Assembly: GCF_006152115.1 (NCBI RefSeq)
Contig: NZ_VDFU01000004.1
Location: 1-64,000 of the forward strand
Source of the DNA: Rubellimicrobium rubrum
GTDB taxonomy: Bacteria > Pseudomonadota > Alphaproteobacteria > Rhodobacterales > Rhodobacteraceae
DNA: 64,000 nt
Direction: 5' to 3'
In this document: positions 1 to 64,000 of the stretch, one piece after another
How the letters are laid out: each line of letters begins with the position of its first letter
Position numbering within the stretch: position 1 is the stretch's first letter
Position numbers and translations under genes: made by a program
The notes under the pieces: model-generated
Database searches by the model: none
The model's input: the letters and a program-made list of their open reading frames with translations, nothing else
What the model was told of the DNA's origin: nothing

Positions 1-71
1 CCCTCCAGGTTCACCTCCATCACCTCCAACGGCGCTCCAGCCCTCACAGCCACGGCAGCACGCGTGCGCAT
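1..71 (-). CDS. frmA: S-(hydroxymethyl)glutathione dehydrogenase, 5' end only (partial)
   Basis: Only the first 23 codons are in the window; the gene runs off the left edge. The translation begins MRTRAAVAV and continues RAGAPLEVMEVNLE, which matches the characteristic N-terminus of class III alcohol dehydrogenases (glutathione-dependent formaldehyde / S-nitrosoglutathione dehydrogenases). The ATG (complement of 69-71) is preceded on the minus strand by a strong Shine-Dalgarno stretch, GGGAGGAGATC, about 6 nt upstream. In the family the enzyme oxidises S-hydroxymethylglutathione with NAD in formaldehyde detoxification. No catalytic residue is inside the window, so the call rests on the N-terminus alone. 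A GFA-family gene at 1337-1732 fits the same theme. Confidence 0.72.
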   Translation of the reverse strand, partial: MRTRAAVAVRAGAPLEVMEVNLE

Positions 72-179
72 CCTGATCTCCTCCCGGTCCTGTCGTTGGC
101 CTGCCACTTCACCACTTCGAGAGCGGGTTGGCAACAGGAACGCTTGGCGGCGACCTTCGGGCGCACTAGGCTTCGGGTC

Positions 180-494
180 ATGATGGATCTCCGCGCCGCG
201 CTCCCGCTCCTCGCCCTTGCCGCCCTGCCGGGCTGCATCCTTCCCATTCCGGTGCCCGAAGGGACCCCGGGCGCCTTCGAGATCGTCCTCGACGAAGGCG
301 ATACCTGTGGAGCCCGCGGCCTGCAGGATTATGTGGGCCAAGACGCGAGCGTCGTGCGCGGCACGACCTTCCAGTCCGCCGTGCCCATCCGCGTGGTGGC
401 GCAGGGCGCAACCTCCTCGGATGGAACCAACCCGCAGCGCGTGACCTTTGTCACCGATGCCTCGGGGCAGGTCGTGACGGTGGGCTGCGGCTGA
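180..494 (+). CDS. Small secreted lipoprotein, I78 peptidase-inhibitor-like (copy 1)
   Basis: A 104-residue protein. It starts with a hydrophobic leader ending in a lipobox-like LPGC, so it is probably a lipoprotein. The mature part has the I78 (Aspergillus elastase inhibitor-like) signature: a conserved CGARGLQDYVGQDA segment, then an R-V-V-A-Q-G strand and a closing V-x-V-G-C-G. The two cysteines probably form the family's disulfide. ATG codons at 180 and 183 are both possible; the longer in-frame start at 96 would bury the leader, so it was not used. The next gene encodes a second copy of the same domain. Function as a protease inhibitor is inferred from family membership only. Confidence 0.75.
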   Translation: MMDLRAALPLLALAALPGCILPIPVPEGTPGAFEIVLDEGDTCGARGLQDYVGQDASVVRGTTFQSAVPIRVVAQGATSSDGTNPQRVTFVTDASGQVVTVGCG

Positions 495-532
495 CCCAGA
501 CCGCCCCCGCTTCCATGCCAGGATCATCCATC

Positions 533-889
533 ATGAGTCCATTCCGCCGCGCCGCGCCCCTGTTCCTGGCGCTCCTGCTTGCCGCCTGCGAGACCACCCC
601 GGCCTCCTCCGTCGCCACCAGCCCCGCCGACGAGGAGCCACCCCTCGCAGGCGAACCCTTGGGCGACATGCCGGCCCCCGTTCTGCCCAGCCCGGCCGAC
701 GACACCTGCGGGGCTTCGGGCTTGGCCGACTTCATCGGCGAAGATGCCGGCGTGACTGCTGCCACGACCTTCCAGAACCCCATCCGGATCATCCGGCCGG
801 GCGACATGGTCACCATGGATTTCAGCCCGGAACGCCTGAACTTCGAACTGGACGAACTGAACGAGATCATCCGCGTCCGCTGCGGCTGA
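533..889 (+). CDS. Small secreted lipoprotein, I78 peptidase-inhibitor-like (copy 2)
   Basis: A 118-residue protein with an N-terminal signal peptide and lipobox (LLAAC). A low-complexity Pro/Ala/Asp-rich linker of about 40 residues follows, then an I78-like domain: DTCGASGLADFIGEDA, IRIIRPGD and a terminal IIRVRCG. It is the closer match of the two tandem copies to the family consensus, keeping the I-R-x-I-x-P-G strand and the F-x-L-D turn. An alternative ATG at 515 would add six residues. It lies 38 bases downstream of copy 1 on the same strand, so the two are probably cotranscribed and arose by duplication. Confidence 0.78.
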   Translation: MSPFRRAAPLFLALLLAACETTPASSVATSPADEEPPLAGEPLGDMPAPVLPSPADDTCGASGLADFIGEDAGVTAATTFQNPIRIIRPGDMVTMDFSPERLNFELDELNEIIRVRCG

Positions 890-935
890 TCCGCCGCGCT
901 TGATTTGCGGCCCCCGCCCGCCCAAGTCCTGGAGC

Positions 936-1292
936 ATGACAGTGTTGCCGCCGATCCCGTTTCCGGGGCCCGCCTCCAGCGCCGGCCCTGCGTCCGCCCC
1001 CGTCGCCTTTCACCGCACGGAGCTCAGCGTCATCCTGGGCCTGTACGGCCGGATGGTCGCCGCCGGCGAATGGCGCGACTACGGCATCTCGCATCTGCGG
1101 GACGTCGCAGTCTTTTCCATCTTCCGGCGCACGGCCGAAACGCCGCTTTATCGCATCGAGAAGCGTCCGGCCCTACGGCTTCGTCAGGGCCAGTACGCCG
1201 TGATCGGCGCCGAGGGGCAGGTGCTCCGCCGTGGGCACGACCTCGACCAGGTGCTGCGGGTCATCGCGCCCAAGCCCAAGCTGATCGAGTAG
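936..1292 (+). CDS. DUF2794 family protein
   Basis: A 118-residue protein of a family widespread in alphaproteobacteria and of unknown function. A Pro/Ala-rich N-terminus of about 25 residues precedes a conserved core that includes FHRTELSVILGLYGRMV, GEWRDYGI, VAVFSIFRR and a closing RVIAPKPKLIE. No signal peptide or membrane segment is visible, so it is probably cytoplasmic. The ATG at 936 was chosen over an in-frame start at 900 because the residues between look non-conserved. Nothing visible links it functionally to its neighbours. Confidence 0.75.
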   Translation: MTVLPPIPFPGPASSAGPASAPVAFHRTELSVILGLYGRMVAAGEWRDYGISHLRDVAVFSIFRRTAETPLYRIEKRPALRLRQGQYAVIGAEGQVLRRGHDLDQVLRVIAPKPKLIE

Positions 1293-1336
1293 CCCGGGAC
1301 TCGGGAACCGGATGCCGATCGGAGCGATGTGCTGCT

Positions 1337-1732
1337 TCAGGCTGGCAACGTTCCAGCATCGGTACAGAAGTCGGCCTCTTCCTCCCTGTGGATGTGCCCT
1401 TGCACACGAAGCCCGGTGGGCCGGTCCAGGCTTCCTGCCGACACTGAGATATGGTGGCCGTGGGCTGGCTCCCAGAAAAGGTTGGCACCGCATTCGGAGC
1501 AAAACCCTCGGCGAGCGCTGGCCGAGGACCGGTACCAACGCAGGGCTTCCTTGTTCTCGACCGTCAGGTCGCTGGGGCTGCAGGCGCTGTAGGCCCCAAG
1601 ATGGGTGTGGAGCCGCTGGCACATGCTGCAGTGGCAGATGAGCACATCGCGCAGGGGGCCACGCACGCTGTAGCGCACCGCACCGCACAGGCACCCGCCC
1701 GATGCCCTCTGCTCCTCGCCTTCCGACATCAA
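1337..1732 (-). CDS. GFA (CENP-V/GFA) family zinc protein
   Basis: A 131-residue protein with the full cysteine set of the GFA family: C14-x-C16 (GCLCGAV), C33-x-C35-x2-C38 (CHCSMC) and C78-x2-C81 (CSECGA), which in characterised members bind zinc. The family is named for glutathione-dependent formaldehyde-activating enzyme (Gfa), which speeds formation of S-hydroxymethylglutathione, but many members have no proven activity. The start of a glutathione-dependent formaldehyde dehydrogenase at the left edge, about 1.3 kb away, makes a formaldehyde or glutathione role more plausible here. There are two adjacent ATG codons at the start, and either could be used. Confidence 0.85.
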   Translation of the reverse strand: MMSEGEEQRASGGCLCGAVRYSVRGPLRDVLICHCSMCQRLHTHLGAYSACSPSDLTVENKEALRWYRSSASARRGFCSECGANLFWEPAHGHHISVSAGSLDRPTGLRVQGHIHREEEADFCTDAGTLPA

Positions 1733-1834
1733 TCATGCCCCCGAACTTTGCTGCGCTGTCCACCTATCGCAGTGAGGCGGGGCGGGCTACCCACACAACC
1801 AGGCCCCGACCAGCCTTAGGAGGGCTTGCTTGCC

Positions 1835-1851
1835 CTGACCTCGGAGGTCAG
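1835..1851 (-). terminator. Short hairpin at the 3' end of the NlpC/P60 gene
   Basis: Perfect 7-bp inverted repeat CTGACCT / AGGTCAG with a 3-nt loop, overlapping the stop codon of the minus-strand gene that ends at 1848. No clear U-tract follows, so it could be a weak terminator or just an mRNA 3' structure. Confidence 0.3.
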
Positions 1852-2665
1852 AGCCTCCGGCGCGCGATGACCTCGCCGTTGCCTTGGGCACGGATGCGCA
1901 GGATCGCCTGATCGATGCCCTCGTAGGCCACGGCCATGTGGTGGGCGTTGGCGTGGATCATCGTGGATTCGTCCACCACCATCGCCACATGCCCCTTCCA
2001 GAAGAGCAGGTCGGTTCGGCGCAACGGCTCGTCTTCGGGGATCTCCCGGCCGATGTCCTGCTGGAGGTCGCTGTCGCCCGGACAGGGGAGGCCGCAGGCC
2101 AGAAGGGCGGCCTGCACCATGCCCGAGCAGTCGATGCCCAGCACCGAATTGCCGCCCCAAAGATACGGCACGCCGAAATGGAGCTGCGCAACCGCAGCCG
2201 GGTCGGTGAAGGGCCGGTCGAGCGCACGCAGGTGCGGCTTGGGGATGTAGCCTTCGGGCGTTTCCCAGAACCTGCGCCCCTCGGCCTCGACCGTCACCAG
2301 GGCCCCGAAGGACAGATGCCGCAGGTCCGGGCTTTTCATGTCGTCGTCGCGGTAAAGATGGGTGGCGGGCACCGCGACGCGGTGGGTGGGCGCACGCGCC
2401 TCGGCTAGCGACACCTCGGACAGGTAGCCCACATAGCCGTCCCGCGCCGCCTCCACGAAGGCCATGCCGTCGCGGACCTCGTAGACGGTGACACCCTCGC
2501 CCCAGAGGAGTTGGCGGTCGCGCATCCCGCCGGGCGAGCCGTCGAGATCGGCCACGGGGACCGCGACGCGCCGGGGCTCCCCCTGGACGTAGCGGTCGGC
2601 CCGCACGAGGTCGCGCAGGCGTTCGGCGGCGACGCGGCCGTTGGCGGGGGTGAGACGGGTGTCCG

Positions 2666-2669
<4 letters not shown>
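1848..2669 (-). CDS. NlpC/P60 family cell-wall peptidase
   Basis: A 273-residue protein. Residues 1-150 form two SH3-like segments, typical of bacterial cell-wall hydrolases of the YkfC/Spr type. A C-terminal NlpC/P60 cysteine peptidase domain follows, with catalytic Cys181 (GIDCSG), His227 (KGHVAM) and His239 (MIHA). Family members cut peptide stems of murein, often gamma-D-Glu-diaminopimelate bonds. There is no obvious signal peptide, which suggests a cytoplasmic role in recycling muropeptides. It overlaps the aminopeptidase gene upstream by 4 bases (2666-2669), so the two are translationally coupled, and a joint role in degrading peptides, possibly murein peptides, is plausible. Confidence 0.88.
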
Positions 2670-4051
<1,382 letters not shown>

Positions 4052-4194
4052 GGGCCTCTGGTGCTCAGGGATCGAGCGTCCAGCCTAGCCGGGACGCCGG
4101 GCGCGGCAAGGGGCGGTTGCGCTTTGTTGCGTCCGTCGCCCGTTAGCGCCATATGGTTGCGCCCGCCGCAGCGCGGCGACGAGGAGACCCGCTC

Positions 4195-4839
4195 ATGACC
4201 GTGAGGCCACTGCCCGACTATCTTGTCCGCCGCTACCTGGGCTGGAAGGCCACCGTCTATGCCGGCAATCGCCCCTGGTATCGGCGTCTAGCCGAGGAAG
4301 GGCAGCGGCCGCGTGCCATGATCGTGGCCTGCTGCGACAGCCGGGTCCATGTCGCCTCCATCTTCGGGGCGGACTCGGGCGAATTCTTCATCCATCGCAA
4401 CATCGCCAACCTGATCCCTCCCTTCGCGCCCAGCGGCGACCACCACGGCACCTCGGCCGCCGTGGAATATGCCGTCCGTGAGCTGCGCGTGGCCCATGTC
4501 ATCGTCATGGGCCATTCCCAGTGCGGGGGCGTAAAGGGCTGCTACGACATGTGCTCCGGCCATGCGCCCGAGCTTCTGGAAGCCACGAGCTTCGTCGGCC
4601 GCTGGATGGACATCCTGCGCCCCGGCTACGAGGCCCTGCCGCCCGGCGACGACGCCGAGCGCGTGCAGGCGCTCGAGAAGCTGTCGGTCAAGGTGTCGCT
4701 CGACAACCTCCTGACCTTTCCCTTCGTTCGAGCCGCCGTCGAGGACGAGCGCCTGACGCTGCACGGCCTGTGGAACGACATCGGGGACGGCACGCTGGAA
4801 GCCTGGGACGAGGTGCGGGGCGAATTCGTGGCGATCTGA
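4195..4839 (+). CDS. Beta-class carbonic anhydrase
   Basis: A 214-residue protein. The zinc ligands and catalytic dyad are visible: C47-x-D-x-R50 in ACCDSRV, and H and C of the later HSQCGG. Length and the RNIANLIPP motif fit prokaryotic beta carbonic anhydrases, which interconvert CO2 and bicarbonate in the cytoplasm. The ATG at 4195 was chosen over an in-frame ATG at 4153 because it has a GAGGAG ribosome-binding site about 9 bases upstream and the added residues look non-coding. It converges on asd; a strong hairpin lies between them. Confidence 0.94.
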   Translation: MTVRPLPDYLVRRYLGWKATVYAGNRPWYRRLAEEGQRPRAMIVACCDSRVHVASIFGADSGEFFIHRNIANLIPPFAPSGDHHGTSAAVEYAVRELRVAHVIVMGHSQCGGVKGCYDMCSGHAPELLEATSFVGRWMDILRPGYEALPPGDDAERVQALEKLSVKVSLDNLLTFPFVRAAVEDERLTLHGLWNDIGDGTLEAWDEVRGEFVAI

Positions 4840-4904
4840 GCCGACGATCTTCGGCCAATGGCCTCCCACGACGGCATCCCTGGCCCGCGTCGCCCAAGGG
4901 GGCT

Positions 4905-4941
4905 GGCCCTCCGGCGCGAGGAGGCTCGCGCGCCGGAGGCC
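4905..4941. terminator. GC-rich hairpin between convergent carbonic anhydrase and asd genes
   Basis: Arms at about 4905-4918 and 4929-4941 pair with one bulged base (GGCCcTCCGGCGCG with CGCGCCGGAGGCC). The position between two convergent stop codons suits a bidirectional terminator, although no U-tract is present on either strand. Confidence 0.5.
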
Positions 4942-4951
4942 ATCGAAGAGC

Positions 4952-5974
4952 TCAGCCCTTCTTGAGAGCCCGCTGGCCCAGAACCTCGGCGATCTGGACG
5001 GCGTTCAGCGCGGCGCCCTTGCGGAGGTTGTCGGACACGATCCACATGTTCAGGCCGTTGTCGATCGTCTGGTCCTGGCGGATGCGGCTGATGTAGGTGG
5101 CATAGTCGCCCACGCATTCGATGGGGGTGATGTAGCCGCCCGCTTCGCGCTTATCGACCACAAGGCAGCCGGGCGCCTCGCGCAGGATGTCGCGGGCTTC
5201 GTCTTCGTCGAGATGCTCCTCGAACTCGATGTTCACCGACTCCGAATGGCCAACGAAGACCGGCACCCGGACGCAGGTGGCGGTGACCTTGATGGACGGA
5301 TCGAGGATCTTCTTGGTCTCGACCATCATCTTCCACTCTTCCTTGGTCTGGCCGTCTTCCATGAAGACGTCGATGTGAGGAATGACGTTGAAGGCGATCT
5401 GGCGGGGATAGACCGAGGGGGCGACCTCCTGGCCGGGGACGTAGACGCCCTTGGTCTGGTTCCAGAGCTCGTCGATGGCTTCCTTGCCGGTCCCGGACAC
5501 GGACTGGTAGGTCGAGACGACGACCCGCTTGATCCGGGCGCGGTCGTGGAGCGGCTTCAACGCCACCACCATCTGCGCCGTGGAGCAGTTGGGGTTCGCG
5601 ATGATGTTCTTCTGGGTGTAGCCCATCACCGCCTCGGCGTTCACCTCGGGCACCACGAGCGGAACCTGCGGGTCGTAGCGGTATAGCGACGAGTTATCGA
5701 TCACGACGCACCCGCTGGCCGCAGCCTTGGGCGCGTACTGCTTGGTCGCGTCCGAGCCGATGGCGAAGAGCGCGATGTCCCAGCCGGTGAAGTCGAACTG
5801 GTCGAGGTCCTGGGTTTTCAGAGTTCGGTCGCCGAAGCTCACCTCCGTGCCCAAGGATTTGCGGCTGGCGAGGGCGGCGATCTCGTCCACCGGGAATTGC
5901 CGCTCGTCCAGGATGTTGAGCATCTCGCGCCCCACGTTGCCCGTGGCGCCGACGACGACGACCTTGTAACCCAT
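4952..5974 (-). CDS. asd: Aspartate-semialdehyde dehydrogenase
   Basis: A 340-residue enzyme that reduces aspartyl phosphate with NADPH to aspartate semialdehyde, the branch point to lysine, diaminopimelate, threonine and methionine. Visible features are the N-terminal dinucleotide-binding GATGNVGREML, the SRKSLG phosphate-contact segment, the active-site cysteine in NPNCSTAQ, and the later catalytic HxE/R region around the SVNIEFEEHL stretch. Full length. Upstream on the same strand, 60 bases away, is an MFS transporter; cotranscription is possible but asd has room for its own promoter. Confidence 0.96.
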   Translation of the reverse strand: MGYKVVVVGATGNVGREMLNILDERQFPVDEIAALASRKSLGTEVSFGDRTLKTQDLDQFDFTGWDIALFAIGSDATKQYAPKAAASGCVVIDNSSLYRYDPQVPLVVPEVNAEAVMGYTQKNIIANPNCSTAQMVVALKPLHDRARIKRVVVSTYQSVSGTGKEAIDELWNQTKGVYVPGQEVAPSVYPRQIAFNVIPHIDVFMEDGQTKEEWKMMVETKKILDPSIKVTATCVRVPVFVGHSESVNIEFEEHLDEDEARDILREAPGCLVVDKREAGGYITPIECVGDYATYISRIRQDQTIDNGLNMWIVSDNLRKGAALNAVQIAEVLGQRALKKG

Positions 5975-6034
5975 CTTCCTTTTCCCTTCTCTGATCCAGC
6001 CGCCCTTACAGGAGGGGCGCGAGCAGCGAAAGGG

Positions 6035-7204
6035 TCAGTCCCTGCTGTCGCGGGCAAACAGATAGGCCAGAAGCCCCAACGCGACGATGGCGGCAAAGAA
6101 CAGGAACAGGGCGCGGAAGGCGGCCTCGGGGTCCGACGCCCCGGCGTGGATGGGGCGCGAGGCGAACTGCATGAGCCCCGCGCCGCCGATGCCGAACATG
6201 TTGACGAGCGTCACCCCCCGCCCGGTCAGGTGCGGCGGCACGAAGGCGCGGCCATGCGCCATGATCATCGCAAAAGCTGAGCCGAAGAAGCCTGCGACCG
6301 CGAGAAGGGCCGTCGCCCGGACAAGCCCGGCACCCGGATCCCAGGCCAGCAGCAAAAGCGCCCCGAGCACCACCGCGTTGCCGCAAAAGACCACCCATTT
6401 CCGGGTGCCGAACAGGCGGTCGGCGGGTCCGTAGGCGAAGCTGCCTGCCACCATGGCAAGGCCCATGGCCAGCGTGACCCAGCCGATCGTGCCTGCGTCC
6501 GCGCCGTACAGGTCGCGGGCGTAAGGCCCCGCCCAAAGACCCCGGAGCGAGGCCGCCGGTCCGTATCCCGCGAACATCATCAGGAGAACGGGCCAAAGCA
6601 CCGGCATCCGCAGGAGGTCGAGGACCGACCCACGCGCCGGGCCCGCATCGGCCGGCGCGGGGTCGCGCACCGCGACCCAGAGCACCACCGCCACCAGCAC
6701 GGTGACCGCCGCCAGCCCGCCCAGCGACACGCGCCAGCCCACGGCCTGCACCAGCGCGGCCAAGGGCGCGGCGCTCAGCACGTTGCCCAGGCTGCCGAGG
6801 CCGATGGTCGCTCCGGCCAGGGTGGCAAAGATGCGGGGCGGATAAACGCGGGCGAAGATAACATAGGCCGCCATGAGCACGGGCGAGCAGCCTGCCCCGA
6901 TCAGCGTCATGGCGATCATCACGTGCTGGGGCGTCTGCGCGAGCGCGAAGACCAGCGCCCCTCCGCCGCCCGCAAGCCCCAGCAGCGCGGCCGCCGTCCG
7001 GCGCGGCCCCAGGCGGTCGAGCGCCGCCCCTACGGGGATCTGCAGAGCGGCGAAGGCCAGGAACCAGAGGCCCGACGCCACCGCGAGGTCGCCCGCCGTG
7101 GCGCCGAGATCCGCGCCGAGGTCCGGCGTCAGAACCGCCAGGAAGGCCCGGTAGAACTGCGACAGGATATAGGCCCCGACCAGGCAGGCGATTCCGATCT
7201 TCAT
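6035..7204 (-). CDS. MFS transporter
   Basis: A 389-residue membrane protein with about 12 hydrophobic segments, an internal LDRLGPRRT loop between helices 2 and 3 (the MFS motif A region) and a PADRLFGTRKW loop in the second half. The substrate is unknown; the general pattern resembles nitrate/cyanate-type or sugar-phosphate-type MFS members but no specific call is justified. The ATG at 7204 is preferred to an in-frame ATG at 7300, because a GGAGGGGGT ribosome-binding site lies about 8 bases upstream and the extra N-terminal residues are polar and atypical. Confidence 0.82.
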   Translation of the reverse strand: MKIGIACLVGAYILSQFYRAFLAVLTPDLGADLGATAGDLAVASGLWFLAFAALQIPVGAALDRLGPRRTAAALLGLAGGGGALVFALAQTPQHVMIAMTLIGAGCSPVLMAAYVIFARVYPPRIFATLAGATIGLGSLGNVLSAAPLAALVQAVGWRVSLGGLAAVTVLVAVVLWVAVRDPAPADAGPARGSVLDLLRMPVLWPVLLMMFAGYGPAASLRGLWAGPYARDLYGADAGTIGWVTLAMGLAMVAGSFAYGPADRLFGTRKWVVFCGNAVVLGALLLLAWDPGAGLVRATALLAVAGFFGSAFAMIMAHGRAFVPPHLTGRGVTLVNMFGIGGAGLMQFASRPIHAGASDPEAAFRALFLFFAAIVALGLLAYLFARDSRD

Positions 7205-7303
7205 GCCAGCGACCCCCTCCCCGAGCGTCGGGACGGTGGCCCGGGCTGACGGGAAGGGCAAGGCAGGACTATGCGAAACGGACGCAGCGGTCTCGGACAA
7301 TCA

Positions 7304-7335
7304 GGGCCCGGCCGGCCTCCTCTCCGGCCGGACCC
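7304..7335 (-). terminator. Hairpin downstream of hemN
   Basis: A 12-bp near-perfect stem (GGGYCCGGCCGG arms at 7304-7315 and 7324-7335, one G-U pair) with an 8-nt loop, 44 bases past the hemN stop codon. No U-tract follows. It probably separates hemN transcription from the MFS gene downstream. Nothing else was recognised in the 7205-7378 spacer. Confidence 0.45.
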
Positions 7336-7378
7336 TTCGAGGCAAGGTCCCCTTCCCCGCCCCGATCCCCGCATGCGT

Positions 7379-8737
7379 TCAAAGAGCGCGGCTGTGGCGT
7401 CCCTCGGGCATGGCGTAGGCGTCGATCTCCTGAGCCACCAGACGTGCGATGAGCCGGGGGGAGCGGACGAGGCGGATCCGTCCGTCCCGAGCCTCGATCC
7501 AGTCGGCGAACCGGTGCCTGAGGGTGGTTGTGATGCGCAGGAGCTCGGTCAGCGACACCCCATGCCGGGCCGAGATCTCGTTCAGGTCGAGCTCGAACCG
7601 GCACATCACGCGCTCGATCATGTCGGCGCGCAGCGTGTCGTCAAGGCTCATGACATGCCCGCGCTCGGTGGCGAGGCGGTGGTGCTTGCGGATCGCCTGG
7701 GCATAGGCCGAGGAGGTGGAGCTGTTCTGCGCGTAGCCCTGCGGATAGCGCGAGATGGCCGAGGCGCCGAGCCCGATCAGCACCTCCGCCCCGTCTTCGG
7801 TATAGCCCTGGAAGTTGCGGCGCATCCGTCCCTCGGCGGCGGCGGCGGCCAGCGGATCGCCTTCGCGCGCGAAGTGGTCGATACCGATCTCCTTGTAGCC
7901 GTCCCACAGGAACATGCGGGCCGCGGCTTCGAAAAGGCCGAGCCGCTCCTCGGCGCCGGGCAGCGCGTCGCTGGGGATCAGCACCTGCCGCTTGGCCATC
8001 CACGGAACATGGGCGTAGCCGTAAAGCGCCAGCCGGTCAGGCGACAGCGACAGGATCTTCTGCACCGTGTCGGTCATGCGGCCCCGCGTCTGGTGCGGGA
8101 GGCCGTAAAGCATGTCCATGTTGAGGCTGGTCACCCCCGCGCCGCGGATCATGGCGACCACGTCGCGGGTCAGCTCGTAGCCCTGCGCCCGCCCGATGGC
8201 GTCCTGCACCGTGGGATCGAAGTCCTGCACGCCGATCGAGGCGCGCGTCATGCCCGCCGCCTGGAGCGTGCGCAGGCGCGGCTCGTCCACCTCCGTAGGA
8301 TCGATCTCGACCGAAAAGGCGACATCGCGCGCAAGGGGCCGGAAGGTGTTGAGGCCTTCGCAAAGCTCGGCCAGCATGGCGGGCGGCAGGATCGTGGGCG
8401 TGCCGCCGCCCAGGTGGATCGCCGCGACCTCCACGTCCGGGCGCAGGTGCCGGCCCACGAGCGCCAGCTCGGACTTGAGCTGCGCCAGATAGGGGATCAG
8501 GGGGCGGTCGGTGGTGGTGCCCTGCGTCCGGCAGGCGCAGAACCAGCAAAGCCTGCGGCAGTAGGGGACGTGCACGTAAAGCGAGACACGCGTGCCCGCC
8601 GGGATCGCCTCGAGCCACGTGGCCACCATGTCGGGACCGACGCCCCCGGAGAAGTGGTTGGCGGGCGGGTAGCTGGTATAGCGGGGCGCTCGCGCGTCAA
8701 ATAGCCCCAGATTCTTCAGAAGCTCATGCGAGGCCAT
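7379..8737 (-). CDS. hemN: Oxygen-independent coproporphyrinogen III oxidase (radical SAM)
   Basis: A 452-residue radical-SAM enzyme that decarboxylates coproporphyrinogen III to protoporphyrinogen IX without oxygen. The [4Fe-4S]/SAM motif is C60-x3-C64-x2-C67 followed by C69 (YCRRLCWFCAC), the extended pattern of true HemN as opposed to HemW. Also present are the YTSYPPA N-terminus and the GGGTPTIL SAM-binding strand. Length matches HemN (about 455). It is divergent from fnrL, the usual arrangement in Rhodobacteraceae, and supports haem synthesis for the cbb3 oxidase under low oxygen. No full FNR box was found in the 100-base spacer. Confidence 0.96.
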   Translation of the reverse strand: MASHELLKNLGLFDARAPRYTSYPPANHFSGGVGPDMVATWLEAIPAGTRVSLYVHVPYCRRLCWFCACRTQGTTTDRPLIPYLAQLKSELALVGRHLRPDVEVAAIHLGGGTPTILPPAMLAELCEGLNTFRPLARDVAFSVEIDPTEVDEPRLRTLQAAGMTRASIGVQDFDPTVQDAIGRAQGYELTRDVVAMIRGAGVTSLNMDMLYGLPHQTRGRMTDTVQKILSLSPDRLALYGYAHVPWMAKRQVLIPSDALPGAEERLGLFEAAARMFLWDGYKEIGIDHFAREGDPLAAAAAEGRMRRNFQGYTEDGAEVLIGLGASAISRYPQGYAQNSSTSSAYAQAIRKHHRLATERGHVMSLDDTLRADMIERVMCRFELDLNEISARHGVSLTELLRITTTLRHRFADWIEARDGRIRLVRSPRLIARLVAQEIDAYAMPEGRHSRAL

Positions 8738-8837
8738 GGACAGAACTCTCCAATTTGTTGTTTAGGGGCACGCGCGTTCGAGTGCGCCCTTGATCCTGCG
8801 CCCGCCCTGTCCCACCATCCGACACGAGACCCTGCCC

Positions 8838-9626
8838 ATGCCCCTTGACCGCAGGTTGGCCAAAGCCGTGACAGTTCCTTCGATCCCGAAGCTGACCAAG
8901 GACGTCGAGATCGAGTGCGCGGGCTGCCCGATCCGCCATCGCGCCGTTTGCGCGAAATGCGCGCCAGACGAGCTGACGAGGCTCGAGGAGATCAAGTACT
9001 ACCGCAGCTACGAGGCCGGCCAGGCGATCACCTGGGCGGGTGACGAGATGGGCTTCGTGGCCTCGGTCGTGAGGGGCGTGGCGACCATCAGCCAGACCAT
9101 GGCGGACGGGCGCAAGCAGATGGTGGGGCTGCTGCTCCCTTCGGACTTCATCGGCCGCCCTGGCCGCAGCTCCACGCCCTACGACGTGACCGCGGTGGGT
9201 GAGGTGACCCTGTGCTGCTTCCGCCGCAAGCCCTTCGAGCAGCTCATGGCGACGACCCCGCACGTGGCCGAGCGGCTGCTCGACATGTCGCTCGACGAGC
9301 TTGATGCCGCGCGGGAATGGATGCTCGTGCTGGGTCGCAAGACCGCGCGCGAGAAGATCGCATCCCTGCTGACCATCATAGCGCGCCGCGAGGCGACCGT
9401 CGGCGTTCCGGCGATGAAGGGCCGCATCACCATCGACCTGCAGCTCACCCGCGAGGCGATGGCCGACTACCTGGGGCTGACCCTGGAAACGGTGAGCCGC
9501 CAGATCAGCGCCCTCAAGAACGAGGGCGTGATCGAGTTGGGAACCCAGCGCCGCATCGTCGTGCCGGACATCCGCCGGCTGATGGCGGAAACCGGTGACG
9601 ACATGGACGGCGGACTGATCGCCTGA
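8838..9626 (+). CDS. fnrL: Anaerobic transcription regulator FnrL (FNR/CRP family)
   Basis: A 262-residue FNR-type regulator. The N-terminal cluster Cys27, Cys30, Cys38 and Cys41 (CAGCPIRHRAVCAKC) plus a central cysteine at 126/127 (VTLCCF) provide [4Fe-4S] ligands for oxygen sensing. A cyclic-nucleotide-binding-like beta-roll follows. The C-terminal helix-turn-helix has the E-T-V-S-R recognition helix that reads TTGAT half sites. The ATG at 8838 was chosen because it gives the usual FnrL N-terminus; upstream codons look non-conserved. It should activate ccoNOQP, ccoG and usp through the FNR boxes at 10534, 10566 and 15867. Confidence 0.96.
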   Translation: MPLDRRLAKAVTVPSIPKLTKDVEIECAGCPIRHRAVCAKCAPDELTRLEEIKYYRSYEAGQAITWAGDEMGFVASVVRGVATISQTMADGRKQMVGLLLPSDFIGRPGRSSTPYDVTAVGEVTLCCFRRKPFEQLMATTPHVAERLLDMSLDELDAAREWMLVLGRKTAREKIASLLTIIARREATVGVPAMKGRITIDLQLTREAMADYLGLTLETVSRQISALKNEGVIELGTQRRIVVPDIRRLMAETGDDMDGGLIA

Positions 9627-9645
9627 CGGGCGCATCCCGGCCTCC

Positions 9646-10482
9646 TCAGTGCGCCATCAGGAGGGGGAACGGGACCTGCGAGAGCATGTCCCGCGTGGCC
9701 CCGCCCAGCATGGCCTCGCGCAGGCGGGAATGACCGTAGGCCCCCATGACCACGGCATCGCAGCCCCGTTCGGTGGCGAAGCGGGTCAGGATGTCGGCGA
9801 TTCGCGGCTGAGTCCGTGCCAGCACCGCGACCTCGGCCTTGACGCCGTGGCGCGCCAGCCAGAGCGACAGGTCGCCGCCGGGATCGGAGCGGTCATGGGC
9901 GTGCAGCGGCGGGTCGATGATGACCACGTCCACCGCTTCGGCGGCGCAAAGGAACGGCAGCGCCCCGCGCGCGGCGCGCATGGCCTCGTCGGTGCCGTTC
10001 CAGGCCAGGCAGACACGGCGGAACGGCCGGCTCCAGTCCAAGGCGGCGTCCGGCACGACAAGAACCGGCGCGCCCGTGCCGAACAGGAGCGCCTCGGCCA
10101 CGGCGGGGGCCAGGTGGTCCCGGTTCCGTCCATAAGGTCGGGCGATCACCGCGAGGTCCGAGAAGCGCCCGACCCGCGCGGCCAAGGCCGTGAGGTTCAG
10201 GCTCATCACCGTTCTCGCTTCCACATTCGCGCGGATGTCGAGGGGCAGCTCGGCCTTGGCCCAGGCAGCCAACCCCTGAGCCCGGTCCTCGGCATCGGCG
10301 CGGCCGGACTCCACGATGATCTGCGCGGCGGCCATGGGCATCGCCTCGAGCGGGACGGGCTCCAGCCCCAGGCAGGCGATGTCCAGGTGCGCCTCTTCCC
10401 GCCCTGCGATGGCGATGGCGGCCCGGAGAGCGGGGGCGTCGCGCGATTCGTCGGTCAGGACCAGGCTCAGCGTCTTGATCAT
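9646..10482 (-). CDS. Tandem universal stress protein (UspA family)
   Basis: A 278-residue protein built of two Usp domains. The second ends with the ATP-binding G-x2-G-x9-G-[ST] motif (GAYGHSRLREAMLGGATRD); the first domain lacks a complete motif. Two-domain Usp proteins next to cbb3 oxidase and fnrL genes are common in this family of bacteria and are usually induced by low oxygen. It is divergent from ccoN; an FNR box at 10534-10547 lies about 52 bases before its start codon, which supports anaerobic induction. The precise role is not known. Confidence 0.9.
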   Translation of the reverse strand: MIKTLSLVLTDESRDAPALRAAIAIAGREEAHLDIACLGLEPVPLEAMPMAAAQIIVESGRADAEDRAQGLAAWAKAELPLDIRANVEARTVMSLNLTALAARVGRFSDLAVIARPYGRNRDHLAPAVAEALLFGTGAPVLVVPDAALDWSRPFRRVCLAWNGTDEAMRAARGALPFLCAAEAVDVVIIDPPLHAHDRSDPGGDLSLWLARHGVKAEVAVLARTQPRIADILTRFATERGCDAVVMGAYGHSRLREAMLGGATRDMLSQVPFPLLMAH

Positions 10483-10533
10483 GGCGGATCTCCTTCTTGG
10501 TCCTCACTGTCGCATCGGCGGGAACGCCGTTCC

Positions 10534-10547
10534 TTGATCCGTATCAG
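10534..10547. promoter_or_regulatory. FNR box (TTGAT-N4-ATCAG), usp side
   Basis: The sequence TTGATCCGTATCAG differs from the consensus TTGAT-N4-ATCAA at one end position. It lies between divergent usp and ccoN, 52 bases from the usp start codon. FnrL encoded at 8838-9626 has the matching recognition helix. Assignment to usp is by proximity. Confidence 0.72.
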
Positions 10548-10565
10548 GCCAAAGCCCGCACGGGT

Positions 10566-10579
10566 TTGACCTGGATCAA
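10566..10579. promoter_or_regulatory. FNR box (TTGAC-N4-ATCAA), ccoN side
   Basis: TTGACCTGGATCAA, a one-mismatch FNR box, 93 bases upstream of the ccoN start codon. This spacing fits a class II activator site near -41.5 with a leader of about 50 bases. It is 19 bases from the other box, so the two could act in both directions. Confidence 0.78.
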
Positions 10580-10671
10580 GGAGGAACCCGGCCATCCCTG
10601 CGAAACCCTCTCCCGGACCGCTCCGCACGCCGAATCCCGGCGGGCGGGCCGAATCAGAGGGACACATCCGC

Positions 10672-12276
10672 ATGTGGGATTGGATCAAGATCGCGGTGTT
10701 CGGGGTGGTCGCCCTGTTCGCCGCCATCGCCGCCAACTGGGCGCGCGACCTGGCCTACCAGGTTCACGCGCTCATCGTCATGGCCGTGGCGGCGGGCCTC
10801 TTTATCTGGACGGTGCGCCGCACGGGCGCCGACCAGGCCGTGGCCGCGGGGCCCCGGCTCGACGAATACAGTGACGGCGTCATCCGCGCGGGTGCGATCG
10901 CGACCGTCTTCTGGGGTTTGGCCGGCTTCCTGGTGGGGGTGATTATCGCCCTCCAGCTCGCCTTCCCGCAGTTGAACCTCGATGTCCTTCAGGGCTTCGG
11001 CAACTTCGGGCGGCTGCGTCCGCTGCACACCTCGGCGGTGATCTTCGCCTTCGGGGGCAACGCGCTCATCATGTGCACGTTCTACATCGTGCAGCGCACC
11101 TGCGCCGCGCGGCTCTGGGGCGGCAACCTCGCCTGGTTCGTGTTCTGGGGTTACCAGCTCTTCATCGTGCTAGCCGCGACCGGCTACCTCCTGGGCGCCA
11201 CCCAGTCCAAGGAATACGCCGAGCCCGAATGGTACGTGGACCTCTGGCTCACGGTCGTCTGGGTCGCCTTCCTCATCGTCACGCTCGGGACGATCGTGAA
11301 GCGCAAGGAGCCCCACATCTACGTGGCGAACTGGTTCCTGCTGTCCTTCATCATCACCGTGGCCATGCTCCATGTGGTCAACAACATTTCGATCCCCGTC
11401 TCTCTGTGGGGCTCCAAGTCGGTCCAGCTCTTTGCGGGCGTGCAGGATGCCATGACCCAGTGGTGGTACGGCCACAACGCGGTGGGCTTCTTCCTGACCG
11501 CGGGCTTCCTCGGCATGATGTACTACTTCGTGCCCAAGCAGGCGGGCCGACCGGTCTACAGCTACAAACTGTCGATCATCCACTTCTGGGCGCTGATCTT
11601 TCTCTACATCTGGGCGGGCCCGCACCACCTCCACTACACGGCGCTGCCCGACTGGGCCTCGACGCTGGGGATGGTGTTCTCGGTGATCCTATGGATGCCC
11701 TCGTGGGGCGGCATGATCAACGGGCTCATGACCCTCTCGGGCGCCTGGGACAAGATCCGCACCGACCCGATCATGCGGATGATGGTGATCTCGCTCGGCT
11801 TCTACGGCATGTCGACCTTCGAAGGCCCGATGATGTCGATCCGCGCCGTCAACTCGCTGTCGCACTACACCGACTGGACCATCGGCCACGTCCATTCGGG
11901 CGCGCTGGGCTGGAACGGCATGATCACCTTTGCCGCGCTCTACTACCTCGTGCCGCGGCTCTGGAACCGCGAGCGGCTTCATAGCCCCGCCGCCGTCAAC
12001 TGGCACTTCTGGCTCGCCACTATCGGCATCGTGCTCTACGCGGCCTCGATGTGGGTCACGGGCATCATGGAAGGCCTGATGTGGCGCGAGGTCGACGCCA
12101 ACGGCTTCCTGGTCAACAGCTTCGCCGACACCGTATCCGCCAAGTTCCCGATGTACGTGGTCCGCGCCCTGGGCGGCGGCCTCTTCCTCGGCGGCGCGAT
12201 CATCATGGCCTGGAACCTGTGGATGACCGCCTTTGGCCGCGTCCGCGTGGCGGCCGTCCCAACTCCGGCCGAATGA
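10672..12276 (+). CDS. ccoN: cbb3-type cytochrome c oxidase subunit I
   Basis: A 534-residue multi-spanning inner-membrane subunit that reduces O2 with high affinity and pumps protons. It has about 12-14 hydrophobic segments. Visible ligand motifs include [14 protein letters not shown] (His119, low-spin haem b), [10 protein letters not shown] (CuB His and the cross-linked Tyr region), [13 protein letters not shown] (two further CuB histidines), and [12 protein letters not shown] (high- and low-spin haem ligands). It is the first gene of ccoNOQP; the ATG follows an FNR-controlled promoter region. Length is normal for CcoN. Confidence 0.97.
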
Positions 12277-12287
12277 GGGGAACCCAA

Positions 12288-13013
12288 ATGGCCTTTCTCG
12301 ACCATCACAAGACCCTGGAGCGGAACGCCACGCTCCTTCTGGGCGCAAGCCTCGTCGTGGTCCTCATCGGCGGCGCTGTCGAAGTCGTCCCCCTCTTCTA
12401 CCTCGAGAACACCATCGAGCACGTGGAGGGGGTCCGCCCCTACTCCCCGCTGGAGCTGGCGGGCCGCGACATCTACATCCGCGAGGGCTGCTACACCTGC
12501 CACAGCCAGATGATCCGCCCCATGCGCGACGAGGTGGAACGGTACGGCCACTACAGCCTCGCGGCCGAGTCGCAGTACGACCACCCGCACCAGTGGGGCT
12601 CCAAGCGGACGGGGCCCGACCTCGCCCGCGTGGGGAGCCGCTATTCGGACGCCTGGCACGTCCAGCACCTGAGCGACCCGCAGTCGGTGGTACCGGAATC
12701 GATCATGCCGCCCTATGCCTACCTGTCGAACCAGCTGCTCGACGGGGAGCACATCGGCGAGCTGATGGAAACCAACCGCTTCGTGGGTGTGCCCTACACC
12801 GACGACCAGATCGCTCAGGCGCGGGCCGATTTCACCGTGCAGGCCGACCCCATGGGCGACACCGACGCCCTGCTGGAGCGCTATCCGGGGGCGCATGTGG
12901 CCAACCCCGACGGGCTTCCGGGGGTGTCCGAAATGGACGCGCTGGTCGCCTATCTCCAGGTGCTGGGTACGATGGTGGATTTCTCCACCTTCACGCCCGA
13001 CGCGAGCCGCTGA
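12288..13013 (+). CDS. ccoO: cbb3-type cytochrome c oxidase subunit II (mono-haem)
   Basis: A 241-residue membrane-anchored cytochrome c. One N-terminal transmembrane helix (about residues 14-34) is followed by a periplasmic domain with a single CxxCH haem-binding site, C68-Y-T-C71-H72, and a distal methionine region near ESIMPPYAY. It hands electrons from CcoP to CcoN. The ATG at 12288 lies 11 bases after the ccoN stop codon, with a GAGGGGAA ribosome-binding site. Full length for the family. Confidence 0.96.
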
Positions 13014-13026
13014 GGGAGGGGGCGCC

Positions 13027-13227
13027 ATGCACGACACCTATTCCCTCCTGCGCCACATCGCGGACTCCTGGGTCCTGCTGGCGCTCTTCCTGTTCTTCCT
13101 GGGGGCGATCCTCTTTGCGTGGCGGCCGGGCTCCCGGCCGCTGCACGAGGATGCCGGCCGCGTGCCCTTTCGGCATGACGACCGCCCCCTCCCCGACGAC
13201 GCCAGCCCCTCGGAGGTCCGGATATGA
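13027..13227 (+). CDS. ccoQ: cbb3-type oxidase subunit IV (CcoQ/FixQ)
   Basis: A 66-residue protein with one transmembrane helix (about residues 14-33, ending FAWRPGSRP) and a short charged cytoplasmic tail. The small size, position between ccoO and ccoP, and the D-T-Y-S-L-L-R-H-I-A-D-S-W start are typical of CcoQ, which stabilises the oxidase complex. The preceding GAGGGAGG is its ribosome-binding site. Its stop overlaps the ccoP start codon in ATGA. Confidence 0.93.
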   Translation: MHDTYSLLRHIADSWVLLALFLFFLGAILFAWRPGSRPLHEDAGRVPFRHDDRPLPDDASPSEVRI

Positions 13228-14105
13228 CACGCAACGACAAGGCCCCGGTCACCGAGACCACGGGGCATTCCTGGGACGGCATCGAGGAGCTGAACAACCC
13301 GCTTCCCCGCTGGTGGCTTTGGGTGCTTTACGCGACGATCGTCTGGGGCGTGGGCTACACCATCGCCTATCCGGCCTGGCCCCTGATCAACGGGGCGACC
13401 TCGGGGCTCCTCGGCTTCTCGACGCGGGGCGACGTCGCCGCCGAGATCGCCGCGGTCGAGGACGCGCGGTCCGGCCTGATGGACCGGCTGGCCGCCGCAG
13501 ACCTGACCCAGCTGCCGCAGGACCCCGAGCTCCTGGCCTTTGCGCAGGACGCGGGCGCCTCGGTGTTCCGGGCCAACTGCTCGCAGTGTCATGGCGCCGG
13601 CGCGGCGGGGGTGCAGGCGTCGGGGTTCCCGAACCTCCTGGACGACGACTGGCTTTGGGGGGGCTCGGTCACCGACATCGCCCACACGGTGGCGCACGGG
13701 GTCAGGAACGAAGCCTCGCCCGATGCGCGCTGGTCGCAGATGCCCGCCTTCGGCGAGATGCTGACCTCGGACGAGATCGAGTCCGTGGCCCATCACGTCC
13801 TGGCCATCTCGGGGCAGGCGCATGACGCCACCCTGGCGCAGGCGGGGGCCCCGCTCTTTGCCGACAACTGCGCCTCGTGCCATGGCGACGCTGGCACCGG
13901 CATGCGCGAGATGGGCGCGCCGGACCTGACCGATGCGGTCTGGCTGTATGGCGGCACGCCCGAGCGGATCGAGGAAACCATCACCAACGCCCGCTTCGGC
14001 ATCATGCCCGCCTGGAGCGAGACCTACCGTCCGCAGGGCGGACTCAACCAAGCCGAGATCAACGCCGTGGCGGCCTATGTGCACGGCCTGGGCGGCGGCG
14101 AATAG
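13224..14105 (+). CDS. ccoP: cbb3-type cytochrome c oxidase subunit III (di-haem)
   Basis: A 293-residue di-haem cytochrome c. It has an N-terminal conserved cytoplasmic stretch (GHSWDGIEELNNPLPRWW), one membrane helix (about residues 29-55), and two cytochrome c domains with haem sites C119-S-Q-C122-H123 and C216-A-S-C219-H220. It takes electrons from soluble cytochrome c and passes them to CcoO. The length is normal. It is the last gene of ccoNOQP; a rho-independent terminator follows 37 bases after the stop. Confidence 0.97.
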   Translation: MTRNDKAPVTETTGHSWDGIEELNNPLPRWWLWVLYATIVWGVGYTIAYPAWPLINGATSGLLGFSTRGDVAAEIAAVEDARSGLMDRLAAADLTQLPQDPELLAFAQDAGASVFRANCSQCHGAGAAGVQASGFPNLLDDDWLWGGSVTDIAHTVAHGVRNEASPDARWSQMPAFGEMLTSDEIESVAHHVLAISGQAHDATLAQAGAPLFADNCASCHGDAGTGMREMGAPDLTDAVWLYGGTPERIEETITNARFGIMPAWSETYRPQGGLNQAEINAVAAYVHGLGGGE

Positions 14106-14142
14106 ACCTTCCCGGCGAACCCCCTTCCTGGTTCGTCCAACT

Positions 14143-14175
14143 GAGGCGGCTCCCTCCCGGGGGGCCGCTTTTTTC
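14143..14175 (+). terminator. Rho-independent terminator of ccoNOQP
   Basis: Stem GCGGC (14146-14150) with GCCGC (14164-14168), extended by inner TCC/GGG pairs, followed directly by six T residues. The best terminator in the window. It also marks the end of the DUF1127 gene transcribed towards it. Confidence 0.85.
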
Positions 14176-14180
14176 TTGGG

Positions 14181-14390
14181 TCAGAACTTGGCGGAGCGAA
14201 GCTGGGCGCGGGTCAGGCCGATGTCGCGCAGCAGGTAGTCGGGCATTTCCGCCAAGCGGCGGCGGACCCGTTCGGCACGCATGGCGGCGATCCTGTGGGC
14301 GAGATGGCTGCGGATCCCCGCGGGCCGGGCCGGGCGGCTCGGCCCGCGCAGGCCGGACGTGATCACATGGGATGCGGTCAGGGTGGTCAT
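14181..14390 (-). CDS. DUF1127 (YjiS-like) small basic protein
   Basis: A 69-residue protein with many arginines. The C-terminal half carries the DUF1127 pattern R-x3-E-M-P-D-Y-L-L-R-D-I-G-L-T-R-A-Q. Members in Rhodobacteraceae are small stress- or nutrient-responsive proteins, and some such arginine-rich proteins affect RNA metabolism, but no function can be claimed here. The ATG at 14390 is preceded by an AGGAGC ribosome-binding site; a longer in-frame start at 14513 is less convincing. Confidence 0.85.
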   Translation of the reverse strand: MTTLTASHVITSGLRGPSRPARPAGIRSHLAHRIAAMRAERVRRRLAEMPDYLLRDIGLTRAQLRSAKF

Positions 14391-14463
14391 GGCAATGCTC
14401 CTGTCGAATAGGGACGACCGGCCGCAACGACCGGTCACGGTATGGCGCTGCGACGCAGCGCCG

Positions 14464-14481
14464 CCCGCCGCAAACGGCGGG
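14464..14481 (-). terminator. Hairpin after the 171-residue unknown gene
   Basis: Perfect 7-bp stem CCCGCCG / CGGCGGG with a CAAA tetraloop, 51 bases downstream of the stop of the minus-strand gene ending at 14532. There is no U-tract. Confidence 0.4.
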
Positions 14482-14531
14482 GTCACGACGTCCGGGGACA
14501 GCGCGGTCAACACCGCGCCCCCGCCGATGCG

Positions 14532-15047
14532 TCAAAGGCGACCCAGCAGGACCGGACGCCAAGTCCAGCCGTGCAGGGCCGTGACCTCTTGGAGAGGCTC
14601 CTTCAGTTCCCGGGTCTGGAACCGGTATCGATAGACCTTGCCGAACTGCAGGTCTTCCTCGCGGAAGGCCCATCCGGTGCCGAGGCTCAGCTCAATCGAC
14701 TGACCACGGAACATCTCGGAGGCGAAGGACAGCACGGGGAGGCCCGCGCGCCATTCGATCGTCCAGTCGCGCTGGATGCTGCGCACCTCGCCCGAAGCCT
14801 CGTCAAACCGCAGGAGAACCTGCGCGCCCTTGCCGATCCCGGCCTTGGCGAAGATCTCGTACCAGCGGGCGTCCACGATCCGCCATTCGGCCACGAGGTC
14901 CGCGCCCTCGGGCCCGCCGTCGCGGACCACGAAGGGCGCGGTCTCGCGGTTCAGATCCAGAAGAGCGTCCCGCAGAACTGAAACATCCTGCGGGACAGCC
15001 CCAGCCGGGGGCGCCCGGCGCCCGGTGAGACGATCGATGAAACTCAT
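14532..15047 (-). CDS. Hypothetical protein, 171 residues
   Basis: Not recognised. It begins MSFIDRLTGRRAPP. The body is soluble with alternating short beta-like strands (WRIVDARWYEIFAK, VLLRFDEASGEVRSI, WTIEWRAGLPVLSF) and conserved-looking tryptophans, which suggests a compact beta-rich fold. No signal peptide or membrane segment. The reading frame is clearly coding by composition. It lies on the minus strand between DUF1127 and DUF2270 genes, in the gap that separates ccoNOQP from ccoGHIS, so a link with low-oxygen physiology is possible but unproven. Confidence 0.7.
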   Translation of the reverse strand: MSFIDRLTGRRAPPAGAVPQDVSVLRDALLDLNRETAPFVVRDGGPEGADLVAEWRIVDARWYEIFAKAGIGKGAQVLLRFDEASGEVRSIQRDWTIEWRAGLPVLSFASEMFRGQSIELSLGTGWAFREEDLQFGKVYRYRFQTRELKEPLQEVTALHGWTWRPVLLGRL

Positions 15048-15131
15048 GGAAAAATTCCTGTCGCGTTATGTGCGGCAGGATGCCCCAGGAAACCCGTCCG
15101 GGCCAATGCGGGAATACCTGACCATGGGGGC

Positions 15132-15815
15132 TCAACCCTCGGGCGCGTCGTCGTCCGCGTCCGGCCCCGCGCCTGCCATGAAGGCCCATAGGGCCAGCCC
15201 TACCCAGACCAGGACATAGAGCCCGCCCCCCGACAGCACGAGCCAGCCCGGAAGCGGCCCCACCGCCGCACGCTCCACCACCTCGGCCGCCGAGCGGGCG
15301 GGTGTGGGGTGCTCCACGAGCTTGCCCAGATAGGCGAGCATGTGGACCACGAGGATGTACACGTAGTTGCTGCGGATCCGCCGCGCGAGCGCGGTGAGCG
15401 TGGAGATCGGGTAGCGCGGCGCTTGGTATTCATGGGCCAGCGCCTCGCGCCAGGCGGGCTCGGCGTGGCGGCCCTCCAGTAGGGGCACGAGGAAGCGGGT
15501 TTCCATCAGGCGCGACCGCTCGCGCCAGACGTTGAAGTAGCGGTAGCGCCGCGCCTCGATGAACAGGAACACGAGGATGAGGATCCCCACGAGCAGGAGA
15601 GGCAGGGCCGAGGCATCGGGCGCGGCAAAGGTAAGCGACAGCGCCAGGCCCAGCGTCACGATGGACCAGTTCGTTGTCGTGTCGAGCCGCGACCGCCAGA
15701 CCGTGCCCCGGTACACCTCGGCCCGGTAAAGATGGGCCAGCGCGCCGATCTCGGCCGGGCCGAGCGACGGCAACGCCGGCAGGGGCCGGTCCTCGACCTC
15801 GGACGGTTTTGCCAT
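15132..15815 (-). CDS. DUF2270 family membrane protein
   Basis: A 227-residue protein with a soluble N-terminus containing the family's AHLYRAEVYRGTVWRSRLD pattern. Two close hydrophobic segments follow (about residues 45-80), then a central RRYRYFNVWRERSRLMET region and further hydrophobic stretches near the C-terminus. DUF2270 has no known function. The ATG at 15815 is the only start that excludes the antisense extension over ccoG. An FNR box at 15867-15880 lies 52 bases upstream of this start, shared with divergent ccoG, which suggests low-oxygen control. Confidence 0.82.
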   Translation of the reverse strand: MAKPSEVEDRPLPALPSLGPAEIGALAHLYRAEVYRGTVWRSRLDTTTNWSIVTLGLALSLTFAAPDASALPLLLVGILILVFLFIEARRYRYFNVWRERSRLMETRFLVPLLEGRHAEPAWREALAHEYQAPRYPISTLTALARRIRSNYVYILVVHMLAYLGKLVEHPTPARSAAEVVERAAVGPLPGWLVLSGGGLYVLVWVGLALWAFMAGAGPDADDDAPEG

Positions 15816-15866
15816 TCCTGCCTGCGCCCTCCTGCCGCGCCCCCCTGTCCCGAGGGTGCGGCCCGG

Positions 15867-15880
15867 TTGATCCATGTCAA
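15867..15880. promoter_or_regulatory. FNR box (TTGAT-N4-GTCAA) shared by ccoG and the DUF2270 gene
   Basis: TTGATCCATGTCAA has a perfect left half site and one mismatch in the right one. It lies 62 bases upstream of ccoG and 52 bases upstream of the divergent DUF2270 gene. FnrL from this window should bind it. Confidence 0.8.
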
Positions 15881-15941
15881 GGCGTCGTGCCCCGGCCTGG
15901 CCCATGCAGAACGGCATAACAAGACCGCCGGGAAGCGCATC

Positions 15942-17486
15942 ATGAGCCAGTCCAGCACGCCGTCCCTTTATGCCGCGCGCGAGCCGATCTTCCCACGCCG
16001 GGTGTCGGGCAAGTTCCGCACGCTCAAATGGGTCATCATGGCGGTGACGCTGGGCATCTACTACCTGACGCCCTGGATCCGCTGGGACCGGGGACCCGAG
16101 CTGCCCGACCAGGCCGTGCTCGTGGATATGGCCGGGCGGCGCTTCTTCTTCTTCTGGATCGAGATCTGGCCGCACGAGTTCTACTTCGTCGCGGGCCTCC
16201 TCATCATGGCGGGGCTGGGGCTGTTCCTGTTCACCTCGGCCCTGGGGCGGGTGTGGTGCGGCTATGCCTGTCCGCAGACGGTGTGGACGGACCTGTTCAT
16301 CCTGACGGAGCGCTGGGTCGAAGGGGACCGCAACGCGCGGGTGCGGCTCTGGAACGCGCCCTGGTCGTGGCACAAGGCGCGCCTGCGGGCGACCAAGTGG
16401 GCGATCTGGCTGGGGATCGGCCTCGCCACCGGGGGGGCCTGGGTGTTCTATTTCGCCGATGCGCCGACGCTGCTGCGGGAGATCGTGACGGGGCAGGCGC
16501 ATCCGGTGGCCTATATGACCGTGGCGACGCTGACCGCGACGACCTTCCTGTTCGGCGGCTTCTTCCGCGAGCAGATCTGCATCTACGCCTGCCCCTGGCC
16601 ACGCATCCAGTCCGCGATGATGGATGAGGAGACGATCACCATCGGCTATCGCGATTGGCGCGGCGAGCCGCGCGGCAAGGCCGGGCGCAAGGCGACCGGA
16701 GCCCGCACCGGCCAGCCGCCCGCGTTCCGGGCGCAGGAGGCCAAGGCTGCGAACGCGGTCGCCTTTGCCGGGGTCGATGGCCCGGCGGGCCCTTTGGCCG
16801 TCGAGGGCGGCACCGTGGTCCTCAAGACCGTGGGCGACTGCGTGGACTGCATGGCCTGCGTGAACGTCTGCCCGATGGGCATCGACATCCGTAACGGCCA
16901 GCAGATGGAGTGCATCACCTGCGGGCTCTGCATCGACGCCTGCGACGAGGTGATGGCCAAGCTCGACCGCCCGCGGGGTCTGATCGACTACTTCACCCTC
17001 GAGGACGAACGGAAGGAGCGCGCGGGCGGACAGGCCAAGGCAGTCTGGAAGCACGTGCTGCGCCCCCGCACCCTGCTCTACACTTCCCTGTGGTCGGCCA
17101 TCGGCGTGGCTCTGGTCGTGGCCCTGTTTATCCGGCCCGAGATCGAGGTGGACGCCTCGCCGGTCCGCAACCCGCTGTTCGTGACGCTGTCGGACGGCAC
17201 GATCCGCAACGCCTATGACCTGCGCATCCGCAACAAGCACGGCGAGGAGCGGCGATTCGCCCTGTCCTACTCCGCCGACGCGCCTTTCGTGCTGTCGGTC
17301 GAGGGTGCCCCGGATGGCGTGATCGCGGTTCCGGCGGACCACACCGGCGAGGCGCGGGTCTATGTCGAAGCCCGGTCCGGCGCGCCCGCCGCGCATGAGG
17401 AGCGGAGCGACCTCCGCCTTTGGATCACCGACCTGGCCAACGCCGATCGCGCCTCGGTCGACACCCTCTTCAACGGAGCCCCATGA
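15942..17486 (+). CDS. ccoG: cbb3 oxidase assembly protein CcoG (FixG), ferredoxin-like
   Basis: A 514-residue membrane protein with about five transmembrane segments, two CxxxCP-like membrane-proximal cysteine pairs (GYACPQTVW and YACPWPRIQ), and a cytoplasmic di-cluster ferredoxin domain: C-V-D-C-M-A-C-V-N-V-C-P and C-I-T-C-G-L-C-I-D-A-C, each a full [4Fe-4S] motif. A C-terminal Ig-like periplasmic domain follows. CcoG is a cupric reductase that prepares copper for CcoI and CcoN assembly. Start at 15942 gives the usual length. It is the first gene of ccoGHIS and has an FNR box upstream. Confidence 0.96.
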   Translation: MSQSSTPSLYAAREPIFPRRVSGKFRTLKWVIMAVTLGIYYLTPWIRWDRGPELPDQAVLVDMAGRRFFFFWIEIWPHEFYFVAGLLIMAGLGLFLFTSALGRVWCGYACPQTVWTDLFILTERWVEGDRNARVRLWNAPWSWHKARLRATKWAIWLGIGLATGGAWVFYFADAPTLLREIVTGQAHPVAYMTVATLTATTFLFGGFFREQICIYACPWPRIQSAMMDEETITIGYRDWRGEPRGKAGRKATGARTGQPPAFRAQEAKAANAVAFAGVDGPAGPLAVEGGTVVLKTVGDCVDCMACVNVCPMGIDIRNGQQMECITCGLCIDACDEVMAKLDRPRGLIDYFTLEDERKERAGGQAKAVWKHVLRPRTLLYTSLWSAIGVALVVALFIRPEIEVDASPVRNPLFVTLSDGTIRNAYDLRIRNKHGEERRFALSYSADAPFVLSVEGAPDGVIAVPADHTGEARVYVEARSGAPAAHEERSDLRLWITDLANADRASVDTLFNGAP

Positions 17487-17950
17487 TGACTTCCCTGTTC
17501 CGCGGTCCCATCACCGGCCCCAAGGCCTTTGCGATTTTCTCCTCGTTCTTCGTGGTCATCATCGCGGTGAACGTGATCATGGCCGTGCAGGCGGTGCGGA
17601 CCTTTCCGGGGCTGGAAGTCGCCAGCTCCTACGTGGCCAGCCAGACCTTTGACGCCGAGCGCAAAGCGCAGGAGGCGCTGGGCTGGACCGCCCGCGCCAC
17701 CCTCGACGGGGCCGAACTGGTGCTGACCATCATCGGGCCGGACGGCTCCGCGCCGACGGGCGTGACGGTCGGCGGCATCCTGGGGCGCGCGACGGTGGCG
17801 GCGGCGGACCAGACCCCAGCCTTCGCCTTTGACGGCCAGGCCTGGAGAGCGCCCGTCGCGGTTTCTCGCGGGCATTGGGAGCTGCGGCTCGACGTGACGG
17901 CGGCGGATGGCACGCCCTTCCGCCAGCGCCTGGACCTGATGGTGGAGTGA
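17483..17950 (+). CDS. ccoH: cbb3 oxidase assembly protein CcoH (FixH)
   Basis: A 155-residue protein with a short cytoplasmic N-terminus (FRGPITGPKA), one transmembrane helix (about residues 17-40, with the conserved V-N-V-I-M-A) and a periplasmic beta domain. It is needed for assembly or stability of the cbb3 complex together with CcoG and CcoI. Its ATG overlaps the ccoG stop codon (ATGATG, with TGA at 17484-17486), so translation is coupled. An alternative ATG at 17486 removes one residue. Confidence 0.93.
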   Translation: MMTSLFRGPITGPKAFAIFSSFFVVIIAVNVIMAVQAVRTFPGLEVASSYVASQTFDAERKAQEALGWTARATLDGAELVLTIIGPDGSAPTGVTVGGILGRATVAAADQTPAFAFDGQAWRAPVAVSRGHWELRLDVTAADGTPFRQRLDLMVE

Positions 17951-17955
17951 CGTCC

Positions 17956-20139
17956 ATGAGCCTGACCGAAGCCCCCGGCAGCCTGGGCTGCATCGGCTGC
18001 GTGACCGCCCCCGCCGCCCAGGGCGCGGGCGCGGCTGCCGCCGAGAACGAGATCGTGCTGGCCGTTCCCGGCGCGGACTGCGCGGCCTGCATCCCGCAAC
18101 TCGAGGAGGGCCTCGCGGGGTTCCCCGGCGTGCGGGACGTGCGCGTGAACCTGTCCCTGCGCCGCCTTCGCGTGCGCCACGACGGGACCCTCGCGCCCGA
18201 GGACCTCATCCCCGAGGTGGCCAAGCTCGGCTACGAGGCGCTGCCCCTCGATCTCGTGGCGCTGTCGGGGACCGAGAACGACCGCATCGGGCGCGAGTTG
18301 GTGATGCGGCTGGGCGTGGCGTTCTTTGCCATGATGAACGTGATGCTGCTGTCCGTGGCCGTGTGGTCGGGCGCGGACGACGCCACGCGCGACATGTTCC
18401 ACTTCATCTCGGGCGCGATCGCGATCCCGACGGTGCTGTTCTCGGGGCAGCCCTTCTTCCGCTCGGCCTGGGCGGGGGTGAGGCGCGGCCGGCTCGGGAT
18501 GGATTTCCCGATTTCGCTGGCCCTGGTGCTGGCGTCCTCGATCTCGATTTACGAGTCCTTCAACGGCGGGCATCACGCGTATTTCGACGCGGCGGTGATG
18601 CTGACCTTCTTCCTGCTGGGCGGGCGCTACCTCGACCACATGACGCGGGCTGCCGCGCGGTCGGCCGCGCAGGAACTGGCCGCGCTGGAGGTGCCCCGCG
18701 CCATCCGGCTGACCGCCGATGGGCCGGAGACGGTGAACGTGGCGGACCTTGCGGTGGGCGACCTCATCTCCGTGCGCCCCGGCGCGCGGGTTCCGGCGGA
18801 CGGCGTGGTGACAGACGGGGAGAGCGAGATCGACCGTTCGCTCCTGACCGGCGAATCGCTGCCGGCCCGCGCCGCCCAGGGCGACGCGGTCAGCGCGGGC
18901 GAGGTGAACCTTACCGGACCGCTTACCGTGCGCGTCACGGCGGCGGGCCGGGACTCCTCGCTCGCCCGCATGGCGGCGCTGGTCGCGGTGGCCGAAGAGG
19001 CGCGAAGCCGTTACACTTCGCTGGCCGATCGGGCGGCGCGGGCCTATTCGCCGCTCGTGCACACGCTGTCCTTCAGCGCCTTTGCCTGGTGGATGTGGAA
19101 GACGGGCGGCGACATGCGCTTTGCCATCAACATCTCGGCGGCCACGCTCATCATCACCTGCCCCTGCGCCCTCGGGCTGGCGGTTCCTGCGGTGGTCACG
19201 GCGGCATCGGGCAAGCTCTTCAAGAAGGGTCTCCTCATCAAGTCGGGAACGGCTCTGGAGCGGCTCGCGCAGGTGGACACAGTGGTCTTCGACAAGACCG
19301 GCACCCTGACCCTGGGCGCGCCCGAGCCCTTGGAGTTGGCCACCCACGACGCCTGCGACTTGCGGGTGGCGCTGGCGCTCGCGCAGGGGTCGTCGCACCC
19401 GCTGGCGCAGGCGCTCGCGAAGGGGGCGACCGCGCTGGGCGTCCGGCCCGCGCATGTGACGGATATCCGGGAGGTGCCGGGCCATGGGATCGAAGGGATC
19501 TGGCAGGACACGCGCGTCCGCTTGGGCCGTGCCGACTGGGTTGGGGCCCAGCCAGGCTGCGTTACCGCGACGACGCTGCGGATCGGCGGCCACGATCCGG
19601 TGACCTTTGCCTTTGCGGACTCGCTCCGGCCCGGGGCTGAGGCGCTGGTGGCGGCGCTAGCCCGGCAGGGGATGGACCTCCACCTCGTCTCGGGCGACGT
19701 GGCGGGCGCAGTCGAGGGGCTGGCTCAGCGGCTGGGCATCCCGTCCTGGACGGCGGGCGCCAAGCCTGAGGAAAAGGCCGCCTATGTCAAGGCGCTCGCG
19801 GCCCAGGGCCGTCGGGTCCTGATGGTGGGCGACGGGCTCAACGACACGGCGGCCTTGGCCGAGGCGCTGGTGTCGGTCTCGCCGGCCTCGGCGCTTGATG
19901 CCGCGCGGGCGGCGTCGGACATCGTGCTGATGGGACGGGACATCGCCCCGGTCGAGGACGCCCTCCGTATCGCGCGGCAATCGGTCCGCCGCATCCGCGA
20001 GAACTTCTGGCTGTCGGCGGGTTACAACGTCGTGTCGGTCCCGATCGCGCTGATTGGACTGGCCACCCCCCTGCTGGCGGCGCTGGCGATGTCCATCAGT
20101 TCCGTGACCGTGACGCTGAACGCGCTAAGGTTGAAGTGA
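17956..20139 (+). CDS. ccoI: Copper-translocating P1B-type ATPase CcoI (FixI)
   Basis: A 727-residue P-type ATPase that supplies copper for the CuB site of cbb3 oxidase. Order of features: an N-terminal cysteine pair (CIGC, residues 12-15), a heavy-metal-associated domain with C42-A-A-C45, membrane helices, the actuator TGES motif, the transmembrane metal site CPC (TCPCALGLAVP), the phosphorylation motif DKTGTLT, the SSHPLAQAL nucleotide-binding motif, and GDGLNDTAAL. All key residues are present. The start at 17956 lies five bases after ccoH. Confidence 0.96.
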   Translation: MSLTEAPGSLGCIGCVTAPAAQGAGAAAAENEIVLAVPGADCAACIPQLEEGLAGFPGVRDVRVNLSLRRLRVRHDGTLAPEDLIPEVAKLGYEALPLDLVALSGTENDRIGRELVMRLGVAFFAMMNVMLLSVAVWSGADDATRDMFHFISGAIAIPTVLFSGQPFFRSAWAGVRRGRLGMDFPISLALVLASSISIYESFNGGHHAYFDAAVMLTFFLLGGRYLDHMTRAAARSAAQELAALEVPRAIRLTADGPETVNVADLAVGDLISVRPGARVPADGVVTDGESEIDRSLLTGESLPARAAQGDAVSAGEVNLTGPLTVRVTAAGRDSSLARMAALVAVAEEARSRYTSLADRAARAYSPLVHTLSFSAFAWWMWKTGGDMRFAINISAATLIITCPCALGLAVPAVVTAASGKLFKKGLLIKSGTALERLAQVDTVVFDKTGTLTLGAPEPLELATHDACDLRVALALAQGSSHPLAQALAKGATALGVRPAHVTDIREVPGHGIEGIWQDTRVRLGRADWVGAQPGCVTATTLRIGGHDPVTFAFADSLRPGAEALVAALARQGMDLHLVSGDVAGAVEGLAQRLGIPSWTAGAKPEEKAAYVKALAAQGRRVLMVGDGLNDTAALAEALVSVSPASALDAARAASDIVLMGRDIAPVEDALRIARQSVRRIRENFWLSAGYNVVSVPIALIGLATPLLAALAMSISSVTVTLNALRLK

Positions 20140-20140
20140 C

Positions 20141-20362
20141 ATGGACGTCCTGATCTTTCTCGTGCCGGTTTCCCTTGGTCTGGGCCTTTTGGGTCTGGGG
20201 GCCTTTGTCTGGACGCTCCGGCACCGGCAATACGAGGACCCCAAGGGCGACGCCGCGCGCATCCTGTCGGATCGGTGGGACGACCACCCTGCCCCGGTCG
20301 AGGACCGTCCCCCCCGCAAGAAAGGCGACCATGCGGGGCCAATGTCGGGGGACCGGGGCTAG
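20141..20362 (+). CDS. ccoS: cbb3 oxidase maturation protein CcoS (FixS)
   Basis: A 73-residue protein with a single N-terminal membrane helix followed by the family hallmark W-T-L-R-x-x-Q-Y-E-D-P-x-G-D-A. A longer than usual, Pro/Asp/Lys-rich tail of about 30 residues follows. CcoS is needed for incorporation of haem and copper into the oxidase. It begins one base after the ccoI stop codon. Confidence 0.93.
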   Translation: MDVLIFLVPVSLGLGLLGLGAFVWTLRHRQYEDPKGDAARILSDRWDDHPAPVEDRPPRKKGDHAGPMSGDRG

Positions 20363-20429
20363 GCCGAACGGGGGCGTGCCTCTGGCATTCGATGCGGTCT
20401 TGTCTATCTTTCCTGCCAGGAGGATCCCC

Positions 20430-20735
20430 ATGCCCAAGCTCATCCGCCTTTACATCGTCAGCATCCTCATCGGCTTTGGCCTGTCTGTGGCCTTCGTGGC
20501 GCTGCTCGTCGGGCTCGACGTGGCGGGCCTGCGGCATCTGGTGCTGGACACCGATGGGGGGTGGCTCGGCGGCGTGATGCTGGTGATGTTCAACGGCATC
20601 GTCTTTGCCGGGGCGCAATTCGGTATCGCCATCATGCGCCTGGGGTCGGACAACGACGAAGCGTCGGGCGGCGGGATGCAGCCGGCGCTGCGTCCGGTTC
20701 CGGTCGTGGTCCGCCGCGGCCCGCCGCGCCGCTGA
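20430..20735 (+). CDS. Small membrane protein, function unknown
   Basis: A 101-residue protein with two hydrophobic segments (about residues 5-30 and 44-70) separated by a short polar loop (VLDTDGGWLGG), and a basic, Pro/Arg-rich C-terminal tail. A consensus AGGAGG ribosome-binding site lies about 7 bases before the ATG at 20430. It sits 67 bases downstream of ccoS on the same strand and may be read through from the ccoGHIS operon. Not recognised as a named family. Confidence 0.72.
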   Translation: MPKLIRLYIVSILIGFGLSVAFVALLVGLDVAGLRHLVLDTDGGWLGGVMLVMFNGIVFAGAQFGIAIMRLGSDNDEASGGGMQPALRPVPVVVRRGPPRR

Positions 20736-20747
20736 CGGCGGCGGACC
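20708..20747. terminator. Inverted repeat at the end of the cco region
   Basis: Perfect 10-bp arms GGTCCGCCGC (20708-20717) and GCGGCGGACC (20738-20747) separated by 20 bases that include the stop codon of the small membrane protein gene. It lies just before the convergent GMC oxidoreductase stop codon. No U-tract; a bidirectional terminator is plausible. Confidence 0.4.
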
Positions 20748-20773
20748 GGGCCGCAGGTCGCCTCAGCGTCGGG

Positions 20774-22399
20774 TCACTCCAGCCCCATCACGAAATCGGC
20801 GCAGCGGCTGCCCAGCATGAGGGCGGGCGCCGTGGTGTTGCCCGCGTTGATGTTGGGGCAGGCGCTCATGTCGGCGACGCGAAGCCCTTCGATCCCCCTC
20901 ACCCGCATCCGTGCATCCAGCACCGCCATCGGGTCACCATCCGCCCCCATCCGCGCGGTCGAGGCCGGGTGGTAGTTGGTCTTGACCATCTTGCGGCAAT
21001 GGGCGGCCAGGCTCTCGTCATCGAGCCGGGCCGGATCGGGGAACTTGATCTCCCGGATGCGGCTCTTCAGCGGCTCGGCCCCGAAGGCCTGCAGAAAGAA
21101 GCGCTGGCCTTCGACCATCTGGCGCATGTCCTCGGGGTCCTTGAGGAGGTTGGGGGAGACGATCGGCTTGTCCGCCGGATTGGCCGAGCGAAGCTTGACC
21201 CAGCCGCGCGAGCGGGGCTTCACCACCACGGTCGTGATGGTCATGCCATGGGTGTTCTTCATCATCTTGAGAAGGTCGCGGTCCAGATACACGATCGGCA
21301 CGCAGAAGGCCTGGATCGTGGGCTCGGCCGTGGGGTCCGACGGGTTGACGAAGGCCCCCGCCTCCACCCCCGCCGAGGTGATCACCCCGGTGCCGAAGAT
21401 CTTGAAGTGGAGGCCGTGCTTGATCATGCGCCAGCCTTCGCCTTGCCCGTAATAGCCGTACTTGCCATTCGCGGTGGCGATGATCGGCACCTCCGGGTGG
21501 TCGACCAGGTTCTGGCCGACGCCGGGCGCATCCTGCAGCACGGGCAGGCCATGCTCGCGCAGATGGTCGGCGGGACCGACGCCCGACAGCATCAGGAGCT
21601 TGGGGGTAATGAGAGCGCCCGCCGCGAGGACGACCTCGCCACGCGCGTAGCTTTTCTGCTCCTGACCCGCCTTGTCGCGCCAGACCACGCCCACGGCGCG
21701 ACCCTGCTCGATCAGGACGCGCTCGGCCCGTGCTTCCAGCTTGAGGGTCAGGCGCGGGTCCTTTTCCAGAGGCGCGATGAAGGCGTAGGCGGCCGAGGAG
21801 CGCTTGCCGTGCCGGTTCATGAACTGGTAGAAGCCGACCCCCCGCTGGGACGTGCCGTTGAAGTCGGGGTTGTAGGGCTCGCCCATGCCCTGCACCGCCT
21901 GCACGAACCAGCGCGAGATCTGGTCGATATGGCCGGGGTCCGACACCTGCAACGGCCCATCGACGTTGTGGAAGTCGTCGTACAGGCGGTTGTTGTCCTC
22001 CATCCGGCGCATGTGGCGGAGAACGGCGGACCACGACCAGTCCGCGCCGTCGTTGTTGCCCCGCAGGACGTCGTTCCACTCCTCGTAGTCCGACGGGCGG
22101 CCGCGCATGTAGACCTGCGCGTTCACGCTCGTGCCGCCGCCCAGCACGTTGCCCTGCGGGATGTCGTGGGCGCGGCCGCCCAGGTGATCCTGCGGCGGCG
22201 TCGTGTGGTAATGCATGAACTTGCTGCCGTTGATCATCTTGAAGATGCCCGGCGGCATGTCGAGCAGCGGGTGGCGGTGCGAGTAGCCCCCTTCGAGCAG
22301 CAGCACCCGGTGCCCGCCCGGGTTCACCAGCCGCGCGGCGGCGACGCAGCCTGCCGCGCCCCCGCCCACGACGATGTAGTCGTATTCGTCACGTGCCAT
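20774..22399 (-). CDS. GMC family FAD-dependent oxidoreductase
   Basis: A 541-residue flavoprotein. N-terminal FAD-binding YDYIVVGGGAAGCVAAARL, the GMC signature region GGGTSVNAQVYMRG, and the C-terminal catalytic His pair region YHPASTARMG with the later NTTAPALMLG motif are all present. Such enzymes (choline dehydrogenase, sugar or alcohol dehydrogenases) oxidise alcohols. It resembles BetA-type enzymes, but nothing in the neighbourhood points to choline. It follows the GntR regulator by 23 bases on the same strand and is divergent from the sugar operon, so its substrate may be a sugar or sugar alcohol of the same pathway. Confidence 0.88.
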   Translation of the reverse strand: MARDEYDYIVVGGGAAGCVAAARLVNPGGHRVLLLEGGYSHRHPLLDMPPGIFKMINGSKFMHYHTTPPQDHLGGRAHDIPQGNVLGGGTSVNAQVYMRGRPSDYEEWNDVLRGNNDGADWSWSAVLRHMRRMEDNNRLYDDFHNVDGPLQVSDPGHIDQISRWFVQAVQGMGEPYNPDFNGTSQRGVGFYQFMNRHGKRSSAAYAFIAPLEKDPRLTLKLEARAERVLIEQGRAVGVVWRDKAGQEQKSYARGEVVLAAGALITPKLLMLSGVGPADHLREHGLPVLQDAPGVGQNLVDHPEVPIIATANGKYGYYGQGEGWRMIKHGLHFKIFGTGVITSAGVEAGAFVNPSDPTAEPTIQAFCVPIVYLDRDLLKMMKNTHGMTITTVVVKPRSRGWVKLRSANPADKPIVSPNLLKDPEDMRQMVEGQRFFLQAFGAEPLKSRIREIKFPDPARLDDESLAAHCRKMVKTNYHPASTARMGADGDPMAVLDARMRVRGIEGLRVADMSACPNINAGNTTAPALMLGSRCADFVMGLE

Positions 22400-22422
22400 G
22401 ATCGGTCTTTCCTGCGGGCCCG

Positions 22423-23142
22423 TCAGGGGCCTTCGAATGTGCCTCGGACGTACTCCCAGGCGGCGTTGAGATGGGACGCGAGCGCCGCCTCGGCGGCATC
22501 GGGGTCGCGGTCCTGGATGGCCGCGAAGATGTCGCGATGCCGAAGGAAGTTCACGCGGTTGCGCTCGGGCGACCGGGGCATCTTCACCCAATGCTCGGCC
22601 AGCCAGGCGGTGAAGGCCCGATGCACCGCCGGAAGGATCGGGTTGCGCGGCACGTCGTAGAGAACCGCATGGAAGGCCACGTCGGTGGCATAGAACAACT
22701 CGCTGTTGTCGATCGCCGCCTCGTTCGCCGCCAGCGCGCGGGCGAGTGCGGCGATGTCGTCCTTGCGGGCCTGAAGGGCGGCATGCCGGACAAGGGCCCC
22801 TTCCAGCAGGATGCGCGTGTCGTAAAGGTTCTTGACCCCTACCGAGTCGCGCAGCAGGTGCCCCACGACCCCCCCGGCGGCGGCCAGCGCCGCGTCCACG
22901 CCGGGACGGCGCACGACGGGCCGGTAGCGGGGGCGGCTTTCGAGGAGGCCCTTGCTGGCCAGTCGGGCCACGGCCTCTCGCACGACGGTGCGGCTCACCC
23001 CGTAGGTGTCTATCAAATCCCGCTCGGGCGGCAGATGGGCGCCGTCGGCCAGCGATCCCGACACGATGCGGGCCTCGATCTCCCGGACTACCGCATCGGC
23101 TGCCCGTAGTCCGGTGCGCAAGGCGAAGGTTTCGTCTGTCAT
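22423..23142 (-). CDS. GntR/FadR family transcription regulator
   Basis: A 239-residue regulator with an N-terminal winged helix (PPERDLIDTYGVSRTVVREAVARL is the classical GntR recognition region) and a C-terminal all-helical FCD ligand-binding domain, whose metal-binding histidines are likely among H186, H196 and nearby residues. FCD regulators usually sense organic or sugar acids. The start at 23142 (MTDETF) is preferred to 23202, because the latter would place a likely operator (23163-23173) inside the gene. It should control its own gene plus the GMC gene and the divergent aldehyde dehydrogenase/ABC operon. Confidence 0.88.
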   Translation of the reverse strand: MTDETFALRTGLRAADAVVREIEARIVSGSLADGAHLPPERDLIDTYGVSRTVVREAVARLASKGLLESRPRYRPVVRRPGVDAALAAAGGVVGHLLRDSVGVKNLYDTRILLEGALVRHAALQARKDDIAALARALAANEAAIDNSELFYATDVAFHAVLYDVPRNPILPAVHRAFTAWLAEHWVKMPRSPERNRVNFLRHRDIFAAIQDRDPDAAEAALASHLNAAWEYVRGTFEGP

Positions 23143-23162
23143 GCAGGCCAGCCCCACAAAGT

Positions 23163-23173
23163 CTGGTATGACT
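23163..23173. promoter_or_regulatory. Putative GntR operator, regulator side
   Basis: TGGTATGACTA differs in one base from the TGGT-N3-ACCA palindrome typical of FadR/GntR-type operators. It lies 21 bases upstream of the preferred regulator start codon. Confidence 0.5.
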
Positions 23174-23302
23174 ATACTCATGCAAGGTTCCGACGCAAAC
23201 ACAAGTTGTAGCGCTGGACAGCTCAGCTAGTTCTCGCCTTTCCGTTTATCTGCGTGATTCACCTCTTGACCTGGAGACGAGTTTGCGCCCTCATGGCGCA
23301 AA

Positions 23303-23317
23303 TTTGGTCATACCAAA
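23303..23317. promoter_or_regulatory. Putative GntR operator, sugar operon side
   Basis: TTTGGTCATACCAAA is a perfect 6-bp inverted repeat with a 3-base spacer and contains TGGT-N3-ACCA. It ends 12 bases before the GTG start of the aldehyde dehydrogenase gene, a position where a repressor would block initiation. Binding by the adjacent GntR protein is inferred. Confidence 0.68.
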
Positions 23318-23329
23318 GGCGATGCACTC

Positions 23330-24802
23330 GTGCTTGATGATCTCCGCTCCATGCTTTCCGAGGCGCGGCCCTTCGAGGCCCGCATGTTCATCGACGGCGA
23401 ATGGCGCGATCCCGCGGGGCTGTCCGTGGATCAGGTCGAGGATCCGGCCACTGGCCGCATGATCGCGACGACCCCCGCCGGAACCCGCGCCCATGCCGAA
23501 GAGGCCTTGGCCGCCGCACGCACCGCGCAACCCGCTTGGGCCAGGATTCCCGCCGTGGAGCGGGCCCGGGCCGTGCTGGCCCTGGCCGACGCCGTTCATG
23601 CCGAGACCGAGACCTTGGCGCGCATCGTCGTGGCCGAACAAGGCAAGCCCATCGGGCAGGCCCGCGGCGAGATCGGGGCGACCGAGACGTTCCTGCGCTA
23701 TGCCGCCGAATGGGCACGGCGGATCGAAGGGGAGATCCTCCCCTCGGATGCGGAGAACGAGGAGATCTGGATCCGTCGCCTGCCCCATGGGGTCGTGGCG
23801 GGGCTCACGGCCTGGAATTACCCCTCGGCGCTCGCGACCCGCAAGCTCGGGCCCGCGCTGGTGGCGGGGAACACCTTCGTCCTCAAGGCGCACGAGTTCA
23901 CGCCGTTGTCGGGCCTCGCGCTTGCCGCGTTGGCCGAGCGGGTCGGGCTGCCCAGGGGCGTGTTCAACGTCGTGACCGGCGACGGGCGCAACGTGGGCGC
24001 CGCGCTCGTCGAGGGCGCCGACATGACCACCATGACGGGGTCCACCCGGGCGGGACGCGAGATCTACGCGACCGGCGCCAAGGGCATCAAGAACCTGCGG
24101 CTGGAACTGGGCGGCAAGGCCCCCTTCATCGTCATGGAGGATGCGGACCTGACCCGTGCGGTGGACGCCGCCGTCGCTGCCCGGTTCACCAACTGCGGCC
24201 AGATCTGCACCTGCAACGAGCGGATGTACCTCCATGAGGCCATCGCGGACGAGTTCCTGGCGCGTTTCGTCGAGAAGTCGAAGGCGCTGAGCATCGGCCC
24301 CGGCATGGACGACCCGGACCTCGGGCCCAAGATCTCGGGCGGCGAGGTGGAAAAGGTCGAGGCGATGACCCTGGCCTCCATCGAGGCGGGGGCCGAGGTG
24401 CTGCTGCGTGGCGGGCCGCTGACGGAGGGCCGTTTCGAGCACGGGCATTTCATGGCGCCGACGGTGCTGGAGGTGCGGTCGAACGACGTGCCGGTGATGA
24501 AGGACGAGGTCTTTGGCCCCGTCGTCGCCGCCAAGCGCGTTGGCTCCTACGAGGAAGCCTTGGGTTACGCCAACGATTCGGCCTACGGGCTCTCGGCCTA
24601 TGTCTGGTCGGCGAATCTGCGCCGCGTGTTCCAGGCGGCCGAGGGGCTCCACTTCGGCGAGATCTACTGCAACCGCACCAACGGTGAGCTGGTGCAGGGC
24701 TTCCACACCGGCTGGGGCCTGTCGGGCCTGGGTGGCGAGGACGGCAAATGGGGCTTCGACGGATATCTCCGCAAGAAGACCATGTACGTGAACTGGGCCT
24801 GA
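23330..24802 (+). CDS. Aldehyde dehydrogenase (AldA-like), sugar operon
   Basis: A 490-residue NAD(P)-dependent aldehyde dehydrogenase. Visible: the oxyanion Asn in AWNYPSA (about 162-165), the general base Glu259 (LELGGKAP), the catalytic Cys293 (NCGQIC) and the C-terminal EVFGPVV motif. It resembles lactaldehyde/glycolaldehyde dehydrogenase-type members. The start is GTG at 23330; an ATG at 23351 is the alternative, and neither has a strong ribosome-binding site. As first gene of the sugar-uptake operon it could oxidise an aldose to its acid. One specific candidate is 3,6-anhydro-galactose to 3,6-anhydro-galactonate. Confidence 0.9.
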   Translation: MLDDLRSMLSEARPFEARMFIDGEWRDPAGLSVDQVEDPATGRMIATTPAGTRAHAEEALAAARTAQPAWARIPAVERARAVLALADAVHAETETLARIVVAEQGKPIGQARGEIGATETFLRYAAEWARRIEGEILPSDAENEEIWIRRLPHGVVAGLTAWNYPSALATRKLGPALVAGNTFVLKAHEFTPLSGLALAALAERVGLPRGVFNVVTGDGRNVGAALVEGADMTTMTGSTRAGREIYATGAKGIKNLRLELGGKAPFIVMEDADLTRAVDAAVAARFTNCGQICTCNERMYLHEAIADEFLARFVEKSKALSIGPGMDDPDLGPKISGGEVEKVEAMTLASIEAGAEVLLRGGPLTEGRFEHGHFMAPTVLEVRSNDVPVMKDEVFGPVVAAKRVGSYEEALGYANDSAYGLSAYVWSANLRRVFQAAEGLHFGEIYCNRTNGELVQGFHTGWGLSGLGGEDGKWGFDGYLRKKTMYVNWA

Positions 24803-24820
24803 CAACGGGCCCGAGAGGAA

Positions 24821-24846
24821 TGCCGCCGGAGAAGGCGGCGCATTTT
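24821..24846 (+). terminator. Intercistronic hairpin before the binding-protein gene
   Basis: TGCCGCC / GGCGGC(G)CA stem with a GGAGAA loop followed by TTTT, placed just before the ribosome-binding site of the periplasmic binding-protein gene. It may attenuate read-through from the aldehyde dehydrogenase gene or protect the downstream mRNA end. Confidence 0.45.
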
Positions 24847-24858
24847 GGGAGGAATGCC

Positions 24859-25836
24859 ATGAAGAGACGTTTCCTGCTTGGGGCCTCGGCGCTGGTTGCC
24901 GCGCTGGCCGTGACCGGCGTGGCGCAGGCGCAAGGCCTGCCGCCGCTGGAGCAGAAGGACAGCTATACCGTCGGCTTCGCCCAAAGCGAGTCCAACAACC
25001 CCTGGCGGATCGCCGAGACCAAGTCCTTCCAGGACACCGCCGAAAGCTGCGGCTGGAACCTGATCGTCACCGACGCGGGCGGCTCGGCCGCCAAGCAGGT
25101 CGCGGACGTGGATTCGATGATCGCGCAGGGTATCGACGTGCTGTTCCTGCCGCCCCGCGAGGAAAGCCCGCTGATCCCCGCCGTGATGCGCGCCCAGGCC
25201 GCCGGCATCCCCACCTTCCTGGTGGACCGTTCGGTGGATGAGGCCGTGGCCCAGGCCGGCACGCACTATGTGGCCTTCCTTGGCTCCGACTTCGTGGACC
25301 AGGGCCGCCGCGCCGCCGAGTACATGATCGAGAACTTCGAGGGCGAGCAGGGCCTCATCATCCAGCTCGAAGGCACCACGGGCTCCTCGCCCGCCAACGA
25401 CCGCAAGTCAGGCTTCGACGAGGCCATCGCCGGCAACGAGAAGTTCCAGATCCTCGAGTCCCGCACGGGCGACTTTGCCCGCGACGAGGGCCGCCGCGTG
25501 ATGGAAACGTTGCTCCAGGCGCATCCCGAGGTGAACATCGTCTACGCCCACAACGACGAGATGGCGATCGGCGCGATCCAGGCGCTGGAAGCTGCCGGCC
25601 GCAAGCCCGGCGAGGACGTGTTCGTCTACTCGATCGACGGCACCCGCGACGCGCTGCAGGCGATCATCGACGGCAAGATGGAAGTCACCGTCGAGTCCTC
25701 GCCTTTCTTCGGCCCGCTCGCCTGCGAGACGATGAAGCGCTATGCCGCCGGCGAGACGATCGAGCCCTGGGTGAAGGTGGAGGACCGCATCTTCACCGCC
25801 GAGAACGCCGCCGAGCACATCGGCGAGGCCTACTGA
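24859..25836 (+). CDS. ytfQ: Sugar ABC transporter periplasmic binding protein, YtfQ-like
   Basis: A 325-residue precursor with a clear Sec signal peptide (KRRFLLGASALVAALAVTGVAQA). The mature part is a class I periplasmic binding protein: VGFAQSESNNPWR, AQGIDVLFLPPREE, LVDRSVDE, LEGTTGSSPANDRK, and VYAHNDEMAIGAIQAL, all as in E. coli YtfQ (galactofuranose binding). The ATG at 24859 has a GGGAGG ribosome-binding site 7 bases upstream; a longer in-frame start at 24748 overlaps the preceding gene. It delivers the sugar to the permease pair downstream. The real ligand need not be galactofuranose. Confidence 0.92.
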   Translation: MKRRFLLGASALVAALAVTGVAQAQGLPPLEQKDSYTVGFAQSESNNPWRIAETKSFQDTAESCGWNLIVTDAGGSAAKQVADVDSMIAQGIDVLFLPPREESPLIPAVMRAQAAGIPTFLVDRSVDEAVAQAGTHYVAFLGSDFVDQGRRAAEYMIENFEGEQGLIIQLEGTTGSSPANDRKSGFDEAIAGNEKFQILESRTGDFARDEGRRVMETLLQAHPEVNIVYAHNDEMAIGAIQALEAAGRKPGEDVFVYSIDGTRDALQAIIDGKMEVTVESSPFFGPLACETMKRYAAGETIEPWVKVEDRIFTAENAAEHIGEAY

Positions 25837-25875
25837 GCCGCCGGGTCCCCGCGCCCGCGTGGGAACTTCCTTCCT

Positions 25876-25903
25876 TCAGGCGCCATCCTCGGGTGGCGCC
25901 TGA
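25876..25903 (+). terminator. Perfect hairpin between binding-protein and ATPase genes
   Basis: Ten-bp perfect arms TCAGGCGCCA (25876-25885) and TGGCGCCTGA (25894-25903) with an 8-base loop, 39 bases after the binding-protein stop codon. Hairpins here commonly lower expression of the ATPase and permeases relative to the abundant binding protein. Confidence 0.6.
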
Positions 25904-25924
25904 TCGTCCTGAAAGGTCGCCCCG

Positions 25925-27463
25925 ATGACCGAACCCCTCCTCCAGATGACCGGCATCCAGAAAGCCTTTGCGGGCATTCCGGCGTTGCGCGAGGCAAGCT
26001 TGCGCATCCTGCCGGGCGAGGTGCACGCCTTGGTCGGCCAGAACGGCGCGGGCAAATCGACCCTCATCAAGATCCTGACCGGTGTGTACCGCCGCGATGC
26101 GGGCGAGGTGCTGTGGCAGGGCCGCCCCGTGGACCTGAGGTCGCCGCGCGACGCGCAGGGCGTGGGCATCGCGACCATCTACCAGGAACTCACGCTGGTC
26201 CCGCAGCGGACCGTGACCGAGAACATCGTGCTGGGCTACGAGCCTCGCACCCGCTGGGGCGCCATCGACTGGCGCGCCGCCGACGCCCGCGCCCGCGAGG
26301 TGCTCTCCCGCTTCGGGATCGAGCTGGACCTGCACCGGGCGCTGGGCTCCTATCCCACCGCGATCCAGCAGCTCGTGGCCATCGGGCGCGCGGCCTCCAT
26401 GGAGGCCAAGCTCCTCATTATGGACGAGCCGACATCCTCGCTTGATGAGCGCGAGGTGGAGACGTTGTTCGGCGTGATGCGCGCGCTCAAGGCGCGCGGA
26501 ACCTCGATCCTTTATGTCAGCCACTTTCTCGACGAGCTGTTCGCGGTCTGCGATGGCGTCACCATCATGCGCGACGGCCGCACGGTGGGCGAGACGCGGA
26601 TTGCGGACACCAGCAAGCTCGACCTTATCGCCGGAATGCTGGGCCGCGACCCGGACGAGATCCGGGCGGCGGGCCGCACGCAGCTTTCCACCGACCAGAC
26701 GCATGCCGGCCCGGTGTTCCTTGAGGCCAAGGGCCTGTCCTCGGACCGCCGCCTGCGCAGGCTCGACCTCGAGGTGCGCGCCGGAGAGATCGTGGGCCTT
26801 GCCGGTCTTCTGGGCTCGGGCCGCACGGAGTCCGCACGCGCGATCTTCGGGATGGACAAGGTTACGGGCGGCACGCTGCGAGTCGGAGGGCGCGACGTGC
26901 GCCTGTCCTCCCCCCGGGACGCCATCGACGCGGGCATCGCCTTCCTGACCGAGGACCGCAAGGTCGAGGGGATCATCCCCGACCTGTCGGTGCGCGAGAA
27001 CCTGACCCTCGCCCTCCTGCCCCGCCTGTCCAAGATGGGCATAGTGGACGAAGCGCGTGAACGGCAAATCGTGCAGGGCTTCATCAAGGCGCTGGGCATT
27101 CGCACCGCCGACATGGACCAGCCCATCCGGGAACTGTCCGGTGGCAACCAGCAGAAGGTGCTGCTCGGCCGCTGGCTGGCGCTGGAACCCAAGCTCCTCA
27201 TCCTCGACGAGCCCACGCGCGGCGTGGACGTGGGCGCCAAGCTCGAGATCCAGTCGATCATCGCCAAGCACGTCGAACAGGGCTGCGCCGTGCTCCTCAT
27301 CTCTTCGGAGTTCGAGGAGTTGATTGAGGGCGCGCACAACATCGTCGTGCTCCAGGAGGGGCGGTCGGTGCGGAAGCTGAACAACCCGGGCGTGACCGAG
27401 GCCTCGCTGATCCACGCCATCGCCGAGCCGCCGGACACCCCGCATGTGGAGGCCGCCGAATGA
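25925..27463 (+). CDS. ytfR: Sugar ABC transporter ATP-binding protein, YtfR-like
   Basis: A 512-residue double ATPase of the carbohydrate (CUT2) type. First domain: Walker A GQNGAGKST and Walker B LLIMDEPTSSLD. Second domain: degenerate Walker A GLLGSGRTE, the signature LSGGNQQKVLLGRWL and Walker B LLILDEPTRGVDVGAK. The asymmetry is normal for the CUT2 family. Its stop overlaps the first permease start by 4 bases. It powers import through the two permeases encoded next. Confidence 0.95.
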   Translation: MTEPLLQMTGIQKAFAGIPALREASLRILPGEVHALVGQNGAGKSTLIKILTGVYRRDAGEVLWQGRPVDLRSPRDAQGVGIATIYQELTLVPQRTVTENIVLGYEPRTRWGAIDWRAADARAREVLSRFGIELDLHRALGSYPTAIQQLVAIGRAASMEAKLLIMDEPTSSLDEREVETLFGVMRALKARGTSILYVSHFLDELFAVCDGVTIMRDGRTVGETRIADTSKLDLIAGMLGRDPDEIRAAGRTQLSTDQTHAGPVFLEAKGLSSDRRLRRLDLEVRAGEIVGLAGLLGSGRTESARAIFGMDKVTGGTLRVGGRDVRLSSPRDAIDAGIAFLTEDRKVEGIIPDLSVRENLTLALLPRLSKMGIVDEARERQIVQGFIKALGIRTADMDQPIRELSGGNQQKVLLGRWLALEPKLLILDEPTRGVDVGAKLEIQSIIAKHVEQGCAVLLISSEFEELIEGAHNIVVLQEGRSVRKLNNPGVTEASLIHAIAEPPDTPHVEAAE

Positions 27464-28476
27464 GTGAGCCAAGCAGCCTGACCGGGCGCGGCCTGGGCGG
27501 CGTGGGCGAAGCCCCCGCCCCGCGCCGGTCGCGCGTGAACCGCCGCTTCCTCGGCCTCGTGGTGGCGCTGGCGGCGCTGATCCTCCTCAACGTCCTGCTG
27601 ACGCCGAACTTCCTCGCCGTGCAGACTCTCGCGGTGAACGTAAGCCAGGTGTCCACGGTCGCCATCGTGGCGCTGGGCATGACGCTCGTGATCGCGACCG
27701 GAGGCGTGGACCTGTCAGTCGGCGCGGTCATGGCCGTGTCCGGCGCGCTGGCCCCGCTCATCTTCGGGAGCGCCTGGGGCCTCGCCAATCCGGGCCTGGG
27801 TCTTCTGGCGGCGATCGTGCTGCCGCTGCTGGTCGCCATGTGCTGCGGGCTGTTCAACGGAACGCTCGTAAGCTTCCTGGGCGTCCAGCCCATCATCGCC
27901 ACGCTGATCCTGTTCATCTCGGGCCGCGGCGTCGCGCAGGTGCTGACGAACGGCAACCTCCAGACCTTCTCGAACCCGAGCTTCACCTGGCTGGGCACGG
28001 GCCGCATCCTCGGCCTGCCGGTGCAAGGCTGGATCGCGATCCTCCTGACGTTGGTCGTGGCGCTGATCGTCCGGAAGACGATCTACGGCCGCTACCTGCT
28101 GTCCGTGGGCGGCAATGAGCGGGCGGCGGCGCTGGCAGGGACGCCCGTCGCCAAGGTCAAGATCGCGACCTATGCCATCGCCTCGACCTTTGCGGGCCTT
28201 GCCGGGCTGATCGACGTCGCCATCAACTCGGCGTCCGACGCCGCGCGCGTGGGCAACCTGATGGAACTCGACGCCATCGCCGCGGCCGTGGTGGGGGGCG
28301 CCGCGCTCTCGGGCGGTCGCGCGCCGATCCTCGGGACGCTCCTGGGCGCCATCTTCATCCAGCTCGTGGGCTATACGCTGATCGCGAACGGCGTGCCCGA
28401 CGAGGCCACCTTCATCGTGACGGCCGCGATCATCGTCATCGCCGTCTATCTCCAGGACAGCCGGAGGCGCACATGA
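27460..28476 (+). CDS. ytfT: Sugar ABC transporter permease, YtfT-like
   Basis: A 338-residue permease of the ribose/galactofuranose (CUT2) class with about 8-10 hydrophobic segments. Family features include MTLVIATGGVDLSVGAVMAVSG and the C-terminal GGRAPILGTLLGA signature. The N-terminal 25 residues are polar and Pro/Gly-rich. Its start overlaps the ATPase stop in ATGA and its stop overlaps the second permease start in ATGA, so the three are coupled. Confidence 0.93.
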   Translation: MSEPSSLTGRGLGGVGEAPAPRRSRVNRRFLGLVVALAALILLNVLLTPNFLAVQTLAVNVSQVSTVAIVALGMTLVIATGGVDLSVGAVMAVSGALAPLIFGSAWGLANPGLGLLAAIVLPLLVAMCCGLFNGTLVSFLGVQPIIATLILFISGRGVAQVLTNGNLQTFSNPSFTWLGTGRILGLPVQGWIAILLTLVVALIVRKTIYGRYLLSVGGNERAAALAGTPVAKVKIATYAIASTFAGLAGLIDVAINSASDAARVGNLMELDAIAAAVVGGAALSGGRAPILGTLLGAIFIQLVGYTLIANGVPDEATFIVTAAIIVIAVYLQDSRRRT

Positions 28477-29474
28477 CCACCGCCCCCCTCGATCTCAACC
28501 TTCGCCGCTACATGCGCCCGCTGGGCGGGGGCACGCACCTGACGGTCTGGGTGGCGCTCGCGCTCCTGATCCTGCTGGGATACCTGCGCTACGACAACTT
28601 CCTGTCGGCCTACAACATCAGCTCGTTCCTGGGGTACAACTCCATGTTCGTGCTGATCTCGGTGGGGATGTGCCTCGTCATCATGACGGGGGGCATCGAC
28701 CTTTCGGTGGGGGCGGTCGCGGCGCTGGCCAGCGTGACCGCGGCGCTCCTGAGTCCCCTGGGCCTGCTCGTGGCATTGCCGGCGGGGATGCTGACGGGCC
28801 TCGTGGCGGGCGCGATCAACGCCGGGCTGATCGTCGGCCTGCGGCTGCCGCCGTTCATGGCGACGCTGGCCACCATGCTGGCGGCGCGGGGAACCTCGCT
28901 GGTGGTGTCGGACCGGCAGGCGGTGTCGGTGGACTGGAGCTCGGACTTCACCGCGCTCGGCATGAACAAGATCGCATCGATCCTGCCCTGGACCATCGTG
29001 GTGGCCATCCTTGTTGTGGTCGTGGCGTGGTACATCTTGGAGAAGACCTCGCTGGGCCGCACTGTCCTGGCGGTCGGCGGCAACGCCGAGGCCGCGCACC
29101 TCATGGGGCTCAAGACCTCGCGCGCGCTGATCTTCGTCTACCTGTTCTCGGGCGCCTGCGCGGGGCTCGCGGGGGTGTTCCTTGCCTCGGGCTATGGCGC
29201 GGGGCAGCCCCTGGAGGGGCAGGGCTGGGAACTGGCCGCCATCGCCGCCGTGGTCGTGGGGGGCACTCTCCTAACCGGGGGCATGGGGTCGGTTCCGGCG
29301 ACGGTGGCCGGGGCGCTGCTGTTCGGCCTTGTCTTCAACCTCCTCAACTTCGAGAACGGGCTTGGGGTCATCTCGCTGTCGGCCTACTGGCAATCGGTGA
29401 TCCGAGGGGCTTTCCTTCTTGTCGTCATCCTCCTGCAGGTGCGGTTGGCCCGTCCTGCCGCAGCCAAGGCCTGA
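28473..29474 (+). CDS. yjfF: Sugar ABC transporter permease, YjfF-like
   Basis: A 333-residue CUT2 permease with the same family hallmarks as its neighbour (VGMCLVIMTGGIDLSVGAVAAL, TGGMGSVPATVAGALLFG). Two different permeases next to a YtfQ-type binding protein and a double ATPase is the arrangement of E. coli ytfQRT-yjfF, so this one corresponds to YjfF. The two probably form a heterodimer. Starts inside the previous stop codon (ATGA). Confidence 0.93.
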   Translation: MTTAPLDLNLRRYMRPLGGGTHLTVWVALALLILLGYLRYDNFLSAYNISSFLGYNSMFVLISVGMCLVIMTGGIDLSVGAVAALASVTAALLSPLGLLVALPAGMLTGLVAGAINAGLIVGLRLPPFMATLATMLAARGTSLVVSDRQAVSVDWSSDFTALGMNKIASILPWTIVVAILVVVVAWYILEKTSLGRTVLAVGGNAEAAHLMGLKTSRALIFVYLFSGACAGLAGVFLASGYGAGQPLEGQGWELAAIAAVVVGGTLLTGGMGSVPATVAGALLFGLVFNLLNFENGLGVISLSAYWQSVIRGAFLLVVILLQVRLARPAAAKA

Positions 29475-29480
29475 CCGTCC

Positions 29481-30578
29481 ATGACCCGAACCATCGTCGA
29501 CCTCCAGGCTCGCCTGTTCCGCGTCCCGCTGGACGAGGTCATGTCCGACGCCAAGCACGGTGACCACACGCATTTCGAACTCGTCACGGTGACGATCTGC
29601 GACTCCGAGGGGCTGGAAGGGACCGGCTACACCTATACCGGCGGCTTCGGCGGGCGGGCGATCCTGGCCATGGTCAACCACGACCTGCGTCCCTTCCTGC
29701 TGGGCAAGGACCCCTCGCAGATCGAGGCGCTTTATGACGGGATGCAGTGGCGGGTCCACTACGTCGCGCGGGGCGGCATCGCGAGCTTCGCCATCTCGGC
29801 CGTGGACATCGCGCTCTGGGACATCAGGGGCAGGGCCGAGGGGCAGCCGCTCTGGCGCATGGCCGGGGGCGCGTCGAACCGCTCCAAGGTGTATCGCGGC
29901 GCCATCGACCTGAACTTCCCCTATGAGAAGCTCATGGACAACGTGCGGGGCTACATCGCCGAAGGCTTCGAGGCGGTGAAGATCAAGGTCGGGCAACCCA
30001 ATCTGGCCGACGACGTCCGTCGCGCCGAGGGCGTGCGCGAGATCCTGGGACCCGACCGCATCTTTGCCGTCGACGCGAACTACTCGCTGTCCGTGCCGCA
30101 GGCCATCGAGGCCGCGAATGCCTTCAAGCCGCTGAACCTCTTGTGGTTCGAGGAGCCGACGATCCCCGACGACTACCAGGGCTATGCCCGGATCGCGGAT
30201 GCGACCGGCGTGCCGCTGGCGATGGGCGAGAACCTCCACACGATCCACGAGTTCGAATACGCCGTGGATCAGGCCAAGCTGTCCTTCCTGCAACCCGACG
30301 CCTCAAACTGCGGCGGGGTCACCGGCTTCCTGCGCGTCGCGCATTTGTGCGCCCAGCACGGCATCCCCGTCTGCTCGCACGGGATGCAGGAACTCCATGT
30401 GAGCCTTGTGGGCGCGCAGCCCAACGCGGGCTGGGTCGAGGTCCACAGCTTCCCCATCGATCGCTACACGACGCGCCCTCTCGTCCACGAAGGGCTGCAC
30501 GCGGTCGCCCCCGACACCCCCGGAACCGGCGTCGTCTTTGCCTGGGAGCGTCTCGCGCCCTACGCCATCCACGCCTGA
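29481..30578 (+). CDS. Enolase-superfamily protein, likely 3,6-anhydro-galactonate cycloisomerase type
   Basis: A 365-residue member of the mandelate racemase subgroup. Metal ligands are D198 (VDANYSL), E224 (FEEP) and E250 (GENLHT); acid/base residues are K167/K169 (KIKVG) and H300 (CSHGMQE). Several stretches ([45 protein letters not shown]) are, from my memory of the family, shared with the bacterial 3,6-anhydro-alpha-L-galactonate cycloisomerase that gives 2-keto-3-deoxy-galactonate. Context supports this: aldehyde dehydrogenase before, dehydrogenase and KduD-like reductase after. Other sugar-acid dehydratase activities of the subgroup (galactarate, fuconate, arabinonate types) cannot be excluded. 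Confidence 0.85.
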
Positions 30579-30591
30579 CAGGAGAACAACC

Positions 30592-31620
30592 ATGACCATC
30601 CAGGCGGCCTTCTACACCGGCCACAAGACCTTCACCCTTGAGCAGAAGGACGCCCCTGCCCCCGGTCCGGGCGAGGTCCAGCTCGACGTGGCCTATGTCG
30701 GCATCTGCGGCACCGACATGCACGTCTTCCATGGCAACATGGACGCCCGCGTCGGCAACCATCGCGTGATCGGCCACGAGATGTCGGGCACCGTCGCCCA
30801 AGTCGGCGAAGGGGTCGAGGGCTTCGCGCCCGGCGATCTTGTCGTCGTGCGCCCGCTCGCCCATTGCGGCGAATGCCCGGCCTGCCAGGCGGGCTACACC
30901 CATATCTGCCACAAGCTGAAGTTCCTGGGCCTCGACACCGATGGCGCGCTTCAGGAGAAGTGGAACGTCCCCGCACACACGCTGCACAAGCTGCCTCAGG
31001 GCATGTCGCTGGAAACGGCCGCGATGATCGAGCCGCTGGCCGTGGCCGTCCATGACATCCGCCGCGCCCGCCTTCAGGCCGGGGAAACGGCGCTGGTCAT
31101 CGGCGGCGGCCCCATCGGCATGCTGATCGCCATGGTGGCGAAGCATGTGGGCGCCAACGTCATCCTCTCCGAGATCAACCCCAACCGCCTCAAGATGGCG
31201 GCCGAGATGGGCTTCACCGGCCTCAACCCGCGCGAGGGCGACGTGGCCGCGCAGGTGACCGAGATCACCGGGACCAAGGGCGCGGACGTGGTGTTCGAGG
31301 TTTCAGGCACGCAGCCCGGCGTGGACCTGATGACCGCCGCCGCCGCGACGCGGGGCCGGATCTGCATGGTCGCGATCCATGCGCAAAAGGCGCAGGTGGA
31401 CCTGTTCCGCTTTTTCTGGCGCGAGCTGGAGATGGTCGGCGCCCGGGTCTACGAGGCCGTGGACTACGATCAAGCCATCCAGATGATTGCGGACGGGCTG
31501 GACGTGAACCGCCTCATCACCGACCGGCATCCGCTGGCTGCCGTCCAGCAGGCCTTCGAGGCGCTGGAAGGGAATGCGACGGCCATGAAGACCCTGATCA
31601 AGATCGGAGAGACGGCGTGA
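30592..31620 (+). CDS. Zinc-dependent alcohol dehydrogenase (MDR family)
   Basis: A 342-residue medium-chain dehydrogenase. Catalytic zinc ligands are C39 (GICGTDMH), H62 and E63 (GHE); the structural zinc site is C92, C95, C98 and C106. The nucleotide fold has GGGPIGML with an acidic residue after the second strand (SEINPNRL), which suggests NAD use. It resembles sorbitol, idonate or galactonate-type dehydrogenases. In the proposed pathway it would oxidise the 5-hydroxyl of 2-keto-3-deoxy-galactonate. The ATG at 30592 has a GGAG site upstream; its stop overlaps the next gene by 4 bases. Confidence 0.9.
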   Translation: MTIQAAFYTGHKTFTLEQKDAPAPGPGEVQLDVAYVGICGTDMHVFHGNMDARVGNHRVIGHEMSGTVAQVGEGVEGFAPGDLVVVRPLAHCGECPACQAGYTHICHKLKFLGLDTDGALQEKWNVPAHTLHKLPQGMSLETAAMIEPLAVAVHDIRRARLQAGETALVIGGGPIGMLIAMVAKHVGANVILSEINPNRLKMAAEMGFTGLNPREGDVAAQVTEITGTKGADVVFEVSGTQPGVDLMTAAAATRGRICMVAIHAQKAQVDLFRFFWRELEMVGARVYEAVDYDQAIQMIADGLDVNRLITDRHPLAAVQQAFEALEGNATAMKTLIKIGETA

Positions 31621-32378
31621 GCACCCTGTTCGACCTTACCGGCAAGACCGCCCTTGTCACTGGCGCGCGGCGCGGCATCGGCGCGGGCATGGCGCTCGCG
31701 CTGGCCGAGGCCGGGGCAGACATCATCGGCGTCTCGGCCCAGATGGAGGCCGACGGCGGCGACGTGGGCGAGAAGATCCGCACCATGGGCCGCCGTTTCG
31801 AAGGGCACGCCGTCAACTTCGCCGACCGGCAGGCGCTCAAGGCCTTTGCCGAACGGATGGAGCAGGCGCCCATCGACATCCTCATCAACAACGCCGGCAC
31901 CATCAAGCGCCAGCCCGCCGCCGAGCACCCGGAGGAGTGGTGGGACGAGGTCATCGAGACCAACCTGTCGGCCCAGTTCCTGCTCACCCAAGCCGTGGGC
32001 CGGGGCATGATCGCGCGGGGCAAGGGCGGGAAAATCATCTTCACGGCCTCGCTCCTCACCTTCCAGGGCGGGATCAACGTGCCGGGCTATGCGGCCTCCA
32101 AGGGCGGGATCGGCCAGCTCACCATGGCCTTTGCCAACGAGTGGGCGTCCAAGGGGATCAACGTCAACGCCATCGCGCCGGGCTACATCGCCACCGACAA
32201 CACCGAAGCCCTCAGGGCCGATGCGGACCGGTCTGCCTCCATCCTGGGCCGCATCCCGGCAGGCCGCTGGGGCACGCCCGAGGACTTCGGCGGCCCGGCG
32301 GTGTTCCTGGCCTCCAAGGCGTCCGACTATGTCAGCGGCACGATCCTGACGGTGGACGGAGGCTGGATGGGGCGCTGA
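31617..32378 (+). CDS. kduD: Short-chain dehydrogenase, KduD-like
   Basis: A 253-residue SDR with the cofactor motif TGARRGIGAG, the NNAG strand, the catalytic Ser (TASLLTF), and Y-A-A-S-K. Conserved stretches LFDLTGKTALVTG, INNAGTIKR, FQGGINVPGYAASKGG, NVNAIAPGYIATDNTEALRAD and RIPAGRWG are those of 2-deoxy-D-gluconate 3-dehydrogenase / 2,5-diketo-3-deoxygluconate reductase (KduD). In the proposed pathway it would reduce 2,5-diketo-3-deoxy-galactonate to 2-keto-3-deoxy-gluconate. It is the last gene of the operon; a hairpin terminator follows. Confidence 0.9.
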   Translation: MSTLFDLTGKTALVTGARRGIGAGMALALAEAGADIIGVSAQMEADGGDVGEKIRTMGRRFEGHAVNFADRQALKAFAERMEQAPIDILINNAGTIKRQPAAEHPEEWWDEVIETNLSAQFLLTQAVGRGMIARGKGGKIIFTASLLTFQGGINVPGYAASKGGIGQLTMAFANEWASKGINVNAIAPGYIATDNTEALRADADRSASILGRIPAGRWGTPEDFGGPAVFLASKASDYVSGTILTVDGGWMGR

Positions 32379-32404
32379 ACGCCCCACTACGAGCAATGAC
32401 CAAG

Positions 32405-32439
32405 ACTGGCGACAGGGCAACCTGCCGCCAGTTTCGTTT
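32405..32439 (+). terminator. Terminator of the sugar operon
   Basis: Two-step stem ACTGGCG / CGCCAGT enclosing CAGG-GCAA-CCTG, followed by TTTCGTTT, 27 bases after the kduD-like stop codon. The GNRA tetraloop and T-rich tail make it convincing. Confidence 0.75.
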
Positions 32440-32531
32440 CAGGGGGTGCGTTTACCACACGGACAGGCGAGCCTGGACATGACAAAGTCCGGCACCCGTT
32501 CGGGCCCGGCCAAGGCAATCATTCGGGGAAA

Positions 32532-32608
32532 TGGTCGGAGTGAGAGGATTCGAACCTCCGACCCCCTGCTCCCGAAGCAGGTGCGCTACCAGGCTGCGCT
32601 ACACTCCG
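32532..32608 (-). tRNA. tRNA-Pro (CGG)
   Basis: On the minus strand the sequence folds as a complete 77-nt tRNA. The acceptor CGGAGTG pairs with CACTCCG, the D-arm holds AGCCTGGTAGCGC, the anticodon stem CCTGC/GCAGG encloses the loop TTCGGGA (anticodon CGG), and the T-arm contains GGTTCGAATCC. The discriminator A and a genomically encoded CCA are at 32532-32535. It reads proline codon CCG, which is frequent at this GC content. Confidence 0.97.
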
Positions 32609-32662
32609 ACGAGGCGCGAGGTATCCCGCGCGCGCGCGCTTTGCAACCCCCGATCCGCCCGC

Positions 32663-33649
32663 TCATTCGCCGGGCGCGAGGCCCCGGAAGTCTCCGCGTG
32701 TCCGCAGGCCGAGGATCCGCTGGAGGGCGTAGGGGCGTGGCGCGGTACCCGTCTCGGGCCGCATCCGCGTGCTGAGGACGGGCTGGTTGGCCGAGGCGCC
32801 GGGCGTGTCCTCGCGCAGGACGATGTACAGGCCCGAGGCGATGATGATGCCTGCCCCGATGGCTGTGGTCCCGTCGATGGTTTCACCAAAGAGGAGGTAG
32901 CCATAGAACGCCGCGAACAGGATCTGGACATACTGCATGGGTGCCACGACGACCGCCACACCGGCCTTGTAGGCTGCGATGATGACGACCCCCGCCACCC
33001 ATCCTAGGCAGGCCTGGATCGCAATCAGGCCCAGATGCTCGGCCTCGAGCGGGATGTAGACCGAGGGCAGGACGAGCGAGGTGACCGCGAGGTTCGCGAA
33101 CATCGGATACAGCAGGAGGACGACGGGCCGTTCCTCGGAGCCGACCTTGCGCACGATGATCGAGGCCACCGCCCCGAACACAGCCGCCGAGAGCGCGGCA
33201 AGGTGGCCAAGGCCAAGTTCGGCCGAGCCGGGCCGGAGGACCACCATCACGCCCGCCAGCCCCGCCACGACCGCCAGCGCCCGGCGGAGACCAACCTTTT
33301 CGCCCAGGACAGGGATGGCGAGGAGCGTGATAAGGAGCGGCTGCGCAAAGGCCAAGGCATAGACCTGCGCCAGGGGCAGCACCGAAAAGGCGTAAAAGGC
33401 CGACAGCCCGCAGATCACCGTGGAGGCCGAGCGGAGCGCGATCCAGCCCGGATGGACGGGGCGAAGCGTTCCGGGCCGCGAGTCGCTCATCACCATCCCC
33501 ATGGCGAGGGGAAACGAGAAAAGCGTGGAAAAGAAGATGAGCTGGAAGGGCGAGTAATCCTCGCCCAACTGTTTCACGAGGGCATCGCTGGTCGCGTAGA
33601 TGCCGAAGGCCAGGAGCGACAGCAGCGCTCCTTTCCCGTTCTGTGCCAT
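32663..33649 (-). CDS. EamA/DMT family transporter
   Basis: A 328-residue membrane protein with ten hydrophobic segments arranged as two EamA repeats (about residues 5-140 and 150-285), typical of drug/metabolite transporters. The second repeat ends with the EamA-like AAFYGYLLFGETID...IGAGIIIASGLYI pattern. A 40-residue polar C-terminal tail is longer than usual. The substrate is unknown. It lies 84 bases downstream of leuB on the same strand, so read-through from leuB is possible. Confidence 0.88.
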   Translation of the reverse strand: MAQNGKGALLSLLAFGIYATSDALVKQLGEDYSPFQLIFFSTLFSFPLAMGMVMSDSRPGTLRPVHPGWIALRSASTVICGLSAFYAFSVLPLAQVYALAFAQPLLITLLAIPVLGEKVGLRRALAVVAGLAGVMVVLRPGSAELGLGHLAALSAAVFGAVASIIVRKVGSEERPVVLLLYPMFANLAVTSLVLPSVYIPLEAEHLGLIAIQACLGWVAGVVIIAAYKAGVAVVVAPMQYVQILFAAFYGYLLFGETIDGTTAIGAGIIIASGLYIVLREDTPGASANQPVLSTRMRPETGTAPRPYALQRILGLRTRGDFRGLAPGE

Positions 33650-33733
33650 GGGGGTCCTTTAGGACGCGGCCTGTCGCGCCCGAGCCCGCTTTAGGACCCC
33701 GAATCAGGACCGGTCAAGATATCCCCAGGCGGA

Positions 33734-34843
33734 TCAGCGCGCGTTTTCCTCAAGCGCTGCAACAATGGCACCGCCCATCTCCGAAGTGCTTACCGCCGCG
33801 CCGCCTTGGGCCCCGAGAAGGTCGCTGGTGCGCACGCCTTGGGCCAGCACCTGCTCCACCGCGCGCTCCAGCCGGTCGGCCGCCTCGCCCGCGTCGAAGG
33901 AGTAGCGGAGCGCCATGGCGAAGCTCAGGATGCAGGCGATGGGATTGGCTTTGCCCTGCCCGGCGATATCCGGCGCGCTGCCGTGGACGGGCTCGTAGAG
34001 CGCCTTGCGACGGCCGGTCTGCGGGTCGGGCGCGCCGAGCGACGCCGAGGGGAGCATGCCGAGCGACCCGGTCAGCATCGCCGCCACGTCCGACAGCATG
34101 TCGCCGAACAGGTTGTCGGTGACGATCACGTCGAACTGCTTGGGCGCGCGGACAAGCTGCATGCCGCCCGCGTCGGCCAGCATGTGCGTGAGCGTTACGT
34201 CGGCGAAGCGGTCCTGGTGAACCTGCGTGACGACCTCGTTCCAAAGGACGCCCGAGCGCATCACGTTGCGCTTCTCCATGGAGCAGACGCGCCTCTCGCG
34301 GACGCGGGCGAGTTCGAAGGCGACGCTCGCGATGCGCTCGATCTCGTAGGTGTCGTAGACCTGGGTGTCGATGGCGCGGCGCTGGCCGTTGCCGAGGTCG
34401 CGGATCTCCTTGGGCTCGCCGAAGTAGACGCCGCCTGTCAGTTCCCGGACGATGAGGATGTCGAGCCCCTCGATCAGCTCGCGCTTGAGCGAGGAAAAGT
34501 CGGCCAGCGCGTCGAAGCACTTGGCGGGGCGGAGGTTGGCGAAGAGCTCCAGGTCCTTGCGCAGGCGCAGGAGCCCGGCCTCGGGGCGCACCTCGTAGGG
34601 AACCTTGTCCCATTTCGGCCCGCCCACGGCGCCCAGCAGCACGGCGTCGGCCTTCAGCGCCTTGTCCATGGTGGCATCCGAAACGGCCTGCCCATGCGCG
34701 TCGTAGGCGCAGCCGCCCACAAGGTCGTCCTCGACCTCGAAAGCCATGCCGTTCGCGTTGAACCACCCGATGACCTTCTTCACCTCTCCCATCACTTCGG
34801 GGCCGATGCCGTCGCCGGCGAGGATGAGAAGGTCGTGGGCCAT
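33734..34843 (-). CDS. leuB: 3-isopropylmalate dehydrogenase
   Basis: A 369-residue beta-decarboxylating dehydrogenase, third enzyme of leucine synthesis, converting 3-isopropylmalate with NAD to 2-oxo-isocaproate. Typical segments: [12 protein letters not shown] at the N-terminus, [17 protein letters not shown], the substrate-binding [11 protein letters not shown], and [27 protein letters not shown] with the catalytic Asp residues, then [15 protein letters not shown]. The ATG at 34843 is used; an in-frame ATG at 34903 adds residues unlike the family. Confidence 0.97.
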
Positions 34844-34881
34844 GATGCGCGCTCCGATGGGATGGACGCGGGCGGGCGTAG

Positions 34882-34899
34882 CCCCGGGTGAACCCGGGG
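34882..34899. terminator. Hairpin between the M10 protease and leuB genes
   Basis: CCCCGGG-TGAA-CCCGGGG, a perfect 7-bp stem with a tetraloop, 15 bases after the protease stop codon on the minus strand. It would insulate leuB from the protease gene upstream. No U-tract. Confidence 0.5.
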
Positions 34900-34913
34900 T
34901 CAAGCGGGCGCTC

Positions 34914-36425
34914 TCAGAGCACGAAGGCGTCCGGGTCGAGAGGCGAGGTTAGGCCGAGCAGGAGGATCGACATCTCGGCCCGGCTGTCGCCGTCGAGGTT
35001 CATCTCAAGGAGCAGGTTGCTTCCCGTCATGATCTGCCGGATCTCGCCCAAGGCGAAGGTGCCGCCATTGTCGAGCCGGAAGGCGCCGTTGCCCGCAGCC
35101 CCGCCGCTGGCGTCGATGGCGGCCAGCAGGATCTGGTCGTCGCGGGCCGAAAAGCCCGCCACCACATCGCGGCCCGCGCCAATGCCGCTATCCACGGCCG
35201 CCCGGAAGATGATGCGGTCGAACCCCGCCCCGCACTCGATCCTGTCCGCGCCCATGCCGCCGGTGAGCCGGTCGTCGCCCGTGCTCCCGACCAGCGTATC
35301 GCTGCCCGAGCCGCCCTGGAGCACGTCATTGCCTGCGGCCCCGTTCAGACGGTCCTGCCCGGCAAGCCCCGACAGCACGTTGTCCGCCCCGTTGCCCCGG
35401 ATCGTGTCCCGGCCCGCTCCGCCGGTCGCGTTCTCGATGACAGCCCTGTTGGCGATGGTGAAGCCGCCATGGACATAGCCGCCGTCGGCGCCCCTTGCAT
35501 GGGACAGGACGCCGCCCCCGCCCGGGGCAAAGGCCAGGGTCGCCGCGCGCAGGTCGATGGTATTGCCATGGTCGCCCCCCACGATGCGGTCGATCCCGCC
35601 CGCGTCCCAGATGCAGGAATAGTAGGTGCCGACCTTGTTGGCTGTCGGAAGCAGATAGGTGTCGTTCCCCGTCCGCACGGTCATGTTGGCGCCGTACATC
35701 CGCTGCAGCGCCGCGATGTCGAGCGCCATGGGACCGGCCTGATAGCCGTAGACGAGGCTTGGCGACACGCCTGCGGGCCCGGTCGGCCAGCCGTCGTTGT
35801 AGCCCATCATCGTGTAAAGGCCCTGGTTCATGGCCAAGTTGCCGAAGTCCCCGAACGCGTCCGTCACGCCGGGAAACCGTGTCGAGCCGCCCCCGTCGTC
35901 ATGCGGATGCGCAAGACCCACGGCATGTCCGAGTTCGTGGATGAAGGTGCAGAAGTCGTAGCCGCCCCGGACCAGCATGGTCGGGCCGCTCGCAGGGTCG
36001 TAGAGCTCCCAGTTGATGGCGACCACGCCCAGCGCCTCGCCGTTGCGGAAGCCCTCGCCCGGAGGATAGGCCAAGCCCAGCGTCCCGTCGCTGCCCAGGT
36101 CGGCATCGCTCACGCTGGCCCAGATCAGGTCCGCGGCTCCCTGGGACGAGACCTCCCGGAAATCGAGGTTGCAGACGGACTCGAGGGAGGTCATGGCGGC
36201 ACGCATGGCGCGCAGTTCCCCTGCAAAGGGGCTGGTGGCCGTGACGGTCATGGAATCGCCGAAGGTGTCGGTCAGCGTCACGTTCTCATCGAAGGCCTGT
36301 CCTGCGATGTAGGTGCTGATCACGGTCCTGCCGCCGCCCGAGGACCACTCCCGACCCCAGAGCAGCGCATCGAGCCAGACATTGCCGGTGTTCGGGGTCT
36401 GGATGTCGTCTGCTGTGCCGGCCAT
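34914..36425 (-). CDS. Serralysin-like M10 metalloprotease with RTX repeats
   Basis: A 503-residue putative secreted protease. The zinc motif is H163-E-L-G-H167-A-V-G-L-A-H173-P, followed by the Met-turn at residues 204-210 (YTMMGYN), as in matrixin/serralysin enzymes. Residues about 275-420 are the M10 C-terminal region with RTX calcium-binding nonapeptides ([40 protein letters not shown]). The tail ends in hydrophobic-rich DAFVL, a type I secretion signal pattern. No N-terminal signal peptide, as expected. No type I exporter genes are nearby, so export must use one encoded elsewhere. A ribosome-binding AAGGA precedes the ATG. Confidence 0.92.
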
Positions 36426-36570
36426 GCTCGTTTATCCTTGATGGAGCCGCCCGCGCGTCGTGCGAGCGTGGCCAGCGTACCATCCGGAGGCCAGGGCAAC
36501 CATGACCCGCTCCGGAAGATCGACAACACTTCTGGTAAGTTACAGGAAAACCACCGGTTGCCTCCCTTTG

Positions 36571-38541
36571 TCAGAGATCGAAGTCGGTGGCCGCCAGGCG
36601 TCCAGAAACGTTGAGCAGAAGGATCGCCATTTCGGGCAGCGCGTCGGCGTCGGTGTTCAGTTCAATCAGGAGGTTTGCGCCACTCTGGGTCTGCCGGATC
36701 TCCCCGGCCGTGAAGATGCCATCGGCATCCAGTGTGAAGGCCTGGTCCCCCGCCAACCCCTCGTTGGCGTCGATCGCGATGAGCGTGAGGTCGTCCGCGC
36801 CCTTCACAAAATCTGTGATGCGGTCGCAGGTCGCCCCCAGGCTGCTGTCCGCAACGCTCAGGAAGGCGAAATCATCCGGGCTCGTGCCTCCCGCCATGCT
36901 GTCCTGACCCGCACCGCCGATCAACGAATCGCTCCCGCTGTCACCGATGAGACTGTCGGCGCCCCCTCCTCCCTCAAGGATGTCGGCCCCGCTGCTGCCC
37001 CGGATGGCGTTGGCCGCCCCATCCCCGCGCAGACGGTCGTCGTAGGACGAGCCCAGCACCGATTCGACGCCCATGAACCAATCGCCAGCAGCGTCACCGC
37101 TGCCTGCGCCCAGCGAGCCATCCAGGGCGAGGGTGACACCCGACCCTGCCCCGGCATAGGTGGCGACGTCCGAGCCGACCCCGCCCCACAGATCGTCCGC
37201 CCCTGCGCCACCCATGAGGCTGTCGTTGCCGCGGCCCCCATGGATCATGTCCTCGCCCCGGCCGCCGCGCAGGAGGTCGTTGCCATCGGCGCCCAGCAGG
37301 AGGTCGTCCCCCCGCAGGCCGATGAGGGTGTCGTTGCCCGCAAACCCGCTGATCTCGTCCCCCCAGGCGTCGTTGCCGTGGAGCACATCGTTATCGGCAC
37401 TGCCATTCACGACGCCTTCGCGCGGATCGACGATCTGGTGGAAGATGCCCGTGCCGCTGTCGTCCGGGGCCTGCCAGGCCACCACAAGGCGGCCGTCGGC
37501 CAGTGCGGACACGGACAGGTTCCTGGGTTCGGTCGCGCCGGACAGCGGGGTGGTGCTGATCAGGAATGCGCCACCCATGCGACCCCCGAAGGGATCGAAC
37601 ACCTGCCCGCGGATGGAGGGCGTACCGGCGTTGTCGATCCATACCACCACGAAACCCCCGTCGGCCAGCGCCGTGACGTCGGGCAGGATCTGGGCACCGG
37701 CTGTCGCCGGGTTGACGACGAAGTCCCACGCGATAGCGGTGCCATAGGGGTCGAAGATGCGGGCCCGGATGTCGGGAGCCCTGTTGGGATAAGGGCTCGA
37801 ACTCGTCTCCCACGTCACCACGAAGCCGCCGCCTGTCAGGCCGGTGACCTTTGGCATCGCGGGGTTTCCACCCAGCGATGTCATGTTGACCTGGAATTCG
37901 CCAAGGTCGTAGGGGCTGCCGTCGGCCTGGAAGACCCGCGCCTCGACCCGGCCAAGGTTCTCGTCGATCCAGGTCGCCACGAAGCCCCCCAGAGCCAGTT
38001 CGGCCAGATCGGCCCGGCCCTGGAACCCGAGCGTGACGGCGTTCACCGCGGAATCCCCACCCACCAGGGCACCCGCGGCGTCGTAGCGGCGCGCGAACAG
38101 GTCGCCGCTCGATTCATGCACGGTCATGAAGCCCGACCCGAGCCGCATCAGGACAGGTTCCGCGGCCGAGGCGCTGCGCGAGACGTCCAGGGGAAGGGCG
38201 GCGGCGAGGGTACCGGTCGCGTCATAACGGAAACCCAGCACGTCGCGATCGCCTGTCACGGCCTCCACCCCGACGACAACGACGAAGCCCCCGCCGGACA
38301 GGGTGGTGACGGTGGGATTGATCACGGGCCCCGAGGCGGGAACGAGCCCCTCGGCCCCAATGGGCGTGCCGGCCGCGTCAAAGCGCTGGAAGCGGGCGGC
38401 GGACACCAGGGGGTTTGCAAGGTCCAACCAGGTCAGGACATAGCCGCCGTCCGCCAATGCCGTCACGTCCGGGCGGGACTGATCCCCGACCATCGTGAGA
38501 TTCGCCTGAACCTCGGGCCCCCATCTGCGGACCGCCATCAT
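36571..38541 (-). CDS. RTX protein with seven propeller-like repeats
   Basis: A 656-residue acidic protein. Residues about 10-375 contain seven repeats of roughly 48 residues, each with a GG-[FY]-V-x-x-[WV] strand (LADGGYVLTWLD, LSGGGFVVVVGVE, LGSGFMTVHE, LALGGFVATWID, LTGGGFVVTWE, LADGGFVVVWID, LADGRLVVAWQA) followed by R-x-[FY]-D-x-x-G. This suggests a seven-bladed beta-propeller. Residues about 376-570 carry RTX GGxGxDx repeats. The C-terminus (GEIRQTQSGANLLIELN, then PEMAILLLN and DFDL) closely parallels that of the adjacent protease, so both share a type I secretion tail. No signal peptide. Function unknown; binding or adhesion is a guess. Confidence 0.85.
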   Translation of the reverse strand: MMAVRRWGPEVQANLTMVGDQSRPDVTALADGGYVLTWLDLANPLVSAARFQRFDAAGTPIGAEGLVPASGPVINPTVTTLSGGGFVVVVGVEAVTGDRDVLGFRYDATGTLAAALPLDVSRSASAAEPVLMRLGSGFMTVHESSGDLFARRYDAAGALVGGDSAVNAVTLGFQGRADLAELALGGFVATWIDENLGRVEARVFQADGSPYDLGEFQVNMTSLGGNPAMPKVTGLTGGGFVVTWETSSSPYPNRAPDIRARIFDPYGTAIAWDFVVNPATAGAQILPDVTALADGGFVVVWIDNAGTPSIRGQVFDPFGGRMGGAFLISTTPLSGATEPRNLSVSALADGRLVVAWQAPDDSGTGIFHQIVDPREGVVNGSADNDVLHGNDAWGDEISGFAGNDTLIGLRGDDLLLGADGNDLLRGGRGEDMIHGGRGNDSLMGGAGADDLWGGVGSDVATYAGAGSGVTLALDGSLGAGSGDAAGDWFMGVESVLGSSYDDRLRGDGAANAIRGSSGADILEGGGGADSLIGDSGSDSLIGGAGQDSMAGGTSPDDFAFLSVADSSLGATCDRITDFVKGADDLTLIAIDANEGLAGDQAFTLDADGIFTAGEIRQTQSGANLLIELNTDADALPEMAILLLNVSGRLAATDFDL

Positions 38542-38669
38542 TCCCCCTGCGCCAAGCCGCGCTGCCAGTGTCCGTCAAAGAATTGCAAAGCTGAGCTAAC
38601 AAGGGGTTAAAATGGGGCCATGCCACAGGTCCGGCACGGCCTTGTCGCCCCCACTGCTATCCCGAGGCG

Positions 38670-39854
38670 CTAGCGATCGAGGTCGACCCAGACCAGGCGA
38701 TGGGCGCCGGCTGCCTCGACGGCGGGGGTCAGGGGATCGTCGGGCCTGGGCCATACCACGCCCGAACCGGTGACGCGCCAGCGTCGCGCAGGAAGGACAT
38801 ACGAGACGCGGAGATTGCCGGGGCCGTCGATCTCGGGCCAGTCCACCGTATCGAGAGCCGGGTTCCCTGCCTGCCCTGCGCCGCTTGCGATTCTGGCCCC
38901 CTCGCTCTCGGGGCGTGGGTCCTGCAGGCGGGCGTCGGCCAGAAGAGCGGCCATGTCGGCCCGAAGCCCCTCGCTGTCCACCGGATCCAGATTGGCGTTC
39001 CCCAGGAGGACGGCATCCGGGGGGACGGGCCCCCAAACCCCATCGAGGACAAGCCGCCACAGCGCCAACTCGTCGGCATTGCGCAGACCGTTCATGTCCT
39101 CGGGTCCATCGAAGACCGGAGACGCGCCCGACCAGGCGAGCACCGTGAGGACGCCGTCGGGAGCGACGACCGGCACGATCCAGTGACCGGTCGAAGAGAG
39201 GCGTTGCGCGGCCTGCGCCTCGGCCGAAGGAAAGGGCTGGCCATCACGGCGGGGGAGCCGCGCGCCGGGCAGATCGCGCCACAGCAGGCCGGACAGGTCC
39301 GTCACTTCGCCCAGGGGCCAGCGCGACAGGAGCGCCATGCCTCCTTCTCCCATGAAGCGGCCATAGCCTTGGGCATCCCGAGCCTCGCCGAGCCGGCCGT
39401 TCCCGTCGAGGTCGAGCCCGGACGGCAACCCGGCATTCGGAGCGAGCGCCAGACGGTAGGGGTAGTCCAGCGCGTCCTCGGCAAGCCGCTCGGCCAAGGC
39501 GGTCAGGGCGGCCCCGTCGCAGTCCCAGTCCATGTCGGTCAGCAGGAGGATGTCGGGACGAAGTTCGGCCAGCACCGCGGCCACCCCGTCGACCCCCTCG
39601 TCCTTGTCGCGAACGATGTCGCGCAGCAGCAGGCCGGGTCCGTCGCGGCTCAGGTCGGCGCCCCAGGTCGCGATCCGCACCGGCTCGGCCACGAGTAGGT
39701 TGGGGGCGAGGGCCAGGGCGGCCGAGATCAGCGTCAGGCGGCCTGCGGCAGCCCCTCTCCGCGCCGCATGCGGGCGCGATGGACGGCAATCATCCAGGCC
39801 AGACGGTTCAGCGCGAGCCCCCGCATCGCAAGGCTTGAGGGAATGAAGGCCCAT
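38670..39854 (-). CDS. Endonuclease/exonuclease/phosphatase (EEP) fold protein, probably secreted
   Basis: The frame encodes an EEP-like protein: IATWGADLSRDGPG at the start of the fold, LRPDILLLTDMDWD, GGMALLSRWPLGEV, VLLGNANLDP and a final VSYVLP near the expected catalytic region. Several canonical residues are changed (for example no classical final SDHRP), so enzyme activity is uncertain. The start is a problem. The only in-frame ATG (39854) overlaps the upstream gene by 121 bases, and no GTG or TTG lies closer to 39734. A CTG near 39726 would give a signal peptide (LTLISAALALAPNLLVA). The annotated range uses the ATG; the true start may be about 39726. Confidence 0.72.
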   Translation of the reverse strand: MGLHSLKPCDAGARAEPSGLDDCRPSRPHAARRGAAAGRLTLISAALALAPNLLVAEPVRIATWGADLSRDGPGLLLRDIVRDKDEGVDGVAAVLAELRPDILLLTDMDWDCDGAALTALAERLAEDALDYPYRLALAPNAGLPSGLDLDGNGRLGEARDAQGYGRFMGEGGMALLSRWPLGEVTDLSGLLWRDLPGARLPRRDGQPFPSAEAQAAQRLSSTGHWIVPVVAPDGVLTVLAWSGASPVFDGPEDMNGLRNADELALWRLVLDGVWGPVPPDAVLLGNANLDPVDSEGLRADMAALLADARLQDPRPESEGARIASGAGQAGNPALDTVDWPEIDGPGNLRVSYVLPARRWRVTGSGVVWPRPDDPLTPAVEAAGAHRLVWVDLDR

Positions 39855-40576
39855 GCCATCACCATCCAGACCAGGGCCGAAGGCTCCCTCAGGGCCAGGC
39901 CATCGAAGGGGCCGGACAGGAGATCCGCGACCAGTGGAGCCAAGATTGGCAGCAAGAGACCTAAGACGAGGTTAACCTGCGCATCACGTTGCAGCCGCCC
40001 GACGACGTCGCCCCCGGCCGTGGGGTCGAACTGAGGCAGGTTGATCCAGACATTGAAGGCTGTCCGACCCGGCCAGTTCCGCAAGCGGACGACACAGGCG
40101 AAGATCAGGACCATCGTCAGGGACAGGCTGTAGGCCACCGCGGCGGCGGCGCAGACGCTTCTCCTGAGACCGGCGGACGTGCCGGCGGGCAGCGTGTCCA
40201 CCAGCAGTCGCACGGGAGACCACGGAAAGTAGAGGACTTCGCCCCAGGTCCGACACAGCCCCTGGATCCAGGAGGCCAGGAAACCGCTTGCCGGGAAAGG
40301 CCTCAGGAGAACGCAGGTCAGCAGAACGGCCAGGGCGAGCGAGGCAAAGCGGATGCGGTTGTAGGGCCTGGCATCGCGGAATTCGACGATGCTGGGCGCT
40401 TGGGCCACATACTCGCTGAACGTGAACAGACCCGCCATGACGGCGAACAGCGCCACAAGCTGCGCCGTCCCACTGGGACCATGCCCAAGGGTCAGGTGGG
40501 GCCAAGCCACCAGCACAGCTATGACGCCAGCACGCAGCACCGCTGCCGGTGCGCGCGAACTCACGATGCGCAACAT
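39734..40576 (-). CDS. Membrane protein, function unknown, coupled to the EEP gene
   Basis: A 280-residue protein with about six hydrophobic segments (near residues 15-33, 38-52, 75-95, 140-165, 200-225, 235-255) and a central stretch with W and P (SWIQGLCRTWGEVLYFPWSPVRLL). Not recognised as a named family. Its 3' end overlaps or abuts the EEP-fold gene, so the two are probably translated together. A CAGGGA ribosome-binding site precedes the ATG at 40576. Together with the EEP gene it lies between leuD and the RTX genes. Confidence 0.75.
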   Translation of the reverse strand: MLRIVSSRAPAAVLRAGVIAVLVAWPHLTLGHGPSGTAQLVALFAVMAGLFTFSEYVAQAPSIVEFRDARPYNRIRFASLALAVLLTCVLLRPFPASGFLASWIQGLCRTWGEVLYFPWSPVRLLVDTLPAGTSAGLRRSVCAAAAVAYSLSLTMVLIFACVVRLRNWPGRTAFNVWINLPQFDPTAGGDVVGRLQRDAQVNLVLGLLLPILAPLVADLLSGPFDGLALREPSALVWMVMAWAFIPSSLAMRGLALNRLAWMIAVHRARMRRGEGLPQAA

Positions 40577-40844
40577 CGTTCCCTGCCCCCGGACGCGGCC
40601 CTATGAACGTGTTCCCTGCACGTCCTTTGGGACCATGACCGCCAGTATGCGGCGGCGCGCCTAACTTCTGCCTACATGATGAAGGGGCTCATCATCGATC
40701 GCAACAGCCATTCAACTTATGGTTGCTGAATCAAGCACATGGCAGTGAGATTAACCAAGGCCGTGGCAAGGTTGTCACTGACTGTAGACAATATTCGCGT
40801 CGGCGGAGGCTCGCGCATGGCGCGCCTCCGCCACAGACGACGAG
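40577..40844. other. 268-base intergenic region, partly AT-rich
   Basis: No gene was seen. About 40677-40800 is clearly richer in A and T than its surroundings, which is unusual in this high-GC window. It contains a perfect 7-bp inverted repeat ATGATGA-AGGGGC-TCATCAT (40676-40695). The leuD terminator lies at the right end. The promoter of the minus-strand membrane protein gene must be in the left part. A small RNA in the AT-rich part is possible but has no direct support. Confidence 0.5.
40802..40832 (-). terminator. Terminator of leuC-leuD
   Basis: GGCGGAGGC / GCCTCCGCC perfect 9-bp stem extended inwards by GCGC / GCGC around an ATG loop, 13 bases after the leuD stop codon on the minus strand. 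There is no strong U-tract but the stem is very stable. Confidence 0.65.
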
Positions 40845-41450
40845 TCACACCCAGGGACGGGCCTGCGCCAACTGAGTCTCGAAACTCGCGATAGCACCGG
40901 CCTTTTCCATGGTCAGACCAATATCGTCGAGGCCATTGAGCAGGCAGTGCTTGCGGAAGGGGTCGATCTCGAACCGAATCACCTGCCCGTCGGATAGGGT
41001 GAGGGTCTGCGCCTCCAGGTCCACTTCGATCCGGGCGTTCGCACCCTTCTCGGCATCCTTCATGCACAGGTCCCGCTCGGCTTCGGGCAGGACGATCGGC
41101 AGGATGCCGTTCTTGAAGCAGTTGTTGAAGAAGATGTCCGCGAAGGACGTGGAGATCACGCAACGGATGCCGAAGTCGGCGAGCGCCCAAGGCGCGTGTT
41201 CGCGGGACGAGCCGCAGCCGAAGTTGTCGCCCGCAACCAGGATCGTGGCGGCGCGGTAGGCGGGCTTGTTCAGCACGAAGTCCGCGACCTCGGTGCCGTC
41301 CTGGTTGAAGCGCATCTCGTCGAACAGGTTCTTCCCCAGGCCCGACCGCTTGATGGTCTTCAGGAACTGCTTGGGGATGATCATGTCCGTGTCGATGTTG
41401 ACGAGCGGCATGGGCGCGGCGATGCCGCTGAGGGTGGTGAACTTGTCCAT
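40845..41450 (-). CDS. leuD: 3-isopropylmalate dehydratase small subunit
   Basis: A 201-residue aconitase-family swivel domain. It forms a heterodimer with LeuC to isomerise 2-isopropylmalate to 3-isopropylmalate. Typical segments: the [18 protein letters not shown] start, [33 protein letters not shown] and a C-terminal [18 protein letters not shown]. The start at 41450 lies 14 bases after the leuC stop codon, so the two genes are cotranscribed. Length is standard. Confidence 0.97.
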
Positions 41451-41464
41451 GGTCCCGTCTCCTC

Positions 41465-42904
41465 TCAGGCCAGTTCCGGCTCTTGGGCCATCAGCTCGCG
41501 CACGTCGGTCAGGTGACCGGTGAGCGCCGCCGCCGCCGCCATCGCGGGCGAGGCAAGGTGCGTGCGGCCGCCGCGGCCCTGACGGCCTTCGAAGTTGCGG
41601 TTCGACGTGGACACGCAACGCTCGCCCGGCGCAAGCTGGTCGGGGTTCATGGCGAGGCACATGGAGCAGCCCGCGAGGCGCCATTCGAAGCCCGCGTCGA
41701 TGAAGATCTGGGCCAGCCCCTCCTCCTCGGCCTGGGCACGCACGAGGCCCGAGCCCGGCACGACCATGGCGCGCAGGCCATCCTTGATCTTCTTGCCCTT
41801 CAGGATCGCGGCGGCGGCGCGCAGATCCTCGATCCGGCCATTGGTGCAGGAGCCGATGAACACCGTGTCGATGGTGATGTCCTGCAGGCGCTGACCGGGC
41901 TGGAGGCCCATGTACTCGAGCGAGCGCTTCGCCGCCTCGACCTTGCCGCCGTGGAACTGCTCGGGCGAGGGGACCACGTCGGTGATCGGCAGCACGTCTT
42001 CCGGGGAAGTGCCCCAGGTCACGACGGGGGCGATGTCCTCGCCGCGGATCGTCACGACCTTGTCGAAATGCGCGCCTTCGTCGGTGAACAGCGTCTTCCA
42101 CCAGTTGAGCGCGGCGTCCCATTGCGCGCCCTTCGGCGCGTGGGGGCGGCCACGGACGTACTCGAAAGTCTTCTCATCGGGTGCGATCAGGCCCGCGCGG
42201 GCGCCGCCTTCGATGGCCATGTTGCAGACCGTCATGCGACCTTCCATGGACAGCTCGCGGATCGCCTGGCCGCAGTATTCGATGACATAGCCGGTGCCGC
42301 CAGCGGTGCCGGTCGCGCCGATGACCGACAGCGTGATGTCCTTGGCGGTGACGCCGGGGCGGAGCGACCCGGTGATCTCCACCTTCATGTTCTTGGACTT
42401 CTTCTGGATCAGCGTCTGCGTGGCGAGGACGTGCTCGACCTCACTGGTGCCGATGCCATGCGCGAGCGCGCCAAAGGCGCCGTGCGTCGCGGTGTGGGAG
42501 TCGCCGCAGACCACGGTCATGCCCGGCAGCGTCCAGCCCTGCTCTGGCCCCACGATATGGACGATGCCTTGGCGGATGTCGGAGACGGGATAGTAGTTGA
42601 TCCCGAAGTCGCGCGCGTTCTTGTCCAGCGCCTCGACTTGGATGCGTGATTCCTCGTTGTCGATGCGCTTGTCGCGGCCTTCGGTCGTGGGGACGTTGTG
42701 GTCCGGCACGGCGATGGTCTTTTCCGGCGCGCGGACGGGGCGTCCCGTCATGCGAAGCCCTTCGAAGGCTTGGGGCGAGGTCACCTCATGGACGAGATGG
42801 CGATCGATGTAGAGCAGGCAGGTGCCGTCGGCTTGCTCATCGACGAGGTGGGCATCCCAGATCTTGTCGTAAAGGGTCCGGGGCTTGGAGGCATTGGAGG
42901 ACAT
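41465..42904 (-). CDS. leuC: 3-isopropylmalate dehydratase large subunit
   Basis: A 479-residue aconitase-family protein carrying the [4Fe-4S] cluster: cysteines in the [14 protein letters not shown] motif and in [12 protein letters not shown]. Also seen are the [20 protein letters not shown] start and [20 protein letters not shown]. The N-terminus [19 protein letters not shown] fits the family; longer in-frame extension to 43237 is not conserved. It is the first gene of leuCD, with a sigma70-like promoter candidate about 170 bases upstream. Confidence 0.97.
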
Positions 42905-43169
42905 GAGTCCGCTCCTGGCAGGGGGTCGTGACGGAAAGGGTTCGACAAAGGGGCGCTGCGCGCGCGAAGGCGGCGGGCTTACGCTTGCGCGCGAATGCCG
43001 TGGGTGGCTCCGAAGAACCGCCAGGGGAGCCTGTCCCGGTCGCCCATGTCGAAAACACGCGTCATAGGGCGGCTCATACACAAGCGGGCCCTTCCGTTCA
43101 AGCGTCCTGCGCCTCTTGCGGGCGGTTGTCGCAGCAGTCAGGATCGTCCGGCCCAACCGGAGGCCCGAG
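42905..43169. other. 265-base divergent control region, leuC and hupE-like genes
   Basis: No gene was seen. It holds the leuC leader and promoter on the minus strand and the start region of the hupE-like gene on the plus strand. A short frame in the leuC leader (complement of 42837-43058) shows no run of leucine codons, so it does not look like an attenuator peptide. Confidence 0.6.
43073..43101 (-). promoter_or_regulatory. Putative sigma70 promoter of leuC
   Basis: On the minus strand TTGAAC, a 17-base spacer, and TATGAG. The match to the -35/-10 consensus is good and the spacing optimal. It would give a leader of about 160 bases before the leuC ATG. Confidence 0.45.
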
Positions 43170-43733
43170 ATGACGCGAATGGCCCTTCTCCTCGCCTTGC
43201 TGGTCGCCCCGGGGGCGGCCCTGGCCCATGCCGCCACGACGGGCGGGCTGGTGAGCGGCCTGTCGCACCCGGTCCTCGGGCTCGATCATGTCGTCGCCAT
43301 GGTGGCCGTGGGGCTTTGGGGCGCGATCCTCGGACGGCCGGCGCTCTGGATGCTGCCCGTGGCCTTTCCCCTGGTCATGGCCACTGGCGGCGTGCTGGGC
43401 ATCCTGGGGGTGCCGCTGCCTGGGGTGGAGACCGCCATCGCCCTGTCGGGCATGGCGCTGGGGCTGCTCGTGGCCTTCATGGTCCGCCTGCCGATCGCCC
43501 TGGCCTGCGGGATCGTTGGCGTCTTCGCGCTGTTCCACGGCTATGCCCATGGCACGGAACTGCCCGCGTCCGCGAACCCGTTGGCCTTCGCGACCGGGTT
43601 CGTGACCTCGACGGGCCTCCTGCACCTCGTGGGGGTGGGCTTGGGCGGGCTGGTTCGGGGACGGCCGGTTCTTCGGATGCTGGGGGCGGGCATCGCGCTC
43701 ACCGGGGGCGCCTTCCTGGCCGGCCTGGCGTGA
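43170..43733 (+). CDS. HupE/UreJ family membrane protein
   Basis: A 187-residue protein with a signal peptide ([18 protein letters not shown]) and about five to six transmembrane segments. The [23 protein letters not shown] segment and the later [11 protein letters not shown] carry the conserved histidines of HupE/UreJ, a family of nickel or cobalt permeases linked to hydrogenase and urease. Neither hydrogenase nor urease genes are visible here. The ATG at 43170 has a GGAGGC site 7 bases upstream. It is coupled to the following gene by a GTGA overlap. Confidence 0.9.
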
Positions 43734-44299
43734 GGCGCGCCGCCTGGCTGCCGTTGGCCCTCGCGGCCGCACCGGCCTGGGCGCACGACCTGCCGCAGAC
43801 GTTCGGTAAAGGCCTTGCCGTCCTGCCGGGACCGCTTCTGCTGCCGCTACTCTCCCTGGGGCTGATGCTGGCCGTGTCCGGCCGCCTTCGGCTCCTGGCC
43901 GGGGCTGTCCCGGCAATTCCTCTCGGGTTCGTGGCCGCGCCGTGGATCGGCATCAATGCGGACATCCTGGCGCTTGGGGCCGGGCTGGCCTGCGCGATCC
44001 TGGCGACCACCGGCCTGCCCCTTGCTGGCACGGGTCACGGCGCCTTGGCGCTCGGGACAGCGCTCCTGGCCGGGGCGGCCCTGACGCACGGGGCGGGATG
44101 GCTGGCGATGGAGCTTTCCGCCCTTCTCGGCCTCGCTCTGGCAGGAACCGGGGCCATGGCGCTGCCCCCTGTCCTAGGCCTTGCCCTGCTTGCTCGCTGG
44201 CCGGTCCCGGCCCGCATCGGCCTGCGCATCGGGGCGTCATGGCTCGCCGCCATCGGCGCGCTGGCGCTCTCCCTCACATTCGCGGGACCGCTTCCTTGA
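43730..44299 (+). CDS. Membrane protein coupled to the HupE/UreJ-like gene
   Basis: A 189-residue, Ala/Leu/Gly-rich protein with a signal peptide ending AWAHD, then about six hydrophobic segments with few charged residues. The mature part starts HDLPQTFGKGL, so a His lies right after the signal cleavage site as in HupE proteins, but the other HupE histidines are missing. The start is GTG at 43730, overlapping the HupE-like stop codon (GTGA). Not recognised as a named family; a partner in metal uptake is an inference from coupling. Confidence 0.7.
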   Translation: MRRAAWLPLALAAAPAWAHDLPQTFGKGLAVLPGPLLLPLLSLGLMLAVSGRLRLLAGAVPAIPLGFVAAPWIGINADILALGAGLACAILATTGLPLAGTGHGALALGTALLAGAALTHGAGWLAMELSALLGLALAGTGAMALPPVLGLALLARWPVPARIGLRIGASWLAAIGALALSLTFAGPLP

Positions 44300-44361
44300 G
44301 AGCGGGCCCCCGAGATGCTATCTTTGGGGCAAGCCCGGCGCCGGGGCGTTCGGCGCATCGC

Positions 44362-44802
44362 ATGGAGGATGACGATCTGTCACCCGACGCTCACGCGGCA
44401 GGAGCCGCTTCCGACGGGCTCCGGCCCGACGCTTCGACCACCCCTCAGCTGACCAGCGAGGATCTTCTCAGGGTTGTCGTCGAATCCCTTGATGACGACA
44501 AGGCCGAGGACATAGTCACCATCGACCTGCGCGGCCGCTCCGAGATGGGCGACTTCATGGTGATCGCCTCGGGCCGCTCGACCCGCCAGGTCGCCGCCAT
44601 CGCCGAAAAGCTCGCCGACCGCTTGAAGCAGGATCATGGCATCCTGTCCAAGATGGAAGGCAAGGAAACCGCCGACTGGGTTCTGATCGACACGGGCGAC
44701 GTCATCGTCCACGTCTTCCGGCCCGAGGTGCGCGACTTCTATCAGCTCGAGAAGATGTGGATGCCCTCCGGGGCTGCGACCCGGTCCGCCGCAGCGGTCT
44801 GA
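44362..44802 (+). CDS. rsfS: Ribosome silencing factor RsfS (Iojap family)
   Basis: A 146-residue protein. After a low-complexity N-terminal 30 residues comes the RsfS domain: VVESLDDDKAEDIVTIDLRGRSEMGDFMVIASGRS, then EGKETADWVLIDTGDVIVHVF, as in the family that binds L14 of the 50S subunit and blocks subunit joining under low nutrients. The ATG at 44362 is the only start that avoids overlap with the previous gene. Followed closely by rlmH, the common pairing. Confidence 0.94.
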   Translation: MEDDDLSPDAHAAGAASDGLRPDASTTPQLTSEDLLRVVVESLDDDKAEDIVTIDLRGRSEMGDFMVIASGRSTRQVAAIAEKLADRLKQDHGILSKMEGKETADWVLIDTGDVIVHVFRPEVRDFYQLEKMWMPSGAATRSAAAV

Positions 44803-44812
44803 CCCGTTGCGC

Positions 44813-45274
44813 ATGACGATCCTTGCCGTGGGCCGCCTCCGGGCCGGCCCCGAGAAGGAACTGCTGGACGACTTCCTGCTCCGCTTCGACCGGACCGGCC
44901 GGGCCCTTGGCCTTGGCCCCGCGTCGGTGGTGGAGATCGAGGCCAAGCCCGGCGCCGGCATGGCGGCCGAGGGCCCCCTTCTCCTCGGGCGTGTGCCCAA
45001 GGATGCCTGGCTCTGCTGCTTAGACGAGCGGGGCGAGCTGCTGCCCTCCCCTGCCTTTGCGACCCGCCTCGACCGCTGGAAAACGGAGCGGCGTGACGCT
45101 GTCTTCGTCATCGGTGGTGCCGACGGGCTTGACCCGAGCGTCACGGGGCGCGCCGACCTCCTCCTGTCGCTCGGTCCGATGGTGTGGCCGCATATGCTGG
45201 TCCGGGTGATGCTGTCCGAGCAGCTGTACCGCGCGGCGACGATCCTGGCCGGAACGCCCTATCACCGGACCTGA
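44813..45274 (+). CDS. rlmH: 23S rRNA pseudouridine-1915 N3-methyltransferase
   Basis: A 153-residue SPOUT-class methyltransferase acting on pseudouridine 1915 of 23S rRNA in the 70S ribosome. Family features are the MTILAVGRLRAGPE start, LDERGELLPS, FVIGGADGLDPSV (SAM-binding knot), and the MLVRVMLSEQLYRAATILAGTPYHR C-terminus. The ATG at 44813 is used; a TTG at 44807 in the same frame is possible. It lies 10 bases after rsfS. Confidence 0.96.
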   Translation: MTILAVGRLRAGPEKELLDDFLLRFDRTGRALGLGPASVVEIEAKPGAGMAAEGPLLLGRVPKDAWLCCLDERGELLPSPAFATRLDRWKTERRDAVFVIGGADGLDPSVTGRADLLLSLGPMVWPHMLVRVMLSEQLYRAATILAGTPYHRT

Positions 45275-45334
45275 GATCGGAACCGCGGTCCGTCCCGCCG
45301 GTTGCGCCTTTGCGGCAACCCGAGGAGGCGCGCG

Positions 45335-45913
45335 ATGGACGGAGTGATGGTCACGGACTGGCCCGAGACGGAAGAAACGGCCCGCCCCAGGCAGGGCGAC
45401 GGCCTTCTGGGTACGGTCCTCAAGGGCGCCGTGGCCGGTGCGGCGGCGATGTGGGTGCTGGACCGCGTGGACTGGGCGATGTGGGACGCCGAAGCGTCCG
45501 AGACGCGGGCCGAGACGCGGCGGGTCCGGCCAGGCGGGCTCGATCCGGCCCATGTGGCCGCGAACCGGATCACCGGGGCGTTCGGCAAGGAACTGAACCC
45601 GAGCCAGCCTCATCCGGCCGGGATCGCGCTTCATTATGCCTTCGGCATGGTTCCGACCATCGCCTATGCACTGCTGCGCCATCGCTATCCGGTCGTCGCG
45701 GCCGGAGGGGGCGTGGGCTTCGGCCTGGCCGCGACGGTGATAGAGGATGAGGGGATGAACCCTCTCCTCGGTCTGGCTGCCCCGCCGCAGGACTACCCTT
45801 GGCAGGACCACGCCCGTGCCGTTGTGGCGCATGTGGTGCTGGGGGTGGTGGCCGAAGGCGTGCTGCGCGCCCTCGACGGCCCGCCGGGCAAGCCGAAGCG
45901 CATCGTCGCCTGA
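45335..45913 (+). CDS. Membrane protein, DUF1440/YagU-like
   Basis: A 192-residue protein. Hydrophobic stretches occur near residues 27-42 (VLKGAVAGAAAMWVLDRVDW), 95-115, 120-140 and 160-175. The pattern G-A-V-A-G, W-x-x-D-R-x-D-W, followed by HYAFGMVPTIAYALLR and a late VVAHVVLGVVAE, recalls the YagU/DUF1440 family of inner-membrane proteins, but the match is by eye and weak. A strong GAGGAGG ribosome-binding site precedes the ATG at 45335. Confidence 0.7.
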   Translation: MDGVMVTDWPETEETARPRQGDGLLGTVLKGAVAGAAAMWVLDRVDWAMWDAEASETRAETRRVRPGGLDPAHVAANRITGAFGKELNPSQPHPAGIALHYAFGMVPTIAYALLRHRYPVVAAGGGVGFGLAATVIEDEGMNPLLGLAAPPQDYPWQDHARAVVAHVVLGVVAEGVLRALDGPPGKPKRIVA

Positions 45914-45938
45914 ACCCAGTCTGCCTCCTCGACCGACG

Positions 45939-45962
45939 CGGGGCAGGCCCGCCTGCCCCGTT
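45939..45962 (+). terminator. Terminator upstream of gpmI
   Basis: Perfect 9-bp stem CGGGGCAGG / CCTGCCCCG with a CCCG tetraloop, followed by TT. It lies 26 bases after the previous stop codon and separates that gene from gpmI. Confidence 0.6.
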
Positions 45963-46015
45963 CCCCTCCGCCCCATGCTCGTCTAGAAGGGCTCGGTCCA
46001 AGAAGGAGCCCGCCC

Positions 46016-47533
46016 ATGCCGCCGAAACCTGTCGTCCTGTGCATCCTCGACGGCTGGGGCCTGCGCGATGACCCCTTCGCCAACGCTCCCGTCCTGGCCC
46101 AGACGCCGACCTACGACAAGCTGATGGCCGAGGGCCCGCACGCCCAGCTGACGACCCATGGGCCCGACGCGGGCCTGCCGCGAGGCCAGATGGGCAACTC
46201 GGAGGTCGGGCACACCAACATCGGCGCAGGACGCGTAGTGGCGATGGACCTGGGCCAGATCGACCTTGCCATCGAGGATGGCTCCTTTGCCGCCAACGAG
46301 GCGCTTCGGGCCTTTGTCGAGACGCTCAAGCTGACAGGCGGCACCGCGCATCTCATGGGCGTCGTGTCGGACGGGGGCGTGCACGGGCATATCAGCCACA
46401 TGATCGCGACGGCGCAGCTTATTGCGGCGTCGGGGGTTCCGGTCGCCATCCACGCCATCACCGATGGGCGCGACGTGGCCCCCACGTCGGCCGCGGCCTT
46501 CATTGCCGATCTCCAGGCGGGCCTGCCCCCTGGAGCGCACATCGCGACCGTCATCGGCCGTTACTATGCGATGGACCGCGACAACCGGTGGGAGCGGGTC
46601 AAGACCGCCTACGACGCCATTGTCCGAGGCGAGGGGGCCCGCGCCCGCGATGCCGCCATCGCCGTCCAGATCGCCACCGAGCGGGGGCAGACCGACGAGT
46701 TCATCGAGGCCACCGTCCTTGACGGCCACGAGGGGCTGAAGCCCGAGGATGGCCTGTTCTGCCTCAACTTCCGCGCCGACCGCGCCCGGGAGATCCTGGC
46801 CGCCATCACCGACCCGGACTTCGATGGCTGGGACCGGGGTCCAGCACCCGCGCTGGCCGCCCGGCTTGGCATGGTCACCTATTCGGACAGGCACGACGCC
46901 TGGTTCGCGCAGGTCTTTCCCCGGCGGGACATCGTGAACACGCTGGGCGCCTGGGTCGCCTCCAAGGGCCTGCGGCAGTTCCGCCTGGCCGAGACCGAGA
47001 AGTACCCGCACGTCACTTTCTTCCTGAACGGCGGCGTGGAGGCCCCTTACCCCGGGGAGGACCGCTACATGGCCCCCTCGCCCAAGGTCGCGACCTACGA
47101 CCTCCAGCCCGAAATGTCGTCGGAGGAGGTCACCGACCACTTCGTCCAGGCGATCGAGGCGGGCTACGACCTGATCGTCACCAACTATGCCAACCCCGAC
47201 ATGGTGGGGCACACCGGTGACCTGTCGGCCGCGATCAAGGCCTGCGAATCCGTGGACCGGGGCCTTGCGCGCGTGGTCGAGGCGCTGGAGCGCGCCGGTG
47301 GCGCGATGGTCCTGACCGCCGACCACGGCAACTGCGAGCTGATGGTGGACCCCGAGACCGGCGGCCCGCACACCGCCCACACCACGAATCCGGTCCCGGT
47401 GATCCTTGTGGGTGGGCCTGCGGGCGTGGCCCTTCGGGAAGGCCGGCTGGCCGACCTCGCGCCGACGGTGCTCGACCTCATGGGCCTCGACCTCCCGCCC
47501 GAGATGACCGGCCGGAGCCTGATCCAGCGATGA
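46016..47533 (+). CDS. gpmI: 2,3-bisphosphoglycerate-independent phosphoglycerate mutase
   Basis: A 505-residue alkaline-phosphatase-superfamily enzyme interconverting 3- and 2-phosphoglycerate in glycolysis. Visible: VVLCILDGWGLRDD (first metal Asp), the phospho-serine site GNSEVGHTNIGAGR, SDGGVHGHISH, NFRADRAREI, then the second metal cluster NYANPDMVGHTGDLSAAIKACE and LTADHGNCELMVD. Standard length. The ATG has an AAGGAG ribosome-binding site. Its stop overlaps the next gene by 4 bases. Confidence 0.97.
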   Translation: MPPKPVVLCILDGWGLRDDPFANAPVLAQTPTYDKLMAEGPHAQLTTHGPDAGLPRGQMGNSEVGHTNIGAGRVVAMDLGQIDLAIEDGSFAANEALRAFVETLKLTGGTAHLMGVVSDGGVHGHISHMIATAQLIAASGVPVAIHAITDGRDVAPTSAAAFIADLQAGLPPGAHIATVIGRYYAMDRDNRWERVKTAYDAIVRGEGARARDAAIAVQIATERGQTDEFIEATVLDGHEGLKPEDGLFCLNFRADRAREILAAITDPDFDGWDRGPAPALAARLGMVTYSDRHDAWFAQVFPRRDIVNTLGAWVASKGLRQFRLAETEKYPHVTFFLNGGVEAPYPGEDRYMAPSPKVATYDLQPEMSSEEVTDHFVQAIEAGYDLIVTNYANPDMVGHTGDLSAAIKACESVDRGLARVVEALERAGGAMVLTADHGNCELMVDPETGGPHTAHTTNPVPVILVGGPAGVALREGRLADLAPTVLDLMGLDLPPEMTGRSLIQR

Positions 47534-48660
47534 AGCGGCCGCTCGTGGCGCTGGCGGCCCTGCTCGCGCTGGCCCTCCCCCTCCGGGCGCAGGAGGCCAG
47601 CACCGCCGAGGCTGCCGCCCAAGCCGCGCAAGGCCTGCGCGAGGCCGCGCGGATGCTGGAACAGGCCAACGGCGCGCGGGACCGCCTTGCGGCGCTGACC
47701 GGAACGGTGCGCGCCTACGAGGACGGGCTCGCGCTCATGCGGGACACGCTTCGGCGGGTGGCGGTGGAGCGGGCCCGGCTGGAGAGCGACCTGAATGCTG
47801 ACCGGGCCGAGGTGGGGCGGTTGCTGGGCGCGCTCCAGTCCATGAGCCAGACGCCCGAGCCGGTGATGATGTTGCATCCCACGGGGCCTCTCGGCGCCGC
47901 ACGGGCCGGCATGATGCTGGCCGACGTGACCCCGGCGCTCCAGGCCAAGGCCGAGGAGCTGCGGGCCAAGGTGGCGGCCCTGACCGAGATCGAGCAGGCG
48001 CAGAACGAAGCGGCCACGACGCTGCGCGAGGGCCTGAGCAACGTGCAGACGGCGCGGGCCAACCTTGCCGCGGCGGCGGCCGACCGGACCGAGCTTCCCC
48101 TCGCCTACACCGAGGACCCGGTCGCGACGGCTCTCCTGATGGCCTCGACGAACACGCTGGACGCCTTTGCCGCCGGCCTGGCGCAGACCATAGACGAGCG
48201 GATCGCAACTCCTCCCGACGAGGCGACGGCCCGCATGGGCACCCTGCCGCTCCCCGTAGAGGGTGAGATCCTGCGCCGCCCCGGCGAGGCCGACGCGGGC
48301 GGGATCACGCGCCCCGGCCTTGTCATCGCGACCGAGCCGCGCGCCCTGGTCAGCCTGCCCGTCACCGCCACGCTGCGCTTCCGGGGGCCCCTGCTCGACT
48401 ATGGCACGGTGGCGATCCTCGAGCCCGCGCCGGGAACGCTGTTCGTGGTGGCGGGGCTGGCTCAGGTCTTCGGCAACGCGGGCGAGGTTCTGCCCGAGGG
48501 GGCGCCCCTCGGCCTGATGGGCGGGGAGACACCGAATGCTGACGCGATATTGACCGGCTCCGTTCCCGAGGGGGCTAGTGCCCGCTCCGAAACCCTTTAC
48601 CTTGAAGTCCGCAACGCTGACGGTCCCGTGGACCCCGGCACCTGGTTCCGGCTCGACTGA
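47530..48660 (+). CDS. envC: Murein hydrolase activator EnvC-like protein
   Basis: A 376-residue precursor with a signal peptide (RPLVALAALLALALPLRAQ), a long coiled-coil region (about residues 20-185, Ala/Glu/Arg-rich heptads), and a C-terminal LytM-like domain (about 235-375). The LytM zinc ligands are not visible (no H-x-H and no G-x3-D pair), as in EnvC proteins that activate amidases rather than cut murein. It probably acts in daughter-cell separation. Sits in the usual alphaproteobacterial order gpmI-envC-ctpA. Confidence 0.88.
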   Translation: MKRPLVALAALLALALPLRAQEASTAEAAAQAAQGLREAARMLEQANGARDRLAALTGTVRAYEDGLALMRDTLRRVAVERARLESDLNADRAEVGRLLGALQSMSQTPEPVMMLHPTGPLGAARAGMMLADVTPALQAKAEELRAKVAALTEIEQAQNEAATTLREGLSNVQTARANLAAAAADRTELPLAYTEDPVATALLMASTNTLDAFAAGLAQTIDERIATPPDEATARMGTLPLPVEGEILRRPGEADAGGITRPGLVIATEPRALVSLPVTATLRFRGPLLDYGTVAILEPAPGTLFVVAGLAQVFGNAGEVLPEGAPLGLMGGETPNADAILTGSVPEGASARSETLYLEVRNADGPVDPGTWFRLD

Positions 48661-48670
48661 GAGGGCATCG

Positions 48671-50110
48671 ATGAAGAAGCTGGCGTTCGCCGCCGTGGGA
48701 GGGGCCGCCCTGGGCCTCGTCGTCTCGACGCAGGTCGCGGGCCCGCTTTTGGCCCAAGAATCCGAGAGCGGCAACCGCAGCATCTACGAGCAGCTCGACC
48801 TGTTCGGCGACATCTTCGAGCGCATCCGCGCCGACTATGTCGAGGATGTCGATGAGCAGCAGCTCATCGAAGCCGCGATCAACGGCATGCTGACCTCGCT
48901 CGACCCGCATTCGAGCTATCTGAGCCCCGACGACGCCGAAAAGATGCGCGTCCAGACCCGGGGCGAGTTCGGGGGCCTGGGCATCGAGGTCACGCAGGAG
49001 GAAGGCTGGGTCAAGGTCGTCTCTCCGATGGATGGCACGCCGGCTGCGCTGGCGGGCCTGCAGACCAACGATTTCATCACCGCGGTGAACGGCGAAAGCC
49101 TCATGGGCCTCACGCTCGACGAGGCGGTGGAGATGATGCGCGGGCCCGTGGGCTCGGAGATCACGCTCACCATCGTGCGCGAAGGCGAGACCGAGCCCTT
49201 CGACGTGTCCATCGTTCGCGACACGATCAAGCTTCAGGCCGTTCGCGCCCGGACCGAGGGCGACACGGTCGTCCTGCGTGTGACCACCTTCAACGACCAG
49301 ACCTTCCCGGACATGACCGAGGGGCTCAAGGCGCAGATCGAGGCCGCGGGCGGCATGGAGAACGTCAACGGCGTGGTGCTGGACCTGCGCAACAACCCGG
49401 GGGGCTTGCTGGATCAGGCGATCTACGTGGCCGACGGCTTCCTTGACGCCGGAGAGATCGTGTCCACGCGCGGCCGGCACACCGAGGACGGCGACCGCTA
49501 CAATGCCACGCCCGGTGACCTGACCGACGGCAAGCCCATGGTCGTGCTGATCAACGGCGGCTCGGCCTCGGCTTCCGAGATCGTGGCCGGCGCGCTTCAG
49601 GACCACCGCCGCGCGGTGGTCGTCGGCACCCAGAGCTTCGGCAAGGGCTCGGTGCAGACCGTGATGCCGCTCGCGGGGGATGGGGCCATGCGCCTCACCA
49701 CCGCGCGCTACTACACGCCCTCGGGCCGGTCGATCCAGGCGCTGGGCATCTCGCCCGACATCATCGTGGCGCAACCCACGCCGCCCGCGGCGACCGAAGC
49801 CACGGCCGGGGACGGCACGCCGGAGGACGGGGCCGAGGAGACGAGCTCGGTCAACCGCGAGCTCCATGAGGGCGACCTGCGCGGGGCGCTGAACAACGAC
49901 TGGCTCACCGATGCGGAAAAGAGCCAGATCGAGGAAGATCAGGCCCGCGCCGAGGCAGCGGCGGCGCTGCGCGAGGAAGACTACCAGCTCGCCTATGCGA
50001 TCGACATCCTGCAGGGGCTGTCGGCGCTGGGCCCCTCTACGCCCGGCACGACCCAGGCCGCGCAGGCCGCACCTGCGGCACAGGACGCTCCCGTCACAGC
50101 CGAGCCGTGA
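48671..50110 (+). CDS. ctpA: Carboxyl-terminal processing protease (S41)
   Basis: A 479-residue periplasmic protease with a short N-terminal signal anchor (KKLAFAAVGGAALGLVVS), a PDZ domain (about residues 95-175, FGGLGIEVTQEEGWVKVVSP), and an S41 catalytic core: the Ser of GGSASASEIVAGALQDH and the Lys of GTQSFGKGSVQTV form the dyad. The C-terminal third is an acidic Ala/Glu-rich tail. Such proteases process cell-wall and membrane proteins and need adaptor proteins. The start at 48671 has a GAGGGC site upstream. Confidence 0.96.
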   Translation: MKKLAFAAVGGAALGLVVSTQVAGPLLAQESESGNRSIYEQLDLFGDIFERIRADYVEDVDEQQLIEAAINGMLTSLDPHSSYLSPDDAEKMRVQTRGEFGGLGIEVTQEEGWVKVVSPMDGTPAALAGLQTNDFITAVNGESLMGLTLDEAVEMMRGPVGSEITLTIVREGETEPFDVSIVRDTIKLQAVRARTEGDTVVLRVTTFNDQTFPDMTEGLKAQIEAAGGMENVNGVVLDLRNNPGGLLDQAIYVADGFLDAGEIVSTRGRHTEDGDRYNATPGDLTDGKPMVVLINGGSASASEIVAGALQDHRRAVVVGTQSFGKGSVQTVMPLAGDGAMRLTTARYYTPSGRSIQALGISPDIIVAQPTPPAATEATAGDGTPEDGAEETSSVNRELHEGDLRGALNNDWLTDAEKSQIEEDQARAEAAAALREEDYQLAYAIDILQGLSALGPSTPGTTQAAQAAPAAQDAPVTAEP

Positions 50111-50589
50111 TGAACGCGCCCGAAGGGTATCGCCCCTGCGTGGGCATCATCCTCGTGAACCCGGCGGGGCAGGTCTTCGCCGGGCGTCGCAACGACCGTC
50201 CTGCCGGGGACCCTGCCGCCTGGCAGATGCCCCAGGGCGGGGTGGACCCCGGCGAAGACCTGACCACAGCCGCCCTGCGGGAGTTGGAGGAGGAGACGGG
50301 GGTGCCCTCGTCCCTCGTCCGCGTGGAGGCCGTCGCACCCGTGGCCACGGCTTACGACATCCCCGAAGCGCAGCGCCCGGCCCACTGGAAGAGGCGCTAC
50401 CGGGGGCAGGCGATCACCTGGGTCCGGATGCGATACCTGGGTACGGATGCCGAGGTGGGCATCGCCACCGCCCATCCCGAGTTCGAGGAATGGCGCTGGA
50501 CCGACGCCCGCGCCTTGGCCGAAGGCATCGTCCCCTTCAAGCGCGACGCTTACCGAGCCGCGCTCGATTTGCTGGGCCAGCCCGCCTGA
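50110..50589 (+). CDS. rppH: RNA pyrophosphohydrolase (Nudix)
   Basis: A 159-residue Nudix hydrolase. The Nudix box G-x5-E-x7-R-E-x2-E-E-x-G is complete (GGVDPGEDLTTAALRELEEETGV). The YRPCVGIILVNPAGQVFAGRR N-terminus and WQMPQGGVD strand are RppH/NudH features. It removes pyrophosphate from the 5' end of mRNA to start decay by RNase E. ATG at 50110 overlaps the ctpA stop codon by one base; a GTG at 50107 is in frame. Confidence 0.95.
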   Translation: MNAPEGYRPCVGIILVNPAGQVFAGRRNDRPAGDPAAWQMPQGGVDPGEDLTTAALRELEEETGVPSSLVRVEAVAPVATAYDIPEAQRPAHWKRRYRGQAITWVRMRYLGTDAEVGIATAHPEFEEWRWTDARALAEGIVPFKRDAYRAALDLLGQPA

Positions 50590-50600
50590 CGGCGGGCTTT
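50580..50600. terminator. Terminator between convergent rppH and mltB-like genes
   Basis: Perfect stem GCCCGCC / GGCGGGC with a TGAC loop, followed by TTT. The loop contains the rppH stop codon. It serves rppH; the reverse gene ends 3 bases away. Confidence 0.75.
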
Positions 50601-50602
50601 CG

Positions 50603-51754
50603 TCACCGCAGGGCAGCCAGGACGGAAGGCTCCGCAAAGCCTGTGGGCGCGAGGCCCCGCGACGCCTGGAAGCTGCGGATCGCCTGGATCGTGCGCGGCC
50701 CGACGCTGCCGTCCGTGCCCCCCGTGTCGAAGCCCTGCGCTGTCAGCCGCTGCTGCAACTCCACCCGCTCGGGCAGCGAAAGCGGCCGCTCGGTGGAAAA
50801 GATCCCGGCCAGAGGCGGCCCGCCCCGCAGCCGGTCCGCGAGGTGCCCGACCGCGATCGCATAGGCGTCCGAGTTGTTGTAGCGCTTGATGACGTCAAAG
50901 TTGTGGTGCAAGCGGAAGGCCGGTGCCCCGTCAGGCTGGATCACGCGTCCGCCCGCTCCTTCGGAGGCAAGGCTGCCCCAGGACTCGCCCTGCTGCCAAC
51001 CGTGCCCGGCCAGGTAGGCCGCCGTCGAAGCCAGCGCGTCCGACGGGTCATCGGACCAGATGTCGCGGCGGCCGTCGCCGGTGAAATCCACGGCATAGGC
51101 TTCGAAGGACGTCGGGATGAACTGGGTGTGCCCCATCGCCCCGGCCCAGGAGCCCTTGAGCGCCTGGGGCGTGGTGTCCCCGGCGGCAAGGATCCGCAAC
51201 GCCGAGATGAGCTGGGACTCGAAGAACTGGGCACGCCGCCCCTCGAAGGCCAGCGTGGACAGGGCGGAGATCACCGGCACGTCGCCCTTGCGGGTGCCAT
51301 AGGAGGACTCCATGCCCCAGATGGCCGCCACGACCTCTCGGTCCACGCCGTAAGCGGCCTCGATCTGGGCCAACTGGGCTCCGTGCCGTGCAAGCGCCGC
51401 GCGTCCGTTCTCGACCCGGCTGTCCGACACGGCGCTCAGCAGGTAGTCCTGGAGCGTGCGCGAGAACTCGGCCTGGTTGCGGTCGCGCTCGATCACCTCG
51501 GGCATGAAGCCCGCTTGGGCAAAGGCGGCTTGGAGCGTCGTGTCCGGGATACCTGCCGCCTGCGCGCGTGGGAGGAAGTTCGCCACCCAGGCGTCGTAGG
51601 CCGGGTTCGGCACGGTCACGAATGCATTCACGGCCTGCGCCTCCGTTTGTCCGCCCGCCAGGATTCCACCGTTGCGCGGCATCCCACCGCCGCAGGAGGC
51701 CAAGGCCAGTGCCGCCGCCCCTCCTAGAAGGACTCGCCCTAAGCTTGTCCGCAT
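50603..51754 (-). CDS. Lytic murein transglycosylase (MltB type) with peptidoglycan-binding domain
   Basis: A 383-residue lipoprotein with a lipobox (ALASCGGG). The catalytic core (about residues 45-310) has the Glu of GMESSYGTRKGD, the MGHTQFIPTSFEAYAVD segment and GDGRRDIWSDDPSDALASTAAYL, as in MltB-family enzymes. The C-terminal 60 residues form a PG_binding_1 domain (LQQRLTAQGFDTGGTDGSVG). It cleaves the glycan of murein to 1,6-anhydro products. The start at 51754 gives the expected lipoprotein leader; a longer in-frame start at 52093 overlaps the divergent gene. Confidence 0.93.
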   Translation of the reverse strand: MRTSLGRVLLGGAAALALASCGGGMPRNGGILAGGQTEAQAVNAFVTVPNPAYDAWVANFLPRAQAAGIPDTTLQAAFAQAGFMPEVIERDRNQAEFSRTLQDYLLSAVSDSRVENGRAALARHGAQLAQIEAAYGVDREVVAAIWGMESSYGTRKGDVPVISALSTLAFEGRRAQFFESQLISALRILAAGDTTPQALKGSWAGAMGHTQFIPTSFEAYAVDFTGDGRRDIWSDDPSDALASTAAYLAGHGWQQGESWGSLASEGAGGRVIQPDGAPAFRLHHNFDVIKRYNNSDAYAIAVGHLADRLRGGPPLAGIFSTERPLSLPERVELQQRLTAQGFDTGGTDGSVGPRTIQAIRSFQASRGLAPTGFAEPSVLAALR

Positions 51755-51907
51755 GCTGCCCTCATACCCGCCGATTGTTATTGGCAGCGAAACTACTCTG
51801 CCTGTCACTCGCGTGGAAGGCGAATCAGCGGGCGGTGCGCGAAAACCGGTCTGGCCGGGAACGAAGCGGACCGCGAAGTCGTTGCGGGCGAAACCGGAGC
51901 ATCGCCC

Positions 51908-52240
51908 ATGGCCAAGATCGACATGAAGCCCCCCGCCACCGTCGCCCGCGAGGCCGAGAAAGGCCTCAGGCTCCACGAGGAGTTCCATCGCGGCGGCACC
52001 GAGGTCGGCTGGGCCCGCGCACGCCAGCTTGCCGCGCGCGAGGAGCTGAGCCGGGACGACGTGGTTGCCATGGCCAGCTACTTTGCCCGCCACGAGGTGG
52101 ACAAGCGCGGCTACGACTGGGGCGATGAGGAGAACCCCTCAGCGGGCTACGTGGCCTGGCTTCTCTGGGGCGGGGAGCCCGGGCGGGACTGGGCCGAAAA
52201 GACCAAGGCCCGCCTCCAGGACGCGGAGGAGAAGGGCTAG
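51908..52240 (+). CDS. Small protein resembling a phage-associated domain, unknown function
   Basis: A 110-residue soluble protein with a conserved block: AEKGLRLHEEFHRGGTEVGWARARQL, then DDVVAMASYFARHEVDK and the hallmark GYVAWLLWGGEPGRDWAEK. From memory, this RGGT-x-VG-x-ARAR...YFARHE...AWLLWGG pattern is best known as a domain in phage and prophage structural or protease proteins. Here it is free-standing in a non-phage context between mltB-like and rnr. Function is unknown. Its ATG follows a GGAGC site; the stop is only four bases from the convergent rnr stop. Confidence 0.8.
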   Translation: MAKIDMKPPATVAREAEKGLRLHEEFHRGGTEVGWARARQLAAREELSRDDVVAMASYFARHEVDKRGYDWGDEENPSAGYVAWLLWGGEPGRDWAEKTKARLQDAEEKG

Positions 52241-52244
52241 CCCC

Positions 52245-54512
52245 TCATTTCCTCCGACGGCTGACCTTGCGATCCTTGGCGGCGCGGGCCTTTTCCTGCC
52301 CGAGCCTGCGGTTCGGGGCAGGCCCGCGCCCCCGGCCGCGCCGGGCGCGGGGGAGAATGCGATCCTCCAAGGTCAGGAGCTCCAGCAGGATGCCGCCCGT
52401 TTCGGGCGTCACCTCGGCCAGCTTGACCGTCACCCTGCTTCCCACCGCAAAGACCACGCCCGAGCTGCCGCCCATCAGGGTCTGCTCGCGGGCGTCGTAG
52501 TGGAAATATTCCTCGCCCAGCGTCCGCACCGGCACGAGCCCGTCGGCGCCGGATTCGTCGAGCTTCACGAACAGCCCGAACTTGGCTACGCCCGCGATGC
52601 GCCCCGCCATCTCCGCCCCTACCCGGTCCGCAAGGAAGGCAGCGAGGTAGCGGTCCTGGGTGTCGCGTTCGGCCATCATCGAACGCCGCTCGGCCGTGGA
52701 GATCACCTCTCCGGTTTCGTCCAGCCGGTCGATGTCGACCTGGGACAGCCCGTCGCGCCGGTGATCGGGTCCCCAGCTATGGCCCGCGATCAGCGCGCGG
52801 TGGACGATCAGGTCGGCATAGCGACGGATGGGCGAGGTGAAGTGCGCGTAGTTCCGCAGCGCCAGCCCGAAATGCCCGAAATTGGTGGCGGCGTAATAGG
52901 CCTGGGGCATCGACCGCAGCGTCGCCATGTTGATGAGTTCGGCCTGATCGGTGCCCGCCGCCTGCGCCAGCAGCCGGTTCAGGTGCCGGGTCTGCAGCAC
53001 CTGTCCCTTGGCCAGCGTGAGGCCCGAGGCCTCGGCCGTTTCGCGCAATGATTCCAGCTTCTGGGGATCGGGCTCCTCATGGACGCGGAACAGGAGCGGC
53101 GTGCGCAGGCCGATCAAGGTCTCGGCGGCAGCGACGTTGGCCAGCACCATGAACTCTTCGATCAGCCGGTGGGCGTCGAGCCGGTCCTTGAAGGCCACGG
53201 ACAGGACCTTGCCCGACTCGTCCAACACGATCCGCCGTTCGGGGAGGTCGATGTCGAGCGGGGCCCGCACCTCTCGAGCCCGCCGCAGCGCCTCGTAGGC
53301 ACCATAAAGCGGCTTCAGCACCGGTTCGAGCAGCGGCTCGGTCTTTTCATCGGGCTGCCCGTCGATGGCGGCCTGCACCCTCCCATAGGCCAAGGAGGCC
53401 CGCGACCGCATCAGCCCCCGCGTGAAGCTGTGGTCGAGCTTGCGCCCGTCCTTGTCGATCCGCATCCGCACGGCGACGACCGCCCGGTCCACGTTCTCGT
53501 GGAGGGAGCAAAGGTCGCCCGACAGGCGGTCGGGCAGCATCGGCACCACCCGGTCGGGGAAGTAGGTCGAGTTGCCCCGGAGCCGCGCCTCGGTGTCCAA
53601 TGCGCTCTGCGGCCGGACGTAGTAGGCCACGTCCGCGATGGCGACCCAAAGGACGAAGCCCCCTTCGTTGCCCGGATCGTCATCGGGGATGGCCAGCACC
53701 GCGTCGTCGCGGTCGCGGGCGTCCTCGGGGTCGATGGTGACGAGCGGGATGTCCCGCAGGTCCTCGCGCCCCTCAAGACCCGCAGGCTCGGCCGTTTCGG
53801 CCTCCTCCAGCACCTTGTCCGGGAAGACGTCGGGAATGCCGTGCTGGTGGATGGCGATCAGCGACACCGCGCGGGGTCCGGCCGGATCGCCCAGCACCTC
53901 GGTCACGCGCGCCTTGGGCAGGCCCAGACGCCCCTTGGGGCCGACCTGCTCGGCTTCGACCAGCTCGCCATCCTCGGCGCCGTTCTCCTGGCCCGCGCTC
54001 ACGACCCATTGCTTGGCGTCGCCCTTGTCGATGGGCAGGATGCGGCCGCCGTGGCTGTCGCGCTTGAAGATGCCCAGCAGGCGGGCAGGCGCGGCGGCGA
54101 TGCGCCGAATGGGACGCGCCGCATAGGGGTGATCCTCGCTGGGGGTCGCGTCAATGCGCGCGAGCAGCCGGTCGCGCGATCCGAGGCTTCCGTCGATGCC
54201 GCGCGCTTCCACCCGGATGACCGGGGGCGGCCCATCGCCCCGCCAGTCCACGGGCCGCGCAAGCAGGTCACCCTGTGCGTCCGGCCCCGTGATCTCGATG
54301 ACGGTGACGGGCGGCATGCCGCCCTCCTCGGCGTCGCGCCTGCGCGTCTTGCCGGGAAGGTCGCCGTCCTCCTCCATCTCCTTGAGAAGCGCCTTGAAGT
54401 CGATCTTCGCCGCGCCGCGTATGCCAAAGGCCTTGGCGACGTCGCGCTTCGTGGCCTCGGGGTTGTCCTCGATCCACTGGAGGATCGCGTCCTTGGTCGG
54501 AAATTCTGTCAT
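52245..54512 (-). CDS. rnr: Ribonuclease R
   Basis: A 755-residue 3'-5' exoribonuclease. Order: N-terminal helix-turn-helix region (about residues 1-45), cold-shock/OB regions, the RNB core with the catalytic acidic cluster (IDPEDARDRDDAVLAI), HENVDRAVVAVRMRID and FTSPIRRYADLIVHR, then a C-terminal S1 domain (VKLDESGADGLVPVRTLGEEY) and a Lys/Arg-rich tail. It degrades structured RNAs. It is the last gene of the minus-strand run starting at rsmE; the GNAT gene upstream ends 50 bases before. Confidence 0.97.
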   Translation of the reverse strand: MTEFPTKDAILQWIEDNPEATKRDVAKAFGIRGAAKIDFKALLKEMEEDGDLPGKTRRRDAEEGGMPPVTVIEITGPDAQGDLLARPVDWRGDGPPPVIRVEARGIDGSLGSRDRLLARIDATPSEDHPYAARPIRRIAAAPARLLGIFKRDSHGGRILPIDKGDAKQWVVSAGQENGAEDGELVEAEQVGPKGRLGLPKARVTEVLGDPAGPRAVSLIAIHQHGIPDVFPDKVLEEAETAEPAGLEGREDLRDIPLVTIDPEDARDRDDAVLAIPDDDPGNEGGFVLWVAIADVAYYVRPQSALDTEARLRGNSTYFPDRVVPMLPDRLSGDLCSLHENVDRAVVAVRMRIDKDGRKLDHSFTRGLMRSRASLAYGRVQAAIDGQPDEKTEPLLEPVLKPLYGAYEALRRAREVRAPLDIDLPERRIVLDESGKVLSVAFKDRLDAHRLIEEFMVLANVAAAETLIGLRTPLLFRVHEEPDPQKLESLRETAEASGLTLAKGQVLQTRHLNRLLAQAAGTDQAELINMATLRSMPQAYYAATNFGHFGLALRNYAHFTSPIRRYADLIVHRALIAGHSWGPDHRRDGLSQVDIDRLDETGEVISTAERRSMMAERDTQDRYLAAFLADRVGAEMAGRIAGVAKFGLFVKLDESGADGLVPVRTLGEEYFHYDAREQTLMGGSSGVVFAVGSRVTVKLAEVTPETGGILLELLTLEDRILPRARRGRGRGPAPNRRLGQEKARAAKDRKVSRRRK

Positions 54513-54562
54513 GCGCCGGAGGTAGCACAGCCCCCTGCGGCAACAAGGATATTCGGGCGCCC

Positions 54563-54979
54563 CTAAAGCGCCCGCGTCATGTCCCGGTGCGGGATGCCCG
54601 CATCGTCGTAAACCGGCCCCTCGGCCACGAAGCCCAAGCCCTCGTAGAAGGGGATCGCATGGGTCTGGGACCCCAGCTTCGCCCGCGCAAGGCCCAGCCC
54701 GCGCAACTCCTCGACCGCCGCCCGGATCAGCGCCGCGCCGATGCCGCGCCCGCGCTCCTCCTGCAGGACGCAGACGCGCCCGATCTTGCCGGTGTTGCCT
54801 TTCACGAGGAGGCGGGCCGTCCCCACGGGCCGTCCGTCATCGGTGGCGAGCAGGTGGATGGCCGTCGGGTCGAGCCCATCGACCTCCAGATCCTCCGGCA
54901 CGGCCTGTTCCTCGATGAATACCACCCGGCGCAGGGCCAGGCAGGCGGAAAGGTCGTCCGTGCGCGCGACCGCGATCAT
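54563..54979 (-). CDS. GNAT family N-acetyltransferase (short)
   Basis: A 138-residue GNAT. The acetyl-CoA binding motif is present as [17 protein letters not shown] (Q/R-x2-G-x-G/A), followed by [21 protein letters not shown], the ElaA/YjcF-like C-terminal pattern. The substrate is unknown. Its ATG overlaps the dapE stop codon (ATGA at 54976-54979), so it is translated with dapE. Such short GNATs often sit at the end of amino-acid or housekeeping operons. Confidence 0.9.
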
Positions 54980-56115
54980 GCGAAATAGTCCCGGAGGATG
55001 CGCCCATAGACCTGCGCGAGATGCCCGACCTGCGCCACCTCCACCCGTTCGTCCACCTGATGCATCGTGGGCCCGACAAGGCCCAGCTCCACCACCGGGC
55101 AGTGCCGCTTCACGAAGCGCGCGTCCGAAGTGCCGCCCGTGGTGGAGAGCGTGGGCTTGCGACCCGTCTCGGCCTCCACGGCGCGGGAGACGAGGTCGGA
55201 GAGCGGCCCTGGGGGCGTGAGGAACGCCTCGCCCGAAACGCGGACCGCGAGGTCGATCTGCACGCCGAACTCTGTCGCCATCCGGGTGGCTTCGTCCCGC
55301 AACCAAGCTTCCAGCGATGCACCCGTGTGCAGATCGTTGAAGCGGATGTTCAGCGTGGCGCGCGTCTCGGCCGGGATGACGTTCGAGGCGGGGTTGCCCG
55401 TGTCCATCGTGACCACCGCCAGCGTCGAGGCACCGAAATGCGGCGTCCCCTCGTCCAGACGATGCGAGGACAGCCGGTCCACCAACCGTGCGAGCGCCGG
55501 GATCGGGTTCCTGGCCCGCTCGGGATAGGCCGAATGGCCCTGCTTCCCCGTGGCCGTCACATGGGCCGTCAGCGACCCGCGCCGCCCGATCTTGATCGTG
55601 TCGCCCAACCCCTCGACCGAGGTGGGCTCGCCCACGAGGCAGACCGACATGCGCTCGCCCTGGGCTTCCATCCAGTCGAGCAGCGCAACGGTGCCGTCCG
55701 TGGCGTCGCCTTCCTCGTCCCCGGTGATCGTCAGGACGATGGCCCCGTTGGAGGGCAGGCCGGGCGCCATCTCCACCGCCGCCGCGACAAAGGCCGCGAC
55801 GCCCGACTTCATGTCCGACGCGCCGCGTCCCCAGAGCATCCCGTCCCGGATCTCTCCTCCAAAGGGATCGACGCTCCAGCGCGCCATGTCGCCGGGGGGC
55901 ACCACGTCGGTGTGACCGTTGAAGCCGAAGCTCCGCGTCGCCCCCTTGGGCCCGATCCGGGCGAACAGGTTGGGTGTCCCGTTTCGGTCCACGCGGGTGC
56001 ATTCGAACCCGGCCCGGGACAGCACGCCCGCCAGCAGCACCAGCGCGCCGCCCTCCGTAGGGGTGACGGTGGGGCAGCGGATCAGGTCGGCGGCAAGGCT
56101 CAGGGCGTCGGACAT
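54976..56115 (-). CDS. dapE: Succinyl-diaminopimelate desuccinylase
   Basis: A 379-residue M20-family zinc enzyme that removes succinate from N-succinyl-LL-diaminopimelate in lysine and murein precursor synthesis. Visible: [10 protein letters not shown] (first zinc ligand His and Asp), [17 protein letters not shown], the catalytic [10 protein letters not shown], and the [28 protein letters not shown]-terminus. The start at 56115 is used; an in-frame ATG at 56142 adds a non-conserved extension. It follows the 114-residue unknown gene by about 65 bases. Confidence 0.96.
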
Positions 56116-56180
56116 GGGGCTCCTCCTCGGGGGCGCGCGCAACTAAGCGCTGGCGCTTTGCGGGTGCAAGGACCCGAAGC

Positions 56181-56525
56181 CTAGGGCTTGTCGAAGAAGG
56201 GGGTCATCTGGGCGACGATGACGGCGTTCTCGGCCCGGGCCCGCTCCATCAGGGTACGCTCGTCCTCGTCGATGTCGTGGCCCTCGGCCAGCCGCTCCTC
56301 CAGGGTACCGTAGCCCGACACGTCGAGAGGGGCGAGCCCGGCCTCCTTGAGCACGGCAACGGTCTCGCGCACGGCCTCGGCCTCGTCCACGCCGCTTGCG
56401 TAGCAGAGCAAGGCCCCGCCGGTGGCGTTCTCGGGCAGGCCGTCGTCGGCCTTGCGCCCGACCTCCACAAGCAGGGTGAAGACCTGCTGCGGGCGCTTCT
56501 CCTGCGGCTTGTCCTCATCGGCCAT
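56181..56525 (-). CDS. Hypothetical protein, 114 residues
   Basis: An acidic, soluble protein. No domain was recognised. Core: VFTLLVEVGRKADDGLPENATGGALLCYASGVDEAEAVRE, a helical part (VLKEAGLAPLDVSGYGTLEERLAEG), and an ending AVIVAQMTPFFDKP. It looks like a small ferredoxin-like or ACT-like alpha/beta fold, but that is a guess. It lies 24 bases downstream of gshA and probably belongs to the same transcript. Confidence 0.75.
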   Translation of the reverse strand: MADEDKPQEKRPQQVFTLLVEVGRKADDGLPENATGGALLCYASGVDEAEAVRETVAVLKEAGLAPLDVSGYGTLEERLAEGHDIDEDERTLMERARAENAVIVAQMTPFFDKP

Positions 56526-56549
56526 GCTCGGTCCCTCCCTGGTCGCGCC

Positions 56550-57905
56550 TCACAGGCGGCATGCGTCATAGGCTTGCGAGAGGTCGCCCGCCCACTCGCC
56601 CTCATAGGCCGAGAGCAGGTCGTCTGCGACCACCCGGCCCGAGCCTACCGAATCCCAGAGTGGCCGCAGGAACACCCGCTCGTCCGGCAGGCCCCGGTCG
56701 GCGCGGGCGCGCAAGCCTTCCTCGGCGATGCCCAGCGCGGCCCGCGCGAGGTCCAGGAGCCGCACGCCCCCCGCCTCGCCCTGCAAGGCCCGCTCGGAGG
56801 ACGCGACCCGCAGCCCCTCGCGGGTAGCTTGGTCAAGGTCCTTCACGAGATCCCAGGCGGCGTCGAGCGCCCCCTGGTCATAGGTCAGCCCCGTCCAGAA
56901 GGCGGGCAGCGCCAGCACATGGTCGCGGCTCCCCATGTCGGCGCCGCGCATCTCGATGAACTGCTTGACCCGCGCCTCGGGGAAGACGGTGGTGAGGTGG
57001 TCGGCCCAGTCCGACAGCGTCGGAACCTCACCGGGCAGGGCGGGCAGCTTTCCTTTCAGGAAGTCGCGGAAGCTTTGCCCCAGCGCATCGATGTAGGTCC
57101 CGTCCCGATAGACGAAGTACATCGGCACATCGAGAACCCAGTCCACGTAACGCTCGAACCCCATCCCGTCCTCGAAGGCGAAGGGCAGCATCCCCGTCCG
57201 CGCGTCGTCGAGGCCCCGCCAGATGCGCGACCGCCAGGACCGGTGCCCGTTGGGCTTGCCCTCGAAGAACGGGGATGACGCGAAAAGCGCGGTCGCGACC
57301 GGCTGGAGCGCCAGCGACACGCGGAGCTTCTTCACCATGTCGGCCTCGGACCCGAAGTCGAGGTTCGCCTGCACGGTGCAGGTCCGGTACATCATCTGCG
57401 TGCCGTGGGTGCCGACGCGGCCCATATAGGCCGTCATCAGCTTGTAGCGGCCCTTGGGCATGACCGGCATCTGGTCGTGCGTCCAGACAGGGGCCGCGCC
57501 GATCCCCATGAAGGCCACGCCCAGCGGATCGGCCACGTCGCGCACCTCGGCCATATGCGAGTCGAACTCGGCCGCCGTCTGGTGGAGATGCTCCAGCGCC
57601 GCGCCGGACAGCTCCAGCTGGCCTCCGGGTTCGAGCGAGACGTTGGCCTTGCCCTTCTTGAGGCCGATCACCGCCTCGCCTTCGCGGATGGGCTCCCAGC
57701 CCTTGGCGGCCAGACCGTCGAGGATGGCGCGGACGGACCGGGGGCCGTCATAGGGCAAGGGCTCCAGCGTGTCCGTCAGATAGCCGAACTTCTCGTGCTC
57801 GGTGCCGATGCGCCAGGCCTCGGCAGGCTTGCATCCCTTTTCGAGATACTCGGCCAATTGCCGGGGATCCTCGATGGGGCCGCCGCCGGACTGGGGAATG
57901 GACAT
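56550..57905 (-). CDS. gshA: Glutamate-cysteine ligase
   Basis: A 451-residue glutamate-cysteine ligase of the plant/alphaproteobacterial type, the first step of glutathione synthesis. Typical segments: the EYLEKGCKPAEAWRIGTEHEKFGY start with the ATP/Mg Glu, MTAYMGRVGTHGTQMMYRTCTVQANLDF, FEDGMGFERYVDWVLDVPMYFVYRDG and FIEMRGADMGSR. The start at 57905 has a GAGGG site upstream; an ATG at 57923 is in frame. Glutathione supplied here feeds the formaldehyde pathway suggested at the left edge. Confidence 0.95.
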   Translation of the reverse strand: MSIPQSGGGPIEDPRQLAEYLEKGCKPAEAWRIGTEHEKFGYLTDTLEPLPYDGPRSVRAILDGLAAKGWEPIREGEAVIGLKKGKANVSLEPGGQLELSGAALEHLHQTAAEFDSHMAEVRDVADPLGVAFMGIGAAPVWTHDQMPVMPKGRYKLMTAYMGRVGTHGTQMMYRTCTVQANLDFGSEADMVKKLRVSLALQPVATALFASSPFFEGKPNGHRSWRSRIWRGLDDARTGMLPFAFEDGMGFERYVDWVLDVPMYFVYRDGTYIDALGQSFRDFLKGKLPALPGEVPTLSDWADHLTTVFPEARVKQFIEMRGADMGSRDHVLALPAFWTGLTYDQGALDAAWDLVKDLDQATREGLRVASSERALQGEAGGVRLLDLARAALGIAEEGLRARADRGLPDERVFLRPLWDSVGSGRVVADDLLSAYEGEWAGDLSQAYDACRL

Positions 57906-58011
57906 GAGGGCCCTCTCGTTCACGTGCGGGCAGAGAGGTGACGCGCGGGCTTGGCAGTGTCAATGGAGCGGCCCGCAGAGGGCTGGACCGGGCGCGCCCG
58001 GGTCACGCTTG

Positions 58012-58581
58012 TCAGTGGAGACGCCGCTGCCCGACCGAGGGGAGGACGACGACGTTGGGCAGGCGCCAAAGCAGCACCGGGGCCCCATCTTCGCGCGCCA
58101 GAGCCGAGAGCATCGCCTCGACCTTGAGGCCCGGCAGGACCGCGAACAGGTCGAACAGCGCCTCCGCGCCCTGGGCCGTGGTGGGGATGGCCAGCACCTC
58201 GCCCCGCAAGTCCGTCAGCACCCAATGCGCGGGCCGCCCGCCGGGGTCGAGATCCAGCCGCGCGAGGTTGTCGAGGTCCATGACCCCGCCGGTCAGCGGC
58301 CCCCAGTAGACGAGCCGCCGTTCGTCCACCTGCACGACGCCCGGTCCGCCCGTGCCCCGCCCAAAGCGCCATCGCTGCACGCCGGTCCAGACAAGGGCAA
58401 GGCCCAGCACCCCCAGCGCGAGGGCCAGGAGCCGTGTCACCCCAAAGGTCGCGACCCACATCCAGACTGCGACCAGCACGAGCGCCGCCCCGGCCAGAGT
58501 CTCGCGCCCCCGGCGCAACGCATCCCGGATCTCCGGGCGAAGATTCAGGTCAGGCAGGGCGCACCTCCTGCGGCTCGGCAA
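58012..58581 (-). CDS. Membrane protein with two transmembrane segments, unknown function
   Basis: A 189-residue protein. A basic N-terminus is followed by two closely spaced hydrophobic segments (about residues 30-50 and 54-70) and then a soluble C-terminal domain with strands such as GPGVVQVDERRLVYWGP and LVDL-like repeats. This resembles small PH-like membrane proteins, but the match is only by eye. The annotated ATG at 58581 overlaps the upstream GNAT gene by 32 bases; a later start is possible. A 106-base spacer separates it from gshA. Confidence 0.72.
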   Translation of the reverse strand: MPSRRRCALPDLNLRPEIRDALRRGRETLAGAALVLVAVWMWVATFGVTRLLALALGVLGLALVWTGVQRWRFGRGTGGPGVVQVDERRLVYWGPLTGGVMDLDNLARLDLDPGGRPAHWVLTDLRGEVLAIPTTAQGAEALFDLFAVLPGLKVEAMLSALAREDGAPVLLWRLPNVVVLPSVGQRRLH

Positions 58582-59392
58582 AGATCAGAAGGGTGAAGCG
58601 CCCGATCTCCTGGAAGCCCAGGGCACGGTAGGCACGGGCTGCCATCTCGCTGGCTGAAAAGAGGATTGCGCGCTTGGCCCCCTCGTCTCGCGCCTCGGCC
58701 AGATGCAGCCCCACCGCCGCCCGCGCGAGGCCCTGGCCCCTCAACTCCGGCGGGGTCCAGACGCCCCCCACCTGCACGATGCCGGGCAGGCGGGCGTTGA
58801 AGCCAGTCATCGCCACCGGCTCGCCGTGCCGGAACAGAATCCGATGCTGGCCTTGGGCGAGGTCGCCGTCGATGTCACACTCGGCTTGCGCTTCGGCGCC
58901 CTCGACCCAGCCCAGCACCTCGCGGCCATAGGCGGCGCGCCACTGCAAGAGCAGGTCGCGTGGGGCAGCCGACAGCGGCGCAAGGGCCAGTCCCATACTG
59001 GACGGCATCCGCAACCCTGCGAGATCAAGGGAGAAAAGCGGCTCCTCCCTGTCGAGAAGGGCGGAGGCGTCCCCCAGGCCCATGGCCTCGCGCAGCGCCG
59101 CGACCTGCGCCCCCTCGCCCAGGAGGCCAAGGACGCGCTGTCCCGCGACCGCCTTTGCAGCCTCGCCGGCCTGTTCGGTCGGAACTTGCGGCAGGACCAT
59201 GCCGTCGTCGGTGGCGCCCAGCACCGCCACGGGCGGCAGGCCGGCGATCCAGAACCGCATGGCCCGCGGATGCCCGCCGGCCATGCCGTGCCGCGCCAGA
59301 TTGGCCAGCGGAAACATGGACGTCTCCACATGCGCCAGCAGGAAGCCTTCGATGACCGGCTGGTCAGCCGCGGTGGCGGCGCGGAAGGTCAC
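58550..59392 (-). CDS. GNAT family N-acetyltransferase (long), GTG start
   Basis: A 280-residue protein. The N-terminal half is a divergent GNAT-like domain; the C-terminal half has a complete motif A (VGGVWTPPELRGQGLARAAVGLHL, with R-G-Q-G-L) and a final YRALGFQEIG strand. It probably starts at GTG 59392, whose GTGA overlaps the rsmE stop codon; no ATG fits without running deep into rsmE. Coupling to rsmE suggests a role near ribosome maturation, but this is weak. Confidence 0.82.
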   Translation of the reverse strand: MTFRAATAADQPVIEGFLLAHVETSMFPLANLARHGMAGGHPRAMRFWIAGLPPVAVLGATDDGMVLPQVPTEQAGEAAKAVAGQRVLGLLGEGAQVAALREAMGLGDASALLDREEPLFSLDLAGLRMPSSMGLALAPLSAAPRDLLLQWRAAYGREVLGWVEGAEAQAECDIDGDLAQGQHRILFRHGEPVAMTGFNARLPGIVQVGGVWTPPELRGQGLARAAVGLHLAEARDEGAKRAILFSASEMAARAYRALGFQEIGRFTLLIFAEPQEVRPA

Positions 59393-60111
59393 CGCCAGTC
59401 CCCCTCGACACCCTGCCAGAGCGTCAGGGCCGCCACTGCCGCCGTGTCGGCGCGCAGGATGCGGGGCCCGAGACGGATGCTGCGCGCAAAAGGCAGCGCC
59501 CGAAGGCGGGCCCGCTCCGCGTCGGAAAAGCCGCCCTCGGGCCCGATCAGGACCGCGCCCGGGGCCCCGGTCCGGTCTGGCGTCGCGGCTGCGCCGGTGG
59601 CCAGCGTCTCGTCGCAGAACCAGAGCGTGCGGGACGGGTCCCAGGAGGCCAGGACCTCGGGCAGCCGCATCAAGTCCTCTACCTCGGGGACGAAGACGTT
59701 GCCGCACTGCTCGGCCGCCTCGACGGCATGGGCGCGCAGGCGGTCGGCCCTGATCCGCTCGCTGTTGGTGAACTCGGTCTGCACGGGCAGGATGCGGCGG
59801 CAGCCCATCTCGGCGGCCTTTTCGACGATGAAGTCGGTCCGGGCCTTCTTGATGGGCGCGAACAGGAGCCAAAGGTCCGGCGGCATCGCCATGGGCCGGG
59901 TCTGCGCCACGGCGACCAGCCGCCCCGCGCGCTTGCCCGCATCAGCGACCTCGGCCTCCCATTCCCCGTCCCGGCCGTTGAAGACGGACAGCCGCGCTCC
60001 GGGCCCCAGGCGCATGACGCCGAACAGGTAATGCGCCTGATCGGCGTCCAGCGGGACGCCCTGCCCTTCGGCAAGCGGATGGTCTAGGAACAGGCGGACC
60101 TTGGACGGCAT
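59389..60111 (-). CDS. rsmE: 16S rRNA uridine-1498 N3-methyltransferase
   Basis: A 240-residue SPOUT methyltransferase acting on U1498 of 16S rRNA. Typical segments are the PSKVRLFLDHPLAEGQ N-terminus, the PUA-like part, KARTDFIVEKAAEMGCRRILPV, AEQCGNVFVPEV, and the knot IGPEGGFSDAERARL with LGPRILRADTAAVAAL. It is the first gene of a long minus-strand run and is divergent from ubiA with only 11 bases between the start codons. Confidence 0.96.
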   Translation of the reverse strand: MPSKVRLFLDHPLAEGQGVPLDADQAHYLFGVMRLGPGARLSVFNGRDGEWEAEVADAGKRAGRLVAVAQTRPMAMPPDLWLLFAPIKKARTDFIVEKAAEMGCRRILPVQTEFTNSERIRADRLRAHAVEAAEQCGNVFVPEVEDLMRLPEVLASWDPSRTLWFCDETLATGAAATPDRTGAPGAVLIGPEGGFSDAERARLRALPFARSIRLGPRILRADTAAVAALTLWQGVEGDWR

Positions 60112-60122
60112 GGGACGAACCT

Positions 60123-61088
60123 ATGAGCGGGATGACCGAGACACCAGAGGCCGGAGCCGTCCCGGACGCGCCCGCCGCGAACTGGGTGGACAGCTATGCG
60201 CCCCCGGCCTCGCGTCCCTACCTGCGCCTGTCCCGCGCCGACCGGCCCATTGGCACTTGGCTCCTGCTGCTCCCCTGCTGGTGGGGCCTGGGCCTTGCGC
60301 TGGTGACGACGGGCGCGCGGCCCGGCTGGCACGATCTTTGGATCGCGGTGGCCTGCGCCCTTGGGGCCGTGCTCATGCGCGGGGCGGGCTGCACCTGGAA
60401 CGACATCGCTGACCGGCACATCGACGCGCAGGTCGCCCGCACCCGCGCACGGCCCCTGCCTTCGGGGCAGGTAACCGTCCGGCAGGCCTTGGCCTGGCTC
60501 GTGGCGCAGGCGGGGATCGCCTTCCTGGTCCTTCTCACCCTGCCTGGCATCGCCATCCTGCTGGGTTTCCTGAGCCTCCTGCCCGTGGCGCTGTATCCAT
60601 TTGCCAAGCGGGTGACGTGGTGGCCACAGGCGGTGCTGGGGGTGGCCTTCAACTGGGGGGCGCTGCTGGCCTACGCGGCCCATGCGGGGCGGCTCGACGC
60701 TCCGGCGATCCTCCTCTGGCTGGGCGGAATCGCCTGGACGCTGTTCTACGACACGATCTACGCCCATCAGGATGCCGAGGACGACGCCCTGATCGGCGTG
60801 AAGTCCACCGCCCGCCTGTTCGGAGAGGAGACGCCCCGCTGGCTTCGCCGTTTCCTGGTGGCGACCGTGGCGCTGATGGGCTTTGCCGCCATCCTGGCGG
60901 GGGTGCAGGGTTCGGCCTTGGCGCTGGTGCTCGCGCTGGGTGGACCCTGGGCGATGGGGTGGCACATGACTTGGCAGCTTCGCCGCTTCGATCCGGAGGA
61001 CGCCCAAGGCCTGTTACGGCTGTTCCGTTCCAACCGCGATGCTGGCCTCATTCCGGCATTGGCCTTTGCACTGGCGGCACTGTCCTGA
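60123..61088 (+). CDS. ubiA: 4-hydroxybenzoate polyprenyltransferase
   Basis: A 321-residue membrane prenyltransferase that attaches the polyprenyl tail to 4-hydroxybenzoate in ubiquinone synthesis. Both metal-binding motifs are visible: GAGCTWNDIADRHIDAQVARTRARPL (N-D-x3-D) and YDTIYAHQDAEDD (D-x3-D). About eight transmembrane segments. An ATG at 60132 is an alternative start. The ubiA/rsmE divergence is conserved in Rhodobacteraceae. Confidence 0.95.
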   Translation: MSGMTETPEAGAVPDAPAANWVDSYAPPASRPYLRLSRADRPIGTWLLLLPCWWGLGLALVTTGARPGWHDLWIAVACALGAVLMRGAGCTWNDIADRHIDAQVARTRARPLPSGQVTVRQALAWLVAQAGIAFLVLLTLPGIAILLGFLSLLPVALYPFAKRVTWWPQAVLGVAFNWGALLAYAAHAGRLDAPAILLWLGGIAWTLFYDTIYAHQDAEDDALIGVKSTARLFGEETPRWLRRFLVATVALMGFAAILAGVQGSALALVLALGGPWAMGWHMTWQLRRFDPEDAQGLLRLFRSNRDAGLIPALAFALAALS

Positions 61089-61197
61089 CCCGGGCGCGGC
61101 TTTCCGCCACTCCTGGGCCTGTGCGATTGCCCATGCGGCGAAGCGGGCTTAGAGAACCCGGGTTGCCCATCTGCCACAGTCAACGAACAATTCATCC

Positions 61198-63144
61198 ATG
61201 AGACTATCCTCTCCCATCCTCGCCGTCGCGGCCTTCCTGTGCGCCGGCGGCCTGTCGGCCGTAGCCGCCCAAAGCCTCGCCCGCATGGTCGAGGACCGCT
61301 CTGTCGAGGCCGTGGCGGACCGGCTGGCCGCCGAGGGCCACGACTGGGCCTCGGTCCTGGGAGACGGCCTGCAGGTCATCCTTGAAGGCGAGGCGCCGTC
61401 GGAAGCCGACCGCTTCAACGCCATCTCGGCGGCAGGGGCGATGGTCGACGCAAGCCGGGTCATCGACAACATGCGGGTGACCGAGGCGCAGGCCATCGCC
61501 CCCCCCGACTTCGCCATCGAGATCCTGAGGAACGACTCGGGCGTGTCGCTGATCGGGCTGATCCCGGCCGATACGGATCGTGGCCGGTTGGCGCAGGACG
61601 TGGCCGAGGCGGTGGACGGACAGGACGTGGCGGACCTTCTCCAGACCGCCGACCACCCCGTGCCCGAGCGTTGGGATCTCTCGGTCGACTATGCGCTGGA
61701 CGCGCTGGAGGCCCTGCCCCGCGCCAAGATCTCGGTCGCGGCCGGGCGCGTGTCGATCGACGCCATCTCGGATTCGCCCGAGGAGCAGCGGCGGCTGACC
61801 GCCCAGCTCGCGCGGATGAAGCCCGACGGGATCCGCCTGGGCCTCGCCGTCTCGGCCCCGCGCCCGGTGATCGCGCCCTTCACGGTGCGTGCCACCCTTG
61901 CGGGCGGCCGCTTTGCCTTCGACGCCTGTTCGGCCGACTCGGAGAAGGCCCGGAACGCCATCATCGCCGCTGCCGTCTCGGCCGGGGCCGAGAGGCCGCT
62001 CGACTGCCGCCTGGGTCTGGGTGCGCCGACCCCCGACTGGGGGGATGCGGTCGCCACTGGGATCGCCGCGCTGCACGAACTCGGGGGAGGGACCCTGACC
62101 TTCTCGGACGCGGACGTGTCCCTGGTGGCCCAGCAGGGGGTCGATCGCGCGCTGTTCGACCGCGTCGCGGGCGAACTCGACGGCGCCCTGCCCGACGCCT
62201 TTGCCCTCGACGCCCAGCGGCCCCTCCCAGTCGCCGCCGAAGCGCCCCAAGGCCCGCCCCAGTTTCAGGCCACACTGGCCGAGAACGGCACGATCCGCCT
62301 GAGCGGCCGGATCGAGGACCGGAGGATGACGGGCTTGGCCCGCGCCTTTGCCCAAGCCCGCTTTGGGGCGGATCACGTGGTCATGGCCACGCGGCCCGGA
62401 GCGGACGGACTGCCCGCCGGCTGGTCCATGCGGGTCCTGACGGGCCTCGAGGCGCTGTCGCGGCTTGCGGAAGGGTCGGTCACCGTGACGCCGGACAGCA
62501 TCGCCGTCACCGGCCGCACCGGCCACAAGGCCGCCCGGGACGAGATCGCCGCCCGCGCCATCGAGACGCTGGGCCCGGACGCCGACCTGCGGATCGACGT
62601 GGCCTATGCCGAGGAGCTGGACCCACTGGCGGCCCTGCCCACGCCCGAGGAGTGCCTGGCCCAGATCACCGCCGTGACCGACGCGGCCAAGATCACCTTT
62701 GACCCGGGCAGCGACACCATCTCGCGCGAAGGGGTGCCGGTGATCGAGGCCATCGCCGAGATCCTGCGGAGCTGCCCCGACCTGCGCCTGCGCATCGCGG
62801 GATACACCGACAGCCAAGGGCGGGAAACCTCGAACCTTCAACTCAGCCAAAGCCGGGCCGAGGCGGTGCTGACCGCCCTGCGCGCCCAGCGGGTGCCCGT
62901 GTCTGGCTTCGAGGCCCAGGGCTATGGCGAGGCCGCGCCCATCGCGTCCAACGAGACCGAAGCGGGCCGCGTGGCCAACCGCCGGATCGAGTTCACGCTG
63001 ATCGGCGCGGAGGCGACGATGGCCGGGACGGACTTCATCGGCCCGCCCCTGCCGCCCGTCCATGATGCTGCAGCCCAGCCCATGGCCGACGCGCCCGAGC
63101 CGCCGCCCGTCCGGCCCGGGGAGGACGGGCCCAGCGGGGACTAG
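61198..63144 (+). CDS. OmpA family protein with BON-like domains
   Basis: A 648-residue secreted protein with a signal peptide (LSSPILAVAAFLCAGGLSAVAAQS). The middle (about residues 80-480) holds repeated BON-like alpha/beta units. The last about 130 residues form an OmpA peptidoglycan-binding domain: ITFDPGSDTISREG, LRLRIAGYTDSQGRETSNLQLSQSRAEAVLTAL, GYGEAAPIASNETEAGRVANRRIEFTL, with the conserved Asp (TDSQG) and Arg. A Pro-rich acidic tail ends the protein. It is probably an envelope protein tied to murein. A 109-base spacer precedes it. Confidence 0.9.
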   Translation: MRLSSPILAVAAFLCAGGLSAVAAQSLARMVEDRSVEAVADRLAAEGHDWASVLGDGLQVILEGEAPSEADRFNAISAAGAMVDASRVIDNMRVTEAQAIAPPDFAIEILRNDSGVSLIGLIPADTDRGRLAQDVAEAVDGQDVADLLQTADHPVPERWDLSVDYALDALEALPRAKISVAAGRVSIDAISDSPEEQRRLTAQLARMKPDGIRLGLAVSAPRPVIAPFTVRATLAGGRFAFDACSADSEKARNAIIAAAVSAGAERPLDCRLGLGAPTPDWGDAVATGIAALHELGGGTLTFSDADVSLVAQQGVDRALFDRVAGELDGALPDAFALDAQRPLPVAAEAPQGPPQFQATLAENGTIRLSGRIEDRRMTGLARAFAQARFGADHVVMATRPGADGLPAGWSMRVLTGLEALSRLAEGSVTVTPDSIAVTGRTGHKAARDEIAARAIETLGPDADLRIDVAYAEELDPLAALPTPEECLAQITAVTDAAKITFDPGSDTISREGVPVIEAIAEILRSCPDLRLRIAGYTDSQGRETSNLQLSQSRAEAVLTALRAQRVPVSGFEAQGYGEAAPIASNETEAGRVANRRIEFTLIGAEATMAGTDFIGPPLPPVHDAAAQPMADAPEPPPVRPGEDGPSGD

Positions 63145-63210
63145 CCAAGCGGACGGGCCACCCCTAGGGGAAGGGGAAGACCCCTGGGGCACACGGGAAC
63201 AGGGCGCGCG

Positions 63211-63567
63211 ATGGAACGCCGCCCGAACAGGGACAGGGACGTGAACAGGACCGAGTTCATCATCGCCACGGCGGTCATCCTTTTCGCGGCCTTTGCCCTG
63301 GGCTGGTTCGCGGGCTGGCTGGTCCATCGATTCACCCGCGTCACCCGCGCCGAGATCGGCGAGCTCGACCGCATGGCGCAGGCGCTGCACGATGCAGAAG
63401 AGACGCGGGATCAGGCACTGGCCTTTCTCGCGACCCGCGAGGCCGAGCTGGAGAATCTGATCGCGCAAAAAGAGGCCGAGCTACGGGCCGCCATGGAAGG
63501 GTTGCGCGACTCGCGGCAGGAATCCGAGGGCCTGCGCAGCTGGATCGAGCGGAACCACCGGCGCTGA
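63211..63567 (+). CDS. Membrane-anchored coiled-coil protein, unknown function
   Basis: A 118-residue protein: one N-terminal membrane helix (about residues 16-38, FIIATAVILFAAFALGWFAGWLV), then a charged alpha-helical coiled coil rich in Glu, Ala and Arg. Size and layout resemble small phage-shock or spanin-like anchors, but no family was identified. ATG at 63211 and GTG at 63241 (VNRTEF) are both possible starts; the GTG would give a more compact anchor. Confidence 0.72.
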   Translation: MERRPNRDRDVNRTEFIIATAVILFAAFALGWFAGWLVHRFTRVTRAEIGELDRMAQALHDAEETRDQALAFLATREAELENLIAQKEAELRAAMEGLRDSRQESEGLRSWIERNHRR

Positions 63568-63577
63568 GGCCTGCCGG

Positions 63578-64000
63578 TCAGGGGCGCGGGGCCGCCGCGC
63601 GACGGAGCCGGTCGTTGATGGCGCGGCCCAGTCCGCGCTCGGGAATCGGGGCCACCGCGATCCGTTCGGCCCCCATCGCATCGAGCCGGTGCAGGCAGCC
63701 GAACAGGTTCGCCGCCGCCTCGGCCAGATCGCCCGAGGCCGAGAGCGTAAGATCGCCCGAGACAGGGCCGAACCCCAGAAGGATCTCGCCCGGATCGGCC
63801 GCTGTCACCCGAAGGCGCACGCGGCCCTGGGGTGCGTAGTGGGAAGCGAGCTGTCCGGGGGCGGCCACGCGGGCAGGATCGGTGTCCACGACGATCGGCT
63901 GGGCCAGCGCCTCCTCCAGCGCCTCGACCGGCAGACCGCCGGCCCGCAGGAGCCGGGGAACAGGGTCGAGCGCCAGGATCGTCGACTCCACCCCGACGGG
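63578..64000 (-). CDS. sua5: Threonylcarbamoyl-AMP synthase (Sua5/TsaC), 3' part only
   Basis: The C-terminal about 140 residues of an enzyme of the t6A tRNA modification pathway. Visible in-frame: the VGVESTILAL segment of the TsaC/Sua5 core at the right edge, LLRAGGLPVEALEEAL, and a Sua5-specific C-terminal domain (APGQLASHYAPQGRVRLRV, ILLGFGP, NLFGCLHRLDAMGAERIAVAPIPERGLGRAINDRL). The gene continues beyond the window; its start is not visible. Confidence 0.9.
   Translation of the reverse strand, partial: PVGVESTILALDPVPRLLRAGGLPVEALEEALAQPIVVDTDPARVAAPGQLASHYAPQGRVRLRVTAADPGEILLGFGPVSGDLTLSASGDLAEAAANLFGCLHRLDAMGAERIAVAPIPERGLGRAINDRLRRAAAPRP

What the first reader, a model, noticed from the sequence alone, without database searches (positions are those of the whole stretch)
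20774..32378. Candidate 3,6-anhydro-galactose catabolic operon with its own ABC importer
Seen: in one run, an aldehyde dehydrogenase, a YtfQ-YtfR-YtfT-YjfF-type importer, an enolase-superfamily protein with metal ligands D198/E224/E250 and H300, a zinc dehydrogenase and a KduD-like reductase. Known: 3,6-anhydro-L-galactose is oxidised to anhydrogalactonate, cyclo-isomerised to 2-keto-3-deoxy-galactonate, oxidised at C5, then reduced to 2-keto-3-deoxy-gluconate. These four steps need exactly an aldehyde dehydrogenase, a cycloisomerase of the enolase superfamily, a dehydrogenase and a KduD-like reductase. Inference: the operon serves agar or porphyran-derived sugars, with a CUT2-type importer not usually associated with this pathway.
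Basis: partly seen in the sequence, partly recalled or inferred. Interest (0 to 1): 0.75.

Follow-up and report, generated by a model that had tools for sequence, protein, structure and literature searches.

The report
Anhydro-galactose scavenging operon with ABC importer
This is a gene set, in a bacterium related to Rubellimicrobium, that very probably imports and burns an unusual red-algal sugar (3,6-anhydro-L-galactose) although no enzyme for freeing that sugar from agar was found in its genome.

Summary
Observation confirmed; interpretation largely supported. The enolase-superfamily protein's best solved relative is a 3,6-anhydro-L-galactonate cycloisomerase (ACI; 538 bits, 60.8% identity; next protein 316 bits), with shared active-site motif blocks. 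Bacteroidota loci pair ACI with the same dehydrogenases; 8 of 13 such PUL-type loci hold a GH117. Flammeovirga aldehyde and zinc dehydrogenases hit the window genes best in this genome.

New here: (1) a CUT2 importer, below all YtfQ/GafA cut-offs, recurring with ACI in 27 of 80 loci and on a soil Paracoccus plasmid; (2) GH117 and GH50 not found in 22 of 22 importer-bearing alphaproteobacterial genomes searched, so probably a scavenger; (3) of 61 fully flanked loci, 25 of 27 CUT2 but 0 of 13 TRAP loci carry the aldehyde dehydrogenase (relatedness not corrected); (4) a GMC flavoprotein in 27 of 27 CUT2 loci and 0 of 34 others, role unknown; (5) a recurring palindrome TTTGGTNNNACCAAA, one place in the 4.6-Mb genome, upstream of this operon (the reversed control pattern also has one place).

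Weakest: importer ligand (its contact residues are shared by a Sinorhizobium importer without ACI nearby) and GMC role. Nothing was assayed.

The parts
20774..22399 (-). GMC flavin oxidoreductase (choline-dehydrogenase-like), role unknown
   Evidence: PF00732/PF05199 (run on 20774-22375); best PDB 8b7s, 326 bits (run on 20774-22387); homologue >=50% identical in 27 of 27 CUT2 loci and 0 of 34 other fully flanked loci
22423..23202 (-). GntR/FCD transcriptional regulator, likely repressor of the operon (start possibly 23142)
   Evidence: PF00392/PF07729; NanR model 179.5 vs cut-off 260; co-occurs with the operator
23303..23317 (.). Predicted operator TTTGGT-CAT-ACCAAA
   Evidence: One place with <=1 mismatch in the 4.6-Mb genome, reversed control pattern also one place; relaxed form TTGGT-N3-ACCAA in 20 of 31 regulator-to-first-gene regions, window included, against at most 1 in the shuffled regions shown
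23330..24802 (+). Aldehyde dehydrogenase: predicted 3,6-anhydro-L-galactose dehydrogenase
   Evidence: PF00171; best PDB 6j75, 462 bits (printed name 'Aldehyde dehydrogenase A', recalled as an AHG dehydrogenase of Vibrio variabilis); best own-genome hit of the Flammeovirga porphyran-locus ALDH, 45%, 467 vs 340 bits for the runner-up
24859..25836 (+). Periplasmic sugar-binding protein (CUT2)
   Evidence: PF13407; YtfQ model 234.7 vs cut-off 510; median 81.3% identity over 24 non-Rubellimicrobium loci, highest of the cassette
25925..27463 (+). CUT2 importer ATPase
   Evidence: YtfR model 572.2 vs cut-off 850
27460..28476 (+). CUT2 importer permease 1
   Evidence: PF02653; YtfT model 204.2 vs cut-off 535
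28473..29474 (+). CUT2 importer permease 2
   Evidence: PF02653; YjfF model 197.4 vs cut-off 363
29481..30578 (+). Predicted 3,6-anhydro-L-galactonate cycloisomerase (enolase superfamily)
   Evidence: 5xd7/5xd8 538 bits, 5xd9 535 bits; 60.8% identity over 362 residues, motif blocks shared; tree
30592..31620 (+). Zinc dehydrogenase: predicted 2-keto-3-deoxy-L-galactonate 5-dehydrogenase
   Evidence: PF08240/PF00107; best own-genome hit of the Flammeovirga ADH, 50%, 352 vs 140 bits for the runner-up
31617..32378 (+). KduD-like SDR: predicted 2,5-diketo-3-deoxy-L-galactonate 5-reductase
   Evidence: TIGR01832 328.8 vs cut-off 338.85; 65-71% identical to an SDR in 9 of 10 Bacteroidota loci (one of the nine matched over 66% of its length), none in L083, only 41-42% in the two Kiritimatiellota loci

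Best explanation
A scavenging operon for 3,6-anhydro-L-galactose (L-AHG). The CUT2 ABC importer takes up free L-AHG released by agar- or porphyran-degrading neighbours. The aldehyde dehydrogenase oxidises it to 3,6-anhydro-L-galactonate; the enolase-superfamily enzyme opens the anhydro ring to give 2-keto-3-deoxy-L-galactonate; the zinc dehydrogenase oxidises C5; the KduD-like SDR reduces it back with inverted configuration to 2-keto-3-deoxy-D-gluconate (KDG); KDG kinase and KDPG aldolase encoded elsewhere in the genome complete it to pyruvate and glyceraldehyde-3-phosphate. The GntR/FCD regulator probably represses at TTTGGTCATACCAAA upstream of the first gene. Shown by sequence: gene content, order, homology, conserved motifs, co-occurrence, recurring palindrome. 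Inferred: every reaction, the importer ligand, repression, and the GMC role (my guess: it oxidises the same C1, perhaps of an alcohol form of the sugar).
For: ACI: 538 bits, 60.8% identity; motif blocks [48 protein letters not shown], [11 protein letters not shown] shared by window, 5xd7 and most homologues, each changed in at least one letter in 2ovl. A Cohnella ACI with reported activity is only 55.9% identical to VejACI (PMC9008576, passages). PUL-type loci: ALDH and ACI, mostly with ADH and SDR, and in 8 of 13 a GH117. Pathway in print for Pseudoalteromonas atlantica and Paraglaciecola (PMC5943477, passages). Kinase NF052444 292 (cut-off 400) and aldolase TIGR01182 229 (cut-off 156) in the genome. 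GH117 and GH50 not found in 22 of 22 importer-bearing alphaproteobacterial genomes, found in 5 of 5 and 3 of 5 PUL-type genomes. ALDH with CUT2 25 of 27, with RhaT 11 of 12, with TRAP 0 of 13. Binding protein keeps 8 of 9 YtfQ galactofuranose contacts, plausible for a five-membered anhydro ring. Palindrome.
Against: No assay. All nine contact residues are the same in a Sinorhizobium meliloti pSymB importer with LacI and phytanoyl-CoA dioxygenase neighbours and no ACI annotated in the stretch read, and none of the 17 plasmid records with ACI at E<=1e-120 is Sinorhizobium (chromosomes not searched), so that pocket is not exclusive to AHG catabolism. A ribose-type protein (2ioy) shares 7 of the 9 window residues, so the pocket match is weak evidence. 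The GMC gene, constant in CUT2 loci, is not in the pathway passages I read. Two CUT2 loci lack ALDH and the closely related L010 lacks ADH and SDR (best SDR elsewhere 41%). The nearest relatives are Rubellimicrobium, inland as far as I recall, where a source of L-AHG is not obvious. The ALDH is only 45% identical to the Flammeovirga one. Only two well-supported independent tree pairs bear on the ALDH/transporter match. Same-genus genome G317 lacks both ACI and binding protein at the thresholds used.
Confidence: 0.72

Rival explanations
1. The operon handles another sugar with the same intermediate, for example L-galactose (or galactitol through the GMC enzyme) to L-galactonate; [quoted passage not shown]
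For: Same product and chemistry class (established knowledge); GMC plus ALDH would make a polyol-aldose-acid pair and GMC is constant in CUT2 loci; inland relatives (recalled); GH117 and GH50 not found; importer contact residues shared with an importer without ACI nearby.
Against: Motif blocks match the solved ACI and the ACIs of agar/porphyran loci; ordinary aldoses are usually oxidised by sugar-1-dehydrogenases with a lactonase (recalled) and no lactonase was recognised in the operon, whereas an ALDH fits an aldehyde-type sugar.
Confidence: 0.15
2. The CUT2 importer carries a reduced or derivatised form such as 3,6-anhydro-L-galactitol; the GMC enzyme makes the aldehyde, ALDH the acid, and the rest is the AHG pathway.
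For: GMC in 27 of 27 CUT2 loci and 0 of 34 others; a palindrome directly upstream of GMC in L072; two loci keep GMC without ALDH; the best structure hit is named chloramphenicol-inactivating oxidoreductase (recalled to oxidise a primary alcohol), followed by proteins named choline dehydrogenase and alcohol oxidase.
Against: No known environmental source of the alditol (no search made for one); RhaT and GH117 loci do without GMC.
Confidence: 0.1
3. A talarate/galactarate-type acid-sugar dehydratase operon unrelated to AHG.
For: The best curated NCBIfam hit is the talarate/galactarate dehydratase.
Against: 221.6 bits against a 500-bit cut-off; 188 bits to the solved talarate dehydratase against 538 to ACI.
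Confidence: 0.03

Closest known systems
L-AHG catabolic pathway of Pseudoalteromonas atlantica T6c / Paraglaciecola hydrolytica (PMC5943477, passages read; Lee et al. 2014 not read)
   Same: AHG dehydrogenase, ACI, C5 dehydrogenase, diketo reductase, then KDG kinase; clustered genes
   Different: P. hydrolytica is an agar degrader with GH16/GH50/GH117; here GH117 and GH50 were not found, and there is a CUT2 importer, a GMC enzyme and a GntR/FCD regulator; kinase and aldolase lie elsewhere in the genome
Vibrio sp. EJY3 AHGD/ACI (PMC9147760, part 1 of 4 of the text read; ACI structure 5xd7, organism recalled)
   Same: Same two first enzymes; ACI 60.8% identical with shared motifs
   Different: In that organism KDGal is believed to enter central metabolism directly (PMC5943477 passage); no importer described in what I read
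GafABCD / YtfQ-R-T-YjfF importers (PMC10191376, PMC3454389, passages)
   Same: Four-subunit CUT2 architecture; 8 of 9 sugar-contact residues kept, W16 and R17 among them
   Different: E13 becomes N as in a ribose-type protein; PVVxTG loop becomes PREE; 36-41% identity; below all family cut-offs; linked to AHG genes
Zobellia D-AHG pathway DauABCD (PMC5698469, passages)
   Same: Analogous chemistry on the other enantiomer
   Different: DauB (5olc) only 135 bits here; the D route uses kinase and aldolase, not C5 dehydrogenase and reductase
Sinorhizobium meliloti pSymB LacI-CUT2-PhyH system (L104)
   Same: The nine contact residues identical to the window's; 60.7% identity overall; kduI, kduD, uxaC and a TRAP system annotated just upstream
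   Different: No ACI, no NAD-type ALDH and no zinc dehydrogenase among the annotated genes shown (the gene table is incomplete; an aldehyde dehydrogenase iron-sulfur subunit is at the edge); LacI regulator; ligand unknown to me

Membership tests
L-AHG catabolic pathway | ACI orthologue with its active-site motifs | tested here: met
L-AHG catabolic pathway | AHG dehydrogenase orthologue | tested here: inconclusive
   Best own-genome hit of the Flammeovirga locus ALDH, 45% identity, one direction only; best PDB hit 6j75, its AHG identity recalled
L-AHG catabolic pathway | C5 dehydrogenase and KduD-like reductase | tested here: met
   ADH, one direction; KduD model 328.8, cut-off 338.85; SDR 65-71% in 9 of 10 Bacteroidota loci
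L-AHG catabolic pathway | KDG kinase and KDPG aldolase in the genome | tested here: met
   the kinase is under its equivalog cut-off (292 vs 400)
L-AHG catabolic pathway | Enzymes active on AHG and AHGA | not testable with these tools
   Needs assay
Agar/porphyran utilisation system | GH117 and an agar/porphyran depolymerase in the genome | tested here: not met
   GH117 0 and GH50 0 in own genome; GH16: five hits, one ExoK-like (300.3 vs 350), three not classified, one under the Pfam cut-off; GH86, GH96, GH118 not searched
GafA/YtfQ galactofuranose importer | NCBIfam equivalog cut-offs | tested here: not met
   234.7/510, 572.2/850, 204.2/535, 197.4/363
GafA/YtfQ galactofuranose importer | The nine sugar-contact residues of YtfQ | tested here: not met
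   8 of 9; E13 replaced by N. Four of the nine positions were read one residue later in my copy of 2vk2 than in the paper, because only there the residue types agree
L-talarate/galactarate dehydratase | NF047820 cut-off | tested here: not met
   221.6 vs 500
KduD (TIGR01832) | Equivalog cut-off | tested here: not met
   328.8 vs 338.85, narrowly

The most novel reading that the evidence does not exclude
Anhydro-galactose is public goods: Alphaproteobacteria that cannot free it from agar carry an ACI regulon with exchangeable uptake modules. CUT2 plus ALDH (and GMC) takes the neutral sugar or its alcohol, while TRAP without ALDH takes the already oxidised 3,6-anhydro-L-galactonate. The CUT2 system would be the first ABC importer assigned to L-AHG that I know of, and the TRAP version would imply that agar degraders leak anhydrogalactonate. 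(Lack of GH117/GH50 was tested in 22 importer-bearing genomes only, not in the TRAP genomes.)
Probability: 0.35. Interest if true: 0.68.

Novelty: new variant of a known kind. Interest (0 to 1): 0.52.

Why it matters
L-AHG is one of the two sugars of agarose and is studied mainly in agar degraders. A dedicated importer in bacteria in which no agar-cutting genes were found would show that the rare sugar is shared in the environment, extend its catabolism to inland bacteria, and give uptake genes and a regulator/operator pair for engineering red-algal sugar use. The split between CUT2 with ALDH and TRAP without ALDH gives a directly testable prediction about which form is imported.

Tried and rejected
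Talarate/galactarate, fuconate and D-AHG cycloisomerase identities for the enolase-superfamily protein: rejected on score. YtfQ/GafA membership of the importer: rejected. Agar-degrader reading: not supported. The sigma-70 scan found no site and the terminator scan 5 against 3.5 expected. A tree test for independent ALDH/transporter changes had only two well-supported pairs (six if weak branches are counted) and cannot reach significance. The best GMC structure hit did not suggest a substrate. In the titles and abstract openings of the 11 papers listed I saw no ABC importer assigned to L-AHG; I did not read those papers for it, subscription journals are mostly missing, and this is no proof of absence. 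No structure prediction or fold search was run.
Full report
What is there. The region holds a ten-gene divergent cluster: on the minus strand a GMC flavin oxidoreductase (20774-22399) and a GntR/FCD regulator (22423-23202); on the plus strand an eight-gene operon, ALDH, CUT2 binding protein, ATPase, two permeases, enolase-superfamily protein, zinc dehydrogenase and KduD-like SDR (23330-32378), with gaps of -4 to 88 bp. Catalytic motifs as I recall them are in place: K167/K169, D198, E224, E250, D273, H300 in the enolase-superfamily protein; a GQIC motif in ALDH; GHE and a four-cysteine motif in the zinc dehydrogenase; YAASK in the SDR. The genome is 4.6 Mb; its nearest relatives in the ACI tree are Rubellimicrobium species (94% to L009).

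Identity of the key enzyme. Against the PDB the enolase-superfamily protein scores 538 bits with 5xd7/5xd8, named 3,6-anhydro-alpha-L-galactonate cycloisomerase (organism, Vibrio sp. EJY3, recalled), then, apart from 5xd9 of the same enzyme, 316 with 2ovl, 188 with L-talarate/galactarate dehydratase, 135 with 5olc (DauB, the D-AHG enzyme, by PMC5698469) and 104 with L-fuconate dehydratase. Identity to 5xd7 is 60.8% over 362 residues, to 2ovl 44.7%. Nine motif blocks were compared over window, 5xd7, 2ovl and the 80 locus homologues: the commonest forms in each group agree with 5xd7 at the motif letters, with exceptions (one CUT2 row reads GENFHT, others vary beside the motifs), while 2ovl differs in each block, clearly in the 20s loop (KHGDH against THGAM) and around H300. 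In a tree of 83 rows the smallest well-supported sets that hold the window consist of rows with the same importer; the 13 PUL-type rows (Bacteroidota, Kiritimatiellota, Aliagarivorans), one Verrucomicrobiota row and 5xd7 form one group (100/100). 2ovl was the only outgroup, with a very long branch, so the root is unsure, and other characterised dehydratases were not in the tree. A Cohnella ACI with reported activity is only 55.9% identical to VejACI (PMC9008576, passages).

The other enzymes. PUL-type means here: a RhaT-like permease (12 loci) or a GH117 homologue (8 loci) within the flank, 13 loci together. Flammeovirga L080 holds ADH, SDR, ALDH, ACI, aldose epimerase, the RhaT-like permease, a GH117 (best PDB hit 3,6-anhydro-alpha-L-galactosidase, 656 bits) and a protein with beta-porphyranase domains; Algibacter L088 also holds a protein with Agarase_CBM and GH42 domains that I call GH50-type. 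The L080 ALDH and ADH, searched in the window's genome, hit the window genes best (467 vs 340 bits; 352 vs 140 bits; one direction only). The lower pathway with C5 dehydrogenase and reductase is described for P. atlantica and P. hydrolytica (PMC5943477, passages). The window's genome has a KDG-kinase-like protein (292 bits, cut-off 400) and a KDPG aldolase (229, cut-off 156) on other contigs.

Scavenger. A GH117 query found matches in 0 of 22 importer-bearing alphaproteobacterial genomes (own included) and 5 of 5 PUL-type genomes; two further loci (L064, L055) could not be searched. A GH50-type query gave 0 of 22 and 3 of 5. The PUL-type genomes were chosen for their loci, so they are positive controls, not a random sample; genomes of TRAP loci were not searched. 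GH16 occurs in the own genome (five hits) and in 8 of the other 21 alphaproteobacterial genomes: of the own five, one is ExoK-like (300.3 against a 350 cut-off); I read three others as ORFs with RTX-like repeats and did not classify them; the fifth is below the Pfam cut-off. GH86, GH96 and GH118 were not searched, so inability to cut agar is likely, not shown.

Distribution and modules. 27 of 80 carry a binding protein at least 50% identical. 61 of 80 have at least 9.5 kb upstream and 6 kb downstream; 19 were left out of this count: CUT2 27 (ALDH 25, GMC 27, ADH 21, SDR 23; these 27 include two Mameliella loci with a different importer), TRAP 13 (ALDH 0, GMC 0, ADH 9, SDR 9), RhaT 12 (ALDH 11, GMC 0), none 9 (ALDH 1, GMC 0). 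Over all 80 loci, 0 of 16 TRAP loci have an ALDH of that cluster. Fisher p for ALDH with CUT2 against TRAP is 9e-9, but the loci are related (several Ruegeria and Flammeovirga; L016/L017 nearly identical, L086/L087 identical in ACI); on the tree only two well-supported independent pairs exist, agreeing in 1.8 of 2 on average, too few for significance. The TRAP, IlvD/EDD, second enolase-superfamily and erythronate-dehydrogenase identities come from one representative per cluster. TRAP systems generally carry acids (established knowledge), so the split reads as 'sugar imported, ALDH needed; acid imported, ALDH not needed'. In the window's family, ACI (E<=1e-120) is in 55 of 295 genomes and the binding protein (E<=1e-90) in 6 of 295, own included; the one other same-genus genome has neither. 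A 129.5-kb plasmid of Paracoccus sp. AK26 from pesticide-contaminated soil at Lucknow carries all ten genes in the same order.

The importer. It is the most conserved part (median 81.3% over 24 non-Rubellimicrobium loci against 71.7% ACI and 62.5% ADH) yet scores far under the YtfQ/R/T/YjfF cut-offs. PMC3454389 (passages) lists nine YtfQ sugar contacts (E13, W16, R17, D90, R91, R145, F169, N198, D226); the window and all 27 loci with this importer keep eight and have N for E13 (the last four positions lie one residue later in my copy of the chain). A ribose-type protein (2ioy) has the same N and differs from the window only at W16 and R17, so the pocket is between the GafA and ribose types. 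NNPWR and PREE are invariant in the 27 loci, where GafA has ESGWR and PVVxT. Against exclusivity: the S. meliloti pSymB LacI-CUT2-PhyH binding protein has the same nine residues, and the Rhizobium ACI loci (L013, L019, L021) use a binding protein 90% identical to it; no Sinorhizobium is among the 17 plasmid records with ACI. So the ligand is plausibly a five-membered-ring sugar, AHG by context only.

Regulation. Searching 31 regulator-to-first-gene regions (window included) for gapped palindromes gave TTGGT-N3-ACCAA in 20, against at most 1 in the shuffled regions shown. In the window it reads TTTGGTCATACCAAA at 23303-23317, the only place with up to one mismatch in the genome, while the reversed-pattern control also gave one place, so uniqueness is modest evidence alone; the recurrence is the stronger part. 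The relaxed site occurs in 12 of 27 CUT2, 11 of 16 TRAP, 2 of 2 Mameliella, 2 of 22 other and 0 of 13 PUL-type loci; 11 of the 12 CUT2 sites lie within 400 bp upstream of an operon gene. In L030, L034, L048, L050 and L073 a site lies close to the start of the DctP gene, and in L072 one lies at the start of GMC, which ties TRAP and GMC to the ACI regulon.

Open. GMC role, importer ligand, environmental source of the sugar inland, and how L010 (R. aerolatum) manages without ADH and SDR in its cassette.

Noticed in passing
window 20774-22399 and the CUT2 loci: GMC flavoprotein in 27 of 27 CUT2 loci and 0 of 34 other fully flanked loci; not in the pathway passages I read.
   Followed up: partly
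L027, L030, L034, L036, L043, L046, L048, L050, L057, L073, L085: ACI lies with a TRAP transporter and no ALDH; some loci also carry an IlvD/EDD dehydratase, a second enolase-superfamily protein or an erythronate dehydrogenase.
   Followed up: partly
L010 (Rubellimicrobium aerolatum) 10001-12231: ACI is followed directly by a gene like the window's 32663-33649 (DMT-type by my reading), which lies after the SDR in the window; ADH and SDR are missing, and the best SDR elsewhere in that genome is 41%.
   Followed up: partly
L024, L072 (Mameliella): A different sugar ABC importer sits with ALDH, GMC, GntR, ACI, ADH and SDR: apparent importer replacement.
   Followed up: no
L104 7914-13403 (S. meliloti pSymB), L106 (Skermanella): Sister importer LacI-SBP-ATPase-two permeases-phytanoyl-CoA dioxygenase with the same nine contact residues.
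   Followed up: partly
L011: Contig labelled Mycobacterium (MAG) holds ACI 76% and permease 83% identical to the window; probably a misbinned alphaproteobacterial contig.
   Followed up: no
window 34914-38541 (-): Two large ORFs with RTX-like glycine/aspartate repeats, one with an HExxHxxGxxH-like motif of secreted metalloproteases (read).
   Followed up: no
L094, L095, L096 (own genome C5, C13, C41): GH16-like ORFs joined to RTX-like repeats.
   Followed up: no
L098 (own genome C10): A KDPG-type aldolase match beside an ORF that reads like 2-dehydro-3-deoxygalactonokinase (my reading, not confirmed by a family hit; the stretch given had none).
   Followed up: partly
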